This document shows positions 1 through 64,000 of a stretch of 64,000 bases of DNA, piece after piece. Numbering within the stretch: position 1 is the first letter of the stretch; every line of letters begins with the position of its first letter. Under the pieces are notes generated by a model. That model ran no database searches. It was not told the origin of the DNA and saw only the letters and a program-made list of their open reading frames with translations. Origin of the DNA: Litchfieldia sinesaloumensis (lineage in GTDB: Bacteria > Bacillota > Bacilli > Bacillales > Bacillaceae_L); contig NZ_LT732529.1 of assembly GCF_900156865.1 (NCBI RefSeq), forward strand, positions 2,215,805-2,279,804, written 5' to 3'. The position numbers and the translations under genes were made by a program.

Positions 1-458
1 GTTGCAGTTACCGCCAGTCCGTTAACAATGAAGAAGGACTGAATATCTTTTGCATTTCCATTAGCCTCTTCTTTTTCAAGGTATGTCTTAACGTCCCCTT
101 GAGTTTCGATCGCAGTAGTACGTAATTCTGAAACGATTGCGTTTCGTTTAATCGATTTCGTTTTTGCTACTGTGGATTTCTGTACACTTGCTTTTTTAGC
201 TGCTTCATTTGCTACTTTTTTAGAATCTACCTGTTCCTTAAATTTAACAAGGAATGTAACCATCTTGTCGTCAGCAAATTGGTCTTGCAGGCTTTTCGAT
301 ATTTTACTAGATACTACTTCCTTCTTGTTTCCTAAATAGGAAATTGAAGGATCCTTTGCTTGTGCAGATGCTTGCGCTGTAACAGTCGGTACAAGTAAAA
401 GTGCGCACATTAACATACTTGCAACCTTAGTTAACCTACGTTTCCCTTTTTTCTTCAT
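1..458 (-). CDS. bpr: Bacillopeptidase F-like subtilisin-family protease, N-terminal part (runs off the window)
   Basis: The visible 152 residues are a secretion signal and propeptide. A basic start (MKKKGKRRLTK) is followed by a hydrophobic segment ending near an AQASA sequence, then a prodomain with a TFLVKFKEQ segment and an FFIVNGLAVTAT segment. Both resemble, from memory, the B. subtilis Bpr prodomain (inhibitor I9 type), which acts as an intramolecular chaperone and inhibitor. The catalytic S8 domain would lie outside the window, so protease activity is inferred from the prodomain. The ATG was chosen because a GGGAGG ribosome site lies 7 bases upstream. In B. subtilis the gene after minD is spoIVFA, so a protease gene here is a break in the usual order. 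An extracellular S8 protease is very likely; the exact subfamily is less sure. Confidence 0.8.
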   Translation of the reverse strand, partial: MKKKGKRRLTKVASMLMCALLLVPTVTAQASAQAKDPSISYLGNKKEVVSSKISKSLQDQFADDKMVTFLVKFKEQVDSKKVANEAAKKASVQKSTVAKTKSIKRNAIVSELRTTAIETQGDVKTYLEKEEANGNAKDIQSFFIVNGLAVTA

Positions 459-624
459 CAGGTTTCCTCCCTTATTTTTTGGTAATGCATGTGCCCTCCT
501 TCCAGTCAGATTCCTATACTCCAATGATTATTTATCTAAGTAAGTTTGCGATCTTCTAAGCAGAAATCGCAGTATGTAGAAGTACAGGTATGAATTAACT
601 GTAGCCAAAAAAATAAGAAAAACG

Positions 625-631
625 TGTCGAA
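625..631 (-). promoter_or_regulatory. Possible Spo0A box upstream of the protease gene
   Basis: The plus strand reads TGTCGAA, the exact 7-base core of the Spo0A binding site, about 170 bases upstream of the protease start. A 7-base match is expected often by chance. The rest of the 620-base gap (459-1050) is AT-rich and shows no ORF and no convincing sigma-A promoter. Control of this protease by Spo0A is therefore only a suggestion. Confidence 0.25.
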
Positions 632-1050
632 AATTAAGATATTTATTTGAAGATTCAGAATTTAGTTAATTTGTAGTATACGGCAAATGACAAATAAGGA
701 GTTTAGTACGAATTAATATACTTTCGTTTCAAAACAAAATTTATGGGGGTTTCTTCCAATAAAATGAGGATGTTCCTAGATTTACGCTATTGAAAAGTTC
801 ATAATATCCTTACTAGGCATTATGACTTATTTGTAAAATATTACCTATATTTATTTAAAAAATGATTACATTTTCCTTTTCAATTTGTAACAAAACAAAG
901 GTAAAGCGCTAGACTGGTAGATTATTCCTTTACTTTTTGTTCTCCTGATAGGTACAGCCTCCTAATTAAACGTCAATTGCAAGGAGAGTAAGGACCATAT
1001 TCTTATAGAGATAGTGATTTCATCAAATGGATTCGTCTGTTAAAAGCACA

Positions 1051-1080
1051 AAAAAAGACCACCCATTTCGAAAGGTGGTC
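1051..1080 (-). terminator. Rho-independent terminator of the mre-min operon
   Basis: On the minus strand a GACCACC/GGTGGTC stem with a short loop is followed by six T. The hairpin overlaps the minD TAG stop codon and closes the mreBCD-minCD transcription unit. Confidence 0.9.
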
Positions 1081-1880
1081 TAACGAACGCCAAAGAATTT
1101 CTTAATCTTTGTAAACATTCCCTTTTGGTCATTTTCAAGTGATTGTAGTGGAATTGATTCTCCTAAGATTCTACGTGCTATATTTCGGTATGATATTGCA
1201 GTTTTACTGTTTGAATTTAATGCGATTGGTTCACCGCTATTGGAAGCTTTAATGACCTCATCATCATCGGCAACAATCCCAATTAAATCTATCGATAAAT
1301 GCGTAACAATCTCATCGATATCAAGCATTTCACCTGACTTCATCATATGATTTCGAATACGATTCACGATGAGGCGTGGTGGCTCAATCTCCTCTTTTTC
1401 TAGTAAACCAATAATTCGGTCTGCATCACGAACTGCAGATACTTCCGGCGTTGTGACTACAATAGCCTGGTCTGCTCCAGCAATCGCATTTTGAAAGCCT
1501 TGTTCAATCCCAGCAGGACAGTCAATAACTATATAATCAAAATCTTGTTTTAACTCCTCGACCAATTTCTTCATTTGGCTAGGCTCTACTGCAGTTTTAT
1601 CACTAGTTTGGGCAGCTGGCAGTAAATAAAGATGATCATCGAATCTTTTATCCTTAACTAATGCTTGTTTAAGCTTGCAACGACCTTGAACAACGTCAAC
1701 TAAATCGTAGATAATGCGGTTCTCTAGACCCATGACAACATCCAAGTTTCGCAGGCCAATATCTGTATCTATTAAACATACACGTTTCCCTAGCACAGCC
1801 AAGGAAGTACCTACGTTAGCTGATGTGGTCGTCTTTCCGACTCCACCTTTTCCTGATGTAATAACTATAGCCTCTCCCAC
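1080..1880 (-). CDS. minD: Septum site-determining ATPase MinD
   Basis: MinD is a membrane-bound ParA/MinD-family ATPase that recruits MinC and keeps FtsZ rings away from the poles. The deviant Walker A motif KGGVGKT is at residues 11-17 and the Walker A' aspartates (LIDTD) at 38-40. The C-terminus ends in an amphipathic helix of about 12 residues (MFTKIKKFFGVR), the expected membrane-targeting sequence. Its 266 residues are normal for the family. minC lies two bases upstream on the same strand, so the two are co-transcribed. In Bacillus, MinCD is placed at poles and septa by DivIVA and MinJ rather than oscillating; neither gene is in this window. Confidence 0.97.
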   Translation of the reverse strand: MGEAIVITSGKGGVGKTTTSANVGTSLAVLGKRVCLIDTDIGLRNLDVVMGLENRIIYDLVDVVQGRCKLKQALVKDKRFDDHLYLLPAAQTSDKTAVEPSQMKKLVEELKQDFDYIVIDCPAGIEQGFQNAIAGADQAIVVTTPEVSAVRDADRIIGLLEKEEIEPPRLIVNRIRNHMMKSGEMLDIDEIVTHLSIDLIGIVADDDEVIKASNSGEPIALNSNSKTAISYRNIARRILGESIPLQSLENDQKGMFTKIKKFFGVR

Positions 1881-1882
1881 AG

Positions 1883-2575
1883 CTAGATTCCCCCTTCTAA
1901 CCTTGTTAAATTAGGTCTTATATGAGTTAACTGTTGCAATCTATCAACTACAATCGTCTCATTATCATCTACATATGCACATTCCATTATATTGTCTTCG
2001 GATTGACTAGAATCCGGTGCTCTGTTCATTATATCACCAATTCGAAGCTGGGTTGGCTTCATAACAGAGGCTGCAATGATTGCATCTTGTCTACCATAGA
2101 ATCCAGCATGTGCAATACCGCGCAAGGACCCCATAATAAATATATTACCACCTGCAATGACGGTAGCTCCAGGATTTACATCACCGACAAGCATAAGATC
2201 TCCGTCAACTTTTAGGACTTGTCCAGATCGGACTACCTTCGCAACAGAAACAATTTCATGCTTCCTTTTCATTTCTTCTGCTTCTTGTTTTGTGATTACA
2301 TTGCTATCGATTTCATCGACAACTAAATGCTTTTTATTACGAATTATAGAGCGTATTTCTTCTTCTTGATCTTGGCTTAAAAACCGATTACCAATTTTCA
2401 CTTTAACAGGAACAAACGGAACATCATCATTCCGTTTCTGGTTCAAGGAAAGCTTTATCTCTAAATCGGAGATTAGTTCTTTAAATGAACAGGAATCATC
2501 GAGATGCAACGTTAGTCCGTCTTTTGTCCCTTTTATTGTAACATACTGCTGTTTTTGTCCTTTCACGACGTTCAC
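1883..2575 (-). CDS. minC: Septum site-determining protein MinC
   Basis: MinC is the FtsZ-polymer antagonist that MinD activates at the membrane. An N-terminal alpha/beta domain of about 100 residues is followed by a glycine-rich right-handed beta-helix domain (about 115-220) with the typical turns [17 protein letters not shown] and [16 protein letters not shown]. Its 230 residues match Bacillus MinC. It sits between mreD and minD, as in other Bacillaceae, and probably shares the mreB promoter. Nothing unusual was seen. Confidence 0.95.
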
Positions 2576-2646
2576 CTCAACGATATATACTTCAACAAGG
2601 GACTCCCTTTTTCCTGTTAAAAATTAATTTTTTTTAGGGAATCCAA

Positions 2647-3156
2647 TTATTCTTCTATATGTAGCTTCCCTAGCAAATTCTTAAAAGGGTATGCAAAAAA
2701 TAGTATAAAAATAACATTTAGTAGGGTTGTTGGTAAAATTCTAATTTGAAGAAATCGTTCAATAGAAATCGATGTTGTGCCAATCGCTAAATTTACTCCA
2801 TATACACAAAATTCCAGTGCAATAATTCCGAAAAGACTGAGTAACGAAATGACAAAGATATTTGTTTGTAAAATCCGACTTGCCCAGGAAATAAGATAAG
2901 CCATAAGAGTGTATAAAAACAAATACACACCCAAAACTTCTGTATAAACTATGTCGTAGAACAGACCGAAAATAGCTGCACACAATAGGCCCATAGTTTT
3001 ATTATAATATACTGTAATAAAAGCAACTAATATAAATAAGAACCTAGGAACATAGACATTTTCCTTATGAAAAATATCCGCTGGGACTAAATCAACAAAA
3101 CTACTTTCTAATAAAAAAACAAACGACAAAATAAGGGGGAGAACGAAACGCTTCAC
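2647..3156 (-). CDS. mreD: Rod shape-determining membrane protein MreD
   Basis: This is a 169-residue, very hydrophobic protein with about five predicted membrane segments. It belongs to the elongasome with MreB, MreC, RodA and PBPs. The start overlaps the end of mreC by four bases, which indicates translational coupling. Sequence identity in this family is generally low, so the call rests on hydrophobicity pattern, length and position between mreC and minC. Confidence 0.92.
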   Translation of the reverse strand: MKRFVLPLILSFVFLLESSFVDLVPADIFHKENVYVPRFLFILVAFITVYYNKTMGLLCAAIFGLFYDIVYTEVLGVYLFLYTLMAYLISWASRILQTNIFVISLLSLFGIIALEFCVYGVNLAIGTTSISIERFLQIRILPTTLLNVIFILFFAYPFKNLLGKLHIEE

Positions 3157-4019
3157 GATTCTTCCTCCTCCTCTTCTTCTGGAACAATCATTGTCCTCTC
3201 AACAATTATAACATGATCAATTTCATAAAAATCAGCAGCAGGCTTAATATATGCTGTCTTTGTTAGACCATAATCGTCAGGAACAACATCCATAACCTCA
3301 CCGATATAAAGTTCGCTAGGAAAGATTCCACCTAAACCAGAGGTTAGAACCTTTTGCTCCTTTTCAATTTTCTCATCCGGTGTATTAATTTTAAATAAAA
3401 GTGCTTCCTTCTCTTCGTCATACCCCTCTATTAAACCCATGATTTTCGCTTCACCTTGAATATAGGCAGAGATACGATTGATTCGATTTGGAGAGCTTAA
3501 TAATTGAATCGTAGATGTGAATGAATTGGCTTGTTTTACTTTCCCAATTAGACCTTTTGAAGTAATAACAGCCATATCAACTTTTACCCCATGCCGTGTT
3601 CCTCTGTTAACGGTAATGAGTTCATGCCACTGATCAGGATTACGTCCTATAACAGTCGCCTGTATTTTATTAAACTGGTTAAGTGATTCAGTTTTCTCCA
3701 ACACATCACGTAATTTTAGATTTTCTTTTTCTAACTCCTGTACCTTTGCTTCTAGCTGACCATAGGAGTCAAGCTTTTCCTTTAAGAGTTTATTCTCTTC
3801 ATATGTATTACCAATCCGATTCACATTGTCAAAAAAGTTAGCGATGGCTTGAGAAGGTTGATGAAAGATACTTTGTACCCAGCCAACTGAATCCTTCATA
3901 AACTGTTCTGGCCATGACAATTTGTTACGTTCTTGTAAGGAAAATCCAATCAATGCCACTAGAACGATAATGCAAACTAGTAAAATAATGAGGCGCTTAT
4001 TTAGAAAAAATTGTGGCAT
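3153..4019 (-). CDS. mreC: Rod shape-determining protein MreC
   Basis: MreC is a bitopic scaffold of the lateral-wall synthesis complex. A single N-terminal membrane helix (about 9-28) is followed by a coiled coil (about 75-115, with ENKLLKEKLDSYGQLEAKVQELEKENLKLRD-type heptads). Two beta domains then lie outside the membrane and include the VITSKGLIGKV segment typical of the family. The C-terminus ends in a run of glutamates (residues 281-287) not expected to matter for the fold. It lies 76 bases downstream of mreB and overlaps mreD. Confidence 0.95.
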   Translation of the reverse strand: MPQFFLNKRLIILLVCIIVLVALIGFSLQERNKLSWPEQFMKDSVGWVQSIFHQPSQAIANFFDNVNRIGNTYEENKLLKEKLDSYGQLEAKVQELEKENLKLRDVLEKTESLNQFNKIQATVIGRNPDQWHELITVNRGTRHGVKVDMAVITSKGLIGKVKQANSFTSTIQLLSSPNRINRISAYIQGEAKIMGLIEGYDEEKEALLFKINTPDEKIEKEQKVLTSGLGGIFPSELYIGEVMDVVPDDYGLTKTAYIKPAADFYEIDHVIIVERTMIVPEEEEEEES

Positions 4020-4095
4020 GTGTTACACCCTCTAACTAAACTTTAGATTTCAACACATATAGTGGGGAAGAAGTTTCCCCACTATCGTAAATTCT

Positions 4096-5118
4096 TTATC
4101 GTAAATCCTTTGATTTACCTTTAAACAAATGAATGTGGTCAAGTGCCTTACCAGTTCCAATTGCCACGCAATCTAATGGATTTTCGGCTATGAGGACTGG
4201 CATACTGGTTTCCTCACTAATCACCTTATCTAGATTTCGTAAAAGCGCTCCGCCACCAGCTAATACAATTCCGCGGTCCATAATATCAGCAGCTAGTTCA
4301 GGTGGTGTCTTTTCAAGCGTATTTTTTACAGCATCAACTATAGCATACACAGTATCATGTAGTGCCGTTGATATTTCTTCGGCTGTAATCTCTATTGTTT
4401 TTGGTAAGCCCGTTAATAAATCTCTTCCACGGATTTCCATGTTTTCAACTCCCTCTGGAGCACCCGCAGACCCAATTTCCACTTTGATTGCTTCGGCCGT
4501 CCGGTCTCCAATCATCAGGTTGTAGGTTTTACGAATGTATTGAATGATTGCGTCATCCATCTCATCACCAGCAATTCGAATGGACTGGCTCGTCACAATT
4601 CCGCCTAATGAGATAATAGCCACTTCTGTTGTTCCGCCACCAATATCGACGATCATACTTCCAGTTGGCTCCCATACAGGAAGATTTGCTCCAATTGCTG
4701 CAGCAAAAGGCTCTTCGATTGGATACGCGTCTCGCGCACCAGCTTGTCGTGTTGCATCAATAACCGCTCGTTGTTCAACGGCTGTAATTCCTGAAGGTAC
4801 ACAAACCATTATATATGGTTTTCTAGAAAAAAAGCTTTTCGTCTTAACCGCTTGGTTTATGTAATATTTCATCATCGTTGCAGTGGTTTCATAATCGGCA
4901 ATTACGCCATCCTTCATAGGACGGAGAGCAACTACATTACCTGGTGTACGCCCTATCATATTTTTTGCGTCATTTCCTACAGCTACTATCTGCTTTGTGT
5001 CTGTTTGCATGGCTACTACAGATGGCTCTCTAACTGCAATTCCTTTTCCCTTTATGAAAACAAGTGTATTAGCCGTACCCAAATCTATCCCAAGGTCTCT
5101 TGTACCTATACCTAACAT
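4096..5118 (-). CDS. mreB: Actin-like rod shape-determining protein MreB
   Basis: MreB is an ATP-binding bacterial actin that forms membrane-associated filaments and steers lateral cell-wall synthesis. The phosphate-binding motif DLGTANT lies near the N-terminus, DIGGGTTEV in the middle, and the adenosine motif [10 protein letters not shown] near the end. An upstream in-frame start would add 15 residues. The start used here ([14 protein letters not shown]) matches the family N-terminus and has AAAGGAAG 8 bases before it, giving 340 residues, typical of MreB. Bacillus species often encode the paralogues Mbl and MreBH elsewhere; the mreCD-minCD context identifies this copy as MreB. Confidence 0.97.
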
Positions 5119-5194
5119 ATATGTATCTTCCTTTCTGATACGCAAATAAAGAGTGTTCTTCATGTGTTAAACCTGCGAAAAACTCATAACCAAT

Positions 5195-5225
5195 ATTATA
5201 TCGTACTAAATTAAAAATTAATAGA
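5195..5225 (-). promoter_or_regulatory. Candidate sigma-A promoter of mreB
   Basis: A perfect TATAAT -10 box lies on the minus strand (5195-5200), about 80 bases before the mreB start. The -35 region is poor. This is the best candidate in the radC-mreB gap, but mreB may also be read through from radC, since no terminator was seen. Confidence 0.4.
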
Positions 5226-5256
5226 GGATGTTAAAAAAGTCGGTTAAAAATGATAA

Positions 5257-5949
5257 TTACACATAGCCTTTTTCTTTTAGACTGACATATTTATGTTCGC
5301 CAATGATTAAATGATCCAACAGTTCGATACCGATGATCCTACCACATTCAACAAGCCGCTTGGTAACCTCGATGTCTTCCCTGCTTGGCGCGGGATCTCC
5401 GGAAGGATGATTATGGATACAAATAATTGATGCGGCAGATCTACGAAAAGCTTCCTTATAGACCTCGCGAGGATGAACAATTGAGGCATTGAGACTTCCA
5501 ATAAAAATTGTTTGGCGATGAATCACCTGATTCTTTGTGTTTAAGTAAAGGCAAACAAAATGTTCTTGTGTTAAGAAGCGCATGTCTTCCATTACATATT
5601 TAGCACCGTCCTCAGGAGACCTAATCACATAACGATCTTCATATTGAAGCTTTCCTATTCTACGACCAAGTTCTACTGCGGCCATAATTTGTACTGCTTT
5701 CGCTGTACCGATACCCTTTATAGCCGTTATTTCTTCTACTGAGGCATCCTTTAATAACCGCAAGCCTTCAAAATGATGTAACAAGCGGTTCGAGAGTTGA
5801 ATAACCGATTCTTCCTTGGAACCAGTTCGTAGCAGAATCGCTAAAAGTTCATGGTTCGAAAGGCTGTCTGGTCCGTCGGAAACCAAACGTTCTCTCGGTC
5901 TTTCCTCTTCGGGATAATCACGAATCATTAGTGCAGATGATGTTTTCAA
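5257..5949 (-). CDS. radC: RadC family JAMM-domain protein (UPF0758)
   Basis: The N-terminal part carries a helix-hairpin-helix stretch (IKGIGTAKAVQI) and the C-terminal half a JAMM-type metal-binding fold with H179-x-H181-PSG and D192. The proposed DNA-repair role of RadC has been questioned, and the function in B. subtilis (YsxA) is not established. The 230-residue length is normal. It lies between maf and mreB, as in B. subtilis. The metal-ligand motif is complete, so the protein is probably active, but its substrate is unknown. Confidence 0.93.
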   Translation of the reverse strand: MKTSSALMIRDYPEEERPRERLVSDGPDSLSNHELLAILLRTGSKEESVIQLSNRLLHHFEGLRLLKDASVEEITAIKGIGTAKAVQIMAAVELGRRIGKLQYEDRYVIRSPEDGAKYVMEDMRFLTQEHFVCLYLNTKNQVIHRQTIFIGSLNASIVHPREVYKEAFRRSAASIICIHNHPSGDPAPSREDIEVTKRLVECGRIIGIELLDHLIIGEHKYVSLKEKGYV

Positions 5950-6052
5950 ATCGGCTCCTCCTATCTCCTACAGATACTTGGGCCCACCTTTATCTTGAGC
6001 ACTAAAAGACTACTATGTCATGTAGACGACTTTACAGGCCATTTGTTATGGT

Positions 6053-6619
6053 TCACATTTGAAACCCTAGATTACGCAGTTCACGAATAGTTCGTGAAAC
6101 AGGCAAACCAACTACGGAGAAATAGTCCCCTTTTATATGTTTGACAAGGGCAGATCCAAGTCCTTGAATTCCATATGAACCTGCTTTATCCTTTGGTTCG
6201 CCTGATGCGACATATGCGTTAATTTCCTCATCCGATAATTCCCAGAACGTTACTTCAGTTCTTTCGTAGAAAACACTTTCGGTATCCTTAGTAAGAATCG
6301 CAACTCCTGTTACAACTTCATGTGTCTGATTTGAGAGAGCTCTTAACACTTCTACAGATTCCTGCTCGTTTTTAGGTTTACCTAAAAACTGGTTTTGAAA
6401 CACAACAGCAGTATCTGCTGCAAGAATATAGGAATCTGGGTATTGGCTTAGAACGGCTTTTGCTTTTTCCAATGCGATTTTCATCACTTTTTCTTCAGGA
6501 GCAAGTGTCTCGTCAACGGATTCATCAATATTACTGACGGAAACATCGAAGGAAAGTTTCACATTTCTAAGAAGTTCTTTTCGACGTGGAGAACCTGAGG
6601 CTAAAACGAGGTGTTCCAT
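6053..6619 (-). CDS. maf: Maf family nucleoside triphosphate pyrophosphatase
   Basis: Maf proteins hydrolyse non-canonical or modified nucleoside triphosphates (dTTP/UTP pyrophosphatase class). In Bacillus, extra Maf causes filamentation. The N-terminal signature ASGSPRRKELL and the later ADTAVVF and DKAGSYGIQG segments are present. A longer ORF could start at a TTG seven codons upstream, but the ATG used here has GGGTGA 8 bases before it and the conserved N-terminus begins directly, giving 188 residues. Neighbours spoIIB and radC are the same as in B. subtilis. Confidence 0.94.
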   Translation of the reverse strand: MEHLVLASGSPRRKELLRNVKLSFDVSVSNIDESVDETLAPEEKVMKIALEKAKAVLSQYPDSYILAADTAVVFQNQFLGKPKNEQESVEVLRALSNQTHEVVTGVAILTKDTESVFYERTEVTFWELSDEEINAYVASGEPKDKAGSYGIQGLGSALVKHIKGDYFSVVGLPVSRTIRELRNLGFQM

Positions 6620-6780
6620 GTTTTTTTCACCCTTTATCAATTATTTCAGAATTGGAAGATACGTGATAATCGTAACAAACATTACATGACTCTTCAATTA
6701 GCTAAAATTAAATTTTGGAGATGTTTTAGTGTTTGAGAAAGATTACTGATTTATGTAAAACACAAGTAAAACCGGGCCAT

Positions 6781-6811
6781 AAAAAAGGAAAGGAGTTGAT
6801 ATCCCCTTTCC
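6781..6811 (-). terminator. Terminator after spoIIB
   Basis: On the minus strand a GGAAAGG/CCTTTCC stem is followed by six T, directly downstream of the spoIIB stop. It separates spoIIB from maf. Confidence 0.85.
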
Positions 6812-6849
6812 AATTTACTCAAGAAATCAAATTTTATTAATAAGAGTTA

Positions 6850-7944
6850 TCACTTTATTTCTGAAATCCAATTATTATAGGCTTGATAGGCATTCAATAA
6901 GGATTGTTGTGATTGCCATAAGGCCTTTGCATCCCCACCCTTAAATGCTTGTAATTGGGTGAACGCAGCTTCTAGTTCAGTTTGAAATGCTTTAAGTCCG
7001 TCATGTAGATTGTCTGCTTTACTATCTTTTACTACTGCAATTTGTTTAGATACATTTTCTAATTGTTCATTATCGATCGAACCAGTTCCAAAAGCTTGAG
7101 AAGAAAGAGATAATAAGTCCTTAAAAACAGGTAGACTCACTTTTATTGCTTCAGAATCCCCTTTCGCCGCGTTCGAGTACGTTCCTCCAGGGACTTCAAA
7201 TGTTTTTGCGAAAAACTCTGGGAAGGCGTCTTTATATTCATCTTTAATCCCTCCGATGGAACCTTGTTCAGTTCCAATCCCTGCAATTACAAAAAAAGCC
7301 CCATCCATACCAACAGCAGTAGCTGCGAAACCCTTAGCTTTAATCTCATTTACGGTGGTGTTCGCAGATTCCACAGATGAAAACTTCCCCCCCTGGATAA
7401 TACCGGTTGATAGACTTTCTAATTCAAGGGTGGCCTGATTGCTGGCTGGAGTATCTTTGTCCTCTCCTGCTGGTGGAGGGTTACCAGTTGACGTGGTTGG
7501 TTGAGATGGAGCCTCATTTTCCGCAGGTCCAGCATTGACGTCCCCAACCACTTTTAAAATCATGAATCCAAACCCCGTTCCTAGCACAACTGCTAATGCA
7601 ATAGAAACAGCCAGTTGTTTTATCGAAAATAGCTGAAACCCCTTCTTTTTTTTGAATTTGGGTTTATAAGAAGAGTTAATAGAGCCTTTTGTTTTGGTTT
7701 GTCGCAAGTCCTCAATTGGAATGACAGGAATCTCTCTTTCTTTTGATGATTGATTATTCGTTTCATCTGGTAAAACCCAGTTGAAATCGTCCTCTTCTTC
7801 CTCTTGAGCAGCAGCAACCTCATCATTTTCTATTACAATAAGAGGTTTTTCTGATTCGACAAATTCAGGAGTTTCTTGCTGCTCCTTTTTTACCTTCGGC
7901 TCTTTACCATTGATTTTAATCGATATCCGATTGTGCTTGTCCAT
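6850..7944 (-). CDS. spoIIB: Stage II sporulation protein B (SPOR-domain membrane protein)
   Basis: SpoIIB localises to the sporulation septum and helps septal peptidoglycan dissolution and engulfment. A cytoplasmic acidic/basic N-terminal part (1-108) contains ISIKINGKEPKVKKEQQETPE and an EEEDDFNW motif, both like B. subtilis SpoIIB. A membrane helix lies at about 109-131, a Pro/Thr-rich linker follows, and an SPOR-like domain (about 174-245) begins LSTGIIQGGKFSS. The helical C-terminus resembles the family (ALWQSQQSLLNAYQAY). A ribosome site, AGGTGGTG, precedes the ATG. It sits next to maf, as in B. subtilis. Overall similarity is moderate; the call rests on domain order and synteny. Confidence 0.9.
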   Translation of the reverse strand: MDKHNRISIKINGKEPKVKKEQQETPEFVESEKPLIVIENDEVAAAQEEEEDDFNWVLPDETNNQSSKEREIPVIPIEDLRQTKTKGSINSSYKPKFKKKKGFQLFSIKQLAVSIALAVVLGTGFGFMILKVVGDVNAGPAENEAPSQPTTSTGNPPPAGEDKDTPASNQATLELESLSTGIIQGGKFSSVESANTTVNEIKAKGFAATAVGMDGAFFVIAGIGTEQGSIGGIKDEYKDAFPEFFAKTFEVPGGTYSNAAKGDSEAIKVSLPVFKDLLSLSSQAFGTGSIDNEQLENVSKQIAVVKDSKADNLHDGLKAFQTELEAAFTQLQAFKGGDAKALWQSQQSLLNAYQAYNNWISEIK

Positions 7945-8001
7945 TTTTTCACCACCTATTTAAAGAACGACCTATGTTTTTTTCAATCCTACCATACCAA
8001 T

Positions 8002-8035
8002 AAAAAAAAAGAACAAGACATTTGTCGTCTTGTTC
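8002..8035 (-). terminator. Terminator at the end of the pilus locus
   Basis: A perfect 9-bp stem, GAACAAGAC/GTCTTGTTC, is followed on the minus strand by nine T. It lies just downstream of the PRC-barrel gene and marks the end of the type IV pilus transcription unit. Confidence 0.92.
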
Positions 8036-8081
8036 CTAAAGGTTTTCGTCAAATACTTACAAATATTTAGTTTTGCTGGTT

Positions 8082-8897
8082 TTATTCAGCATTCATAGAT
8101 AATTCAACAAACACACTCGGACCTTGATCTTGCGCCTTCATAATATCATCCACTGATAGATGAGTTCCGGCTGGAATAATGACATTTCCATTGTTATCTA
8201 AAATATCTTTTTTGACAACTTTCCCATATAAGAGGTCGACTTGCTTTAAGCGCAGTGCTTTTGCTTCTGATTCTTCATGTTTATCAATTGAAGCATTGAT
8301 TGCATCAAATGGACTCTGTTCCTGCGTTGATGCTGGTAGAATCTCTTCAATGATTTCGTCATGGTCTGTATCTTGTGTAGATTCTTGTTGCTTTGGGTTC
8401 TCTAAATAGTCAACTGAATCGAGGAATTTAGTAGAAGCTTCCTCTTCAACAATGATAATATCTTTTCCATATGTAAGAACTGATTCAGAAGCTAACGCCA
8501 CTTCGCTGCCAGAGACATTTAATAAAGTACCTAGTAGGTTACCTGTTTCGTCGTCAACATAATACTCAAGAACTTCTCCTAATAGATGACCTTTACGAGT
8601 CATTACCTTTGAATTTGTAATCTTAATTTTTTTATTCACTAGGGAATTTGCAATCGGTATCTCATTTAAGTCAATAACAGAACTGTCACTTTCGATTGTA
8701 ACAGCGTATTCACCAATTCCCACTACTCGTTTGAATGGAATAGCTTTCACGCTAACTTGCCAGTCCTCATGCTCAATTGTAAGAAAGTCTACTGAGCCTT
8801 TTTCAGGGTTGATAACAAGTGATTTCACTTTTCCGATCTCGATACCATCTATAATACTTATTATCGGTAGCCCAACAATTTCAACACTTTTCTTCAT
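8082..8897 (-). CDS. PRC-barrel domain protein of the pilus locus
   Basis: The protein has two beta-rich PRC-barrel-like segments: one at the N-terminus (VGLPIISIIDGIEIGKVKSLVINPEKG, ending near residue 70) and one near 90-140 (SKVMTRKGHLLGEVLEYYVDDETGNLLG). A polar linker follows, then a third small beta segment (GKVVKKDILDNNGNVIIPAGTHLSVDDIMKA). No signal peptide or membrane helix is visible, so it is probably cytoplasmic. PRC barrels occur in RimM and other adaptor proteins, which suggests binding to another pilus component, but the function is unknown. A GTG four codons upstream is an alternative start; the ATG used here has GGTG 6 bases before it. It is the last gene before a strong terminator. 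Confidence 0.8.
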   Translation of the reverse strand: MKKSVEIVGLPIISIIDGIEIGKVKSLVINPEKGSVDFLTIEHEDWQVSVKAIPFKRVVGIGEYAVTIESDSSVIDLNEIPIANSLVNKKIKITNSKVMTRKGHLLGEVLEYYVDDETGNLLGTLLNVSGSEVALASESVLTYGKDIIIVEEEASTKFLDSVDYLENPKQQESTQDTDHDEIIEEILPASTQEQSPFDAINASIDKHEESEAKALRLKQVDLLYGKVVKKDILDNNGNVIIPAGTHLSVDDIMKAQDQGPSVFVELSMNAE

Positions 8898-8966
8898 AAC
8901 ATTCACCACACCTATCTATGTTTAAACGGGTTTTTATTCATTTTACCATGTCTTCGCTATTTTTCG

Positions 8967-10451
8967 TCATATTTTGCAATATTCTTTTAACAAAAATTTA
9001 ATTTCCTGTAAAATAACAGGATACTTTTCAAATCTGTCCATATTTTGAGATATAAGAGTTGATAATTCCTCGTATTGTTTAGTTTCTATATAATGATCAA
9101 TTAATAAACTCACAAACGTATAATAATCATGATCTGAAAGTTGAGGATGTAAATGCTCGATTATTACTTTTTCATATTCGGTTCTAGATAACTGTTTTCG
9201 ATAGAGCCTGATTTGTGAAACCATCGTATTAAAAAGTAATTGCTTCGTGACATCTGGCTCATCAAGATTAACTTGGTCTCTTTCTTCTAGCTCATTTTCA
9301 TCTATTATGTCTATACGATCACTATTAAATGTATCTTCATCCAGAGTGTCTGTTTCAAAACTTTCATTGGTTGATTCGTTCTCCGGCTGTGATTCGATAG
9401 AGTTTATTTCCTCTATTTCAATCTCATCGTTCCGAATAAGTTCAGGTTCATTCGTAGTTTCCTCTTCTTCGTCTAATTCATCTTCTTCAAAAACAGAAAT
9501 ATCGGAATCTAATGGATCTACTTCTTCTATTTCATCTACATTGGATAGTTCATTTTGAATTTCTTCTTCGATTGCGCTATCTAGATGTGTATTCAGGTTC
9601 AATTCTTCAGTCGAGTCTTCCACTATTGTTTCAGTACTGTCTTCATCAGATGACCCATTACCATCGTTACCTTTGTCTTCGTTATTTACTTGTAAACTAG
9701 CAAAATCGATATCATCATGTTCAGGCTCTATGTGGGAAATGTCTTCGATAACTGCTATCTCATCCAATTCGAATGGCCCATTATCCTGTTGTTGATCGAC
9801 ATCAGGTTCATTGATTACGTCGTCATTACTTTCATCATTCTTATTCTCTAATTCCATTTCTAATTCTTTTAACAAATCATCTATACTAGAATCCATACTT
9901 GTCTTTTCTTCTGGTTCATCCATGATTTCTTCATGAACCAGTTCATCATCAAGCGTATTATTGCCTTCAGAAAGTTCTTCCATTTCTATTGGTTCATCCA
10001 GAGTTTCATCGATAGGGTTCGTATCTACTTGATTTACTTCCACTATCTCTTCTGGTAAAGATGAAGAATCTTGTTGATTAGTTTCGACAATTGGTTGAGT
10101 ATCTTCTCCATGAATGACCTTACTACTACTGCGGATTTCTTTTTCTATGTCGTCTTCAAGTTCAAACTTAATCATTTTTTTCTCCGACTCTTGGTTGTCT
10201 TCGTTTTTCTCAAAGATCTGTCTTTCAAATCGAGTCGCCAATATATATGTAAACCCTATTGCTAGCAGTATTAACACAATCCCAGTTTGCCATACGCCCA
10301 TGATAGCTCTGGCAGCAAGGCCGATTATAAAGATAATAAATGCACTAACAAGAACAAGTAGTTTTCCCCTTTTTGTAAAACCAACTGGTAAAAAATAAAC
10401 GATAGGAAAAATTAATAGAAGCGATATAATTCCAAATATAAGATATTCCAA
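8967..10451 (-). CDS. Uncharacterised acidic membrane protein of the pilus locus
   Basis: I do not recognise this family. Three hydrophobic segments (about 2-22, 31-49, 53-72) are followed by a basic boundary (ATRFERQ). Then comes a region of about 320 residues extremely rich in Glu, Asp, Asn and Ser, probably disordered. A compact helical C-terminal domain (about 400-494: QLLFNTMVSQIRLYRKQLSRTEYEKVIIEHLHPQ... up to LLKEYCKI) ends the protein. It is placed between pilO and the PRC-barrel gene, on the same strand. By position it could be a membrane anchor or adaptor for the cytoplasmic side of the pilus machine. Part of the acidic region is low complexity, which makes homology searches difficult. 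Confidence 0.75.
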   Translation of the reverse strand: MEYLIFGIISLLLIFPIVYFLPVGFTKRGKLLVLVSAFIIFIIGLAARAIMGVWQTGIVLILLAIGFTYILATRFERQIFEKNEDNQESEKKMIKFELEDDIEKEIRSSSKVIHGEDTQPIVETNQQDSSSLPEEIVEVNQVDTNPIDETLDEPIEMEELSEGNNTLDDELVHEEIMDEPEEKTSMDSSIDDLLKELEMELENKNDESNDDVINEPDVDQQQDNGPFELDEIAVIEDISHIEPEHDDIDFASLQVNNEDKGNDGNGSSDEDSTETIVEDSTEELNLNTHLDSAIEEEIQNELSNVDEIEEVDPLDSDISVFEEDELDEEEETTNEPELIRNDEIEIEEINSIESQPENESTNESFETDTLDEDTFNSDRIDIIDENELEERDQVNLDEPDVTKQLLFNTMVSQIRLYRKQLSRTEYEKVIIEHLHPQLSDHDYYTFVSLLIDHYIETKQYEELSTLISQNMDRFEKYPVILQEIKFLLKEYCKI

Positions 10452-10581
10452 GCTGTTCTCACATCTTTCTATAATTTCTTAGTGATACAGTGATTTTTCA
10501 TATGTTGCATATCCCCCCGAAAACGCAACTCTTTGTTATTTTATACGAATATAATCATTTTATAAAATAACACTCATTAAA

Positions 10582-10602
10582 ACGAGACATGTCATGCCTC
10601 GT
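10582..10602 (-). terminator. Weak hairpin after pilO, possible attenuator
   Basis: An ACGAG..CTCGT palindrome followed on the minus strand by only three to four T lies between pilO and the acidic membrane protein gene. It may lower read-through into the last two genes. The short T tract makes full termination doubtful. Confidence 0.45.
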
Positions 10603-10616
10603 CATTATGAGATTTT

Positions 10617-11390
10617 TTATTCGTCGTCACTACTGTCTTCTTCTAAACCAGTAGCTAACGGATTCTTCTTATTGCCAGGTGTAGGAACCGTAAGTATTGG
10701 TGCCTCATCAGCCAATTCAGTGTACTTTGGTGCGTAAAAAGACGAGATTGTGACATTGTATACAAGTGGTGCAGGAACTTGATCGGCTGAAGTTAATTCC
10801 GATGTACCTGTAAAACTCAACGTATCTACTTTTGTAATTCTTGTTTGGTGTTCAACTACAGATAAAAACTTCTCTAATTCGCGGTAATTTGGTGATTCAA
10901 CACTTAAGGTTACCGTGATTACACCTAAACCCTCAACTAGTTCTGGATCAATCGTAGCCGTTTCCTCAGGTTGTTTTGTTTCATCTTGAGTATTCTCCTG
11001 GTCTGTGTCTACCGTATTTTCAGCATTTACGTCTTCTGTTATTTCTTCAGGGTTCGGTACAAATTGACTTTCACTATACGACATGTTGATGACTTTACTC
11101 TCTGATAACGTCTCAGCACGTTCTATATCTAAAATAAGCTGCTCTACTAAAGGAATGACTGGTATTTTCTTTTGTATTTCAGTTGAACTAACAACTGGTT
11201 CATCATTTTGTTGTCTCTCAGAAACTAGCTCTAACAGTCTTTGTTCGGTTTTAAGACTGTTTTCAAGCTGTGCGATTTTTTGATTGACCGGATTTACAAG
11301 CATGAAATATGCAAGATACGCTGCGCCAAATACGATTACAATTGAAAGGATTAAAATCGTCAATTGTTTACGTGAAAAATGGAGAGTCAT
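10617..11390 (-). CDS. pilO: Type IV pilus alignment protein PilO-like
   Basis: PilO forms the inner-membrane alignment subcomplex with PilN and PilM. A short cytoplasmic N-terminus, a membrane helix (about 10-32) and a coiled coil (IAQLENSLKTEQRLLELVSERQ) are followed by a ferredoxin-like domain ending GVITVTLSVESPNYRELEKFLSVVEHQTRITKVDTLSFTG, typical of PilO. An acidic insertion (about 118-150, VNAENTVDTDQENTQDETKQPEET) interrupts the middle. The order pilM-pilN-pilO with one-base gaps supports the call. The C-terminus is acidic (EEDSSDDE). Confidence 0.88.
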   Translation of the reverse strand: MTLHFSRKQLTILILSIVIVFGAAYLAYFMLVNPVNQKIAQLENSLKTEQRLLELVSERQQNDEPVVSSTEIQKKIPVIPLVEQLILDIERAETLSESKVINMSYSESQFVPNPEEITEDVNAENTVDTDQENTQDETKQPEETATIDPELVEGLGVITVTLSVESPNYRELEKFLSVVEHQTRITKVDTLSFTGTSELTSADQVPAPLVYNVTISSFYAPKYTELADEAPILTVPTPGNKKNPLATGLEEDSSDDE

Positions 11391-11391
11391 C

Positions 11392-12084
11392 TTAATTCCC
11401 CTCCTTTTGTAATGAATTAAACGCTTCTTTATTAATGGTTAATTCAAACTGTGCATAGTACCTCGGCAACACATTGTTATTCTCATTCGTTTCAATCGCG
11501 GTATTAGGTATTGGTGTATTGTTGTCTTCATTGTTCTCCGGATTTTGTTCATTATTGGTCTCATTGCCCTGTTCATCTGCATTTTCAACTACTGTATTCT
11601 CTTCTAAAGGAGTCGTAGAGATATTGAACAACCTAACCGATTCAAAGTTCGGTGATTCATTTAGTAATGCTAAATAGTGGGCAACCTCGGTATTCGTATC
11701 AAATTGGACTTGAAAACTTATGACACCGGTATCGGAATAAGAAAAAGATTGTACGAATCCTCTTTCAGGTAATAAGCCTGTTAGGTGATTTAAAATCGGA
11801 ACCGTTTCAACAAAATAAGAATCTGCCCATTCAGTTGTTTGCTCTAACTGCAGCAGACTACTTGAATTATTCGCCACTGTACTTTCAGCTTCCGCCGCTG
11901 CACGCGCAGCTTGTGTTGCCTTCAGTTGATTGTTAAGATTCTCTTCAACTGCATTCACTTTGTTTAGTTGCAGGAACACGAACAGGATGGCAGCTATTGC
12001 AACAATTGCAATAAGTACCCCTATTAGTAAATTAGCTCTATTTCTATATTCTTTTCTAGGAAGTAAATTAATATCTACTAGCAT
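11392..12084 (-). CDS. pilN: Type IV pilus assembly protein PilN-like
   Basis: The short cytoplasmic N-terminus has the signature DINLLP, which in other PilN proteins inserts into a groove of PilM. It is followed by a membrane helix (about 20-42), a coiled coil, and a ferredoxin-like domain (FVQSFSYSDTGVISFQVQFDTNTEVAHYLALLNESPNFESVRLFNIS). An Asn/Glu-rich low-complexity stretch (about 165-205) is inserted before the last beta strand. The gene starts directly after the pilM stop and ends one base before the pilO start, so the three are translated from one message. Same caution as for pilO: fold and context carry the call, not sequence identity. Confidence 0.88.
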   Translation of the reverse strand: MLVDINLLPRKEYRNRANLLIGVLIAIVAIAAILFVFLQLNKVNAVEENLNNQLKATQAARAAAEAESTVANNSSSLLQLEQTTEWADSYFVETVPILNHLTGLLPERGFVQSFSYSDTGVISFQVQFDTNTEVAHYLALLNESPNFESVRLFNISTTPLEENTVVENADEQGNETNNEQNPENNEDNNTPIPNTAIETNENNNVLPRYYAQFELTINKEAFNSLQKEGN

Positions 12085-13059
12085 TTATTGCACCTCTTTA
12101 AGAGCTAGTCCTAGTGGTAAATAATAATGGTCCGGAAGTTGTTCAAACTGAGTAATCGTATGTACTTGGATTTCATATCTTTGATTAAGTGTTGACGTAA
12201 TGTCAGTAAGATATGGATGATCTCCACTCATTAAGATAGTGGTAACCCTATCTTTCCCTTGTGTCATATTAAAACTATAAAAATTCATGACATGCTCAAT
12301 CTCTTTCATTAACTCATCCATTAGAACTTCTAGTTTACTACTGTGGCTATTCCACCTTATATCAGCTAATGTACTTGATTGATTTTGTTGAATATCCCAA
12401 TCATCAATTGAAGTCTCAAGTGTAATATGTCTCATAAACAACGGGATATCACGATGAAAAATACTGAAATTAACTGATTGCAAATCAAATTGGACGAGCA
12501 GAGAATGTTCTTCTGCCTTTGTTTGACCACAAAAATGAAATAGACGATACATACAAAGGGGTGTAATATCAGCTGCTACTGGTTTTAAGTCAACCTCTTC
12601 TAACAGAGCTGAATACTCATTTGCCACATCCTCGGGTGCAGCAAAGATAAGAATCTCTTTTCTTGTTTCATCCTCTGAGAGTTTCTTAAAGTCTAGCACC
12701 GGTTCTTCAAAAGGTAGATGGATGGTTGTACCCAGTTCCAGATAGATATAGCCGATAATTTCATCGTCCTTAACCTCTTTTGGTATTGTTATCTTACGGA
12801 TCACAACAAATGGGTCTGGTATCACAAATTGAACGTGGTTCTTTTTTATTCCCCATTCTGACACACATTCATCCAGGATAAGAAGCAATGTATCTCTTTC
12901 AATAATCCTACCTTCTTGAATGACGCCAGGTGGTAGATATTTCTCACGAAACTTTTGAACAGTAATAGGGTTTGTTTGTTTCACACCCACATATCGAATT
13001 GCATGATCTTTGATGATAATATTCGCCATTTTGTTTGATGTAAAAAGTGTAAAAGCCAT
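12085..13059 (-). CDS. pilM: Type IV pilus actin-like protein PilM
   Basis: PilM is a cytoplasmic actin-fold ATP-binding protein that binds the PilN N-terminus and couples motor ATPases to the alignment complex. The segments PVAADITPLCMYRLF, LLVQFDLQSVNFSIF and TILMSGDHPYLTDI fit the family (the last is the adenosine-binding region). Its 324 residues are near the usual 350. A GGGG site lies 7 bases before the ATG. The glycine-rich phosphate loops are less conserved than in Gram-negative PilM, so nucleotide binding is likely but unproven. Confidence 0.88.
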   Translation of the reverse strand: MAFTLFTSNKMANIIIKDHAIRYVGVKQTNPITVQKFREKYLPPGVIQEGRIIERDTLLLILDECVSEWGIKKNHVQFVIPDPFVVIRKITIPKEVKDDEIIGYIYLELGTTIHLPFEEPVLDFKKLSEDETRKEILIFAAPEDVANEYSALLEEVDLKPVAADITPLCMYRLFHFCGQTKAEEHSLLVQFDLQSVNFSIFHRDIPLFMRHITLETSIDDWDIQQNQSSTLADIRWNSHSSKLEVLMDELMKEIEHVMNFYSFNMTQGKDRVTTILMSGDHPYLTDITSTLNQRYEIQVHTITQFEQLPDHYYLPLGLALKEVQ

Positions 13060-13078
13060 TATGTATCCCCTTAATAAA

Positions 13079-13840
13079 TCAAAGTACTATGAAATCAATA
13101 TACCATGCAATAAAGTCATTCCCAAAAAAGTATGCAATCAAAGTCCCTATAACAATCGAGGGACCAAACGGCATTGGTTTACCTTTTTTCACTCTACCAA
13201 GTGCCATTCCAACTAAACCAATCATGGTACCGATGATGGTAGAAAAGAAAAATGAGAGTAGCGTAAGTTTCCAGCCTAACACTAGTCCAATTACAGCATA
13301 TAGCTTAATATCTCCTCCACCCATGCCACCTTTACTTACAACGGCAATAAAGTAGAGAAGGAGAAAGCCAACAACACTTCCAAGAAGCATGTCCCACCAC
13401 GGATCGAGTGGAATAAAAATACGTTCAATGATGAAGATAGGTGCAAAAAAGAGGAGCACCTTATCTGGAATTATCATGTATGTAATATCAGAAACAAAGA
13501 CAATCATCAGCAAAGAAATTAATGTCCAGGCGACAATCAATTCTTTTGACCATCCCACCAAAAGTGGTGAAATCGTAAAAAGAATTGCAGTTACAAGTTC
13601 AACAGATGCATAAATAGGTGAAATGCGCGTCTTACATTTGCGACACTTTCCACCTTGGAATATGTATGAAAAAACAGGGATTAATTCAATAGCCGTAAGA
13701 TGATGCTTACAAGTAGGGCATGCAGATCTTGGATGAACGATGGATTGCCCTGCTGGAATGCGTAGGCCGACAACGTTGTAGAAGGAGCCTAATATAAATC
13801 CAATAATACTTATAAAAAAAACAGCTATTATATATTCCAT
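13079..13840 (-). CDS. comC: Prepilin peptidase/N-methyltransferase (PilD/ComC)
   Basis: This polytopic aspartic peptidase cleaves the short leader from prepilins at the cytoplasmic face of the membrane and methylates the new N-terminus. The N-terminal zinc/methyltransferase domain has C41-x2-C44 and C66-x2-C69. The catalytic aspartates are D118 (VSDITYMIIPD) and D177 in the GGGDIK motif. About seven to eight membrane segments follow. In B. subtilis comC occupies the equivalent place between folC and spoIIB and serves the ComG pseudopilus; here it sits within a full pilus operon and probably serves both systems. All key residues are present. Confidence 0.95.
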   Translation of the reverse strand: MEYIIAVFFISIIGFILGSFYNVVGLRIPAGQSIVHPRSACPTCKHHLTAIELIPVFSYIFQGGKCRKCKTRISPIYASVELVTAILFTISPLLVGWSKELIVAWTLISLLMIVFVSDITYMIIPDKVLLFFAPIFIIERIFIPLDPWWDMLLGSVVGFLLLYFIAVVSKGGMGGGDIKLYAVIGLVLGWKLTLLSFFFSTIIGTMIGLVGMALGRVKKGKPMPFGPSIVIGTLIAYFFGNDFIAWYIDFIVL

Positions 13841-13857
13841 CTACTCTACACCTTCAT

Positions 13858-13902
13858 AAAACAATATTGATAATCCAATAAGATTTAGGATTATCAATAT
13901 TG
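13858..13902 (-). terminator. Strong terminator after the major pilin gene
   Basis: A perfect 15-bp inverted repeat (13862-13876 with 13888-13902) is followed on the minus strand by TTTT and lies 11 bases after the pilin stop. It would separate abundant pilin mRNA from the pilD-pilM-pilN-pilO genes, a common design for major pilin genes. Confidence 0.88.
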
Positions 13903-13913
13903 AGTATTATTTA

Positions 13914-14357
13914 TTAGTTTAATACAACATCATCACGATCTAATTCCGAAGCGGTAAGTGCTGGTACATATACTACTGGTTTCTCATCAACAGATTTTAG
14001 AGTCACAGTGTAATCAGATGGGCTCTCTGCAGAAACATCCACGAGGCTCGCAGCCCCATCATATAATCCTGCTTTACCTGGAGATTTTGGCATTTCTTCT
14101 AGAAAACCTGCACTAACTAATTCTGTCATTGTATAATTTGTATCTTCATTTCCGATTTTTGCATTTTGAGCTTTTGCTAACTTAGCCGCATTTATCATTT
14201 GCTGAGCATTTGCAATATGCGCATCTTTTTTTGTATTATCAATCAATGAACCAATACTTGGCACAGCAATCGCCGCTATAATCCCTAAAATTACAATTAC
14301 CGCTAGTAGTTCAATTAACGTCAAGCCTTTTTGATTTTTCAGATGTTTTTTAAGCAT
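13914..14357 (-). CDS. pilA: Major type IV pilin
   Basis: The prepilin has a 10-residue basic leader (MLKKHLKNQK), cleavage after G11, and the class III signature GLTLIELLAVIVILGIIAAIAVP. Glutamate 5 of the mature chain (E16) is present. The mature pilin is about 136 residues, with an N-terminal helix of about 55 residues and a small beta-rich head. There are no cysteines, so the head is not disulphide-stapled, in contrast to many Gram-negative pilins. An AAAGGAGAGG site precedes the ATG. A stand-alone promoter region and a strong terminator around the gene suggest high expression, so it is taken as the major pilin. Confidence 0.92.
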   Translation of the reverse strand: MLKKHLKNQKGLTLIELLAVIVILGIIAAIAVPSIGSLIDNTKKDAHIANAQQMINAAKLAKAQNAKIGNEDTNYTMTELVSAGFLEEMPKSPGKAGLYDGAASLVDVSAESPSDYTVTLKSVDEKPVVYVPALTASELDRDDVVLN

Positions 14358-14404
14358 TTTTATTCCCTCTCCTTTTTTACAGAACTAGTCCATTTATACT
14401 ATTT

Positions 14405-14434
14405 ATTATAATGGCTATCCATGTAGAATACACT
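14405..14434 (-). promoter_or_regulatory. Candidate promoter of the pilin gene
   Basis: A perfect TATAAT (14405-14410, minus strand) lies about 48 bases before the pilin ATG in a 144-base gap after pilC. The -35 region (GTGTAT at a 17-base spacing) is poor, so an activator or another sigma factor may be needed. Confidence 0.42.
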
Positions 14435-14501
14435 ACTTATTTGTTGGAAACAGGGTAATTTTGATTACTTCATGTCATTTTTTGTCACAACAAGCATTTC
14501 C

Positions 14502-15707
14502 CTATTGAATTTGATTGAAAATATCGAACATTGGTACTAGAATCGCTGTGACTATAGTCCCGACTATTCCACTTAAGAAGACAATCATTAGTGGTTCAAT
14601 TAGTGACTTCAACTGGTCAGTTGTATTCTCTACATCATCTTCATAGAAATTCGCCACTTTACCAAGCATTTCATCTAGTGAACCGGTACCTTCACCAATT
14701 GCAATCATATGTGTAATTAATGGTGGAAACACCCAGTGCTTTTTCATCGGTTCAGTCATAGACTGTCCCTGTTCGAGTGATTTTCTTGATTGCTTAACAA
14801 CCCCTGCTATTACTTCATTCTCTACAATTGTTTCAACAACCGCTAACGCCTGTAGAATCGGTACAGAACTAGCTAACATGGAGCTTAAGGTTCTTGTCAT
14901 CCGAGCAAGAGCTGCTTTTTGTAATAGTGTTCCGAAAATCGGCATTTTTAATAAGACATAATCAAGATAATATCTTGTTTCTTTTCTCCGCTTAATCAGA
15001 GTGAAACCTAATAAAATGAAAATAAATAGGAGAACAATTAACCACCAAAATTGTTGCATAAACTCACTGGCATTTAAAACAAACCGGGTGATTGCTGGTA
15101 GTTCCGCTCCAAAATCGGCAAACATATCTACAAAGGTAGGAACTACCGAAACTAATAAAAAGATAACAACTGCTATCGCAACGATTCCAATCACTGCGGG
15201 ATATGCCATTGCTGACTTTACTTTTTGTCTCGTTTTATTTTGTTTTTCATAGTAATCCGCAAGATTTTCAAGGGTATCATCAAGATTACCCCCAACCTCA
15301 CCAACACGAACCATATTTGTAAACAAGGTTGTGAAGATTCGCTTATGCTTTGATGTAGCTGCTGACAGGGATATCCCCTCTCGTAAATCTTCTTCTACCT
15401 CTAATAAAGCATGTTTTAGTGGCTTACTACTTGTTTGATTCGCCAAAATATTCATCGTATCAACAATCGTGACTCCAGCCTTAATCAGGGTTGCAAATTG
15501 CCTTAAAAAGATAACAAAATCCTTATGCTTTACAGGACTTCCAATTGCAATTTCCTTTGTTAAAAGCGTCTCTGGAATTTCATTGATAACTGTTACTCGT
15601 ATCCCTTTTTGCCGGAGATTTGCAACCGCATCCGTTTTTGACGTTCCAGAAATTGTACCGGACTTTTTACCAAATTTATCTCGACCCTCATACTTAAATC
15701 TAGGCAT
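14502..15707 (-). CDS. pilC: Type IV pilus inner-membrane platform protein PilC
   Basis: PilC (GspF/T2SSF family) is the membrane platform that the PilB and PilT motors rotate or pull on to add or remove pilin subunits. Two repeated cytoplasmic helical domains (about 65-190 and 270-390) each start with FLRQFATLIKAGVTIVDT- or MTRTLSSMLASSVPILQALAV-like segments and contain the VGEVGG/IGEGTG motif pair. Three membrane helices are visible. The N-terminus (MPRFKYEGRDKFGKKSGTISG) is typical. The start overlaps the end of pilT by eight bases. Confidence 0.95.
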   Translation of the reverse strand: MPRFKYEGRDKFGKKSGTISGTSKTDAVANLRQKGIRVTVINEIPETLLTKEIAIGSPVKHKDFVIFLRQFATLIKAGVTIVDTMNILANQTSSKPLKHALLEVEEDLREGISLSAATSKHKRIFTTLFTNMVRVGEVGGNLDDTLENLADYYEKQNKTRQKVKSAMAYPAVIGIVAIAVVIFLLVSVVPTFVDMFADFGAELPAITRFVLNASEFMQQFWWLIVLLFIFILLGFTLIKRRKETRYYLDYVLLKMPIFGTLLQKAALARMTRTLSSMLASSVPILQALAVVETIVENEVIAGVVKQSRKSLEQGQSMTEPMKKHWVFPPLITHMIAIGEGTGSLDEMLGKVANFYEDDVENTTDQLKSLIEPLMIVFLSGIVGTIVTAILVPMFDIFNQIQ

Positions 15708-16746
15708 TATTAGTCAACTCCTGTAGGAATGGAGCTGCAATATCCTTTGAGATTGTCCCGGAGCGGACTAGCTCTAAAAGATGACTCTCCAGTGTATGCA
15801 TACCATCTACACGACTAGTCTGCATCACATTTTTGATTTGATGAGTTTTCTCATTTCGAATCAAGTTGGCTACAGCCGCATTGTTAACTAGGATTTCAGT
15901 TGCAGCTTTTCTCCCCTTCTTATTCACAGTTGGAAACAATCGCTGTGAAATGACACTTACGAGTACATTTGCAAGTTGAATTCTAATTTGCGGTTGCTGT
16001 GAAGATGGAAAAACATCGATGATCCGATCAACCGTTGATGGGGCACTAACGGTATGCAATGTACCTAGTACAAGATGGCCTGTTTCCGCTGCCGTAATTG
16101 CCGTTTGGATTGTTTCCAAGTCTCTCATTTCCCCAACAAGAATCACGTCAGGGTCTTGCCTAAGTGCAGCACGAAGGCCATTCGCAAAATTTAATGTGTC
16201 ACTTCCGATTTCTCGCTGTTCAATGATACTCGCACCATGCCTATGCAAATATTCAATCGGGTCTTCTAGGGTCACAACATGCTTGCTCATTGTCTGATTA
16301 ATAAACTGAATCATTGCGGCAAGTGTTGTCGACTTCCCGCTCCCGGTTGGACCTGTAACAAGAACTAATCCCTGTGGCCTCTGACAAATTTTCTTTAATA
16401 CTTGTGGTAGCCCGAGGTCCTCAATTGTAGGAATATCAGTGGGTATCACTCGAAATGCAATCGCCAATGTTGTTCTTTGTTTATAGACGTTAACCCGAAA
16501 GCGAGACACCCCTTCGATACCGTATGAAAAATCAAGTTCTCCTTTTTCTTTGAATTGCAGCCACATATCTTCTGGCATAATTGCTTTAGCTATAGACTCA
16601 ATCATTGCTGGTTTTATGATGTCTTTTCCGTATCTCTTTAAATCACCATTAATACGAAAGATTGGTGGGACACCAGCTGTAATATGAATATCAGAAGCTT
16701 TCAGTTCATGTGCTGAATGTAATATTTGGTCTATAATATCTTTCAT
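15700..16746 (-). CDS. pilT: Type IV pilus retraction ATPase PilT
   Basis: PilT is a hexameric AAA-type secretion ATPase that depolymerises the pilus and powers twitching and DNA uptake. Walker A GPTGSGKSTT is at 132-141, the Asp box (VTLEDPIEYLH) and Walker B (RQDPDVILVGEMRD) follow, and the His box is HLVLGTLHT. The N-terminal PAS-like part begins with ASDIHITAGVPP. A C-terminal ANLIRNEKTHQI segment corresponds to the AIRNLIRE retraction motif. At 348 residues it is a true PilT, not a second PilB. The B. subtilis competence operon has only ComGA and no PilT, so this gene is notable. Confidence 0.95.
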   Translation of the reverse strand: MKDIIDQILHSAHELKASDIHITAGVPPIFRINGDLKRYGKDIIKPAMIESIAKAIMPEDMWLQFKEKGELDFSYGIEGVSRFRVNVYKQRTTLAIAFRVIPTDIPTIEDLGLPQVLKKICQRPQGLVLVTGPTGSGKSTTLAAMIQFINQTMSKHVVTLEDPIEYLHRHGASIIEQREIGSDTLNFANGLRAALRQDPDVILVGEMRDLETIQTAITAAETGHLVLGTLHTVSAPSTVDRIIDVFPSSQQPQIRIQLANVLVSVISQRLFPTVNKKGRKAATEILVNNAAVANLIRNEKTHQIKNVMQTSRVDGMHTLESHLLELVRSGTISKDIAAPFLQELTNNA

Positions 16747-16757
16747 TTTTTCTCCAC

Positions 16758-18410
16758 CTATTCAGCAATAGTAACTCGTAGGATTTCCTCTGTTGTTGTA
16801 ATCCCCTGTTTCACTTTCAATAGCCCATCATCAATTAAAAAGATGGTCCCATTTTTTATTGCTACCTCACGTAGACTTGAATATGATTCTCGGTTCATAA
16901 TCATTCGTCTCATTTCATTATCTAGAACGAGCAACTCATGTATCGCAACTCTGCCTTTGTAACCAGTCATGTTACATGTTCCACAACCTTGCCCTCGATT
17001 GACCTTGCTTATGGTAATTCCACGTTTACCAAAAATTTCTTTCTCGCGTACTGTTGGTTCCTGTAATTGACCACAATCTCGGCATACACGACGAACCAAA
17101 CGCTGTGCTACCACGCCTGATAACGAGGAAGCAACCAGAAACGGTTCAACTCCCATATCAATGAGCCGAGTAATGGTCCCAAGTGAATCATTAGTGTGAA
17201 GAGTACTCAATACCAGATGTCCTGTTAAGGATGCTCTAACCGCCACATCAGCTGTCTCTCGGTCACGAATTTCACCGACCATGATAATATTGGGGTCTTG
17301 TCGTAATATGGCCCTTAGGCCCTTAGCAAATGTCATACCGACATTCGTATTAACTTGGATTTGATTGATACCTTCAAGTTGATACTCGACAGGGTCTTCA
17401 ACGGTAATGATATTTACATCCTCTGAATTCAAATGGTTCAACGCGGCATAAAGTGTTGACGACTTTCCTGAACCAGTAGGACCCGTAATTAACACAATAC
17501 CGGTAGGCTGTTGTATCAATTTTTTAAACCGTTCGAAATTCACTTTATTAAAGCCTAGTTGTTTCAAATTATTTAACGAGCTACTTAAATCTAAAACCCG
17601 CATGACAATTTTTTCACCATATAGAGTTGGAAGAGTAGAAACACGCAAATCGATATGATGGGCTTCTAAACTTACTTTTATCCGCCCATCCTGTGGGATA
17701 CGACTTTCCGTAATATCTAGGTTCGCCATAATTTTAATACGTGCTGTTAACACGCTTTGCATACTACGTGGTAAGGTTCTTTCGGTTCTCAACACACCGT
17801 CTACCCGATATCGAAGAATTACCTTTGTTTCATGCGGATCTATATGAATATCACTTGCACGCTGTTGAACAGCATTTTGTAGGATTTGATTAACTAACTT
17901 AACGACAGGTGCATCTTCATTTGTTATTTTTTCTTCCTGTATCTCGGGTGTCTCATCAAGAAACTCTTGTACTCCATCATCTAAATCATAAAACTTATTA
18001 ATGGCGCGTAAAATTTCATCCTTAGAGGCAATCGCTGGTTCAATTTGAAAACCAGTTCTGAGCCTTAAATCTTCAATTGCATAAAAGTCCATTGGGTCCG
18101 CCATCGCCACATAGAGCCTGTCCCCTTCTTTTCGAAGGGCAATTAATTGATATCTCCTAGCCATTTCTCTTGGAATCAAAGAGGTTAAAGACGCATCAAT
18201 TGGATATCGGAATAGACTAACATGCGGAATTCCTAACTGGAATTCGAGTACCTCAATTAATTGTTGCTCTGTTATAAAACCACGTTGGAGAAGAACGTCA
18301 CCAAGTTTTTGTGATTCATTTTTATCCTTTAGTGCTTGTTGTAATTGCTCTTCTGAAATCAACCCCGATTGAACTAATAGATCCCCTAATCGTTTTCGAG
18401 TATTACGCAT
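16758..18410 (-). CDS. pilB: Type IV pilus extension ATPase PilB
   Basis: PilB is a hexameric ATPase that drives pilin polymerisation. An N-terminal MshEN-type domain (RLGDLLVQSGLISEEQLQQALK, then KLGDVLLQRGFITEQQL, about 5-150) can bind cyclic-di-GMP in related ATPases. Walker A is GPTGSGKSST, Walker B IIMVGEIRD, and a four-cysteine zinc site (CRDCG...CGTC) lies near the C-terminus. An upstream in-frame start would add 40 residues overlapping the preceding gene; the ATG used here has GGAGGGG 6 bases before it, giving 550 residues, normal for PilB. The two-part MshEN module raises the possibility of c-di-GMP control. Confidence 0.94.
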   Translation of the reverse strand: MRNTRKRLGDLLVQSGLISEEQLQQALKDKNESQKLGDVLLQRGFITEQQLIEVLEFQLGIPHVSLFRYPIDASLTSLIPREMARRYQLIALRKEGDRLYVAMADPMDFYAIEDLRLRTGFQIEPAIASKDEILRAINKFYDLDDGVQEFLDETPEIQEEKITNEDAPVVKLVNQILQNAVQQRASDIHIDPHETKVILRYRVDGVLRTERTLPRSMQSVLTARIKIMANLDITESRIPQDGRIKVSLEAHHIDLRVSTLPTLYGEKIVMRVLDLSSSLNNLKQLGFNKVNFERFKKLIQQPTGIVLITGPTGSGKSSTLYAALNHLNSEDVNIITVEDPVEYQLEGINQIQVNTNVGMTFAKGLRAILRQDPNIIMVGEIRDRETADVAVRASLTGHLVLSTLHTNDSLGTITRLIDMGVEPFLVASSLSGVVAQRLVRRVCRDCGQLQEPTVREKEIFGKRGITISKVNRGQGCGTCNMTGYKGRVAIHELLVLDNEMRRMIMNRESYSSLREVAIKNGTIFLIDDGLLKVKQGITTTEEILRVTIAE

Positions 18411-18423
18411 GGATTTCCCCTCC

Positions 18424-19740
18424 CTACGACTTTTGCATTGGTTCAGGATTTTCCCAAAGGTCGGTGTCTGAGTTATCTTTACGATTCTCTTCCTTTGTGT
18501 CTCCCTGTGGATTACTCTCTTGATTCTCACCTTCTGGGCTTGGATTCGGAATAGGATTCATGGGGTTTTGCTCCGGACCTACAGGATTTTGAGTCTCCTC
18601 TTCTGGAACTAGAATACTATGCACTTCAATTACAGGTTTTGGTGGGTAATAGTCTTGTGCTAGTAAGATTTTTTGGTCTAACTGCCCTTTCTCTTTAACA
18701 ATACGGTAGATTTTCCCTACCTTGCCTTGTAATCCTTTTTGTTTATTTACAACTTGCCCCCTTTTAAGGGTACTATCATATTGTTTAATAATCTTTGGTT
18801 CAAAAGATTCTTCATCTCTAATTGAGATACTCACAGTTTGCTGCATTTCTGCACCATTCAACTGAACTTCAAAGCCTTTTTCTGTTAATGAAAATACAAG
18901 GTTGTAGTCATATGGATTTTTATTAAAGATAATAAGGTCTTTCTTTTCCTTTTCAATTAACGCTTCATTTCCAAAGGTTGCATAAGCAGGCAACTCATTA
19001 CTTATATGTCGCTCTACTATGTCAAAATTAGTAGGTAAAACACTTGAATAAATACTAGTAGCTATTACGCTTAATGTTTCATTTGAATATTTATTTAATA
19101 CATCAATTTCTTCTAGATACGTGAGTAAGGAAAAAGGGGTATTAGCTGGTAAAGTTACAATTCCTAATTCTTTCACCCATTTAAGTAGTTCGCTCTCATC
19201 TCTCACGTTAGTTATGAGTGCCTGTGAGATAACATTTCGTTCATCAACTTTTACATATTGTGAAAGGTTGAATGCCACTTCACCTGGGTGCAAGGTTTCT
19301 GCAGGTTGTAACAAGTCATGTTTTAGTTCTTCGATTTTAATTTCTTCTTGATGGTTTGTTTCTTTTATAAGATGGTTATATTGTTCATCTTGAATAGTAA
19401 CTAGTAATGGATTTTGTTTTTTATTAATAGCTGCATCTACACTTTTGGGAATATCAAATTGATAAACATTACGCTTTTCTAGTGGATAAAGGTCATCCTC
19501 CACTACAATTGAAACCTGGCCTAGCCCATACCAAGCTTCAATCTCAGCTGATAATATGGTTTTTGCATCTTCCTTGGTCAGTCCTGAAATATCTACCGGA
19601 CCGATCAATGTTCCTTCACCAAAAGAATCCTCAGCAAAAAAGGCTTGATACGTTTTCGCCCCAGCAGTTGAAAAAAGCGATATCATTAACACGCTAATTA
19701 AAAGTAGACTAAATAGTTTGGCCATATTTGCCTTTTGCAT
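18424..19740 (-). CDS. VanW/G5-like secreted cell-wall protein of the pilus locus
   Basis: An N-terminal signal or anchor helix (about 7-27) precedes a peptidoglycan-binding-4-like segment (PVDISGLTKEDAKTILSAEIEAWYG). A VanW-like region (about 180-300, with LPANTPFSLLTYL in place of the usual G-x-FSF) and a G5-like beta domain (IKQYDSTLKRGQVVNKQKGLQGKVGKIYRIVKEKG, about 335-385) follow. The tail is rich in Pro, Glu and Asn. These domains occur in YoaR/YabE-type wall proteins. It is the gene directly before pilB, so I infer it may help the pilus through or onto the wall. GGGGGA before the ATG supports this start over a GTG eight codons upstream. The VanW motif is weak. Confidence 0.72.
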   Translation of the reverse strand: MQKANMAKLFSLLLISVLMISLFSTAGAKTYQAFFAEDSFGEGTLIGPVDISGLTKEDAKTILSAEIEAWYGLGQVSIVVEDDLYPLEKRNVYQFDIPKSVDAAINKKQNPLLVTIQDEQYNHLIKETNHQEEIKIEELKHDLLQPAETLHPGEVAFNLSQYVKVDERNVISQALITNVRDESELLKWVKELGIVTLPANTPFSLLTYLEEIDVLNKYSNETLSVIATSIYSSVLPTNFDIVERHISNELPAYATFGNEALIEKEKKDLIIFNKNPYDYNLVFSLTEKGFEVQLNGAEMQQTVSISIRDEESFEPKIIKQYDSTLKRGQVVNKQKGLQGKVGKIYRIVKEKGQLDQKILLAQDYYPPKPVIEVHSILVPEEETQNPVGPEQNPMNPIPNPSPEGENQESNPQGDTKEENRKDNSDTDLWENPEPMQKS

Positions 19741-19967
19741 GTTTGTCCCCCTTTCTAAACACACACTTGAAACATCTATTTATCACCACTATGTGTAGTG
19801 TCTCCGATTCAATCACATGATTTTCCACAACAGGTCCAAAATCACATAGTAAATTATTCCTATACAATTCAACTTTCATTTTATATGAAAATAGGAAAAT
19901 ACTAAAGAAGGAATAATGGATATTTTGTAGCATTTTAAAAAATATTGTCGCATCCTAGGTACTTTTT

Positions 19968-20001
19968 AGAAAAATAAAAAAAATAGAGGCTCATGCCTCT
20001 A
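19968..20001 (-). terminator. Terminator after the minor-prepilin genes
   Basis: A TAGAGGC/GCCTCTA hairpin is followed on the minus strand by an AT-rich tract with several T runs, five bases after the stop of the large prepilin gene. It splits the pilus locus into a minor-prepilin unit and the pilB-starting unit. Confidence 0.7.
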
Positions 20002-20005
20002 TAAG

Positions 20006-21655
20006 TTACTCATATCTTGAATCGACAATTTCAAAAGAAATTTTATCTACAGTTGGAATCCCGCTAGGAGGATCCTTAATGATGTTTTTGTTAAAAATTA
20101 CGGAAAGTCTAGAACTTGTCGGTGGTAAAGAAGTTTGAGCTCTTTGGAAATAATACACACCTACTCTGTCATACTGTATATTCGGGTTATAATCAGGGTC
20201 CCTTAAGGTTGGAATAGATTGTTTTGAGCTACCTTTTACAGCATTCAAGATTATTTCGTTGCCAAACAAGCCACCATGAATTTTAATATTTGAACCAACA
20301 CCATATATCTCTAAGAGCGCATTGGAATAGAGAAATGCATTAATTACCTTAGGAGTATTGGTCCATTCACTGTTATTAGAAAGTGTAATTGAACCTTGGG
20401 ACATTATCACAAGAGTGCCTGCTGCATTTGATAAGTTTTGGACATTAGCTCCTAGTTTTGTATAAATCGTACCATTCGTGTTTATATCGTTTCTTGATAC
20501 TAAATTACCACTTGTATACATAATTCCTTCTAGAGTGAAGCTATTTCCTGGAGCATTGTTACAATCATTTGAACTATACCCGCAATTGAGACTCGTATTG
20601 CCTTTTATATAAATGTATCGGTCGTCAGTTCTAGAAGCGTTTTCCAACTTCAAACTACCACTTAGACTAGCTGAACCATTTACATAAATATCGCCGTCTA
20701 CAACTTGTAAAATAGCATTAGGTCTAACAATCAAATTACCGTTTACATATAAGTCCCCGACATATCTTCTGGTACCAGAACTAATTTCTAAATTATTTCT
20801 TATATAATTTGCCTTTGTGTTATTCCGATTAGCTTCGCTCGCAGTGGAATCCACAATTTGATCTACATTAAAGTAATATTCATTTACATTTAAGTCACGG
20901 TTAATCACTGAGGGTGTAATTGAAAAATACCTATTTAAGTTTGTACCATTAGGTGTAAATGTTGACCAATCGGAATTATCCCAACACCAAAATAAGATAC
21001 AGGATTCCCTTCTTTCCCAGTACTTATAATCCTTCTTTACTGTTAGTTCTCCGTCTATTGCAGCATAAGAGGTTGGAACATAGTAGGTTGTTCCGCTCGA
21101 ATATTTTCCTTCATTACGTGATTGTATACTATCCCCTACATATATTTCTCCTTTTAAATAAGGTGAACCGTTAAGTGTTAAATTACTTGGGGTTACGATT
21201 GTATACTTGAATACATCCGCAACAGTTGATAGTACTATTTTCCTCGTATACTTCTTGTTACCGCTATTCACATCACTTGTTATATCTATTTCGTACTGAA
21301 TCGCACGTGTTGCGTTTTGACCATTCTTAATTACTTTATACGTTAGATCAAAATTAGGTTCGTTCTTTAAGCGATTCAACATTGAATTGAGACTTGACAC
21401 GATTGTGGTTGCATCTACGTTATGATTTTCAATATTATAATTTAAATTTTCCAACTCATACTCTAGGATAGCAGTACCTTCTGTTACGGCATTCTCTGCT
21501 TCGACTCGATACTCCACATTTCTTTCTGAAACTGATATGTTCTCCCGGGATTGAATAACCAACCCAATTAGTAATGTCCCGACTACTATTAGAAGGGTAA
21601 ACACTAATAAAACTGTCAATAAAGCATAACCCCTATTGTTTTTTATCACTTTCAT
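20006..21655 (-). CDS. Large prepilin-like protein with beta-repeat region (PilX-like)
   Basis: A basic leader is followed by NRGYALLTVLLVFTLLIVVGTLLIGLV, a prepilin-type helix in which RG|YALLTV places the cleavage site after the Gly and lacks Glu5, as in PilX-type minor pilins. The remaining 500 residues are beta-rich. From about 310 to 480, short glycine-bounded strands (YVGDLYVNGNLIVRPN, VVDGDIYVNGSASLSGSLKLEN, IYIKGNTSLNCG) resemble a beta-solenoid. Two cysteine pairs lie in aromatic or Asn-rich loops. At 549 residues it is far larger than normal minor pilins, so a tip adhesin is plausible. It starts one base after the preceding prepilin gene and has a GGAGGG site. Confidence 0.75.
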   Translation of the reverse strand: MKVIKNNRGYALLTVLLVFTLLIVVGTLLIGLVIQSRENISVSERNVEYRVEAENAVTEGTAILEYELENLNYNIENHNVDATTIVSSLNSMLNRLKNEPNFDLTYKVIKNGQNATRAIQYEIDITSDVNSGNKKYTRKIVLSTVADVFKYTIVTPSNLTLNGSPYLKGEIYVGDSIQSRNEGKYSSGTTYYVPTSYAAIDGELTVKKDYKYWERRESCILFWCWDNSDWSTFTPNGTNLNRYFSITPSVINRDLNVNEYYFNVDQIVDSTASEANRNNTKANYIRNNLEISSGTRRYVGDLYVNGNLIVRPNAILQVVDGDIYVNGSASLSGSLKLENASRTDDRYIYIKGNTSLNCGYSSNDCNNAPGNSFTLEGIMYTSGNLVSRNDINTNGTIYTKLGANVQNLSNAAGTLVIMSQGSITLSNNSEWTNTPKVINAFLYSNALLEIYGVGSNIKIHGGLFGNEIILNAVKGSSKQSIPTLRDPDYNPNIQYDRVGVYYFQRAQTSLPPTSSRLSVIFNKNIIKDPPSGIPTVDKISFEIVDSRYE

Positions 21656-22132
21656 TTATTCACCCTCCAAAGGATAGATAAGGTTCACTTTTTTTGAATT
21701 GGATACATTATCCTTATCTACTATTTCAAACGAAAAGTATAGAGAGTTATTTTTTTCGGTAGCATTTGGGTTTGTTATTTTTACTCGTGGTGAGTTTATT
21801 ATCTCTGTATCAATAGACAGAGCATTATTTTTAACGCTCACACCGTACTCGTTATTGACATTTATAATACGGTTAAAATCGATAATCTTAAAGCTAATAT
21901 TTCCAGGTTCAGAGGTTTCAATTTCTTCAACGACATTTGCATTTTCAAATATAGTATTTAAACGTTCTGTAATGATAATCGTTTCATTTCTTATATTTGT
22001 ATCCACTTGTGTCTTATTACTCGACTTTAACATCGTTGTTGTAAACCCATATACAGAAGATAAAATGATGGTTGCAATGGCGAGTGCTGCCAACAATTCG
22101 ATAAGAGTAATTCCCTTTTGATTTAATTTCAT
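21656..22132 (-). CDS. Minor prepilin, PilW/ComGF-like
   Basis: A typical prepilin N-terminus, NQKGITLIELLAALAIATIILSSVYGF, has Glu5 of the mature chain. The remainder (158 residues in total) is a beta-rich head with no cysteines. It overlaps the preceding prepilin gene by four bases and abuts the next. Minor prepilins of this kind usually prime pilus assembly as a tip complex. The assignment to PilW rather than to PilV or ComG types cannot be made from the sequence alone. Confidence 0.8.
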   Translation of the reverse strand: MKLNQKGITLIELLAALAIATIILSSVYGFTTTMLKSSNKTQVDTNIRNETIIITERLNTIFENANVVEEIETSEPGNISFKIIDFNRIINVNNEYGVSVKNNALSIDTEIINSPRVKITNPNATEKNNSLYFSFEIVDKDNVSNSKKVNLIYPLEGE

Positions 22133-22545
22133 CTCGAATACCCTTCCAATACAGTTTCATTTTTAATCCCACTGGTATTTGATTGTACAACTACCTCAAT
22201 TACGACTACGTCTGTCTTAATTCGAGGGTCGGGATGTTCTCTGAATGCAACGAAAGCCTTTCGCCCCTGATAATATGACTGTTGATCAGACTCAACCTGT
22301 AATTCATCTATGATGTTAATTTCAGTTCGAGGATTTCCAATTCTTAAAAAGAGTTCACTACTATCTTTTGTTTGATATACAGAAAGAATATCTCTTGCGA
22401 TTTGTATATCTGAAAACTTTTCATCTGATACTCTCGAAAATTTTGAGCCCTGTACAAAGAAATTTGCCGTAACTAGAATAATGATGGAGAGAATGACTAT
22501 GCTTGCCAAAATTTCAATCAACGTTAAGCCCTCTTGACTTTTCAT
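22129..22545 (-). CDS. Minor prepilin, PilV/ComGD-like
   Basis: The N-terminus is SQEGLTLIEILASIVILSIIILVTANFF, a class III signal with Glu5. The protein is 138 residues from the chosen ATG. Three in-frame ATGs exist within eight codons. Only the third has a good ribosome site (GGAGG with a 6-base gap), so the first ATG used by an automatic caller is probably wrong. It is the first gene of the minor-prepilin unit and is preceded by a good sigma-A-like promoter. Confidence 0.82.
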   Translation of the reverse strand: MKSQEGLTLIEILASIVILSIIILVTANFFVQGSKFSRVSDEKFSDIQIARDILSVYQTKDSSELFLRIGNPRTEINIIDELQVESDQQSYYQGRKAFVAFREHPDPRIKTDVVVIEVVVQSNTSGIKNETVLEGYSR

Positions 22546-22586
22546 TCTCATCCTCCGTTCTAGCATTTTTTTAGTTCTTTAGCACC

Positions 22587-22615
22587 ATTATATTTTGTAT
22601 ATCATACAAATACAA
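22587..22615 (-). promoter_or_regulatory. Candidate sigma-A promoter of the pilus locus
   Basis: Minus strand TTGTAT (22610-22615), a 17-base spacer and TATAAT (22587-22592) lie about 42 bases before the first minor prepilin start and after the folC terminator. This is the best candidate for the start of the pilus transcription unit. Confidence 0.58.
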
Positions 22616-22646
22616 AGAAAATGTTGAAACACGTAATCTTTTGTCA

Positions 22647-22675
22647 TAAAAAAAGAAGACTCAATCGTCTTCTTT
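22647..22675 (-). terminator. Terminator of the valS-folC operon
   Basis: An AAGAAGAC/GTCTTCTT stem with a four-base loop is followed on the minus strand by seven T. It lies just downstream of the folC stop and isolates the pilus locus from read-through. Confidence 0.9.
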
Positions 22676-22698
22676 ATCTATCTCACATTTTTGAGACT

Positions 22699-24027
22699 CT
22701 ATTCAATTGTAGAATTACAGTTCGATTCTTGTAAGATAAATTGTCTAACCTCAGAAATAAAATAAAGTGATCCAGTTATAACCAACGCAGCATTCTCTTT
22801 CGAGGATACAGAATCAATCCCGCTTTCCACTGCTTCCTGCCAGCTATCGTTTGTTACGATATTTTCGCCTGCAGATGAATTTTCATATAGCTCTCTAGTG
22901 CTCGCCGCTCTCGGGTAGTCAAAGCTAGTGAAGGTTAAGGATTTAGCAACTTCTTCAAGTTGACTAATCATTGTGTTTAGCTTTTTATCGCTTAACGCAC
23001 TGAATATAATATGAATTTCTTTATTATTAAGATGAGTCCTTATTGTTTCCACTAGGCTTTTTATTCCTTCTGGATTATGTGCTCCATCTAGAATGACGAG
23101 TGGGTCGTTCAATACTTCTTCAAAACGCCCAATCCATTTTGATTTAGTTAACCCCGCTGCTAGTTCGCTATCAACTAATTGTACGATGCCACTTGATTGT
23201 AGAAGGTGGACTGTCATTACTGCTAAGCTCGCATTCCTTACTTGATGAGCACCCTTCATGGTTATTGAGAGATTGTTAAACATTTTATTCTGTGTTTTCA
23301 GTGTGAATACTTCCCCATTATCTGAGTGGTGATTGAGGATAATGAAATCCTGCTCCGATTGATAAAAAGGGCTCTCTGTTTCATTGGCTTTGTTTCGAAT
23401 AACCTCAATTGCCGCTTCTTGATCAACAGCTGTTACAACTGGGACGCCCTGCTTAATAATCCCAGCTTTCTCTCCTGCAATTTCCTCCAATGTATCACCA
23501 AGTATGCTCATATGGTCAAAACCAATACTCGTGATAATGGAGACCAGAGGGTTAATTACATTCGTTGAATCAAGTCTTCCTCCTAATCCCACTTCCATAA
23601 TCACAAAATCAATTTCAGGGTTTTCTCCAAAATAATAAAGAGCCATTGCTGTAATAACTTCAAATTCAGTTGGCCCACCAAGTTCAGTATCCTCCAACTC
23701 TTCGGCCAATGGCTTTATTACTTGCAAGAGGGAGACGATTTCATCGTTAGGTATAGGAGTTCCGTTAACACTTATTCGCTCGTTAAAGGTCTCAATATAA
23801 GGTGAGGTAAATGTACCAATCGTATACCCTGCTTCTTGTAACATATTTCGTATATAACTGACGGTCGAACCTTTACCATTTGTTCCAGCTACGTGAATCG
23901 CTTTTATCTTTTTTTCTGGATGTTCTAGGCGTTCCATCATCCATTCCATTCGAGCAAGCCCGGGTTTCATGCCAAGTCTTAATCTACCATGTATCCACGA
24001 AAGGGCCTCTTCATACGTCTGTATCAT
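22699..24027 (-). CDS. folC: Folylpolyglutamate synthase / dihydrofolate synthase
   Basis: FolC adds glutamates to reduced folates and often also joins dihydropteroate and glutamate. The ATP-binding loop HVAGTNGKGST lies at about 45-55, the substrate loop segment is GTFTSPYIETFNERISVNG, the family signature GLGGRLDSTNVI is present, and DGAHNPEG lies in the C-terminal domain. Its 442 residues are typical. It is 70 bases downstream of valS and probably shares its T-box-controlled promoter, as in B. subtilis. Both activities are likely, since Bacillus has one FolC for the two steps. Confidence 0.95.
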   Translation of the reverse strand: MIQTYEEALSWIHGRLRLGMKPGLARMEWMMERLEHPEKKIKAIHVAGTNGKGSTVSYIRNMLQEAGYTIGTFTSPYIETFNERISVNGTPIPNDEIVSLLQVIKPLAEELEDTELGGPTEFEVITAMALYYFGENPEIDFVIMEVGLGGRLDSTNVINPLVSIITSIGFDHMSILGDTLEEIAGEKAGIIKQGVPVVTAVDQEAAIEVIRNKANETESPFYQSEQDFIILNHHSDNGEVFTLKTQNKMFNNLSITMKGAHQVRNASLAVMTVHLLQSSGIVQLVDSELAAGLTKSKWIGRFEEVLNDPLVILDGAHNPEGIKSLVETIRTHLNNKEIHIIFSALSDKKLNTMISQLEEVAKSLTFTSFDYPRAASTRELYENSSAGENIVTNDSWQEAVESGIDSVSSKENAALVITGSLYFISEVRQFILQESNCNSTIE

Positions 24028-24097
24028 ATGAGTTCCTCCACATATTCTTTTTAAATGAAGGAAAGACGAACCTAGAGATAGATTCGCCTTTATTCCT

Positions 24098-26740
24098 TTA
24101 ACCTTTTAGTTCAGCAATCCTTGTACGGACTGTTTCACGTTTTTCAAGATAATCTTGTTCTTTTGCACGTTCTTCTTCGATTACTTTTTGAGGGGCCTTC
24201 TTTACAAAGCCTTCGTTGCCAAGTTTCTTCTGCACACGTTCAACCTCTTTATCAAGTTTATCTAGTTCTTTTTCTAGACGCTTGATTTCTTCATCGATGT
24301 TGATAAGTCCTTCGAGTGGAAGGAATAATTCTGCACCTGTCACTACAGAAGTCATTGCTTTTTCAGTTGAAGTAACTTCAGTAGAAATCACTAACTCACT
24401 TGGATTACAAAATCTTTCTAAGTATGAACGATTCTTTTCTAATTGTGAAAGAATGGATTCATCCTTAGCTTTAATGTAAAGTTTGATTTGTTTACTCATC
24501 GGCGTATTAACCTCTGCACGGATATTACGAACAGAACGAATAATATCCACTAACAGGCGCATTTCTTGTGCAGCTTGATCATCCGTTAAGTCACGATTAA
24601 CTTCTGGCCATTTTGCAATCGTAATGGATTCGCCATAATGTGGCAGGTTTTGCCATATTTCCTCGGTAATAAACGGCATGAATGGATGTAATAACCTCAT
24701 TGTGTTGTCTAGTACATAGGCGAGTATAGACCTTGTTGTTTTCTTAGCCTGTTCATCATCTCCGTACAATGGAAGCTTCGCCATTTCAATATACCAATCA
24801 CAGAAGTCATCCCAAATGAAGTTATATAAAACTCTTCCAACTTCACCAAATTCATATTTATCAGCAAGTTTTGTTACGGAATCGATTGTTTCATTAAGGC
24901 GAGTTAAAATCCATTTATCAGCTACAGATTTTTCACTACTTAGGTCAATATCTTCAACCTTTAGATCGCCCATATTCATCATCGCAAAACGTGATGCATT
25001 CCAAATCTTGTTTGCAAAGTTCCAGGTTGATTCAACCTTCTCCATACTAAAGCGTAAGTCTTGACCTGGTGAACTACCGGTTGAAAGGAAATAACGTAAA
25101 GAATCTGCACCATACTGTGCGATAACATCCATTGGGTCAATTCCATTTCCTAATGATTTACTCATTTTTCTACCATCTTCTGCACGAACAAGTCCATGTA
25201 TTAATACATCCTTAAATGGTCTCTTACCAGTGAACTCTAGACCTTGGAATATCATCCGTGATACCCAGAAGAAAATGATATCATAACCAGTTACAAGAGC
25301 ATCTGTAGGATAATAACGTTTAAAATCAGCCTCTTCCGTATTTGGCCAGCCCATTGTGGAGAATGGCCATAATGCAGAACTAAACCATGTATCTAATACA
25401 TCATTATCCTGTTCCCAATTCTCAGCGTCTGCTGGTTCCTCGTGACCAACATATACCTCACCTGTTTCTTTATGATACCAAGCTGGTATTCTGTGTCCCC
25501 ACCATAATTGACGTGAAATACACCAATCACGAATGTTTTCCATCCAACGTAAGTATGTTTTTTCAAATCGGTCTGGTACAAAATTAACCTTTTCTTCTTG
25601 TGATTGGAGCTTAATCGCTTCATCAGCTAAAGGCTGCATTTTAACGAACCATTGAGTAGATAGGTATGGTTCAACTACTGCCCCGCTACGTTCACTATGT
25701 CCAACTGAATGAAGATGGTCTTCAATTTTAAAGAGAACACCTTCGTCTTGAAGGTCTTTCACAATTTGTTTTCTGCATTCAAAGCGATCCATACCTTGGT
25801 ATTTACCTGCTTTTGCATTCATTGTTCCATCTTCATTCATGACTAACACACGCTCTAGGTTGTGTCGATTTCCAACCTCGAAGTCATTTGGATCATGAGC
25901 AGGTGTAATTTTAACGGCTCCGGATCCAAATTCCATATCTACATAATCATCTCCAACAATCGGGATTTCTCTGCCTACGATTGGGAGAATAACAGTCTTA
26001 CCAATTAAATGCTTGAAGCGATCATCTTCTGGATGAACAGCGATTGCCGTATCACCAAGCATTGTTTCAGGTCTAGTTGTGGCAATTTCGATATGACCTG
26101 AACCATCTGCTAATGGATAGCGCATATGATAAAATGCACCTTGAACATCCTTATAGATTACCTCAATATCAGATAATGCCGTTTTTGTTGCTGGGTCCCA
26201 GTTGATAATATACTCTCCACGATAGATAAGTCCCTTATTATAAAGTGTAACAAATACCTCTCTTACTGCTTTTGAAAGACCTTCATCAAGAGTAAATCGT
26301 TCTCTTGAATAATCTAACCCAAGTCCAAGCTTAGACCATTGCTCACGAATATGGCTCGCATATTCTTCTTTCCACTTCCATGTTTCTTCAACGAATTTTT
26401 CTCGCCCTAAGTCATATCGTGATTTTCCTTCTTCGCGTAACTTTGCCTCAACTTTTGCTTGTGTAGCGATACCAGCATGGTCCATTCCAGGTAACCACAA
26501 CACATCATAGCCCTGCATTCTTTTCATACGAGTAAGGATATCTTGTAGAGTTGTGTCCCACGCATGCCCTAGGTGTAGCTTACCTGTTACGTTTGGCGGT
26601 GGAATTACAATCGTGTAAGGCTTTTTCTCAGCATCATCTTTTGCTTCAAAAAATTTACCATCCAACCAATATTGATAACGTCCCGCTTCAATTGCTTGGG
26701 GATCATACTTTGTTGATAACGTCTTTTCATTCGCTTCCAT
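24098..26740 (-). CDS. valS: Valyl-tRNA synthetase
   Basis: This is a class I aminoacyl-tRNA synthetase that charges tRNA-Val. The HIGH motif appears as [12 protein letters not shown] near residue 50 and KMSKS as [11 protein letters not shown] in the middle. An editing (CP1) domain with [12 protein letters not shown] and an anticodon-binding domain with [13 protein letters not shown] are present, and the C-terminus is the usual coiled coil. The track start is a TTG, but the ATG six codons later has AAGGAGG 8 bases before it, giving 880 residues as in other Bacillus ValRS. A T-box leader precedes it. Confidence 0.97.
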
Positions 26741-27080
26741 TTTAATTTCCTCCTTCAAAACTTATAAGCCTTGTTTATTCAGCTTTGGCTGAATACAAAA
26801 AACTCCACTCATCCTACTAAAAGGACGAATGGAGTTTATTCGCGGTACCACCTTTTTTCATAGATAAAAAACAATCTATGCTCTCAAGTAAAGATAACGG
26901 CTTTTCACCGGCTTTTACTACTCGATATTTCATAAAAGCTACTTAAGGGCGACCTTCCATCGTAACGTTCCTAAGAAATCTCACAGCTACTGATTTCTCT
27001 CTCTGAAGGTGTTTACTGATGTACTCTTCCCTCTCATCGTATGTATAATTATTTATTTAATAAACCTTAATTTAGTTCTT
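26741..27080 (-). promoter_or_regulatory. T-box riboswitch leader of valS
   Basis: On the minus strand the conserved T-box sequence GGTGGTACCGCG (reverse of 26841-26852) is followed by a terminator stem (26803-26834) and a T run. Uncharged tRNA-Val is expected to stabilise the antiterminator. Stem I (about 26890-27050) contains an AGTAGCTGTGAGATTTCTTAG segment. A candidate valine specifier is GTT at 26964-26966, within GAACGTTACG, but the register is one base off the leucine leader in this window, so the specifier is uncertain. Confidence 0.92.
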
Positions 27081-27086
27081 TAAAGA

Positions 27087-27128
27087 ATTTTACTACTTAT
27101 TTTGTAGCATTTCAATAGGTATTGTCAA
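27087..27128 (-). promoter_or_regulatory. Sigma-A promoter(s) of the valS leader
   Basis: Two overlapping promoters can be read on the minus strand. One is TTGAAA (27110-27115), 17 bases, TAAAAT (27087-27092). The other starts at TTGACA (27123-27128) with TACAAA 16 bases later. Either would start transcription a little upstream of the T-box stem I. Confidence 0.65.
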
Positions 27129-27263
27129 TAAGGGTAGCCAAGTTTTTAATACTTTATTCTCTCTGTTACGTTTTGTTACAAATTTTTTCAATATAGGTTA
27201 AGGAACTATTCGGGGTTTCTAAGCATATTTTAGTTATAGGATTTCACGAAGGGAGAGATCAGC

Positions 27264-27458
27264 ATGAAAGGACGTCGTTTTAGAAAATATTCTTATCCTC
27301 CTTGGTTGAGGCAATGTAGAGATGTTTGTCACCAATTCATTATTCCTATCACCATTGTTCAAGCTGTTCGAACCATCTTTCTGCCAACGACATTTGATGT
27401 ACTTTTTTTAGCGATTTTAATTTTACTGGCCGTTGCCTTTAACTTAGATTGGATTTAA
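27264..27458 (+). CDS. Small single-helix membrane protein, divergent from valS
   Basis: A 64-residue protein with a basic N-terminal part (MKGRRFRKYSYPPWLRQCRD) and two hydrophobic stretches (IIPITIVQAVRTIFLPTT and DVLFLAILILLAVAFNL), the second a clear membrane helix. The ATG has AAGGGAGAG about 6 bases upstream. Hydrophobicity and codon use look like a real gene, and it is convergent with ysxE. I think similar small proteins exist at this place in other Bacillus genomes but cannot verify that here. No function is known. Confidence 0.72.
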   Translation: MKGRRFRKYSYPPWLRQCRDVCHQFIIPITIVQAVRTIFLPTTFDVLFLAILILLAVAFNLDWI

Positions 27459-27492
27459 CAACTTTCAGTAGGAACTCAAGGGCCAAATACAA

Positions 27493-27527
27493 AAGAGAAT
27501 CCCACACATTATTCTGTATGGGATTCT
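27493..27527. terminator. Bidirectional terminator between the small membrane-protein gene and ysxE
   Basis: An AGAATCCCA/TGGGATTCT inverted repeat has T-rich tracts on both sides, covering the ysxE stop codon. It would stop the convergent transcripts from both directions. Confidence 0.8.
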
Positions 27528-28561
27528 TCTTCTGTTTCTTCTTTTCTTTTTTCTTCAGCTTCCAAAAGTTTGACGGCTACAAATTCAATATTCTTCGTTA
27601 ACCAATAGGCTCGTTGTAACCTCTGGACATGCTCACGTTCAGTTCTCTTTTCCTTATGTTCGATATAATTACGTACACATCGATAGATAGGTTCTGGAAA
27701 AGATAAATAACTTAAAAAGAGATGGAACTCCTCTTCCCGGAGTGGAAAACGACCATGATAGGTTTCAAACCATTCAAGACAATCTGTACAAAGAGTTGGA
27801 TACGTTTTAAGATTGTGATAATAAATACTTACTAAGTCATTGGTAGGATTTCCAAACCCTGCCTTTTCAAAATTTGATAGATAGCCTCTACCATTCTCAT
27901 CAAATAAAAAGTGCGTATGCGATAAATTATTTAGAGTTAATGCAGTACGGTAATCCTTCTTTTCCACAATCAATTCATACCATTTATCCATTTGTCTTCG
28001 TGCAAATGAGGAAGCAAGACTAGTTTCATAAAAATACGTACAAAACTGGAGTTCAAATGGGGACATATACCATTTTTGCTCTGCCTTATCAACGAAGTTT
28101 TCTAAAAATTGACTGCGTTCTTCCCATCTTTTAATAACTTCTTCATAATGGGCTGTAATTTCTTTTTCATTTATTGGCTGTTTCCTCACCGTAGTTAGGT
28201 GGATCCTAGCAACTTCTTTAATAAAGGTATGATAGTAATCCCCACGGTGCTCAGGAGGATCGCTCTTAAGCCACGGCATAAGGTAATGGAATTTCTGATT
28301 ATAAAAGACAAGGTATTTTCCTTCAATCGTTGGGAAGATGGGGACTGCCCTTGAAAAGCCCTGTTGGAATAATTGTTGAAGGTATGTTGGAAAGGATGGA
28401 TTTATTTTAGACGAAATAGATTTCAACGCAAAAATACCTTTGTTCGTCACTACTTTCGTTACTTTCCCAAGTTGTTCAAAGGAAATGGGCTGTAGATTGT
28501 ATTTTTTCAAGATGGGCCCGATTCTACTCATGTCTTCTTTATTCATTGGGCCATCACTCAC
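27509..28561 (-). CDS. ysxE: CotS-family spore protein YsxE
   Basis: YsxE belongs to the CotS/aminoglycoside-phosphotransferase-like fold family found in the spore coat. Visible family features are the N-terminal beta lobe (YNLQPISFEQLGKVTKVVTNKGIFALKSI), the YLMPWLKSD hinge, and a C-terminal lobe with NNLSHTHFLFDENGRGYLSNFEKAGFGNPTNDLVSIY in place of the catalytic HGDL...DFD segment. The loss of the canonical catalytic Asp pattern suggests it is not a kinase. The start is a GTG; an ATG five codons later is possible. It follows spoVID by 58 bases, as in B. subtilis. Confidence 0.9.
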   Translation of the reverse strand: MSDGPMNKEDMSRIGPILKKYNLQPISFEQLGKVTKVVTNKGIFALKSISSKINPSFPTYLQQLFQQGFSRAVPIFPTIEGKYLVFYNQKFHYLMPWLKSDPPEHRGDYYHTFIKEVARIHLTTVRKQPINEKEITAHYEEVIKRWEERSQFLENFVDKAEQKWYMSPFELQFCTYFYETSLASSFARRQMDKWYELIVEKKDYRTALTLNNLSHTHFLFDENGRGYLSNFEKAGFGNPTNDLVSIYYHNLKTYPTLCTDCLEWFETYHGRFPLREEEFHLFLSYLSFPEPIYRCVRNYIEHKEKRTEREHVQRLQRAYWLTKNIEFVAVKLLEAEEKRKEETEEESHTE

Positions 28562-28618
28562 TTTCTACGACAGATTTAAAGAAAACAGGGCGAGGTTCTC
28601 CTCACCCTACTTTCGTTT

Positions 28619-29866
28619 CTAGTTATTCGCATGTACAGGTATATATAAAAGCTGTCCTTCGGAAACGGAATCTGTATTTAAAGAATTTACACGTACTAAC
28701 TGCTGTACTGTAATTTCATATCGTTCTGAGATTTTTTCTAGTGAATCACCATGTTGAACGATACAAATCTTCATTGTCGTATGATCATCAACTTCATCTC
28801 TACCAAATATTTTGGTGAGTAATAAGTCATTTTCACTTCGTTTAACAGATTCCTCTGCTTGCTCTTCTTTATTTTCATTTAGGGCTTCTTTTTCCCTTAG
28901 TGCTGTTGAGCTTTTCTTGTTATTCTGATCGGAACCAAAGGATAATTGGTTGTCGTGTCTTGCTTTCACTTCAATTGAAGGTGTGAGGACAGTCTGAACC
29001 TCTTCTTCCTCCAAAATCGCTTCAACAACCTCCAACTCATCCTCTTTTTCCTGATAAGCTTCTTTTCTAGCCTCTACTTCAAACGGAACAAATAAATCAG
29101 CATCCTCATCTTCTTGCTGTTCGCTAAGGGCAACTACTTCTTCCTGTTCCTCATTATGTAGTACTACTTCCTCATTGCTTTGCAGTACTACTTCTTCTTG
29201 GTTGTCGCGTTTTTCCGCAACGATTTCCTCAGAAACACTAACCTCATCATCTTCATCAAAAGAACTGCTTCTTACTAGTTCCAGTTCCTCTGTAACTGGT
29301 TGTTCATCAACAATAGGAACAATCTTCTCTTCTTCTGAACTGTTTCTGATAGGCTCCAGCTCTTCTTCAGCTGGTTGTTTGGCTACGACAGGGGCTTGTT
29401 CTTCTTCTTGTCTTATAGCCTCTTCTTCCTCTTTAGGTGCTTGATTGACACCTTGGATACCGCTAATAGCTAAATCAGCAACTACTTTCAAACAACCACG
29501 TTTTGGAATTTCATAGTCAAATGTTTCAATCGAAACATACACATCATCCAAGCTTTGTACACGGTTTTGTGGAATTGTAATATCGACAGGGAATCGATGG
29601 TTAAGTTCACTTATCCCATCTTCACGTGTAAGCACCTCATTCACAAGTCGAACCGAGGCAAAATCACGCTCTTCCTCTTCAGAACTGTTTTCATCTATTC
29701 GATATTCACCTGTTAGCTGTAATGCACCACGAATGGACACATATTGGTCATGCTCTTGAATCACAATATCTGGATCAAGTGATATTGAAATGAGCTCTGA
29801 GACTTCCTGTCCCTTTTGAAACCAGACTGATTCCTCTACTGAAAATCGTAAGTTTTCAGATGACAC
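28619..29866 (-). CDS. spoVID: Spore coat morphogenetic protein SpoVID
   Basis: SpoVID encases the forespore and anchors SafA and other coat layers. The N-terminal domain (SENLRFSVEESVWFQKGQEVSELISISLDPDIVIQEHD) is close to B. subtilis SpoVID, and a LysM-like domain closes the protein (KICIVQHGDSLEKISERYEITVQQLVRVNSL). The middle (about 150-330) is very acidic and contains degenerate repeats of EEELEPIRNSS/TEELELVRSSS and EEVVLHNEE types. The ORF extends 25 codons upstream, but the GTG used here has AAAGGAGGAG before it and matches the family N-terminus. Length 415. Confidence 0.92.
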   Translation of the reverse strand: MSSENLRFSVEESVWFQKGQEVSELISISLDPDIVIQEHDQYVSIRGALQLTGEYRIDENSSEEEERDFASVRLVNEVLTREDGISELNHRFPVDITIPQNRVQSLDDVYVSIETFDYEIPKRGCLKVVADLAISGIQGVNQAPKEEEEAIRQEEEQAPVVAKQPAEEELEPIRNSSEEEKIVPIVDEQPVTEELELVRSSSFDEDDEVSVSEEIVAEKRDNQEEVVLQSNEEVVLHNEEQEEVVALSEQQEDEDADLFVPFEVEARKEAYQEKEDELEVVEAILEEEEVQTVLTPSIEVKARHDNQLSFGSDQNNKKSSTALREKEALNENKEEQAEESVKRSENDLLLTKIFGRDEVDDHTTMKICIVQHGDSLEKISERYEITVQQLVRVNSLNTDSVSEGQLLYIPVHANN

Positions 29867-29953
29867 GGCTACTCCTCCTTTCAGTCCCCTTCTATACAGA
29901 TTTACTATGACATTACAATTTTTATGATAATTTCTAGCCATTTATGATACTTT

Positions 29954-29996
29954 CTTAAAATAAATAAGGCAGACCCAGATGATTCTGAGTCTGCCT
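29954..29996 (-). terminator. Terminator at the end of the hem operon
   Basis: An AGGCAGAC/GTCTGCCT stem followed on the minus strand by an AT-rich T tract (TTATTTATTTT). It lies between hemL and spoVID. Confidence 0.8.
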
Positions 29997-30021
29997 AAGT
30001 TAATTATTTATTTAAGTTCTC

Positions 30022-30090
30022 TTAGGAAACGGGCACGATTCGAGTTCTTGCGTTTCCTTATAACTCTACTTTCCCTCGAGAACGGGAACG
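30022..30090. repeat. Pair of small inverted repeats downstream of hemL
   Basis: Two hairpins lie in the 110 bases after hemL. AGGAAACG (30025-30032) pairs with CGTTTCCT (30052-30059), and TTCCC (30071-30075) pairs with GGGAA (30084-30088). Both loops contain related CGAG/CTCG words. They are separate from the T-tract terminator further on. Function unknown; it may be a repetitive element. Confidence 0.5.
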
Positions 30091-30105
30091 AGTCCAGCGT
30101 TCAAA

Positions 30106-31398
30106 TTATCCCTTCAGTTTTGAAAATGCTTTTTCAGCTGCTTGGATGGTTTTCTCGATATCTTCTTCAGTATGAGCAGTTGAAAGGAATAACCCTTCAA
30201 ATTGGGATGGCGGTAAGAATACTCCCTCGTTTGCCATTTCCCGATAATAGGTTGCAAAGAACTCTAAGTTAGATGTTTTTGCTACGTCATAGCTCGTTAC
30301 CTTTTCGTTCGTAAAGAAGAAACCAATCATAGATCCAGCACGATTGATACAATGTGGGATATCGTATTTCTTAGCCGCTTCTGTAAGTCCGGATTCTAAA
30401 CGATCCGCTTTCTTACCGAATTCTTTGTAGTCTTCTGGTGTTAGTTGTGATAAAGTCTCATAGCCTGCTGCCATTGCTAATGGATTCCCTGAAAGTGTAC
30501 CTGCTTGATAAATAGGTCCAGCTGGTGCGATTTGTTCCATAATGTCTGCGCGTCCACCATATGCACCTACAGGAAGTCCACCACCGATAACTTTGCCCAG
30601 GCATGTGATATCAGGAGTAACACCAAAGTAACCTTGCGCACAATGATAATCCACACGGAATCCTGTCATCACCTCATCAAAAATAAGCAATGATCCATTT
30701 TGAGTTGTAATCTCACGGAGAGTTTCAAGGAAACCTGGTTGCGGAGGTACAACACCCATATTTCCAGCAACCGGTTCAACGATTACTCCAGCAATATCGT
30801 CCCCAAATTGTTCGAAAGCAAATTTTACGGCCTCAAGATCATTATAAGGTACGGTTATTGTATTTTTAGCGATTCCTTCAGGAACTCCTGGACTATCAGG
30901 CAAACCAAGTGTAGCTACTCCTGAACCCGCTTTAATTAATAGTGAATCACCATGACCATGGTAACACCCTTCAAATTTTAAGATTTTACTACGACCTGTA
31001 TAACCCCTAGCTAATCGTAATGCACTCATTGTTGCTTCTGTTCCAGAGTTAACCATACGTACGATTTCGATTGATGGTACTCTTTCAATAACAAGCTTTG
31101 CAAGTTTAGTTTCTGCTAAAGTTGGGGCACCGAAGCTCGTTCCTAATTCAGTTGTTTTTTTGAGTGCTTCTACTACTCGATCGTTTGCATGACCGTGAAT
31201 GAGAGGTCCCCATGATAATACGTAATCTATGTATTCATTTCCATCAATATCATATATTTTGGAGCCTTTCCCTCGCTCCATAAAGATCGGATCCATATTT
31301 ACAGATTTGAAAGCACGAACTGGGCTATTTACTCCACCTGGCATAAGTTTTACTGCCTCTGCAAATGCCGCTTTTGACTTATCATAACTTCTCATCAT
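30106..31398 (-). CDS. hemL: Glutamate-1-semialdehyde 2,1-aminomutase
   Basis: HemL converts glutamate-1-semialdehyde into 5-aminolevulinate, the first committed tetrapyrrole precursor. It is a PLP-dependent fold-type I enzyme. The PLP lysine lies in [18 protein letters not shown], and the substrate segments [19 protein letters not shown] and [10 protein letters not shown] are present. Its 430 residues are typical. Two adjacent ATGs occur; the second fits the ribosome-site spacing slightly better (AAAGGGG, 8 bases). It is the last gene of the hem operon, after a palindromic intergenic element. Confidence 0.97.
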
Positions 31399-31418
31399 CG
31401 TAACCCCTTTCTTTTTGC

Positions 31419-31465
31419 GGGGTCTGACCCCCGATACGTTAATGCAGTGGGGGTCAGGCCCCCCC
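31419..31465. repeat. GC-rich palindromic element between hemL and hemB
   Basis: GGGGTCTGACCCCC (31419-31432) and GGGGGTCAGGCCCCCCC (31449-31465) are each near-palindromes and are inverted versions of each other, 16 bases apart. The strong GC-richness is unlike the AT-rich surroundings. It looks like a REP-type repeat unit. It could form a transcript hairpin that lowers hemL expression relative to hemB. Confidence 0.65.
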
Positions 31466-31472
31466 TTATTAG

Positions 31473-32462
31473 TTAGTTCTTTTCTCGCAACCAGCGCGCC
31501 ACATCTTTTGAATGATACGTAATAATCAAATCAGCACCTGCACGCTTCATTCCAGTTAGCATTTCCATAACAATGTCTTTCTCGTTTATCCAGCCATTTT
31601 GTGCTGCAGCTTTAATCATCGAATATTCGCCACTTACATTATAGGCAACCACTGGTGCGTTAAAATTATTTTTAACATCGCGCACGATATCTAAATAAGA
31701 CAATGCTGGCTTTACAATTATGAAATCAGCGCCCTCTTCAATATCAGATTCCGCCTCACGTAAAGCCTCTAAGCGATTGCCATAATCCATTTGGTAGGTT
31801 TTACGGTCACCAAAGGATGGCGCACTCCCCGCTGCATCACGGAATGGACCATAGAATGCAGATGAATATTTAACCGCGTATGACATAATTGGGATATTTT
31901 CAAAACCAGCCTCATCTAAGCCATGGCGAATCGCTGTCACAAAACCGTCCATCATGTTGGATGGCGCGATAATATCTGCGCCGGCTTGCGCTTGACTTAC
32001 AGCTGTCTTGGCTAATAGCTCAAGAGATGGATCATTAAGGATTTGACCGTTCTCAATTACACCACAATGGCCATGGGACGTATATTCACACAGGCATGTA
32101 TCAGCGATAACAACCAATTCTGGATGTTTTTCTTTTGTTAACCGAGTTGCTTTTTGGACGATTCCATGATCATGAAAAGCACCTGTACCTGTTTCATCTT
32201 TTTCATGCTCATGTGGTACACCGAATAAGATAACTGATTTAATTCCTAACGCAACGACCTCATCAAGCTCTTGCTCTAGTAAATCTAATGAAATATTATA
32301 CACACCAGGCATCGAAGAAACTTCTACTTTTTTATTCTCGCCTTCTACAATAAACAATGGGTAGATTAAATCTTCTGTATGTAAATGCGTTTCACGAACC
32401 ATCGCTCGAATGTTTGCGGTATGACGTAATCTTCTATGTCTTGCAAATTGTAATTTTTCCAT
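31473..32462 (-). CDS. hemB: Porphobilinogen synthase (delta-aminolevulinic acid dehydratase)
   Basis: HemB condenses two 5-aminolevulinates to porphobilinogen. The active-site lysines lie in [25 protein letters not shown] and [14 protein letters not shown]. The zinc region appears as [15 protein letters not shown], with three cysteines. The C-terminal segment is typical. Its 329 residues are normal. A GGAGGAG ribosome site precedes the ATG, and hemD ends three bases upstream. Confidence 0.97.
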
Positions 32463-32465
32463 CTA

Positions 32466-33266
32466 TTATTCTCCTCCTTGCACTTGTAAATAATCAATGA
32501 TACCCATAAGTAAATCATCAATTGTATATGTTGTAGGACAAATATGAATCGGAATATGTAAGTTCCTTGCTGCCTTCAATGTTTCGGGTCCAATACAGGC
32601 AAATAGCACCTTACTCGTCCATTCTCTCCACTCAGTATGTTCGACCATTTTATAAAACTGCCTTACAGTTGAAGGACTAGTAAAGGTGATAATATCGATT
32701 TGCCTATTCGTTAATAGCTCGATTAAACGCTCTTTTTCATGAGAATTACCTACCGTCTCATAGACAATTAAATCAGTTGCTTCTGCATCATGCTTTACTA
32801 GTTCATCAACTAAAAAAGAACGTGATAGATTTCCACGAGCAAGTAAAAAACGGGCACCTTGCTTCACGTAAGGTCTAAGGCTTTCAAACAATCCTTCTGC
32901 TACAAATTCGTCCGGTACTAACTCAGTCTTAATCCCTTTTGACTCCACAGCCTCTTTGGTTTTTGAGCCAACCACTGCGATTTTAGGGAAAGGAATGTCA
33001 TGGCCCGCTTTTTCTACTACTTGCTTATAAAAATCAAAAAAGTAATCAACACCGTTTTTACTTGTAAAAATTAGCCAATCATAGGTAGATAAGTTTTCTA
33101 TGGTCTTCTCAATTTTTTCTGTTTCGTTTGACTTTTGGAACGTTAGCAATGGAATTTCAATTGAAGTTCCACCAGCTGCAATTATTTTACGAGAAAATTC
33201 CGCAGCTTGCTTTTTACCTCTTGTATTTAAGATAGATTTCCCCAGAAGAGGTTGTTCACACTCCAT
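32466..33266 (-). CDS. hemD: Uroporphyrinogen-III synthase
   Basis: HemD closes and inverts ring D of hydroxymethylbilane to give uroporphyrinogen III. Family sequence conservation is low. Segments that fit are LIFTSKNGVDYFFDF, KIAVVGSKTKEAVESKG, and IITFTSPSTVRQFYKM, followed by FACIGPETLKAARNLHI. The start codon overlaps the hemC stop (ATG within TAATG), showing translational coupling. Position between hemC and hemB supports the call. Confidence 0.93.
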   Translation of the reverse strand: MECEQPLLGKSILNTRGKKQAAEFSRKIIAAGGTSIEIPLLTFQKSNETEKIEKTIENLSTYDWLIFTSKNGVDYFFDFYKQVVEKAGHDIPFPKIAVVGSKTKEAVESKGIKTELVPDEFVAEGLFESLRPYVKQGARFLLARGNLSRSFLVDELVKHDAEATDLIVYETVGNSHEKERLIELLTNRQIDIITFTSPSTVRQFYKMVEHTEWREWTSKVLFACIGPETLKAARNLHIPIHICPTTYTIDDLLMGIIDYLQVQGGE

Positions 33267-34198
33267 TACTGATTGAGCTCCATTTTGACTTTGTCGATTA
33301 ATTCCTTAGCGCCAAGGTCAGATAATTTTTTTGCCGCGTCATGACCAACTTCAATAGGATTAGCGCCAAAAACTTGTTCCTTATAAATTGTTTTCCCATC
33401 AGGTGAGCCAACCAACGTTGTTAAGGCAATTTCTTTATCGTCAGACATTGTTGCATAAGCAGCAATCGGCACCTGACAACCACCTTCCATTTTGTGAAGG
33501 AAAGCACGTTCTGCAGCTACAGTTTTTTCTGTGTATTCATCATTTAGTTTTGACAGAGCTTCAAGAATCTCTGCATCATCTTCACGGCATTCGATTGCTA
33601 ACGCACCCTGACCTACTGCTGGTAAACATACTTCTGGTTCAACGAATTCTGATACAACATCGTCAGACCACCCCAGACGTTTTAGCCCTGCAGCCGCTAA
33701 TACGATGGCATCATAATCTTCATTTTCTAGCTTCGTGAGTCTTGTATCGATATTTCCACGAATCCATTTAATTTCAATATCATCTCTCTTTGCTAGCAAC
33801 TGTGAACTTCTGCGTAAGCTACTAGTTCCTACGATTGCCCCACTTGGTAGCTCTTCAAAAGGTACATTGCCCTTCGAGATAATCACATCTCGGTGGTCTT
33901 CACGCTTTGGAACACAACCAATAGTAAGTCCTTCAGGCAAGACAGCAGGCATATCCTTCATACTGTGTACCGCCATATCAATTTCTTTATCAAACAATGC
34001 TTGCTCAATTTCTTTCACGAAGAGGCCTTTCCCACCCACTTTGGATAAAGTAACATCTAGGATTTTATCACCTTTTGTAACAATTTCCTTTACCTCAAAC
34101 TCATATGGAACACCTAGGTTCTTTAGTTGCTGAATAACCCAGTTTGTCTGTGTAATTGCTAATTTACTTCTACGAGAACCAACAATAATTTTTCTCAT
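33266..34198 (-). CDS. hemC: Hydroxymethylbilane synthase (porphobilinogen deaminase)
   Basis: HemC joins four porphobilinogens into hydroxymethylbilane. The dipyrromethane cofactor attaches to the Cys in [17 protein letters not shown], and the substrate-binding segments [28 protein letters not shown] and [26 protein letters not shown] are conserved. Its 310 residues are typical. It follows hemX by 24 bases. Confidence 0.97.
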
Positions 34199-34222
34199 CG
34201 TGTACCTCCTGTTAATGTAGGC

Positions 34223-35056
34223 TTATGTATGCCAGAAATGGAAACTTGACAAGCTTCCAAATAGAAAGAAATTAATTAGTAAGAGTAAAAATGCCCCTAT
34301 ATTTAAGTAGGCAATTGTCTTTCCTTGGAGCTTTTGAACAACTCTTTTATAAAGATACCATGCATATATAACTAAAACAAAAAAGGACCCTAATACTTTT
34401 GCATCATACAAATAGAAATTCTCGACCTTTATAAAGGCCCACAAAACTCCTAAAATAAGTGCTAATAAAAGCATGGGCACCCCAATAAGATTCAATACAT
34501 ACCCCATATGATCAAGCTTTGATAAGTCATCTAGGCGAAGTACCCTTTTCCCCCATTTTTTCTGTTTTAATAAATTGTATTGAATCAGATAAAGAATCGA
34601 AAAAACGAACGATAACGAAAAGGCCCCATACGATAAAATGGCCATCGTAATATGAATCATTAGGAGTTCTGAAATCAGCTGAGTTTCTACTGCACTAGAA
34701 CCATGCTGGCCTGGAGCAAATGTATGTAACGCCATAATAAAGAATCCTAATAGGTTTGTAAAAAAAACAATAAAGTCCACTCTCAAGAATTTGTTTAATA
34801 TAAGTGAGAGGGTTATTAAAACCCAGGCATAAAAATAAAGCCCCTCCACCATGGATAGAATTGGAAATCTGCCTGTATTTAACACCCTTGTTAGCAGAAA
34901 AATAGATTGAATGATCCATACAAATGCAAGTAACCAGAAGGCAAACTTATTTACCTTCCGGTTATTATGAAGAAAGTCTATAAAATAAAGTAGGACACTA
35001 AAGGCATAGAGAATTACAGTGAACTCATGTAACCTCATTACATTCATCTCTACCAT
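34223..35056 (-). CDS. hemX: HemX, membrane protein of the hem operon (cytochrome c assembly-like)
   Basis: HemX is a polytopic protein with about eight membrane segments and the WAF/GLYFYAWVLITLSLIL pattern of the CcmC/ResC-like cytochrome c assembly family. In B. subtilis it lowers HemA (glutamyl-tRNA reductase) level, so it acts as a negative regulator of the pathway. It lies between hemA and hemC, 15 bases after the hemA stop. A GGAGAAATTG site precedes the ATG. The molecular activity is not settled. Confidence 0.92.
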   Translation of the reverse strand: MVEMNVMRLHEFTVILYAFSVLLYFIDFLHNNRKVNKFAFWLLAFVWIIQSIFLLTRVLNTGRFPILSMVEGLYFYAWVLITLSLILNKFLRVDFIVFFTNLLGFFIMALHTFAPGQHGSSAVETQLISELLMIHITMAILSYGAFSLSFVFSILYLIQYNLLKQKKWGKRVLRLDDLSKLDHMGYVLNLIGVPMLLLALILGVLWAFIKVENFYLYDAKVLGSFFVLVIYAWYLYKRVVQKLQGKTIAYLNIGAFLLLLINFFLFGSLSSFHFWHT

Positions 35057-35071
35057 TTCAATTTCTCCTCA

Positions 35072-36424
35072 TCATGACTGTAGAGAAGGTTGCTGTCTAT
35101 TTACTGATACCATGTTCATCTTACTATTTTCCTTTTGCATCCGTTGCTCAGAAACAACTGCATCCTCAATATCGAAAATTTTCATAAATAATGCTAGTGA
35201 TTCATCTGCATTCGGCTGTGCAGCAAGTTCTTTTGCTTGTAAGATAGGGTCTTTCAGTAATTGATTAATGATACTTTTCGTATGTTTACTTAAAACTTTT
35301 CTTTCACGCTCAGTTAGATTAGGCATTTTGCGTTCTATACTTTCCATTGTTTCAGCTTGAATAGCTAATGCCTTATTGCGAAGAGCTGAAATCACTGGAA
35401 CTACACCTAGCGTGTTTAGCCAATTTTTAAATTCAACTATCTCTGCTTCAATCATAAGCTCGATAGCTTCTGCTGCTACTTTTCGCTCTTGAAGATTGGC
35501 TTCTACAATTCCTTCTAAATCATCAATATCATATAAAAAGACACTTTCTAAATCTGATAGCCCTGGGTCTAAATCCCTAGGCACAGCTATATCAACCATA
35601 AACAGTGGACGACCTTTTCTAAGTCGTTCTACATCCTGCATCATGTCTTTTGTTATAATATAGCCTTTTGCACCTGTAGAGCTGATTAAGATGTCAGCAT
35701 CAATTAAGGCACATTGAAGTTCTTCCATTGCTTTTGCTTCACCTTGGAATTTCTCAGCCAAGTTCTGTGCTTTTTCATACGTACGGTTCATAACGGTTAC
35801 TTTACCTACACCTGAACCGTGTAGGTTTTGTACAGCTAACTCGCCCATTTTTCCAGCACCCATGATGAGAACATTTTTATTCGAGAGATCACCAAAGATT
35901 TTCTTAGCAAGTTCTACAGCTGCATAACTGACTGAAACAGCATTTGAACCAATTTCAGTTTCAGAATGTGCACGTTTTGCTAATGTAATGGACTGCTTAA
36001 AAAGATGATTAAAAACAGTGCCGGAAGTTCGTTTCTCTTGTGCAGTTAAAAAACTCGAACGTACTTGTCCTAGTATTTGCGTTTCACCAACAACCATTGA
36101 GTTTAACCCACATGTCACCTGGAAAAGATGCTCAACAGCACCTTCATTTTCAAAAATATTTAAATATGGCGTAAATTCTTCTTTGTCGATTCCAAACCAT
36201 TTGGAAAGGAAGTCTTTAATATAGTAGCGTCCTGTATGCAGTTGGTCGACAACAGCATATATTTCTGTCCGATTACAAGTAGAGACAATAATATTTTCTA
36301 GAATACTTTTTTTCCCTTTTAATTCCTCCATTGCTTGTACAAGGCTTTCCGAATCAAAAGTTAATTTTTCACGTATTTCGACAGGGGCTGTTTTATAATT
36401 AAGTCCGACCATTATTGTATGCAT
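35072..36424 (-). CDS. hemA: Glutamyl-tRNA reductase
   Basis: HemA reduces glutamyl-tRNA to glutamate-1-semialdehyde with NADPH, the first and regulated step of the C5 pathway. The catalytic C50 lies in [12 protein letters not shown]. The NADPH-binding domain starts at [18 protein letters not shown], and a long dimerisation helix closes the protein. Its 450 residues are typical. It is the first gene of hemAXCDBL. A TATAAT-like -10 box (36481-36486) precedes it. A PerR box like the B. subtilis one was looked for but not found in good form. Confidence 0.97.
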
Positions 36425-36480
36425 TATTTCTCACCCCAACCTTTTTTAATCGATGGCACTTTTCGTCCACAAACTAATAC

Positions 36481-36510
36481 TATTATACCATGTCTAATGA
36501 TAGCGATTTT
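36481..36510 (-). promoter_or_regulatory. Candidate promoter of the hem operon
   Basis: A perfect TATAAT (36481-36486, minus strand) lies about 57 bases before hemA. The -35 region is poor. The surrounding bases resemble a PerR box only weakly (several mismatches), so PerR control is not claimed. Confidence 0.45.
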
Positions 36511-36557
36511 CGAAAAAAGTGTGAACAGTTTTCAACAAACCTATGCTAAGATAATAA

Positions 36558-36678
36558 GAAAAGCGCAAGGCGCCCGTTAATCGGCGACAAGCATGAGACG
36601 AGTGCTGACAGAAGGCGCTCTTCGCCTTCAGAAGCGCTTGGCTTATGACCTCGAGCCGATGGCGTCTGGAGCTGGACA
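36558..36678 (+). repeat. Structured intergenic repeat, copy 1
   Basis: A block of about 120 bases, much more GC-rich than its surroundings, with nested pairing: ATCGGC (36580-36585) with GCCGAT (36655-36660), and a perfect GAAGGCG/CGCCTTC hairpin in the centre (36611-36629). A closely similar block lies at 40298-40417, in the same orientation. A 61-codon ORF on the opposite strand lies within it and is not considered a gene. It fills most of the 356-base gap between hemA and the next gene. Confidence 0.8.
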
Positions 36679-36780
36679 TTTAAAAATAAATTTATAATTA
36701 TTCTATTTAAATCATTTGACTTCAATCGTTACATTAACAAAAAAACATTGTCAAATCAAGTAAGTAGCACGGGGGATTAT

Positions 36781-37266
36781 ATGAAAAAAAATAATATTTT
36801 TTCTGGTATTATTCTTGTCGGAATTGGTTCCTATCTATTATTACAACAGCTAGGAATCCCAGTATTTACTACCTTTTATTCTTGGCAAACACTTATTATC
36901 ATCGTTGGAACGGCATTTCTATTCCAAGCGTATGTAGAAAACAACCCGAATAGTATTTTACCAGGTGTGATTTTAGTTGGATTCGGATTTCATTTTCACG
37001 GCATTAACCAACTTAGCTTTTGGCCAAAACAACCAGGTACTTTACTACTAATTGTTGGTCTTGGTATGTTGTTAACCTATTTTAAGACAAAAAGCGGTCT
37101 ATTCCATAGCGTAATTTTACTTTTTGTTTCGCTATTATTTTTGAACTATAGCCTCGTTATTGGTTGGCTCGGTCTTTTCGAAGGTGGTTTTTCATTTATT
37201 TTAACCTACTGGCCCCTTCTAATTGTTGGAATCGGCTTTTATTTAGTATTCTTTAAGAAAAAATAA
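36781..37266 (+). CDS. LiaI/LiaF-like membrane protein
   Basis: The protein consists mainly of hydrophobic segments: about six membrane helices (KNNIFSGIILVGIGSYLLLQQLGI, QTLIIIVGTAFLF, SILPGVILVGFGFHFHGI, PGTLLLIVGLGMLLTYF, and the rest). The repeated pattern G-x-I-L-V-G-x-G resembles the LiaI-LiaF N-terminal region (DUF5668 type). The ATG has GGGGGA 5 bases upstream; a TTG eleven codons earlier is not needed. No sensor or regulatory gene is next to it, so a role in envelope stress would be speculation. It is divergent from the hem operon and convergent with engB. Confidence 0.78.
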   Translation: MKKNNIFSGIILVGIGSYLLLQQLGIPVFTTFYSWQTLIIIVGTAFLFQAYVENNPNSILPGVILVGFGFHFHGINQLSFWPKQPGTLLLIVGLGMLLTYFKTKSGLFHSVILLFVSLLFLNYSLVIGWLGLFEGGFSFILTYWPLLIVGIGFYLVFFKKK

Positions 37267-37283
37267 ATTATACCAAAATATTG

Positions 37284-37314
37284 AAACAGCTAAAGCACAA
37301 TGCTTTAGCTGTTT
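37284..37314. terminator. Bidirectional terminator between the membrane protein and engB
   Basis: A perfect 14-bp inverted repeat (37284-37297 with 37301-37314) is flanked by T-rich DNA on the plus-strand side and by an AT-rich tract on the other. It stops convergent transcripts, and the engB stop codon lies in it. Confidence 0.92.
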
Positions 37315-37901
37315 TCTTCTTTCATATACGATTGTAAAACGGCCCAGGCTTGATCCTTCCCTAACCCCGTTTCAGATGAAAACTTAATTAGATGGTCATT
37401 CGGGTCAAGATCGAGCGTTTCGCGAACTACCTTCAGATGTTTATCCCATTTACCTTTAGGTATTTTATCAGCTTTTGTTGCGATGATTACCACAGGAATT
37501 TCATAATGCTTTGCAAAATCGTACATTAACACATCATCATTTGTTGGTGCGTGGCGTAAATCAACGATTAAAACGAGAGCTTTTAGCTGTTCCCTTGTTG
37601 TTAAATAGGTCTCAATCATCTTACCCCATGCTGCTCTTTCCGTTTTAGACACCTTCGCATACCCGTAACCTGGAACATCTACGAAATAAAGCATTTCATT
37701 AATAATGAAAAAATTCAAGGTTTGTGTCTTTCCAGGCTTAGATGATGTTCGAGCCAATGCTTTACGGTTAATCATTTTGTTAATAAATGAAGATTTTCCA
37801 ACATTTGAGCGTCCTGCTAGCGCAAATTCTGGTAAATCTCCTTCCGGATACTGCTCTGGTTTTACGGCACTTATTACTATATCTGCACTTGTTACTTTCA
37901 T
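37305..37901 (-). CDS. engB: Ribosome-biogenesis GTPase EngB (YsxC)
   Basis: EngB is an essential TRAFAC GTPase that takes part in late 50S ribosomal subunit assembly. The G1 loop [11 protein letters not shown]3 DVPGYG, G4 TKADK and the G5 region are all present. The C-terminal sequence is standard. Its 198 residues are typical. It starts 10 bases after lonA, as in B. subtilis (ysxC), and is probably co-transcribed. Confidence 0.96.
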
Positions 37902-37910
37902 ATTTTCTCC

Positions 37911-40223
37911 TTACGTTAACGCATGTTTTAAGACTTCGTCTAAATGAGCGACCGAAATAAACTCTACATCTTCCCTTACACTTTCAGGAATATCCTCAAG
38001 GTCTTTCTCATTTTCTTTTGGAAATAAAATTTTCGTTAAGCCAGCACGATGTGCACTCAATGACTTTTCCTTTAACCCACCAATGGGTAGGACACGTCCT
38101 CGTAATGTAATCTCACCGGTCATTCCTACTTCTTTACGAACTGCCCTTCCAGTCAATGCAGATACGAGTGCAGTTGCAATCGTGATACCTGCAGATGGGC
38201 CATCCTTTGGAACTGCCCCTTCAGGCACGTGAATATGGATATCATTCTTGCCATTAAAATCTGGATCAATCTGTAATTCCTTTGCTTTAGAACGAATGTA
38301 ACTAAATGCTGCCTGGGCAGATTCCTTCATAACATCGCCTAACTTACCAGTAAGGACAAGTTTACCTTTACCAGGTACAATTGATACTTCGATGGATAGA
38401 GTGTCTCCTCCGAATGCTGTATATGCCAGCCCTGTAGCAACTCCAACCTGATCCTCAATTTCTGCTTGACCATATCGAAAAATCGGTTTCCCTAAAAACT
38501 CAACGATATTTTTATCAGTAATGACTACGCGTTTCCTTTCCCCAGAAACGATTATTTTAGCGACCTTCCGACAGATCTTCGCGATTTGGCGCTCAAGTCC
38601 ACGGACACCCGCTTCTCTCGTATGATGGCGAATGATACTGAGAAGAGCATCCTCACGCATTTGTAGTTTTCCTTTTGTTAGGCCATGTTCTTCAAGCTGC
38701 TTAGGTAATAAATGATCTTTAGCTATATTAACCTTTTCAAGCTCCGTATAGCCAGCAATCGTGATAATCTCCATCCGATCACGAAGCGGCCCTGGAATGG
38801 TTGCCAGATTATTCGCCGTTGCAATAAACATAACCTTTGATAAGTCATATGGCTCTTCAATAAAATGATCACTAAAATTGAAATTTTGTTCGGGATCCAG
38901 CACTTCAAGCATCGCCGCAGACGGATCTCCTCTAAAATCATTAGACATTTTATCAATTTCATCTAATAGGAAGACAGGGTTAACTGTACCGGCCTTTTTC
39001 ATCCCTTGAATAATACGCCCCGGCATTGCACCAACATACGTTCTTCGGTGACCACGAATCTCTGATTCATCACGAACCCCACCAAGGGAAACTCGCACAA
39101 AATTTCTACCAAGCGATTTTGCCACTGATTTAGCTAAGGATGTTTTCCCTACCCCGGGAGGCCCAGCTAAACATAGAATAGGTCCTTTTAAGGAGTTTGT
39201 AAGTTGTTGAACGGCTAAATATTCAAGTACTCTTTCTTTGACTTTTTCAAGACCAAAATGGTCTTTTTCAAGAATTTCTTCCGCATGGTGGATATCAAGT
39301 CGATCCTCTGTCGCTTTTGTCCAAGGTAATGTTACCAACCACTCAATATAGTTTCGTATAACTGCACTTTCTGCAGATGTTTGTGGTATCTTTTCGTAAC
39401 GGTCAAGCTCCTTTAAAGCAACTTCCTTTACATGGTCTGGCATTCCGGCAGCTTCAATTTTCTCTTTGAGCGATGACACTTCGCCAGTTTTTCCCTCTTT
39501 ATCTCCTAGTTCTTTCTGAATTGCCTTCATTTGTTCACGAAGATAATATTCCTTTTGGGTTCTTTCCATGGAACGCTTTACACGTTGACCTATTTTCTTT
39601 TCAAGGCTCAAGACTTCTCTTTCATTATTAATGATTGTAATCACTTTGTTCATTCTGTCTCGAACATTAATTGTCTCAAGTATTTCTTGTTTCTCTTTTA
39701 GTTTAAGAGGAATATGAGAAGCTATAATATCTGCCAGTCTTCCCGGCTCCTCAATATCGGTTACAGATGTGTAAGTTTCAGCTGTAATTTTTTTCGATAG
39801 TTTTATGTATTGTTCAAAATACTCCAGCATCATTCGCATAAGTGCTTCGGTTTCAACATCCTTCGTCTCGTCTTCTTCAAATGTTTTAACCTTCACCGAA
39901 TAATAGGTTTCGTTATCGTACGTTTCCTTAATTTCTGCCCTGTTGAGTCCTTCGACTAGTACACGTATAGTTCCGTTTGGAAGTTTTAGCATTTGTTTTA
40001 CTTGCGTTAACGTTCCTATGTTATAAATATCGTCCTCAGTAGGATCATCGATTTCCACATCTTTTTGAGTCGTTAAGAAAATGATGTGGTCTTCTACCAT
40101 TGCTTTTTCCAATGCCTGCACTGATTTGTCACGCCCAACGTCTAGGTGCAAGACCATTGTGGGATAGACAAGTAATCCGCGTAGTGGTAAAAGAGGAACA
40201 ATGATTTCTTTTTTTCTTTTCAT
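37911..40223 (-). CDS. lonA: ATP-dependent protease LonA
   Basis: LonA is a cytoplasmic AAA+ serine protease of general protein turnover. The N-terminal substrate domain ([31 protein letters not shown]) is followed by Walker [14 protein letters not shown], Walker B VFLLDEID, and the catalytic Ser-Lys dyad in the C-terminal domain (Ser in [12 protein letters not shown], Lys in [18 protein letters not shown]). From the ATG with GAGGTG upstream it is 770 residues; a GTG three codons before is less suitable. It lies upstream of engB and downstream of lonB, with a repeat element and terminator between. Confidence 0.97.
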
Positions 40224-40255
40224 TGCATACACCTCAAAATTGAATATAGTTCTTA

Positions 40256-40284
40256 AGTGTAAATTTTATCTTATTTGAAAGCAA
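40256..40284 (-). promoter_or_regulatory. Candidate sigma-A promoter of lonA
   Basis: Minus strand TTGCTT (40279-40284), 17 bases, TACACT (40256-40261) lies about 33 bases before lonA. It is a moderate match. No CtsR or HrcA operator was found near it. Confidence 0.45.
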
Positions 40285-40297
40285 GTGTCTATTTATT

Positions 40298-40417
40298 AGA
40301 AATGCGCTAGGTGCTCGTTCATCGGCCGACAAGCATAATCGAGCGTTGACAGAAGGCATTATTGCCTTCATAAGCGATCGCTTAGACCCAAGAGCCGATT
40401 GACACCTAGAACAAGAT
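40298..40417 (+). repeat. Structured intergenic repeat, copy 2
   Basis: The block shares with the copy at 36558-36678 the words CGTT-ATCGG, CGACAAGCAT, GACAGAAGGC, GCCTTCA, and AGAGCCGAT in the same order and spacing. The central hairpin arms (GAAGGCA and TGCCTTC, 40352-40369) differ in bases between the copies, but pairing is kept. This means the structure has been conserved more than the sequence. It lies upstream of lonA, in the same plus orientation as copy 1. Confidence 0.8.
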
Positions 40418-40438
40418 ACCAAGGGATTTTCATCAATA

Positions 40439-40482
40439 AAAAAGACTTCGACGCTCTTTACTAGTATGTCGAAGTCTTTTTA
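40439..40482. terminator. Terminator after lonB
   Basis: A 12-bp stem, AAAGACTTCGAC/GTCGAAGTCTTT, has T runs on both strands. It ends the lonB transcript and separates it from lonA. Confidence 0.9.
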
Positions 40483-40564
40483 AATTATCAATTTCAAGTA
40501 TGTTTTTTGTTGATACTAAGGTCTTTCTCTACCTGACAGAGGTCAAAATAATCCGTGATTACAT

Positions 40565-42247
40565 TTATACTGATTCAGACTTTGAATAATTTGTTGAAGC
40601 CGGAATGATTGTTTGCTTGGATTGTTTTTGGCGTTCAGGCGTTTCAATTGCAATCTCAAAGACTTCTTCTAAGTGGGTGACAGGAATGATCTCAATTCCG
40701 TCTATTTCTTTTAAGATAGATTGCATATTTTCTTCAGGGATAATGACCTTACTCGCCCCAGCTTGTTTTGCAGCCTTTATCTTAGGTACAACTCCACCAA
40801 TCGGCTTTACATTCCCATGGATACTAATTTCACCTGTCATTGCTACCCGGTGATCAACTGGAAACTTATGTATCGCCGAATATATGCCCGTAGCCATCGC
40901 AATTCCAGCTGACGGACCATCAATTGGAATTCCTCCTGGGAAGTTAACATGGATATCATAATCATGAGCTGGAACGCCCATTGAGCGGAGAACCGTAATG
41001 ACATTTTCGATAGATCCCTTTGCCATACTTTTTCTTCTCACTGATTTACCACGGTCCCCAATGCTTTCTTCTTCAACGATACCTGTAATATTAATTGTAC
41101 CTTTGTCTTTGGCAGCAGGGATTACCGTTACCTCGATTTCTAAAAGAGCACCTGTATTTGGACCATATACTGCTAACCCGTTCACAAGTCCTACTCGTGC
41201 ACTTGGGTATATCTTTTTATCATGGCGAGGAGTTAACTGACTAGAATGCAGAACCCACTCAATATCTTCATCCCTGATGAAGTCACGGTCTTCTGAAATT
41301 GCAATTCCCGCCGCGATTTGAACCATATTCACCACTTCACGCCCATTTCGCGCGTAAGAAGCAAAAGTGGAGATACCTTTTTCTGTTGCTTTCATACCTA
41401 CTTTATCAAGTGCTTTTTTTGTTACAATCGCTAATTCATCATGATCTAATTCACGGAAGAAGACCTCAAGACAACGTGAACGGATCGCAGGTGGTATCTC
41501 ATTTGGCGTACGGGTAGTCGCCCCTATCATACGGAAATCAGCCGGAAGGCCATTTTTAAAAATATCATGAATATGCGTAGGGATTTGAGTATTTTCTTCA
41601 CTATAATACGCACTCTCGAGAAAAACCTTGCGATCCTCTAACACCTTTAACATTTTATTCATCTGTATTGGATGAAGCTCTCCAATTTCATCTATGAATA
41701 ATACGCCGCCATGTGCGTGTGTCACAGCACCTGGTTTTGGCTGGGGAATTCCTGCTTGCCCCATCGCACCTGCTCCTTGATATATCGGATCATGTACAGA
41801 ACCAATTAATGGGTCGGCAATCCCACGTTCATCAAATCTTGCCGTTGTTGCATCTAACTCTACAAATACAGCTGACTGCTTGAAAGGAGATTTCTGATTG
41901 CGCTTTGCCTCTTCCATTACTAAGCGCGCAGCTGCAGTTTTACCTACTCCAGGTGGTCCATAAATAATAACGTGTTGAGGATTCGGCCCACAAAGTGCCG
42001 CCTTTAATGACTTTATGCCATCCTCTTGGCCAACAATATCTGAAAAACTAGTTGGTCTTACTCGCTCTGCTAGAGGTTCTGTTAAGGAAATGGACCTCAT
42101 TTTACGAAGTTGTTCCATTTCTTTTCTAGACTCTTTATCTATAGATACCTTTTGAGTTCGTTGGTTTTTAAGGAGATTCCAAAAGTAAAGCCCAATTATC
42201 ACTCCAAAGAATAGCTGTACGAATAAAACGATACCTGTCCAACTCAT
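40565..42247 (-). CDS. lonB: Sporulation-associated protease LonB
   Basis: LonB is a forespore-expressed, membrane-anchored AAA+ protease. A single N-terminal membrane helix (IVLFVQLFFGVIIGLYFWNLL, about 6-26) precedes the AAA domain with Walker [15 protein letters not shown], Walker B VLFIDEIGEL, and the protease domain, where Ser lies in IDGPSAGIAMAT and Lys in HGNVKPIGGVVPKIKAAK. The long Lon N-terminal domain is absent. At 560 residues it is typical of LonB. A GGAGG site precedes the ATG and a sigma-F type promoter lies upstream. Confidence 0.95.
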   Translation of the reverse strand: MSWTGIVLFVQLFFGVIIGLYFWNLLKNQRTQKVSIDKESRKEMEQLRKMRSISLTEPLAERVRPTSFSDIVGQEDGIKSLKAALCGPNPQHVIIYGPPGVGKTAAARLVMEEAKRNQKSPFKQSAVFVELDATTARFDERGIADPLIGSVHDPIYQGAGAMGQAGIPQPKPGAVTHAHGGVLFIDEIGELHPIQMNKMLKVLEDRKVFLESAYYSEENTQIPTHIHDIFKNGLPADFRMIGATTRTPNEIPPAIRSRCLEVFFRELDHDELAIVTKKALDKVGMKATEKGISTFASYARNGREVVNMVQIAAGIAISEDRDFIRDEDIEWVLHSSQLTPRHDKKIYPSARVGLVNGLAVYGPNTGALLEIEVTVIPAAKDKGTINITGIVEEESIGDRGKSVRRKSMAKGSIENVITVLRSMGVPAHDYDIHVNFPGGIPIDGPSAGIAMATGIYSAIHKFPVDHRVAMTGEISIHGNVKPIGGVVPKIKAAKQAGASKVIIPEENMQSILKEIDGIEIIPVTHLEEVFEIAIETPERQKQSKQTIIPASTNYSKSESV

Positions 42248-42286
42248 ATTATTCCTCCTGCTCGCAAAGATAGACTACTATCTGCT

Positions 42287-42315
42287 ATTATCTCCTGAGT
42301 ATAGAGGGAATAAAC
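42287..42315 (-). promoter_or_regulatory. Candidate sigma-F promoter of lonB
   Basis: Minus strand GTTTA (42311-42315), a 15-base spacer and GGAGATAAT (42287-42295) lie about 40 bases upstream of the lonB ATG. This fits the sigma-F consensus (GYATA, 15 bases, GGnnAnAHT) except for one base in the -35. In B. subtilis lonB is transcribed by sigma F in the forespore, so the place is as expected. Confidence 0.68.
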
Positions 42316-42469
42316 CAAATTTGACGGATTTTTGAAATATGCGAGTTGGAAAATCGGATTCTTTTTGAGACTAAACAAGGTTCAACTATTTGAAAATCAG
42401 GATTGTTTAAATACTTGTACTAAGGATTCCGTTTCTAGAGAAAAGATAGTCCTCTAAGTAAAATTAAAC

Positions 42470-42505
42470 ACAAAAATCCCGAGGCTGCTTATGACCTCGG
42501 GATTT
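42470..42505 (-). terminator. Terminator after clpX
   Basis: An AAATCCCGAGG/CCTCGGGATTT stem is followed on the minus strand by a T-rich tract. It lies just downstream of the clpX stop codon. Confidence 0.93.
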
Positions 42506-42511
42506 AACATG

Positions 42512-43774
42512 TTATGCGGAAATTTCTTTATTCTCAATAACTGTACCATCATCTAAGAGAAGCTTTGGTGATGTATTTTTGGATACAGTTTCTGCTGTAA
42601 TGATACATTTTTTAATATCATCTCTTGATGGAAGGTCAAACATCACATCAAGCATAATACCTTCAATAATTGAACGTAAACCACGGGCTCCTGTTTTGCG
42701 TTCAATTGCCTTTTTAGCGATTTCGATAAGAGCATCATCTTCGAAATCCAACTCAACCTCATCTAATTCAAGCATTTTTTGATATTGCTTAACTAGAGCA
42801 TTCTTTGGCTTCGTTAAAATTTCAACCAATGCGTCCTCATCAAGAGGCTCAAGGCTAGCAATTACTGGAAGACGACCAATAAATTCAGGAATTAAACCAA
42901 ACTTTAATAAATCTTCTGGTAATGATCTAGAAAGTAAGGATTCTTGGTCCAAATCTTCTTCTACAATGTTAGAACCGAAGCCAATTACCTTTTTACCAAG
43001 ACGACGTTTAATAATTTGCTCAATTCCATCAAATGCTCCACCACAGATAAATAGAATATTTGTTGTGTCAATTTGGATAAATTCTTGATGTGGATGCTTT
43101 CTTCCCCCTTGTGGAGGCACACTAGCCACAGTTCCTTCAAGAATTTTTAATAGAGCTTGCTGAACACCTTCACCAGAAACATCTCGTGTAATAGATGGGT
43201 TTTCTGATTTACGAGCAACCTTGTCAATTTCATCAATATAGATGATGCCTTTTTCAGCTTTTTCAACATCATAATCAGCAGCTTGAATAAGTTTTAGAAG
43301 AATGTTTTCCACGTCTTCCCCTACATATCCAGCCTCAGTTAGTGAAGTTGCATCTGCAATAGCAAATGGTACATTTAAGATACGAGCCAAGGTTTGTGCT
43401 AATAGAGTTTTACCACTACCTGTTGGTCCAATCATACAAATATTACTTTTCGCTAATTCAACATCATCAATTTTGCTATTTGAATTGATTCTCTTATAGT
43501 GATTATACACAGCGACAGCTAATGATTTTTTAGCTGCATCTTGACCAATGACATATTCGTCTAAGATTTCTCTAATTTCTTTGGGTTTTGGTACATCCTT
43601 GAATTCAACTTCCTCTTCAGTACCTAATTCCTCTTCAACAATTTCTGTACATAATTCAATACATTCGTCACATATATAAACGCCAGGCCCCGCAACTAAC
43701 TTACGAACTTGGTCTTGCGTTTTACCGCAAAAAGAACACTTAAGTTGCCCTTTTTCATCATTAAACTTAAACAT
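42512..43774 (-). CDS. clpX: ATP-dependent Clp protease ATP-binding subunit ClpX
   Basis: ClpX unfolds substrates and feeds them to ClpP. An N-terminal zinc-binding domain has C13, C16, C35, C38 ([10 protein letters not shown]...YICDEC). The AAA domain has Walker [13 protein letters not shown] and Walker [10 protein letters not shown] typical Clp[28 protein letters not shown] segment follows, and the IGF loop needed for ClpP docking is visible (KKVIGFGSN). Its 420 residues are typical. It is separated from tig by a 463-base gap that contains no ORF. Confidence 0.98.
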
Positions 43775-44190
43775 TATGTCACCCCTTATTTGTTTCTTCT
43801 CTCTACAATAAGCCCAATTTCTATCGGCTTCGATGAGCGCTGAACCTCTTGATTAAGACTGATCTTCGGCAATCTTGCACATGCTAATACGCTCTTAGAG
43901 CATCCTCATTCGGTTCCTTGACCTTCTCGCTTTTCGTTCACCTTGTTTAGACAATTCATAGGCCTCATACATTTAGTTCCAATTTCTAAATCATTATGTA
44001 TTGCACATTGTACCATATTTCTATTTCTTATAGGTAATAATAACTCTTGCTCATTATGTATGTATGTTTAGTTGTGAAACGCCCAGTGAAATGTGTGCTC
44101 GTTTGCCCTCCTTTTAAGTGTTCCCAGTTTCTTTCGTTTAAAACTACTACCAAATGCTTATTGTATGTACAACTTCCAAATTTTGGGTAT
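43775..44190. other. Gap between clpX and tig, no gene seen
   Basis: The 416 bases hold no credible ORF. A GC-richer stretch (about 43800-43940) shows short inverted repeats on the minus strand (AAGCC..GGCTT and GATGC..GCATG) and starts GAAAAGCG like the intergenic repeat found elsewhere in the window, but does not align well to it. The clpX promoter must be here but no clear sigma-A boxes stand out. Confidence 0.5.
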
Positions 44191-44219
44191 AAAACAAGGC
44201 ACGATCATATCGCGCCTTG
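44191..44219 (-). terminator. Terminator after tig
   Basis: A CAAGGC/GCCTTG stem with a loop of about 13 bases is followed on the minus strand by TTTT. It lies 18 bases downstream of the tig stop. Confidence 0.75.
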
Positions 44220-44237
44220 ATATTCCCTTATTTATTA

Positions 44238-45524
44238 TTATGCAACACTTTTGCTATTTTCTACAAGAAAATCGATTGCTTTTCTAATTTTTAAATCTTC
44301 GCCGATTCCATTTACGTCACCTAGCATTTGCTTAAGCTCTTCAACAGAAACTCCGTACATGCCAGACATGTTTTCTAGTTCTGCATTGATTTCTTCTTCA
44401 GTAACTTCAATATTTTCAACTTTTGCAATTGCTTCTAGAGTTAGGTTAACTCGTACACGCTTGCCAGCATCTTCCTTCATTTGCTCACGTAAAGCATTTT
44501 CATCTTGACCTGAGAATTGGAAGTATAACTCAAGGTTCATACCTTGCATTTGTAAACGTTGTTCGAATTCACGAACCATACGATCTAATTCAGTGTTAAC
44601 CATTGCCTCAGGAATATCGATTTCTGCATTTTCAGATGCTTTTTCGATTAGCGTATCTTTAAGGCTGTTTTCAGCGTCACGCTTTTTCGTTTCTTCTAAG
44701 CGAGTTCTAGTTTTAGCTTTTAGCTCTTCTAAAGTTTCTACTTCATCATCCACATCTTTTGCAAATTCATCATCAAGTTCAGGTAATTCTTTTGCTTTGA
44801 TTTCGTGAACTTTCACTTTAAATGTAGCTGGCTTACCTGCTAGGTTTTCAGCATGGTATTCTTCTGGGAATGTAACTTCTACATCCTTTTCAGCACCTGC
44901 AGCAACACCTACTAGTTGTTCTTCAAATCCTGGGATGAATGAGCCAGAACCAATTTCTAATGTATGGTTTTCAGCTTTTCCGCCTTCGAATGCTTCACCA
45001 TCAACGAAACCTTCAAAATCAATCACAACAGTATCGCCATTTTCTACAGTACCTTCTTCTTTAACAACAAGTTCTGCATTGCGCTCTTGTAATTGTTTGA
45101 TTTCAGCGTCAACATCTTCGTCAGTAACAGTGTCATCAAGTTTTTCAACTTCTAGACCTTTGTATTCACCTAGTTTAACTTCTGGCTTAACAGTTACTTT
45201 TGCAGTGAAGATAAGATTTTGACCTTTTTCGATTTGCTCTACGTCAACTTCAGGACGGTCAACTGGCTCAATACCAGTTTCTTTAATAGCATTTTCATAT
45301 GCATCTGGAAGAACGATATCTAAAGCATCTTGATACAATGATTCTACACCAAATCGCTTTTCAAACATTCCACGAGGCATTTTACCTTTACGGAATCCAG
45401 GTACGTTTACTTGCTTAACTACCTTTTTAAATGCTTCATCTAATCCATTGTTAAATGTTTCAGCGTCAACCTCTACAGTTAAGACACCTTGGTTTCCTTC
45501 TAATTTTTCCCACTTTGCGGACAT
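44238..45524 (-). CDS. tig: Trigger factor, ribosome-bound chaperone and peptidyl-prolyl isomerase
   Basis: Trigger factor binds the ribosome exit tunnel and nascent chains. The ribosome-binding loop ([17 protein letters not shown], about 43-59) is complete. The FKBP-like isomerase domain is at about 160-245 ([25 protein letters not shown]), and the long helical C-terminal chaperone domain follows. Its 428 residues are typical. A GGAGGG site precedes the ATG. Neighbours ysoA and clpX are as in B. subtilis. Confidence 0.98.
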
Positions 45525-45628
45525 AATTTCTTTCCCTCCAACTATCTATTTACTAACTATTTTATACAATATGTAAACTAGACAAATATTACCTTTATAT
45601 CGGTAACCTAGCATTTTACAACCATTAC

Positions 45629-45656
45629 ATTATAACATAGAATAGGCACCTTTCAA
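45629..45656 (-). promoter_or_regulatory. Sigma-A promoter of tig
   Basis: Minus strand TTGAAA (45651-45656), 16 bases, TATAAT (45629-45634). The start point would be about 100 bases before the tig ATG. The rest of the 345-base ysoA-tig gap has no ORF. A small CCCG..CGGG palindrome lies near the ysoA stop. Confidence 0.68.
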
Positions 45657-45869
45657 CAGATAGAATATTTTTATATTGTTAGAAAGTTTACCCAATCTAT
45701 CATGATTATAAAATCTACTTTCCAATCTTTTATTTTATAAAGTGTAACATCCATCAGTAGAGGTTTTCCTCATCTCTGATGTGGGATACATGAGTCTCGC
45801 AGAAGTTGCTATAGTATGACGCTTAGTATCCGTTCACATTTACGGGCTTGTACCGCCCAATGCCACCCG

Positions 45870-46895
45870 TTAATGCGGGATGAAAGAAAGTCTTTCTACC
45901 TTCTCTAGCATATCTAGGCTGTGTTTTAATTCAAATAGACTGACCCCATAGATTTCTTCAAGGGAACGATTCTCAAGCTCCATTCCATGAAGTTCAGCAC
46001 TATATAAATGTAAAGCAGCAGCATATGCAGCTGGGTCTTCCTCCTCCATCGTTAAGGGATAGAGAATAAAAAGATGCTGAAGCCAAATCTCTTTTGCCGT
46101 TTCATAAAGAGTAGGATTTTCATTTTGCAAGTTCGTATCTAATAGAGATAATACTTTACTTGTAAATGGAGACATCGATGGATCAACTAGTTTTGATGGG
46201 TTCACCTTCCTGGTCTCTCCAAGTTTCTCAACTTCTATCTCCAGATCTACCTGGTTGGTCACAAGTAATTGCAAGATAACCGTTTTTACAACAGGGTGTT
46301 TCGTTGGTATGGTCAAAAAGGGAACAAGAATGTCAAGGTATTTCCGTATATTCAGTTCCTTCAAATTCTGAACGGTTGCAATTTGTTCTCCAACCTTTTC
46401 CTCATTATTTAAGACCTGTTGAAGTTGTTCCATTATATCTTCTTGTGAGCTTTCGACTTCTACTCTATCTGCATACAGCATTTTATTACTTAATTCCAAT
46501 AGCTGTGCTAGATTGTCAATAGACCCTGGTGGAACGGAGCCTTCGTCTAGGATAGCCTCGATTGTAGATTTCACCTCATCATATTGCCCAAGTTGAATTA
46601 GAATGGTCACATAAATTTGCAGCACATGAAAATAATCTCCGACGCCTTCGTTTAGCATCGCCAAACAATTTTCTTTTGCTTGCTCCAATTCCCCTACTTC
46701 AATTAGACAAATCACAATACCGAGTTCGATTTCGTGATTACCTCTCTCAAGAGCCTGGGCCTGTTTTAATAATGACAGAGCTTCTGAGAACTTTTTATTT
46801 GTTAAAGCTTCAAGCCCTTTTTCCATTAACCTTTCTTTTAACTTTGGAAAAGGGACTACTTTGTTTTGCTTGATATCATTTAAGTTTTTTTCCAT
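45870..46895 (-). CDS. ysoA: TPR-repeat protein YsoA
   Basis: The N-terminal half is built of TPR-like helix pairs (LMEKGLEALTNKKFSEALSLLKQAQALERGN, then HEIELGIVICLIEVGELEQAKENCLAML, then VLQIYVTILIQLGQYDEVKSTIEAIL). The C-terminal half is all-helical and not repetitive. YsoA has this position and length in B. subtilis; its function is unknown, and protein-protein binding is presumed. No signal peptide or membrane segment is visible. Confidence 0.9.
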   Translation of the reverse strand: MEKNLNDIKQNKVVPFPKLKERLMEKGLEALTNKKFSEALSLLKQAQALERGNHEIELGIVICLIEVGELEQAKENCLAMLNEGVGDYFHVLQIYVTILIQLGQYDEVKSTIEAILDEGSVPPGSIDNLAQLLELSNKMLYADRVEVESSQEDIMEQLQQVLNNEEKVGEQIATVQNLKELNIRKYLDILVPFLTIPTKHPVVKTVILQLLVTNQVDLEIEVEKLGETRKVNPSKLVDPSMSPFTSKVLSLLDTNLQNENPTLYETAKEIWLQHLFILYPLTMEEEDPAAYAAALHLYSAELHGMELENRSLEEIYGVSLFELKHSLDMLEKVERLSFIPH

Positions 46896-46987
46896 AGAGT
46901 TTTTCCAACCCCAGATTCTTTTTCTACTTGAGTAATTAGTGTACCAATGTGAATACGAGAAAACAATAGGGGTGTCATTTTTGTAGC

Positions 46988-47020
46988 AAAAAAATAGACA
47001 AAGCCGAAATGACTTTGTCT
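46988..47020 (-). terminator. Terminator of the ilv-leu operon
   Basis: An AGACAAAG/CTTTGTCT stem followed on the minus strand by a run of seven T, just downstream of the leuD stop codon. Confidence 0.9.
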
Positions 47021-47025
47021 CCAGT

Positions 47026-47613
47026 TTAGTTCACTTTTTTAAGTTCGTATTCTTTGATTTGTTGATCATAGGATAGAGTCTTATCGATTTCATCCCATCC
47101 ATTAATCAGCATCTCTTTCCAATATGAATCAATCGTAAATTCTGCTTTATAACCCTTTGAATCTACAATTGTTTGCTCTTCTAAAGAAATTGTACATTGA
47201 TATTCAGCGTCATTTGCCTCTTTTAGAAGGTACTCGATCACGCTTTTTTCTAATACAATTGGAAGCAATCCATTCTTTAAACAGTTATTGTAGAAAATAT
47301 CAGCAAATGAAGGAGCAAGGATTGCCTTGAATCCATAATCATGTAATGCCCATGGTGCGTGCTCACGTGACGAACCACAACCAAAGTTCTCGTTCACTAC
47401 TAATATTGTTGCACCTTCATTTTCTTTACGATTCAATTCAAAGTCAGGATTTGGGCTTCCATCAGCTTCAAAGCGCCAATCGAAAAAGGCATATTTTCCA
47501 AACCCAGTTCGTTCGATACTCTTTAAAAATTGCTTTGGAATAATCTGATCTGTATCCACATTATTTCGATCCATTCCTGCAACTTTACCTTGATGTGTTA
47601 CAAATGGTTCCAT
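47026..47613 (-). CDS. leuD: 3-isopropylmalate dehydratase small subunit
   Basis: LeuD forms isopropylmalate isomerase with LeuC, interconverting 2- and 3-isopropylmalate in leucine synthesis. The family segments MDRNNVDTDQIIPKQFLKSI, FGCGSSREHAPWAL and NNCLKNGLLPIVL are present. Its 195 residues are normal. It begins two bases after leuC and is the last gene of the operon, before a strong terminator. Confidence 0.97.
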   Translation of the reverse strand: MEPFVTHQGKVAGMDRNNVDTDQIIPKQFLKSIERTGFGKYAFFDWRFEADGSPNPDFELNRKENEGATILVVNENFGCGSSREHAPWALHDYGFKAILAPSFADIFYNNCLKNGLLPIVLEKSVIEYLLKEANDAEYQCTISLEEQTIVDSKGYKAEFTIDSYWKEMLINGWDEIDKTLSYDQQIKEYELKKVN

Positions 47614-47615
47614 AA

Positions 47616-49043
47616 TTATGCCTCCTCCCCTGCTGCTACTTTTTGAATTTTGCGGACATCTACAAATTTGCCATAGATTGCTGCTGCTGCTGCCATGGCT
47701 GGACTAACTAAGTGTGTACGAGCACCCTTCCCTTGACGACCCTCGAAGTTACGGTTAGAAGTAGACGCACATCTTTCGCCAGCAGGTACTACGTCAGGGT
47801 TCATACTTAAGCACATACTACATCCCGCATCACGCCATTCAAAGCCCGCTTCGCGGAATACATCAGCAAGACCTTCCTGTTCAGCTTGAACCTTAACTTG
47901 TTGAGATCCTGGAACTACCAATGCTCGTACCTTTGGAGATACCTTTTGACCACGAATAATTTCTGCAGCTTCACGTAAATCCCCGATTCGAGAATTTGTA
48001 CATGATCCAATAAACACATGCTGGACTTCAATCTCGTTAATCGGAGTACCAGGTGCAAGATCCATATATTCATAAGCACGCTGAGCTGATTTTTTATCAA
48101 CTTCTTTTTTGAAATCCTCAGGATAAGGAACTGTATCTTCAATTGTTACACTCATTGACGGGTTTGTACCCCATGTTACAGTTGGTAATATTTCATCTGC
48201 ATGAATTTCTAATACCGCATCAAAAACTGCACCTTCATCGGTAGCAAGGTTCTTCCATCGTTCAACAGCCTTTGCAAACTCTTCGCCTTCTGGACTATGT
48301 TTTCTTCCTTTTAAATAGGAGAAAGTCGTTTCATCCGGACTAATTAAACCAGCTTTAGCTCCACCTTCGATAGACATGTTACAAATGGTCATTCTTTCTT
48401 CCATTGACATATTACGTATAGCTTCGCCTGTGTATTCAATAACATGTCCTGTTCCAAAATCAATACCAAATTTGCGGATAATGGATAATATAACATCCTT
48501 TGCATACACACCAGGTGATAATGGACCAACTACATTTACCTGCATGGTTTTAGGTTTTTGTTGCCAAAGTGTTTGAGTTGCAAGTACATGCTCCACTTCA
48601 CTTGTCCCAATCCCAAATGCTAATGCTCCAAATGCGCCATGTGTTGACGTATGGCTATCACCACAAACAATTGTTTTTCCTGGTTGAGTTAAGCCTAGTT
48701 CCGGTCCAATAACGTGGACGATTCCTTGTTCTGGACTATAAAGGTCTGCTAACGGAATATTAAATTCCTTACAATTCTTTTCTAATGCACTCATTTGTTT
48801 AGCCGCAATCTCGTCCTTTGTTTGGAAGCGATCACTAGTTGTTGGCACATTATGGTCCATCGTTGCAAAAGTTAAATCTGGTCTTCTAACTTTTCTATTC
48901 TTTATACGTAACCCTTCAAAGGCTTGTGGAGAAGTTACTTCATGGACTAAATGTAGGTCAATGTAGAGTAGATTTGGTTTCCCCTCTTCATGATTGATAA
49001 CGTGCTGATTCCAAATTTTTTCAATAATTGTTTTCGGTGCCAT
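47616..49043 (-). CDS. leuC: 3-isopropylmalate dehydratase large subunit
   Basis: LeuC is the aconitase-family [4Fe-4S] subunit. Cluster cysteines lie in [13 protein letters not shown] and [11 protein letters not shown], and the substrate region [33 protein letters not shown] is conserved. The ORF begins with an ATG directly abutting GGAGG (no spacing), so the ATG four codons later, which matches the family N-terminus [11 protein letters not shown], is preferred; 475 residues. It lies between leuB and leuD. Confidence 0.96.
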
Positions 49044-49117
49044 TAGTATCTTCATCCTCCTTTTTCACTATATTTGAAAAGATAAGCTCGGTATATACCG
49101 AGCTATCAGTGGTTCTG

Positions 49118-50230
49118 CTATGCATATGCAGACATAATATTAGAAATCGCCCCGTCCTCAACTAAGGCTTCTTTAATTTTTTCCACCATTTCAGTTGTTG
49201 AAATTGCCCTTTGTTGTCCCCCTGCAACATCTGCAGTTCGGTAGCCAGCGTTTAACACTTCATCGACCGCTTTTTCCACTGCTTTTGCTTCTTCTTCTAA
49301 TCCAAAGGATAAGCGTAGAAGCATTGCTGCGGAAAGGATAGTTGCAATTGGATTCGCAATATCTTGACCAGCGATATCCGGTGCCGAACCATGGATTGGT
49401 TCGTATAAACTAGGTCCATTCGTTGATAAACTTGCTGAAGGAAGCATTCCTAGCGATCCTGTTAACATCGAGGCCTCATCGCTCAATATATCCCCAAACA
49501 TATTCTCTGTTACGATTACATCAAATTGTCTTGGATTACGGATTAATTGCATTGCTGCATTATCGACTAGCATGTGCTCTAACGTAATGTCAGGATATGA
49601 TGCTGCTACTTCTTCAGCAACTTCACGCCACATTCTACTTGATTCCAGCACATTCGCCTTGTCGACGGATGTTACTTTCTTCTTTCTAGTTGTAGCCATT
49701 TCAAATGCTTTTTCAATGATTCGTTTCATTTCCGAACGTTTGTAGGATAAAGTATCAACAACAGCTTCCTCTCCATCCTCTAGCGTTCTTCCACTTGGCT
49801 TTCCAAAGTAAAGGCCTCCTGTAAGTTCCCTTACAATTACGAAATCTGCCCCTTCGATTACTTCTTGTTTAAGTGGAGAAGCATCTAGCAAACTAGTAAA
49901 GCATGTTACCGGTCTTACATTTGCATATAAGTTCAATGCTTTTCGGATTTGTAATAGCCCTTTTTCAGGGCGTAAATGTGGGGGATTGGAATCCCATTTA
50001 GGACCTCCAACAGCCCCTAGCAATACTGCATCACTTTGTTTACATATCTCCAGTGTCTCCGCCGGAAGAGGAGTGCCTTCAGCGTCAATTGCTGCACCAC
50101 CTATTAAAGCGTGTTGAAATATAAACTCATGATTGTATTGTTCGGCGACAGCCTTTAACACTTCGATTGCCCCTTTAGTTACTTCTTTACCTACGCCATC
50201 TCCACGAAGTACGGCAATACGTTTCTTCAT
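49118..50230 (-). CDS. leuB: 3-isopropylmalate dehydrogenase
   Basis: LeuB oxidises and decarboxylates 3-isopropylmalate to 2-oxoisocaproate with NAD. It begins KKRIAVLRGDGVGKEVTKGAIEVL. The metal and substrate residues lie in RELTGGLYFGKPSG, VDNAAMQLIRNPRQFDVIVTENMFGDILSDEASMLTGSLGMLPSASL and the NAD loop EPIHGSAPDIAGQDIANPIATI. At 370 residues it is typical. It lies 51 bases after leuA in the same operon. Confidence 0.97.
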   Translation of the reverse strand: MKKRIAVLRGDGVGKEVTKGAIEVLKAVAEQYNHEFIFQHALIGGAAIDAEGTPLPAETLEICKQSDAVLLGAVGGPKWDSNPPHLRPEKGLLQIRKALNLYANVRPVTCFTSLLDASPLKQEVIEGADFVIVRELTGGLYFGKPSGRTLEDGEEAVVDTLSYKRSEMKRIIEKAFEMATTRKKKVTSVDKANVLESSRMWREVAEEVAASYPDITLEHMLVDNAAMQLIRNPRQFDVIVTENMFGDILSDEASMLTGSLGMLPSASLSTNGPSLYEPIHGSAPDIAGQDIANPIATILSAAMLLRLSFGLEEEAKAVEKAVDEVLNAGYRTADVAGGQQRAISTTEMVEKIKEALVEDGAISNIMSAYA

Positions 50231-50281
50231 TCTGACTCCTCCTCTTTTTCTTTTAACACTGAAAATCGTATTTAGTGCGTT

Positions 50282-52838
<2,557 letters not shown>

Positions 52839-52893
52839 TTAAAATCTCTCCCTTATTAGAAATAAATTATATATATTAATGTGATTAATACCC

Positions 52894-53415
52894 TTAAACA
52901 ATTGAAAAAGAAGATTTTGAATTAGTTGTTGCTTTTTGATTACCTCTTGTGAATGCTGTTGTGCCTGTTCTGGCTACTTCTTTAATGCCATATGGCTTTA
53001 AGAGGTCAATTAATGCTTCTACTTTTTCAGATTCACCTGTTACTTGAATAACTAGGCTATCCTTACTCACGTCAATAATGGTTGCGCGGAAAGGATCTAT
53101 TAAACTATAAATCTCATTTCTATTTGATGGACTGGATGCTACTTTAATGAGAGCGAGCTCCCTAGCTACAATAGCTTGATTCGTAATATCCATAACCTTA
53201 ATAACATCGATTTGTTTGTTTAACTGCTTGGTAATTTGTTCTACTACCGTTTCTTCATCTACATGAATCACAAATGTCATTCTGGAAAGACCTTCAGTTT
53301 CGGAATGACCAACTGTAATGCTTTCAATATTATAGTGACGCTTTGTTAACAAGCCGGTAATTCGATTTAATACACCTGCACGGTTATTTACTTGTAAGGT
53401 AATAATCCTTTTCAC
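52894..53415 (-). CDS. ilvH: Acetolactate synthase small (regulatory) subunit
   Basis: IlvH confers valine feedback regulation on IlvB and raises its activity. The N-terminal ACT domain ([44 protein letters not shown]) is conserved, and a second ACT-like domain follows. Its 173 residues are typical. The start overlaps the ilvB stop by four bases. Confidence 0.96.
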
Positions 53416-55130
53416 AGCTTAACACCTACCATTTCGTGATGACCCTTTCCAGGTGCAACCATTGGGTACACATTTTCAAAAGGTGTCACACTAAAGTCCA
53501 TGAGAACAGGTCCTTCGTGTTCTAGTGCTTCTTTTAATACTTGTTCTGCTTCTTTTTCATTCGAAGCTTTTAAACCTTTTATTCCATATGCGTCAGCAAG
53601 TTTCATAAAATCAGGTTGATTCGGAATTAATGAGTGTGAATATCTTTCCTTATAGAATATCTGCTGCCATTGTCTTACCATTCCTAAGGCTCTGTTGTTT
53701 AGAATGATAATTTTGATTGGTAGATTTAACTCTTGTATGACTGAAAGCTCTTGAGATGTCATTTGGAACCCACCATCTCCAAGAATAGAAACTACTGTTG
53801 AAGATCTTTCAGCTAACTGTGCACCAATACTTGATGGTAAACCAAAGCCCATTGTTCCGAGACCACCTGATGTGACCCAGCGATTTGGCTTTGTAAATTG
53901 ATAGTACTGAGCTGCCCACATTTGGTGTTGACCAACATCTGTAGTTACAATTGCCTCACCTTTTGTATATTGGTAAATGAGTTCGATTAATTTTTGTGGT
54001 TTTAACTCGACATCAGATGGTTCATACACTAGTGGATATTCTTCTTTCCATCCAGCTAGTTGTTCTCTCCATTCAAGAGAATTTCCAGGTTTACCATTCT
54101 GGTGAACCAAGCTTTTCAGAACTTCTTTGGCATCCCCTACAACCGGAATTTTCGTTGGGATATTTTTACCTATTTCTGCAGGGTCAATATCGATATGTGC
54201 GACTGTTGCGTTCGGAGCAAAATGTTGTAAATTACCTGTTAATCTATCATCAAATCTGGCTCCGATACTTATTAGCAGGTCACATTCGTGTAATGCCATA
54301 TTTGCGGAATACGTACCGTGCATCCCAGCCATTCCAAGAAACAACGGATGGTCGGCAGGGAAACCGCCTAGACCTAAAAGAGTATGTGCCACTGGAATAT
54401 TTTGTTGTTCAACGTATTCTTTTAATTCTTCAGCAGCCTTCGCATGCAGAACTCCAGCTCCTGCTAGAATTACTGGCTTTTTCGCTTGGCTAACAGCTTC
54501 AACTAGTTTGCGAATTTGAAGGTGGTTAGGCTGAATGGTTGGTTGATAACCAGGTAAGTGAATCTCTTGATCGTAATTAAATTCCGCTTCGTTTACTGTC
54601 ATATCTTTCGGAATATCAATCAAGACAGGTCCCGGTCTTCCTGAAGTAGCAATGTAAAATGCTTCTTTAATAATCTTAGGTAGGTCTTTTACGTCTCTGA
54701 CCTGATAACTATGTTTTGTAATCGGCATTGTGATTCCTAGTACATCTGCTTCTTGGAATGCATCCGAACCAATTACGCTCGATGCAACCTGACCTGTAAA
54801 TACAACAAGTGGAAGTGAATCAATCATTGCATCAGTTAATCCAGTAACGATATTCGTTGCACCCGGTCCGGAAGTTGCAATGACGACGCCTGGTTTCCCT
54901 GAAATTCTCGCATACCCCTCAGCTGCGTGGATACCACCTTGCTCATGTCTAGTTAGGACATGAAATATCCCTGAATCATATAAACTATCATAAATATTTA
55001 GTACTGCACCGCCAGGATATCCAAAAATGACTTCTACGTTTTCCTTTTTTAATGATTCGATTAACATCTGGGAACCATTCATTTTTGTAGAAGCTTTTGT
55101 TTGGTCTTCCACTTTTGCATTTACACCCAT
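53412..55130 (-). CDS. ilvB: Acetolactate synthase large (catalytic) subunit
   Basis: IlvB is a thiamine-diphosphate enzyme that makes acetolactate. The catalytic Glu lies in [18 protein letters not shown]. The TPP/Mg motif is [29 protein letters not shown], and the typical [10 protein letters not shown] and [10 protein letters not shown] segments are present. Its 572 residues are normal. A ribosome site, AAGGAAAA, precedes the ATG. It is the first gene of ilvBHC-leuABCD, behind a T-box leader. Confidence 0.97.
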
Positions 55131-55494
55131 TTTTCCTTACATCCCTTCCTTTTTGAAAATAAAAAATAAAAATGCCAATCCACCCACTAGACCAATTTTT
55201 TGGTCGAAGGGGCGAAAAGGCATTTATCACTTTCCACGGTACCACCCTTGTTCGTGATCAAAAGACCACCTCAGGAACAACATGTGTTGTTCATTTTGAT
55301 AACGGGTGAGCTGTAACCAAACACCCGATTAGCCCTACTAAAAGTAATCTTTCAGGCTAACACTCCGAGGTGAGTTCATCTAACGGGATAACACCGGTTT
55401 CCACCATTTCCGGCTCTCTGTGGTTATCGTTACGTAAGACTACTTATCCTCTTCAACGTTTATGAATATTCAATATTTTCTACATACATCTCTA
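55131..55494 (-). promoter_or_regulatory. Leucine T-box leader of the ilv-leu operon
   Basis: The minus strand carries the T-box AAGGGTGGTACCGTGG (reverse of 55234-55249), then a strong terminator (55169-55225, AATGCC/GGCATT arms) and a T-rich tract. In stem I the specifier is CTC (55372-55374) inside GAACTCACC, a leucine codon. Uncharged tRNA-Leu(GAG) is thus the expected signal, as in B. subtilis. Upstream features AGAGAGCCGG and GGTGGAAACCGG of stem I are visible. Confidence 0.95.
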
Positions 55495-55500
55495 TAAACG

Positions 55501-55549
55501 ATTATGCTATCGGAATTACTTTAATACCAAAAAACTGAAACGCTTTACA
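55501..55549 (-). promoter_or_regulatory. Candidate promoter of the ilv-leu leader with imperfect cre-like site
   Basis: Minus strand TTGGTA (55525-55530), 18 bases, CATAAT (55501-55506) lies where the T-box leader should begin. Just upstream, TGAAACGCTTTACA (55536-55549) resembles a CcpA cre box but has the central CG shifted by one base. CcpA and CodY regulate this operon in B. subtilis; here only the promoter is reasonably supported. Confidence 0.5.
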
Positions 55550-55592
55550 CCATTGAAACTAAGGTATAAAAAAATTATCCAAATCCATTTTC

Positions 55593-55618
55593 CCTTCATC
55601 TTCCCATGGGGATGAAGG
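55593..55618. repeat. Inverted repeat upstream of the ilv promoter
   Basis: CCTTCATC (55593-55600) pairs with GATGAAGG (55611-55618) around TTCCCATGGG. There is no T run directly after it in either direction. The rest of the 55550-55940 stretch is AT-rich with no ORF and no other clear signal. Confidence 0.45.
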
Positions 55619-55939
55619 CTTATGTTTAGGAGTATTCTTATGCTGTCATATCACTATTTAATTTTAGTGAATGAGTAGAATTTGTTTTATATTAGGACCT
55701 ATATTACGCTCATTTTTTCTCGTAGTCAACACTATTTTATAGAATTGTTTGATTATTTTGATTTACAAGAATTACTGTACACGCTTACAACTTTGGTATA
55801 TTAAGGTTTTTAGAATTAAAAAAATTTCGTGAAAAATTCGTGAACTGTAAGTGAGTAGTTTCTTGTAAATGTAGGCGAAATTATGAAGACGTTAGATATT
55901 TGAAAAGATTCTTTGGATCAATCAAAAATTCGAGGAGAA

Positions 55940-55982
55940 AATAAAAAAACACTTCAATTCATAAGAATGAAAAGAAGTGTTT
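55940..55982 (-). terminator. Terminator of the tRNA-Arg gene
   Basis: AAACACTTC (55947-55955) and GAAGTGTTT (55974-55982) form a stem that is followed on the minus strand by seven T. It lies 18 bases downstream of the tRNA 3' end. Confidence 0.9.
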
Positions 55983-56000
55983 GTGATTGAATATGTAAAA

Positions 56001-56077
<77 letters not shown>

Positions 56078-56119
56078 ATTTTATTATTTTGTTGTCACCA
56101 CTCATTAGCGACATTTTTT

Positions 56120-56148
56120 ATTATAGTTATATAAGAATTAAATGTCAA
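56120..56148 (-). promoter_or_regulatory. Consensus sigma-A promoter of tRNA-Arg
   Basis: Minus strand TTGACA (56143-56148), exactly 17 bases, TATAAT (56120-56125): a perfect match to the housekeeping consensus, about 43 bases before the mature 5' end. This is typical of stable RNA genes. Confidence 0.92.
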
Positions 56149-56170
56149 CATCTTTTGAAGATTTTTTTCT

Positions 56171-56195
56171 AAAGGGAGTATTTTTTACTCCCTTT
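56171..56195. terminator. Hairpin after ysnB
   Basis: A perfect AAAGGGAGTA/TACTCCCTTT inverted repeat lies just downstream of the ysnB stop. On the minus strand it is followed by AGAAAAAAA rather than T, so it is not a standard intrinsic terminator. It may stabilise the mRNA end. Confidence 0.5.
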
Positions 56196-56204
56196 GGTAT
56201 TTTA

Positions 56205-56714
56205 TCATATTTTTAAACTTGTTGATAGTTCCTCAACAACATTACCTTTACTATCATAAAAATCGACATTTACTTGATTGACAACTAGTTCTAGAATGAC
56301 ATATGTTTTCTCTGCGCGCATTCTTGGCATGCGGAAACTTCCAGGATTGATAAACAAAACACCTTCAATCATCTCTGCACCAGCAATATGTGAATGTCCG
56401 AAACATGCAATCTTGGCGCCGACTTCCTCCGCACGATACTTAAGATTCATTAACGTCATTTTTACATTGTACAAATGACCATGAGTCAAATACACCTTAG
56501 CTCCGTTTAAAAGAATCACCATGTCATTTGGATAATTAGAATCGAAATCACAGTTTCCTCTAACAGCTGAGAATCCACTCATTTCTTCGGAATGAGATGG
56601 CAACTCCGAATCACCAAGATGGAGCATAAAATCTACATCATTTTTATGTCTTTCCTTAACTTCGAGTAATTCATTTGTAAGACCATGGCTATCACTGATT
56701 ATCAATACCTTCAT
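56205..56714 (-). CDS. ysnB: Metallophosphoesterase YsnB (YfcE family)
   Basis: A calcineurin-type phosphodiesterase with all five metal motifs: ISDSHG, LGDSE, GNCD, LTHGH and FGHSH. The 169-residue single-domain form belongs to the YfcE/MJ0936 group; the natural substrate is not known. The start overlaps the rdgB stop by four bases, forming the rph-rdgB-ysnB operon, as in B. subtilis. Confidence 0.93.
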   Translation of the reverse strand: MKVLIISDSHGLTNELLEVKERHKNDVDFMLHLGDSELPSHSEEMSGFSAVRGNCDFDSNYPNDMVILLNGAKVYLTHGHLYNVKMTLMNLKYRAEEVGAKIACFGHSHIAGAEMIEGVLFINPGSFRMPRMRAEKTYVILELVVNQVNVDFYDSKGNVVEELSTSLKI

Positions 56715-57316
56715 CTTTGAAACTCCTCATAATCTCTTAAAAGCGCATTTAACTTTCTAAGCGCATTTCCACGATGGCTGATTTCATTCTTCTCATCTTT
56801 TGATAATTGAGCCATTGTTTGTCCTTTTTCAGGCACAAAAAAGATAGGATCATATCCAAATCCTTTATCTCCTATCGGCTCTTCAGATATAATTCCTTCA
56901 CAAGTTCCCTCAACAATTTGCGTTTTCTCCCCTGGGATTGCCAATGCCAATGCACAGTGAAATTTTGCCGATCTCTTTTCTTTTGGAACCCCCATTAATT
57001 CATCTAAGACCTTATTAAGATTATCCAAATCATTTTTATGCTCTCCTGCGTACCTGGCCGAATAGACTCCCGGTCTACCGTCAAGATAATCAATTGAAAG
57101 TCCAGAATCATCCGCTATTACAGGAATATGGAGTTTATTTGCAATTTCTTCTGCCTTAATTTGAGCATTCTCAGAGAAAGTAGTCCCCGTTTCTTCAATA
57201 TCCCCTACATCAGGATAGTCAAGCAAAGATTTTACAATGATACCCTTGCTCGCAAATAAATCTCTAAATTCATTAACCTTCCCCTGATTTTTGGTAGCAA
57301 TCATAATCTCTTTCAC
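56711..57316 (-). CDS. rdgB: Inosine/xanthosine triphosphate pyrophosphatase
   Basis: This Ham1-family enzyme removes ITP, dITP and XTP from the nucleotide pool. The N-terminal IATKNQGKVNEFRDLF, central VIADDSGLSIDYLDGRPGVYSARYAG, GDKGFGYDPIFF and C-terminal SHRGNAL motifs are complete. An upstream TTG would add seven residues; the GTG used here has AAGGA 8 bases before it and starts one base after the rph stop. Length 201. B. subtilis name ysnA. Confidence 0.94.
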   Translation of the reverse strand: MKEIMIATKNQGKVNEFRDLFASKGIIVKSLLDYPDVGDIEETGTTFSENAQIKAEEIANKLHIPVIADDSGLSIDYLDGRPGVYSARYAGEHKNDLDNLNKVLDELMGVPKEKRSAKFHCALALAIPGEKTQIVEGTCEGIISEEPIGDKGFGYDPIFFVPEKGQTMAQLSKDEKNEISHRGNALRKLNALLRDYEEFQR

Positions 57317-57317
57317 G

Positions 57318-58067
57318 TTAAGAATCCTTCTTTCCAATTAAGTTTGCTAAGTCACCTAGTACACTCTTCTGCTCTTTAATTATTTCATTAATCCCTATTT
57401 CTGCTAATTCCAATAAATGTTGCAATTGCTTGCGCGAGAAAGTCGACTCCTCCCCGGTACCTTGTAGTTCAACAAACTCTCCTGCACCGGTCATGACAAT
57501 ATTCATATCTACATTTGCTTTTGAATCTTCTATGTAATTTAAATCAAGGATTTCTCCTTTTTCAGGATCTATTCCCACAGAAATTGCCGCTAAAAAATCA
57601 GTAATCGGGAAAGCCGTCATTTTTTTATTCTGATAGATTTTATGAACTGCAAGCACCATAGCGACGAAAGCACCTGTTATAGAGGCTGTTCTTGTACCGC
57701 CATCTGCCTGAATAACGTCACAATCAATCCATATCGTTCTTTCACCGAGCTGTTCAAGGTTAACAACTGATCGTAGAGCTCGTCCTATTAAACGCTGAAT
57801 CTCCATCGTTCTTCCAGAAATCTTACCCTTAGTCGATTCTCTCATATTACGTTGTTCTGTTGCTCTAGGAAGCATGGAATATTCGGCTGTAATCCAACCC
57901 TTTCCAGTCCCTCTCATAAAAGGAGGAACTCTGTCGTCTATACTCGCATTACAAATAACCTTTGTATCACCAACTTGTATTAACACAGATCCTTCCGGAT
58001 GCTTAATATAATTCAATTCAAATTGAATCGGCCGTAGCTGATTTGTAAGTCGTCCATCCACTCTCAA
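57318..58067 (-). CDS. rph: Ribonuclease PH
   Basis: RNase PH is a phosphorolytic 3'-5' exoribonuclease that trims tRNA precursors. The segments [52 protein letters not shown] and [20 protein letters not shown] are those of the family. The start is a TTG, which fits the family N-terminus (M-R-x-DGR) and has GGGGG about 10 bases before it. Its 249 residues are normal. It is first in an operon with rdgB and ysnB and follows gerM by 127 bases. Confidence 0.96.
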
Positions 58068-58158
58068 AAACCAAAAACCCCCTATCTATTCTATAAAAAA
58101 TGGCAGCACAACCTTTACCATCCTTATATAGTATAGCAAAATTTTTCTTTTCTAATAG

Positions 58159-58187
58159 TAAAAGGATGCGAACACTGTTCACATCCT
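58159..58187 (-). terminator. Terminator after gerM
   Basis: An 11-bp stem (58163-58173 with 58177-58187, one G-T pair) with a 3-base loop, followed on the minus strand by TTTTACT. It lies just after the gerM stop and before rph. Confidence 0.82.
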
Positions 58188-58194
58188 CGAGATA

Positions 58195-59265
58195 TTAGAA
58201 ACTGCCAGTATTAACATTAGCAGGACGAGTAACTGGTTCAGTTAAGGACTTCCCATCTTCTGTCACAACGTCTTCACTTCCGTTTACTGTAATTGCAACA
58301 CCTTCAATTTCAGGTTGTTCTGTTAAAGAAAGAACTAATGAGTTAATAACATGCTTGGAAACCATTTTCTCATTAAATGCTCCAAAAATAGCTTCATTGA
58401 AGTCTAGTGTTGCTTTACCATCTTCCATCTTAACTCCTAAAAGTTTTACATCCTGATGAATATCACTAATTAAAGTTGAATTCATATTTGGACCATTGAT
58501 AAGGGCATTTACAACTGATGTGACTTGATCATCACCAGTATTTTCAATACGTTTCGTCACAGGTACATAGTATTCAGCTTCTTCATTTTGAACATAGAAA
58601 TAAAGAGTCACAGGGCGGCTGTTCGTAATATCCACAACTCCACTGTTATCGACATTAATTCCATCTGCTCTGCTTAAATCCGCCGGAATTGGTGTACCAT
58701 TCACAGGCATTTCGTCTAATGTATAGCCGTTAACACTGATTACAACATTTTTCACATTATCAAATTGAGTTAAAGTCCAAGTAATAGCTTGTAAAATTTT
58801 ATCTTCGTCCTCAGGACTATAGGTTCCAAATTCCTTTGAGAAGTCAGCTGTCAACGTTCCATCCTTGAGGTTTACATCCACTTCTGTATCCTGTGGAATA
58901 ACGGCCCTAAATCCATCTGGTAAGATTTCATTTAACGGTCCACCCGCTACTAAATATTCAAGAACTTGTCTAGCTGCCGAATCTGTCTTTGGAAGATCGA
59001 CAGTATAAGGAACCACCAATCCATTATCATCGATTAAATAAAGATCTCGTTTTACTGTTTCAGTAGTAGCCTCGTCTTGATCAGTTCCTTCAGTATCTTC
59101 AATAGCCGGATCATCCCCCTTTGCTACAGTTTCATCCACCGTTTCATTCTGTGGCGGATCCATTTGTGTGACTTCTTCCTCTCCACCAAATAAGCCACAT
59201 CCTGAAAGTAGCACTGTTGAAGTAACAACTGTTGCAGCTATTGCAGATTTAGTTATTTTACGCAT
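58195..59265 (-). CDS. gerM: Germination/sporulation lipoprotein GerM
   Basis: GerM is a lipoprotein needed for engulfment, spore cortex formation and germination in B. subtilis. A type II signal peptide has the lipobox L20-S21-G22-C23. An acidic linker follows, then two GerMN domains (about 95-200 and 235-345), each starting with TLYFY- or RDLYLIDDNG-like strands and ending with FSKEFGTYSPEDE or DFNEAIFGAFNE. The ORF extends 29 codons upstream, but the ATG used here has GGAGGG before it. Length 356. In B. subtilis gerM directly follows racE; here 870 bases separate them. Confidence 0.94.
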   Translation of the reverse strand: MRKITKSAIAATVVTSTVLLSGCGLFGGEEEVTQMDPPQNETVDETVAKGDDPAIEDTEGTDQDEATTETVKRDLYLIDDNGLVVPYTVDLPKTDSAARQVLEYLVAGGPLNEILPDGFRAVIPQDTEVDVNLKDGTLTADFSKEFGTYSPEDEDKILQAITWTLTQFDNVKNVVISVNGYTLDEMPVNGTPIPADLSRADGINVDNSGVVDITNSRPVTLYFYVQNEEAEYYVPVTKRIENTGDDQVTSVVNALINGPNMNSTLISDIHQDVKLLGVKMEDGKATLDFNEAIFGAFNEKMVSKHVINSLVLSLTEQPEIEGVAITVNGSEDVVTEDGKSLTEPVTRPANVNTGSF

Positions 59266-59433
59266 TCTTTTCCCTCCTAAGGCAGTTTGTACTACTATGT
59301 ATACGAGCCTATTTTTCAAATTAGACCGCTTTTTCATGAAAAAGTTGGACAAAATGTTTTGGATTTAGGTTGTTATGGATTGTAAAAATAGAATAGAAGA
59401 TTTAAAATTATCTCAAACTAAGAAAGATGTGTT

Positions 59434-60033
59434 GTGTTGATTATTAAAACTTGAACTGTTCCACTTGAATTACAGCTCCTAAGGTTTATCAGAGCGCGAA
59501 ACAAAGTTACCAATAAAATTGAAAATCGAATTATTACTCTTGAAAAAGGTTTTTCTGGGGAAACAATGTTTGACGACCGTATGGGAAGTCTTTCACTCGA
59601 TTCCCTCACTATTAATGACATGTTTCTTGAAACAAACAGCACTTTTTACCAAATCGATTCCCTACTTATTTCACAATACAAGATGCACGTTTTTGATGTA
59701 AAAAACTTTGAAGGTGATTACATTCTAAACGGTGATCAATGGAAAATCTTATCTACTGGAAAAGAAGTCAAAAATCCCTTATTACAACTCTCCGATGCCA
59801 GTCACTTCTAAGACAATTGCTCCAACAACTTGGTTCCAACCTAACAGTGGAAGGACACCTCGTTTTTATAAACCCCAGAATGTGGTAATGTAGAAAACAT
59901 CGAATCAGCAATAATTTGGAGCATCGATGAATTAAAAATGCTTTTTCCTAATATAAGAATTTCAACGAAGACTATTTTTGATTGGTGCTTGATTATAAAG
60001 GATAAAAGAACCGTCAGAAAAGTTCTTGCAAAA
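59434..60033 (+). pseudogene. Decayed NERD-domain protein gene
   Basis: Read in order, fragments LELQLLRFIRARNKV, LEKGFSGETMFDDRM, LTINDMFLETNSTFYQIDSLLI, VFDVKNFEGDYILNGDQWKIL and KEVKNPLLQL match, from memory, the nuclease-related NERD family of Bacillus, including the conserved D...VKNFEGD core. The frame then shifts at about 59788: the next fragment LRCQSLLRQLLQQLGSNLTVEGHLVFINP continues in another frame and is followed by a second shift near 59875. An in-frame TGA (59452-59454) also interrupts the start. The gene runs opposite to its neighbours, between racE and gerM. It is clearly non-functional as one protein. The 3' boundary is approximate. Confidence 0.85.
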
Positions 60034-60105
60034 AATTATAATTCTATCTCAATGGCTCATGCATGCAACGTAAAACCACAAAATACCAATCTCCCATTTT
60101 TTCAA

Positions 60106-60130
60106 CAAAAAAAAGCCCCACAAGGGACTT
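60106..60130 (-). terminator. Terminator after racE
   Basis: An AGTCCC/GGGGCT hairpin with a four-base loop followed on the minus strand by eight T, next to the racE stop codon. Confidence 0.82.
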
Positions 60131-60135
60131 TTTCT

Positions 60136-60930
60136 CTAGAGCTTCACAGATTTCACATTGTACACTGGTTCCTCAAACCAGTTCGTTGCAATTTGCTGGA
60201 AAATTTCTTTTTCGCCTGTTGTGAGGAACAGGTGGCCACTTTTTGATGGTTTCGTGTTTAACATTCCGCTATAAAACAAAACAGTACTTACTTCTCGGGC
60301 GGTCTCGGCACCGGAATCGATGAGTTTGATACCATCACCTAAATAAGCCTGTATCGTGTTATGCAGAAGTGGATAATGGGTACAACCAAGAATCAGTGTG
60401 TCGATTTCTTTACCTTTCAATGGAACAAGAGACTCAGCCACTATTAGTTCAGCCTTCGATCCGATAAACTCCCCAGCTTCCACAATTGGAACAAAGCGTG
60501 GACAGGCAAGGCTTTCGACATTGATTTGATTGTTTATTGATTTCAGTGCATCTTCGTAAGCACCACTTTCAATTGTGTTCACCGTACCAATTACGCCGAC
60601 ATAGTTATTTTTAGTCACCTTTAATGCGGTTCTTGCACCAGGATAGACTACACCGATCACTGGGATTGAAAGCTCGGATTGAATTTCATCCAATACCAAT
60701 GCAGTTGCTGTATTACATGCAATGACTAGCATTTTTATATCATGTGACAATAAATAGTTCGTCAGCTCCCACGTAAACTGACGAACTTCTTCTTTAGGTC
60801 TAGGTCCATACGGACACCTTGAGTTATCACCTAAATATATGATTTCCTCATTAGGTAATTGTCTAATTATTTCCCGAGCAACGGTTAAACCGCCAACCCC
60901 TGAATCGATAACTCCAATTGGTCTATTCAA
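60136..60930 (-). CDS. racE: Glutamate racemase
   Basis: RacE makes D-glutamate for peptidoglycan (and poly-gamma-glutamate in some species). The two catalytic cysteines lie in [11 protein letters not shown] and [11 protein letters not shown]. The N-terminus [29 protein letters not shown], and the VIGVVYPGA segment are typical. Its 264 residues fit. It lies 10 bases after the MarR gene ysmB. The gene may also be named murI. Confidence 0.96.
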
Positions 60931-60940
60931 ATGTTTCGCC

Positions 60941-61399
60941 TCATTCTACTCGCATTTCTTGATGTAATTTCCTTAGACTCTTTTCTAATTGGAACACTTC
61001 TTCCTCAGAAAAGTTCTCCATAATTTCACTTAAGTAATCTTGTCTCTTCTTAATTACTTCTTCTATGATACGCTCTCCTTCATCCAATAAATGAATTCGA
61101 ACAACACGTCGATCTTTTGGGTCTTTTACACGCATAACTAGATTATTTTTTTCCATGCGGTCAACAAGATCTGTTGTGGTGCTGCATGCTAGGTACATTT
61201 TATTTGATAATTCACCGATTGTCATGTCACCATGTTCTAGCAGCCACTGAAGTGCAATAAATTGTGGTGTTGTGATGGTAAAATTACTTAAGATTTCTCG
61301 GCCTTTTTGTTTTAATAAACCAGAAATATAACGAAGGGATTTTTCGATATCTGCAATTACTTGAAAGTCTTTTGTTTCATTGCTCTCTTTAACAGTCAT
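60941..61399 (-). CDS. ysmB: MarR-family regulator YsmB
   Basis: A winged helix-turn-helix protein with [62 protein letters not shown], the complete MarR DNA-binding wing. N- and C-terminal helices form the dimer region. The ATG used has GGAGAGGATG before it; an extended ORF of 14 more codons has no support. Length 152. It precedes racE in one operon, as in B. subtilis. The target and ligand are unknown. Confidence 0.92.
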
Positions 61400-61594
61400 T
61401 ACATCCTCTCCTATTAAAAATAATGTAAGATAAACCAACAATTCTTCTCTTTAATTGTGTTGGGAATTATAAACTTGGATAATAAATTTTTCGAGTCAGG
61501 AAAAAAGCTATATTATTCTTATTTTCTACTTTTTTCGCATAAAAAGCAAGTTCAAGTTATCTTGATGATATGTAGTTCTCACTTCAAATAAGTA

Positions 61595-61628
61595 ACCGGC
61601 TACCTTACTTACGTAAAGTGTAGCCGGT
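61595..61628 (-). terminator. Terminator after gerE
   Basis: An ACCGGCTA/TAGCCGGT stem followed on the minus strand by a T-rich tract (TTACTTATTTG), just downstream of the gerE stop. Confidence 0.75.
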
Positions 61629-61633
61629 GATAC

Positions 61634-61858
61634 TTAAAGTTCAAGTTCTCCCATACGAAGGAGCTCTACAACTGCTTGAGAACGCCCCTTTACTCCCAGC
61701 TTTTGCATCGCATTCGAAATGTGGTTACGAACTGTTTTTTCGCTTATGAATAGTTCATTTGCGATATCTTTCGTTGTTTTATCTTGAACTAATAATTCAA
61801 AAACTTCTCTCTCTCTTTTTGTTAGTAGCGGTTTTGGTTGAAACTCTTTCTCCTTCAA
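61634..61858 (-). CDS. gerE: Late mother-cell sporulation regulator GerE
   Basis: GerE is a small LuxR-type DNA-binding protein that, with sigma K, activates and represses late spore-coat genes. The 74-residue sequence is close to B. subtilis GerE throughout (PLLTKREREVFELLVQDKTTKDIANELFISEKTVRNHISNAMQKLGVKGRSQAVVELLRMGELEL), with the whole helix-turn-helix. The start is a TTG with GGAGGG 9 bases upstream, and it matches the known N-terminus MKEKEFQ. A near-perfect sigma-K promoter lies upstream. Confidence 0.97.
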   Translation of the reverse strand: MKEKEFQPKPLLTKREREVFELLVQDKTTKDIANELFISEKTVRNHISNAMQKLGVKGRSQAVVELLRMGELEL

Positions 61859-61922
61859 GTATTGTAACCCTCCTTGCTAAGGTTCGAGCTGAACTACTGG
61901 ATGGGTATATATTTAGTCACAA

Positions 61923-61951
61923 TATAGTATGAGAAGGAGAGCGCTGCCGTG
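61923..61951 (-). promoter_or_regulatory. Sigma-K promoter of gerE
   Basis: Minus strand CAC (61949-61951), exactly 17 bases, CATACTATA (61923-61931): fits the sigma-K consensus (mAC, 16-17 bases, CATAnnnTA) at every defined base. In B. subtilis gerE is transcribed by sigma K. Confidence 0.85.
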
Positions 61952-62019
61952 ACTGTTGTAGAGTCGTTATGTAGACTTTTTCGCGTCCATTTTTTGATAT
62001 AATGGTATATTTGAACTCC

Positions 62020-62490
62020 TTAACTCATACAATATAGGTCAAGTGTTTTGGTTATCATTTGTTTGACCTCTTCAGACCATGGTACACCTTTTCCTGTTCG
62101 CTTCGATATTTGAACTAGTGTACTCTTACCTACAAAACAAATGGAATCAGTTTCATTTTTCGCCATATAGTGGATATCCATGGATGACTTACCAAGCTGA
62201 TTTATTTTCACATACAGTTTTAACTGCTCATCAAAAAAGACCTGTTTTAAATAATCGCATTGTTGGCTTGCAACAACTGGTATAGTTTCACTTGAATCGG
62301 CAGTCCATTTTTGCATAAACCCCAAATAAGTAAAATACTGAATTCTTGCCTCCTCAAAATAGACAAAGGGTACAGTGTTATTTAAGTGCCCAAACATGTC
62401 AGTTTCAGAAAAGCGTACTTGGATTGGTTGATAAAAATCAAATGCTCTCTCCCATTTCTCAATATCATCTATATACGTAATATGCTTCAT
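62020..62490 (-). CDS. ysmA: 4-hydroxybenzoyl-CoA thioesterase-fold protein YsmA
   Basis: A hot-dog fold acyl-CoA thioesterase-like protein. The catalytic-site segment is VRFSETDMFGHLNNTVPFVYFEEARIQYF, in which the Asp of the family (T-D-x-x-G-H-x-N) is present. Its 156 residues fit the 4HBT group. Its neighbours gerE and sdhB are as in B. subtilis. The substrate is unknown. Confidence 0.9.
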   Translation of the reverse strand: MKHITYIDDIEKWERAFDFYQPIQVRFSETDMFGHLNNTVPFVYFEEARIQYFTYLGFMQKWTADSSETIPVVASQQCDYLKQVFFDEQLKLYVKINQLGKSSMDIHYMAKNETDSICFVGKSTLVQISKRTGKGVPWSEEVKQMITKTLDLYCMS

Positions 62491-62620
62491 TCCAATCGCT
62501 CCTTACATAAGATTATTCAAGTCGATGTAAAGTGGTACCTTATCTAACTGGAAAACCGGAAATTTCATGTCTAGCTTTGCCGTCCCACTTAAAGCTTTTC
62601 ATTATTGTAAAAAAACTCGT

Positions 62621-62658
62621 AAAAAAAGCACCCCTCCATGTTACATGAAGGAGTGCTT
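62621..62658 (-). terminator. Terminator of the sdh operon
   Basis: AAGCAC...GTGCTT arms with an imperfect CCTCCATG/CATGAAGG extension, followed on the minus strand by seven T. It lies 13 bases after the sdhB stop. Confidence 0.88.
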
Positions 62659-62670
62659 ATGGCTACTCTA

Positions 62671-63429
62671 TTAGACTTGGTCACTACCAAACATGTTTCT
62701 GAATGCTTGGATTGAAGTGTCTCTGTTTAAAGCTGCAATTGAAGTTGTAAGTGGAATACCTTTTGGACAAGACTGTACACAGTTCTGTGAGTTACCACAG
62801 TTCGCCAGGCCTCCATCTCCCATAATTGTCTCTAAACGTTCACCTTTATTCATCGCACCAGTTGGATGAGCGTTGAATAAACGAACTTGTGATAATGGCG
62901 CAGGTCCCATGAAATCAGACTTGTCGTTCACATTTGGACAAGCTTCAAGGCAAACGCCACATGTCATACATTTTGATAACTCATATGCCCACTGACGTTT
63001 CTTCTCAGGCATACGAGGACCAGGACCTAAATCGTACGTTCCGTCGATTGGAATCCATGCTTTTACCTTCTTCAATGAATCAAACATTCTACTACGATCG
63101 ATTTGTAAATCACGAACGATAGGGAATGTCTTCATTGGCTCAAGTTTAATTGGTTGTTCAAGTTGGTCAATCAGGGCAGAACATGATTGACGTGGCTTGC
63201 CGTTGATGATCATTGAACATGCACCACAAACCTCTTCCAAACAATTCATATCCCAAGTAATTGGGGCTACTTGATTTCCATTGATATCAACTGGATTACG
63301 ACGAAATTCCATGAGTGCAGAAATTACGTTCATATTTTTACGATATGGAACCTTAAATTTAACTACATATGGTTGAGAATCTGGAGTATCCTGACGAGTT
63401 ACATGGAATTCAACTGTTTTTTCACTCAT
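62671..63429 (-). CDS. sdhB: Succinate dehydrogenase iron-sulfur subunit
   Basis: SdhB passes electrons from the flavin of SdhA to menaquinone. The [2Fe-2S] ligands lie in CLEEVCGACSMIINGKPRQSC, and two further clusters are bound by CMTCGVCLEACP and CGNSQNCVQSCP. From the ATG with AGGAGG before it the protein is 252 residues; an extended ORF begins 16 codons earlier and is not supported. It starts one base after sdhA and is last in sdhCAB. Confidence 0.97.
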   Translation of the reverse strand: MSEKTVEFHVTRQDTPDSQPYVVKFKVPYRKNMNVISALMEFRRNPVDINGNQVAPITWDMNCLEEVCGACSMIINGKPRQSCSALIDQLEQPIKLEPMKTFPIVRDLQIDRSRMFDSLKKVKAWIPIDGTYDLGPGPRMPEKKRQWAYELSKCMTCGVCLEACPNVNDKSDFMGPAPLSQVRLFNAHPTGAMNKGERLETIMGDGGLANCGNSQNCVQSCPKGIPLTTSIAALNRDTSIQAFRNMFGSDQV

Positions 63430-63430
63430 C

Positions 63431-64000
63431 TTACTTTGCCTCCTTCTTCTTTGTATAATCACGTTTACGTGGTGCAATTAATGAAGTATCTACTTCTTCA
63501 TAATGGAATGCAGGTGCAGTATCCTTCCCAGTAAATGTAGCCATAGTTGTTTTTAAGAAGTCCTCGTCATTACGATCAGGGAATTCAGGTTTATAGTGCG
63601 CTCCACGACTTTCATTACGGTTATAAGCACCGATTGTAATTACACGAGCAAGCTGAAGCATATTTTGCAATTGACGTGTAAATGTAGCTCCTTGGTTGCT
63701 CCATTTAGAAGTGTCATTGATATTAATATTCTTATAACGCTCCATTAACTCTTGAATCTTTTCATCAGTCTTTAAAAGTTTGTCATTGTAACGAACAACT
63801 GTAACGTTATCCGTCATCCACTCGCCAAGCTCTTTGTGAAGAACGTACGCATTTTCAGTACCATCCATTGACATGATTTCATCCCATTTTTCTTGCTCTT
63901 GTTTCACATGGCTATCGAAAACACTTGAAGAAATGGAGTCTGTACCTTTTTTAAGACCTTTAATGTAATTTACAGCATTAGGACCAGCAACCATACCACC
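63431..64000 (-). CDS. sdhA: Succinate dehydrogenase flavoprotein subunit, C-terminal part
   Basis: The last 189 residues of SdhA, cut by the window edge. Starting G-G-M-V-A-G-P-N-A-V-N-Y, it contains the RVITIGAYNRNESRGAHYKPEFPDRNDEDFLKTTMATF segment with the substrate-binding Arg and His common to fumarate reductase/succinate dehydrogenase flavoproteins, and the tail RKRDYTKKKEAK typical of Bacillus SdhA. The FAD-linking histidine lies outside the window. Confidence 0.96.
   Translation of the reverse strand, partial: GGMVAGPNAVNYIKGLKKGTDSISSSVFDSHVKQEQEKWDEIMSMDGTENAYVLHKELGEWMTDNVTVVRYNDKLLKTDEKIQELMERYKNININDTSKWSNQGATFTRQLQNMLQLARVITIGAYNRNESRGAHYKPEFPDRNDEDFLKTTMATFTGKDTAPAFHYEEVDTSLIAPRKRDYTKKKEAK

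Follow-up and report, generated by a model that had tools for sequence, protein, structure and literature searches.

Gram-positive competence is modelled on Bacillus subtilis, whose prepilin peptidase gene, comC, is regarded as a competence gene that stands on its own. We take this peptidase to be homologous to that of Litchfieldia sinesaloumensis and to lie at the same chromosomal place, with the comG operon located separately. In L. sinesaloumensis, the peptidase gene is embedded in a monoderm type IVa pilus locus (positions 8082-22566 of the window, the whole 64,000-nucleotide stretch of DNA analysed here), which raises the question of whether the pilus genes were added around comC, or whether comC is what remains of such a locus. 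The second answer is favoured with considerable confidence: the window very probably preserves the ancestral Bacilli form of the monoderm type IVa locus, with a shared PilD, and comC would be the pilD kept after repeated loss of the pilus.

The pil gene set that an earlier note had placed between folC and spoIIB is borne out by Pfam and NCBIfam profiles and by gene order, and comprises pilB, pilT, pilC, the major pilin gene, pilD/comC, pilM/N/O, two minor prepilin genes, and a gene for a PilX-like prepilin (Table 1). All named locus genes lie on the minus strand, with folC on one side and spoIIB-maf-radC-mreB on the other, and three further locus genes, absent from that note, encode VanW/G5-like, acidic, and PRC-barrel proteins. 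The latter two were found in 55/103 and 29/103 complete loci of a first set, respectively. The start of pilB is most likely the internal ATG listed, because the longer frame overlaps the preceding gene. Minus-strand terminator-like sites starting at 22675, 20002, 8037, and 6811 (22 such sites were found, compared with 9.1 in shuffles), together with the folded gap after pilO, point to about three transcription units, where three or four had been proposed; promoter-like sites were not enriched (47 found, 58.4 in shuffles).

Table 1. Features of the pilus locus and its flanks, in window coordinates
Feature	Position	Strand	Basis or remark
folC, upstream flank	22699..24027	-	Mur ligase domains, Pfam
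minor prepilin 1	22129..22566	-	N_methyl 26.2 bits, over cut-off
minor prepilin 2	21656..22132	-	N_methyl 30.0 bits, over cut-off
549-aa PilX/GspK-like prepilin	20006..21655	-	begins at end of minor prepilin 2
VanW/G5-like protein gene	18424..19764	-	13 bases before pilB
pilB, extension ATPase with MshEN (c-di-GMP-type) domain	16758..18410	-	most likely start, internal ATG
pilT, retraction ATPase	15700..16746	-	TIGR01420 487.5 bits, cut-off 319.1
pilC, platform protein	14502..15707	-	T2SSF 221.3 bits
major pilin gene	13914..14357	-	N_methyl 34.7 bits; "major" from place and conservation
pilD/comC, prepilin peptidase	13079..13840	-	A24_N and A24; catalytic aspartates 118 and 177
pilM	12085..13059	-	PilM_2 64.6 bits
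pilN	11392..12084	-	PilN 29.7 bits
pilO-like gene	10617..11390	-	follows pilN; conserved in other loci
strongly folded gap after pilO, possible terminator region	10460..10616	-	folding z -5.49
acidic protein gene, no family match	8967..10451	-	often part of locus
PRC-barrel protein gene	8082..8909	-	PRC 37.1 bits, cut-off 21.2
terminator-like site, locus end	8009..8037	-	terminator scan
spoIIB, downstream flank, then maf, radC, mreB	6850..7944	-	named by place and conservation; maf by Pfam

Pfam matches quoted as passing exceed the curated cut-offs. PilB combines T2SSE (461.5 bits) and MshEN (89.5 bits) domains and falls just short of the NCBIfam PilB equivalog (634.7, cut-off 675.65); a simple double MshEN pattern is present in 133/163 PilBs. 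PilT passes both T2SSE (183.3 bits) and the NCBIfam PilT/PilU model, and PilC passes T2SSF while remaining below the cut-offs of the NCBIfam PilC/GspF equivalogs. The peptidase matches A24_N (108.3 bits) and A24 (74.3 bits) and carries both catalytic aspartates. PilM lies just under the NCBIfam PilM cut-off (103.4, cut-off 133), and PilN is over its Pfam cut-off. Neither the pilO-like product nor SpoIIB has a Pfam or NCBIfam match, and both are named from their place and their conservation in other loci. Three minor prepilins had been proposed; the class III leader is recognised by N_methyl in the major pilin and in two of these, and the third, of 549 aa, matches no Pfam family over cut-off, N_methyl included, and no relative among solved structures. 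Read by eye, its start resembles that of GspK/PilX, minus the usual glutamate. Its homologues adjoin prepilins in 39 other loci (phmmer), and it is a candidate tip subunit.

The locus thus holds PilB, PilT, PilC, the peptidase, prepilin leaders, PilM, and PilN, as in a monoderm type IVa pilus. Against the ComG models, PilB (273.8 vs 300) and PilC (147.3 vs 240) are below the cut-offs, and type II secretion systems have a secretin and no PilT, whereas here PilT is present and a secretin-family search matched nothing anywhere in the genome, in line with the absence of a secretin first noted for the locus. PilB and PilC do come near the GspE (619.6, cut-off 630.25) and GspF (389.8, cut-off 424) models, as would fit a short secretion pseudopilus; that the machine is of this kind rather than a retractable pilus, or is silent, is nevertheless quite unlikely, in view of an operon-encoded PilT that exceeds the model cut-off, the wide occurrence of PilT in the order, the presence of PilM and PilN, and the lack of a secretin. 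In the retractable pilus, PilD would cleave the prepilins, PilB, with its c-di-GMP-type MshEN domain, would power extension via PilC and a PilM/N/O stator, and PilT would power retraction. From the gene content, we infer that the pilus is produced, retracts, and twitches in L. sinesaloumensis.

The VanW/G5-like protein is over the cut-off for G5 (25.2 bits, cut-off 23) and below that for VanW (25.2 bits, cut-off 27), and its profile matches solved G5 domains. Its gene occurs in 122/155 complete loci, immediately upstream of pilB in 112 of them, and in 0/49 lone-comC loci. Features of export were read from the sequence by eye. It is conceivable, though doubtful, that this protein is an overlooked component, specific to monoderms, of the type IVa machine, and that it is exported so that its wall-type G5 domain would guide the pilus through thick peptidoglycan, a secretin counterpart for Bacilli.

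In the whole genome (L002), A24_N matches no protein but the window peptidase. A separate comG operon, a point raised in the earlier note, is present about 185 kb away, with ComGA (347.9 bits, cut-off 300), ComGB (323.3, cut-off 240), and ComGC (115.4, cut-off 75). One peptidase therefore probably serves both filaments, so that the same PilD would also process the prepilins of the comG filament. Among the 299 genomes of the order sampled, the peptidase is found in 295, as a single copy in 291, and a ComGB-family match in all 299 (270 over cut-off). PilT is found in 202/299, and the peptidase is kept in 94/97 PilT-negative genomes, a class not equal to pilus-less, as some members (L013 and L150, for example) keep pilB and pilC. 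PilM_2 was dropped as a locus marker, as it matches 295/299 genomes, partly via other proteins. Family f43 shows both states, with PilT absent from every genome of genus g46 (7 genomes) and present in every one of g64 (3 genomes). Pil loci next to spoIIB, maf, radC, or folC are spread over numerous families of the order and occur in others of the class; the position given by the earlier note is confirmed, and the frequency of PilT makes the locus less unusual than the title of that note suggested. Compared with plasmid records, PilT gave less than 60% identity in all of the 5000 matches counted.

If one peptidase serves two filaments, pilD would be kept when the pilus is lost because comG still needs a peptidase. 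Half-decayed loci with an intact peptidase (L048, L056, L059, L088, L148, L151, L159, L165, L175, and L219) suggest that comC is the survivor of a lost locus, and both catalytic aspartates are retained in 47/49 lone and 22/23 partial peptidases. On the neighbour-gene tree, losses alone explain the distribution in 23 steps. The sampled tree would accordingly hold about 23 losses of the pilus, in which pilD stays, to be named comC, while the rest of the pil genes decay. The reverse course, in which a lone comC beside folC would be ancestral in Bacilli and pil operons would be gained around it repeatedly by flank recombination or mobile elements, draws on the fact that the minimum with any changes allowed is 22 steps, hardly below 23, so that some gains are possible; gains alone, however, require 40. 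Repeated gain also fits poorly with the pil fragments that flank the peptidase on both sides in half-decayed loci, and with the situation outside Bacilli, where 27/30 genomes checked have the peptidase no more than 10 kb from PilT, indicating that the embedded state is older. These results support the original proposal of an ancestral locus with comC as its remnant.

The gene trees bear on the same choice. Pil-core and neighbour-gene distances are correlated (Spearman 0.75, permutation maximum 0.26), and the pil trees and Maf show about equal agreement with MreB+RadC, which speaks against repeated gain, although the neighbour genes might be carried along with the locus and are not a fully independent test. 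The pil trees fit Maf less well (59% and 64% of clear quartets), and for PilD against PilB+PilC agreement is only 69%; some exchange is therefore likely. Among complete loci of the order, 14/74 have none of the usual neighbours within the region retrieved (the loci being a non-random sample), suggesting that the locus can move, and a Paenibacillus pil operon has been described as a mobile-element insertion (PMC9765702, available portions). Poor agreement with Maf and displaced loci are what repeated gain would predict, and this history is nonetheless considered unlikely. The earlier note had named pil genes from outside Bacillaceae as part of what would overturn it. A recent acquisition from outside is not apparent: the PilT tree has a split (support 84, not starred) with 99/102 Bacilli rows on one side and 26/27 of the phylum's non-Bacilli rows on the opposite side.

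Repeated loss from an ancestral locus leaves the case of B. subtilis itself, approached here through two Bacillus-like genomes of g46 (L085 and L087), whose Maf is nearest to that of B. subtilis. In L087, the lone comC occupies the same folC-spoIIB interval, and its product is 47-52% identical to the PilDs of pil loci, reaching 51.7% with that of a pil-bearing member of its own family. Unlike the window, neither genome has pilB, pilT, pilC, or pilM/N/O beside comC, nor any adjoining pil debris. Bacillus ComC could instead be a peptidase of other origin that replaced PilD, its position shared by coincidence or through the replacement, as its long branch, its unsupported placement in the peptidase tree, and its identity to the window peptidase (34% for L085, 47% for L087) would allow. 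The common interval, best matches that are PilDs of the order, the single peptidase in 291/295 genomes, and the supported pairing of lone and complete members in f29, f30, f39, and f40 make such a replacement very unlikely. In the history inferred here, B. subtilis lost the pilus and kept comC. In the peptidase tree, the order is not one clade, with a single clade not rejected (AU p 0.098); in another peptidase tree, the lone label required 13 changes compared with 16.0 when shuffled, a value as low being reached in 8/500 shuffles. The peptidase tree was judged too weak to serve as sole evidence of remnant status. A test for a ComK box upstream of pilD/comC was likewise too weak to use (mean mismatches 4.63 vs 5.48 shuffled in lone loci, 5.20 vs 5.27 in complete loci; at most 2 mismatches in 3/30 lone and 1/113 complete loci).

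In the open-access literature searched, no earlier statement was found that describes comC as the pilD left over from repeated losses of a pilus. A remnant pilD would explain why comC is unlinked to comG, and B. subtilis would then be the reduced case, while about two thirds of the sampled order genomes have PilT and, where examined, usually the whole, hardly studied pilus locus. The many separate losses would allow the function of the pilus to be addressed, and the pil-bearing relatives provide harmless hosts that grow in culture and in which a monoderm type IVa pilus could be tested.

The existence of pil operons in four Bacillales is already known: two Geobacillus, Bacillus sp. NRRL B-14911, and Exiguobacterium sibiricum have been described with pil operons and one com operon each (Imam et al. 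2011, PMC3244431). In its available portions, that paper reports that a number of the Gram-positive operons contain pilT, proposing retraction, and notes a pilD/comC homologue in each species, sometimes outside that operon; chromosomal position, loss history, and a claim that lone comC is a remnant do not appear in those portions. The cluster of Paenibacillus thiaminolyticus resembles the present locus in combining pilB with MshEN, pilT, pilC, pilin, pilD, pilM, and pilN, and is read as a mobile-element insertion in the accessible text (PMC9765702); the truncated pilB retained by the reference strain would be compatible with a deletion too. Streptococcus sanguinis shares the PilB/PilT/PilC-type core, PilM/N/O, the lack of a secretin, and a separate Com filament with pilins cleaved by ComC. 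According to the available parts of its descriptions (PMC6916266, PMC10790768), the pil and com systems of S. sanguinis each have their own peptidase, comC being a distant loner, whereas L. sinesaloumensis has one peptidase, within the pil locus.

Between folC and spoIIB-maf-radC-mreB, the minus strand of the window carries the pil genes listed in the table. The names PilO and SpoIIB derive solely from position and conservation. PilB and PilM reach their Pfam cut-offs and just miss their equivalog or subfamily cut-offs. PilB probably starts at 18410, and terminator-like sites together with one folded gap point to roughly three transcription units. This gap, which follows the pilO-like gene (10460-10616, minus strand), holds three hairpins and folds much more strongly than its shuffles (z -5.49).

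Genes of the pil locus in the window, with strand and match or place
Feature	Strand	Match or place
two minor prepilins and a 549-aa PilX/GspK-like protein	minus	folC-spoIIB interval
VanW/G5-like protein	minus	VanW below Pfam cut-off, G5 above cut-off
pilB, pilT, pilC	minus	PilT above curated cut-off; PilB above Pfam cut-off
major pilin gene, then peptidase gene pilD	minus	folC-spoIIB interval
pilM, pilN, pilO-like gene	minus	PilM above Pfam cut-off; PilO from place and conservation only
acidic protein gene and PRC-barrel protein gene	minus	folC-spoIIB interval

The window peptidase is the only A24_N match in the genome, and no secretin match was found there. The separate comG operon that the earlier note had proposed to look for is present, about 185 kb from the pil locus. 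In a genome of the same genus, two PilM and two PilT matches share a strand at a spacing of about 12-13 kb (G125:C25, ~31800-48700), probably a tandem second pil locus.

Across 299 genomes of the window's order, PilT, counted at E 1e-60 or better, occurs in 202 genomes and 91 of 113 genera, and the peptidase in 295, as a single copy in 291. Only G201 of the four genomes without a peptidase (G053, G175, G179 and G201) has PilT; the peptidase is therefore kept in 94 of the 97 PilT-negative genomes, a class not equivalent to pilus-less, since PilB and PilC occur without PilT at loci L013 and L150. All 299 genomes give a ComGB-family match, above the cut-off in 270; the matches below it may be PilC, because the window PilC itself reaches 147 bits with the ComGB model. 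Proteins of ~730-760 aa, perhaps FtsA-like at a guess, match PilM_2 far from pil loci in several genomes (e.g., G086:C11:139311-140429 and G051:C1:3808888-3810000).

Around the peptidase, 140 regions (90 from the order and 50 from elsewhere in the class) were hand-picked from matches, not at random, some being located via PilM matches, and loci with at least five of the six proteins PilB, PilT, PilC, PilM, PilN and PilO were called complete. The 91 order loci, including the window, comprise 74 complete, 13 lone and 4 partial loci, and at least one of folC, valS, spoIIB, maf, radC and mreB is present in the region for 60 of the 74 and none for 14; the 50 class loci outside the order comprise 29, 16 and 5, respectively, and in L134 and L137 a stray FolC- or MreB-like match was scored as the neighbour. 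Nine order families (f3, f22, f28, f29, f30, f35, f39, f40 and f43) contain both lone and complete loci. When named genomes were scanned with an alignment of 35 peptidases, the best 80 of 509 relatives comprised, under a stricter length rule, 55 complete, 17 lone and 8 partial loci; of the partial loci, L156 is truncated at the end of its contig, L200, from a metagenome assembly, has broken frames, and PilT is all that L211 lacks. The closest of these 80 records, Fredinandcohnia onubensis (80% in the peptidase), carries the same locus, and both complete and lone records are found in Mesobacillus, Virgibacillus, Oceanobacillus, Lysinibacillus and "Bacillus"-only names. Gene order varies, the peptidase lying downstream, not upstream, of pilM/N/O in L075, L081, L097, L195, L205 and others, and a divergent gene of ~1535-1684 aa adjoins pilB in the VanW-like gene's place in L101, L102, L228 (Cohnella) and L231 (Paenibacillus). 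L183, titled Pseudomonas sp. ISL-84, is probably misnamed, because it has the Bacillales order valS-folC-pilD-spoIIB-maf-radC-mreB.

Half-decayed pil genes were sought as separate stop-to-stop pieces matching locus profiles. Beside an intact peptidase, L059 retains the tail of PilC, the head of PilM and a PilO split in two; L048, a PilM split in two, most of PilN, the tail of PilO and a pilin; L056, the head of the acidic protein and a PilO tail; and L088, a cut PilC without PilB or PilT. L148 and L151 lack PilB, PilT and PilC and retain the VanW-like gene, PilM, PilN and PilO. Further cases are Cytobacillus horneckiae L165 (PilC piece), Neobacillus massiliamazoniensis L175 (PilO tail), Parageobacillus caldoxylosilyticus L159 and Oceanobacillus rekensis L219 (PilT still whole). 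Most lone loci gave no pil remnant in this search, including those of L085 and L087, Bacillus-like genomes that serve as proxies for B. subtilis. Against B. subtilis Maf, the Maf proteins of L085 and L087 reach 261 and 304 bits, respectively, and that of L086, a pil-bearing member of the same family, 208 bits. The catalytic aspartate pair is conserved in 47/49 lone, 22/23 partial and 153/153 complete peptidases, the exceptions (L104, L113 and L141) all lying outside the order; no peptidase was found in the fetched regions of L072 and L092. In L059 (16081-19290) and L061 (14672-17504), radC is broken at the same point, after residue 178, by a ~2-2.5 kb insert with an open frame.

PilT is present in 83 of 101 phylum genomes, 80 of them outside the class. 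Of a hand-picked 30 of these 80, 23 have the peptidase at most 5 kb from PilT, 4 have it 7-9 kb away and 3 carry it on another contig; since it is within 9 kb in 27 of 30, a peptidase embedded in the pil locus predates Bacilli. RadC shares PilT's contig in 8 of the 30, each time at least 80 kb away, so that adjacency to radC seems peculiar to Bacilli, although in the other 22, where RadC is on another contig, nearness at contig ends could be hidden. The folC-radC place may be older than the order, because L114 and L115 (class family f56, outside the order) have a lone peptidase between these genes.

A midpoint-rooted FastTree built from five neighbouring proteins at 151 loci (113 complete, 30 lone, and 8 partial scored as present) requires a minimum of 22 changes, with 23 for losses only against 40 for gains only; 200 label shuffles gave 24 or more. 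With the half-decayed loci, these counts indicate that the earlier note was probably right in taking comC for a remnant of an ancestral pil locus. Pil-core and neighbour-gene distances correlate at 0.75 over 113 loci (permutation maximum, 0.26), with agreement over all quartets of just 0.58 versus 0.34 with random labels. In clear quartets from 89 loci, PilB+PilC, PilM+PilT and Maf agree with MreB+RadC in 80%, 74% and 74%, respectively, PilB+PilC and PilM+PilT with Maf in just 59% and 64%, and PilD with PilB+PilC in 69%. Of the trees for which the earlier note had called, that of PilT separates 99 Bacilli rows plus 1 other from 26 others plus 3 Bacilli (support 84). In the peptidase tree, supported pairings of lone with complete members occur in f29, f30, f39 and f40, but Bacillus ComC is left unplaced; the order is not recovered as a single clade, though this is not rejected (AU p 0.098).

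In the most economical reading, a single peptidase would process both the pilus and the Com filament; upon loss of the pilus, the remaining pil genes would be free to decay, and the gene common to both filaments would be retained. Control by c-di-GMP probably extends to the pilus but not to the Com filament, because PilB carries an MshEN domain (with the double pattern in 133/163 PilBs) and a scan of ComGA found none. From PilT alone, the pilus is predicted to retract.

The explanation of comC as a remnant was not found in an open-access literature search. The main text of a review of monoderm pili has no word beginning 'bacill' (Pelicic 2019, PMC6916266), and Denise 2019 (PMC6668835) left the peptidase out of consideration, citing weak support for its tree and the scope for peptidases to be exchanged. 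Mom 2023 (PMC10790768) terms comC a distant loner and states that ComC of S. sanguinis cleaves Com pilins. A Paenibacillus pil cluster has been interpreted as a mobile insertion (PMC9765702). Imam 2011 (PMC3244431) reports a pil and a com operon in four Bacillales and suggests that pili retract wherever pilT occurs. The window locus is one more instance of an already known kind of pil locus; the interesting part is the evolutionary inference.
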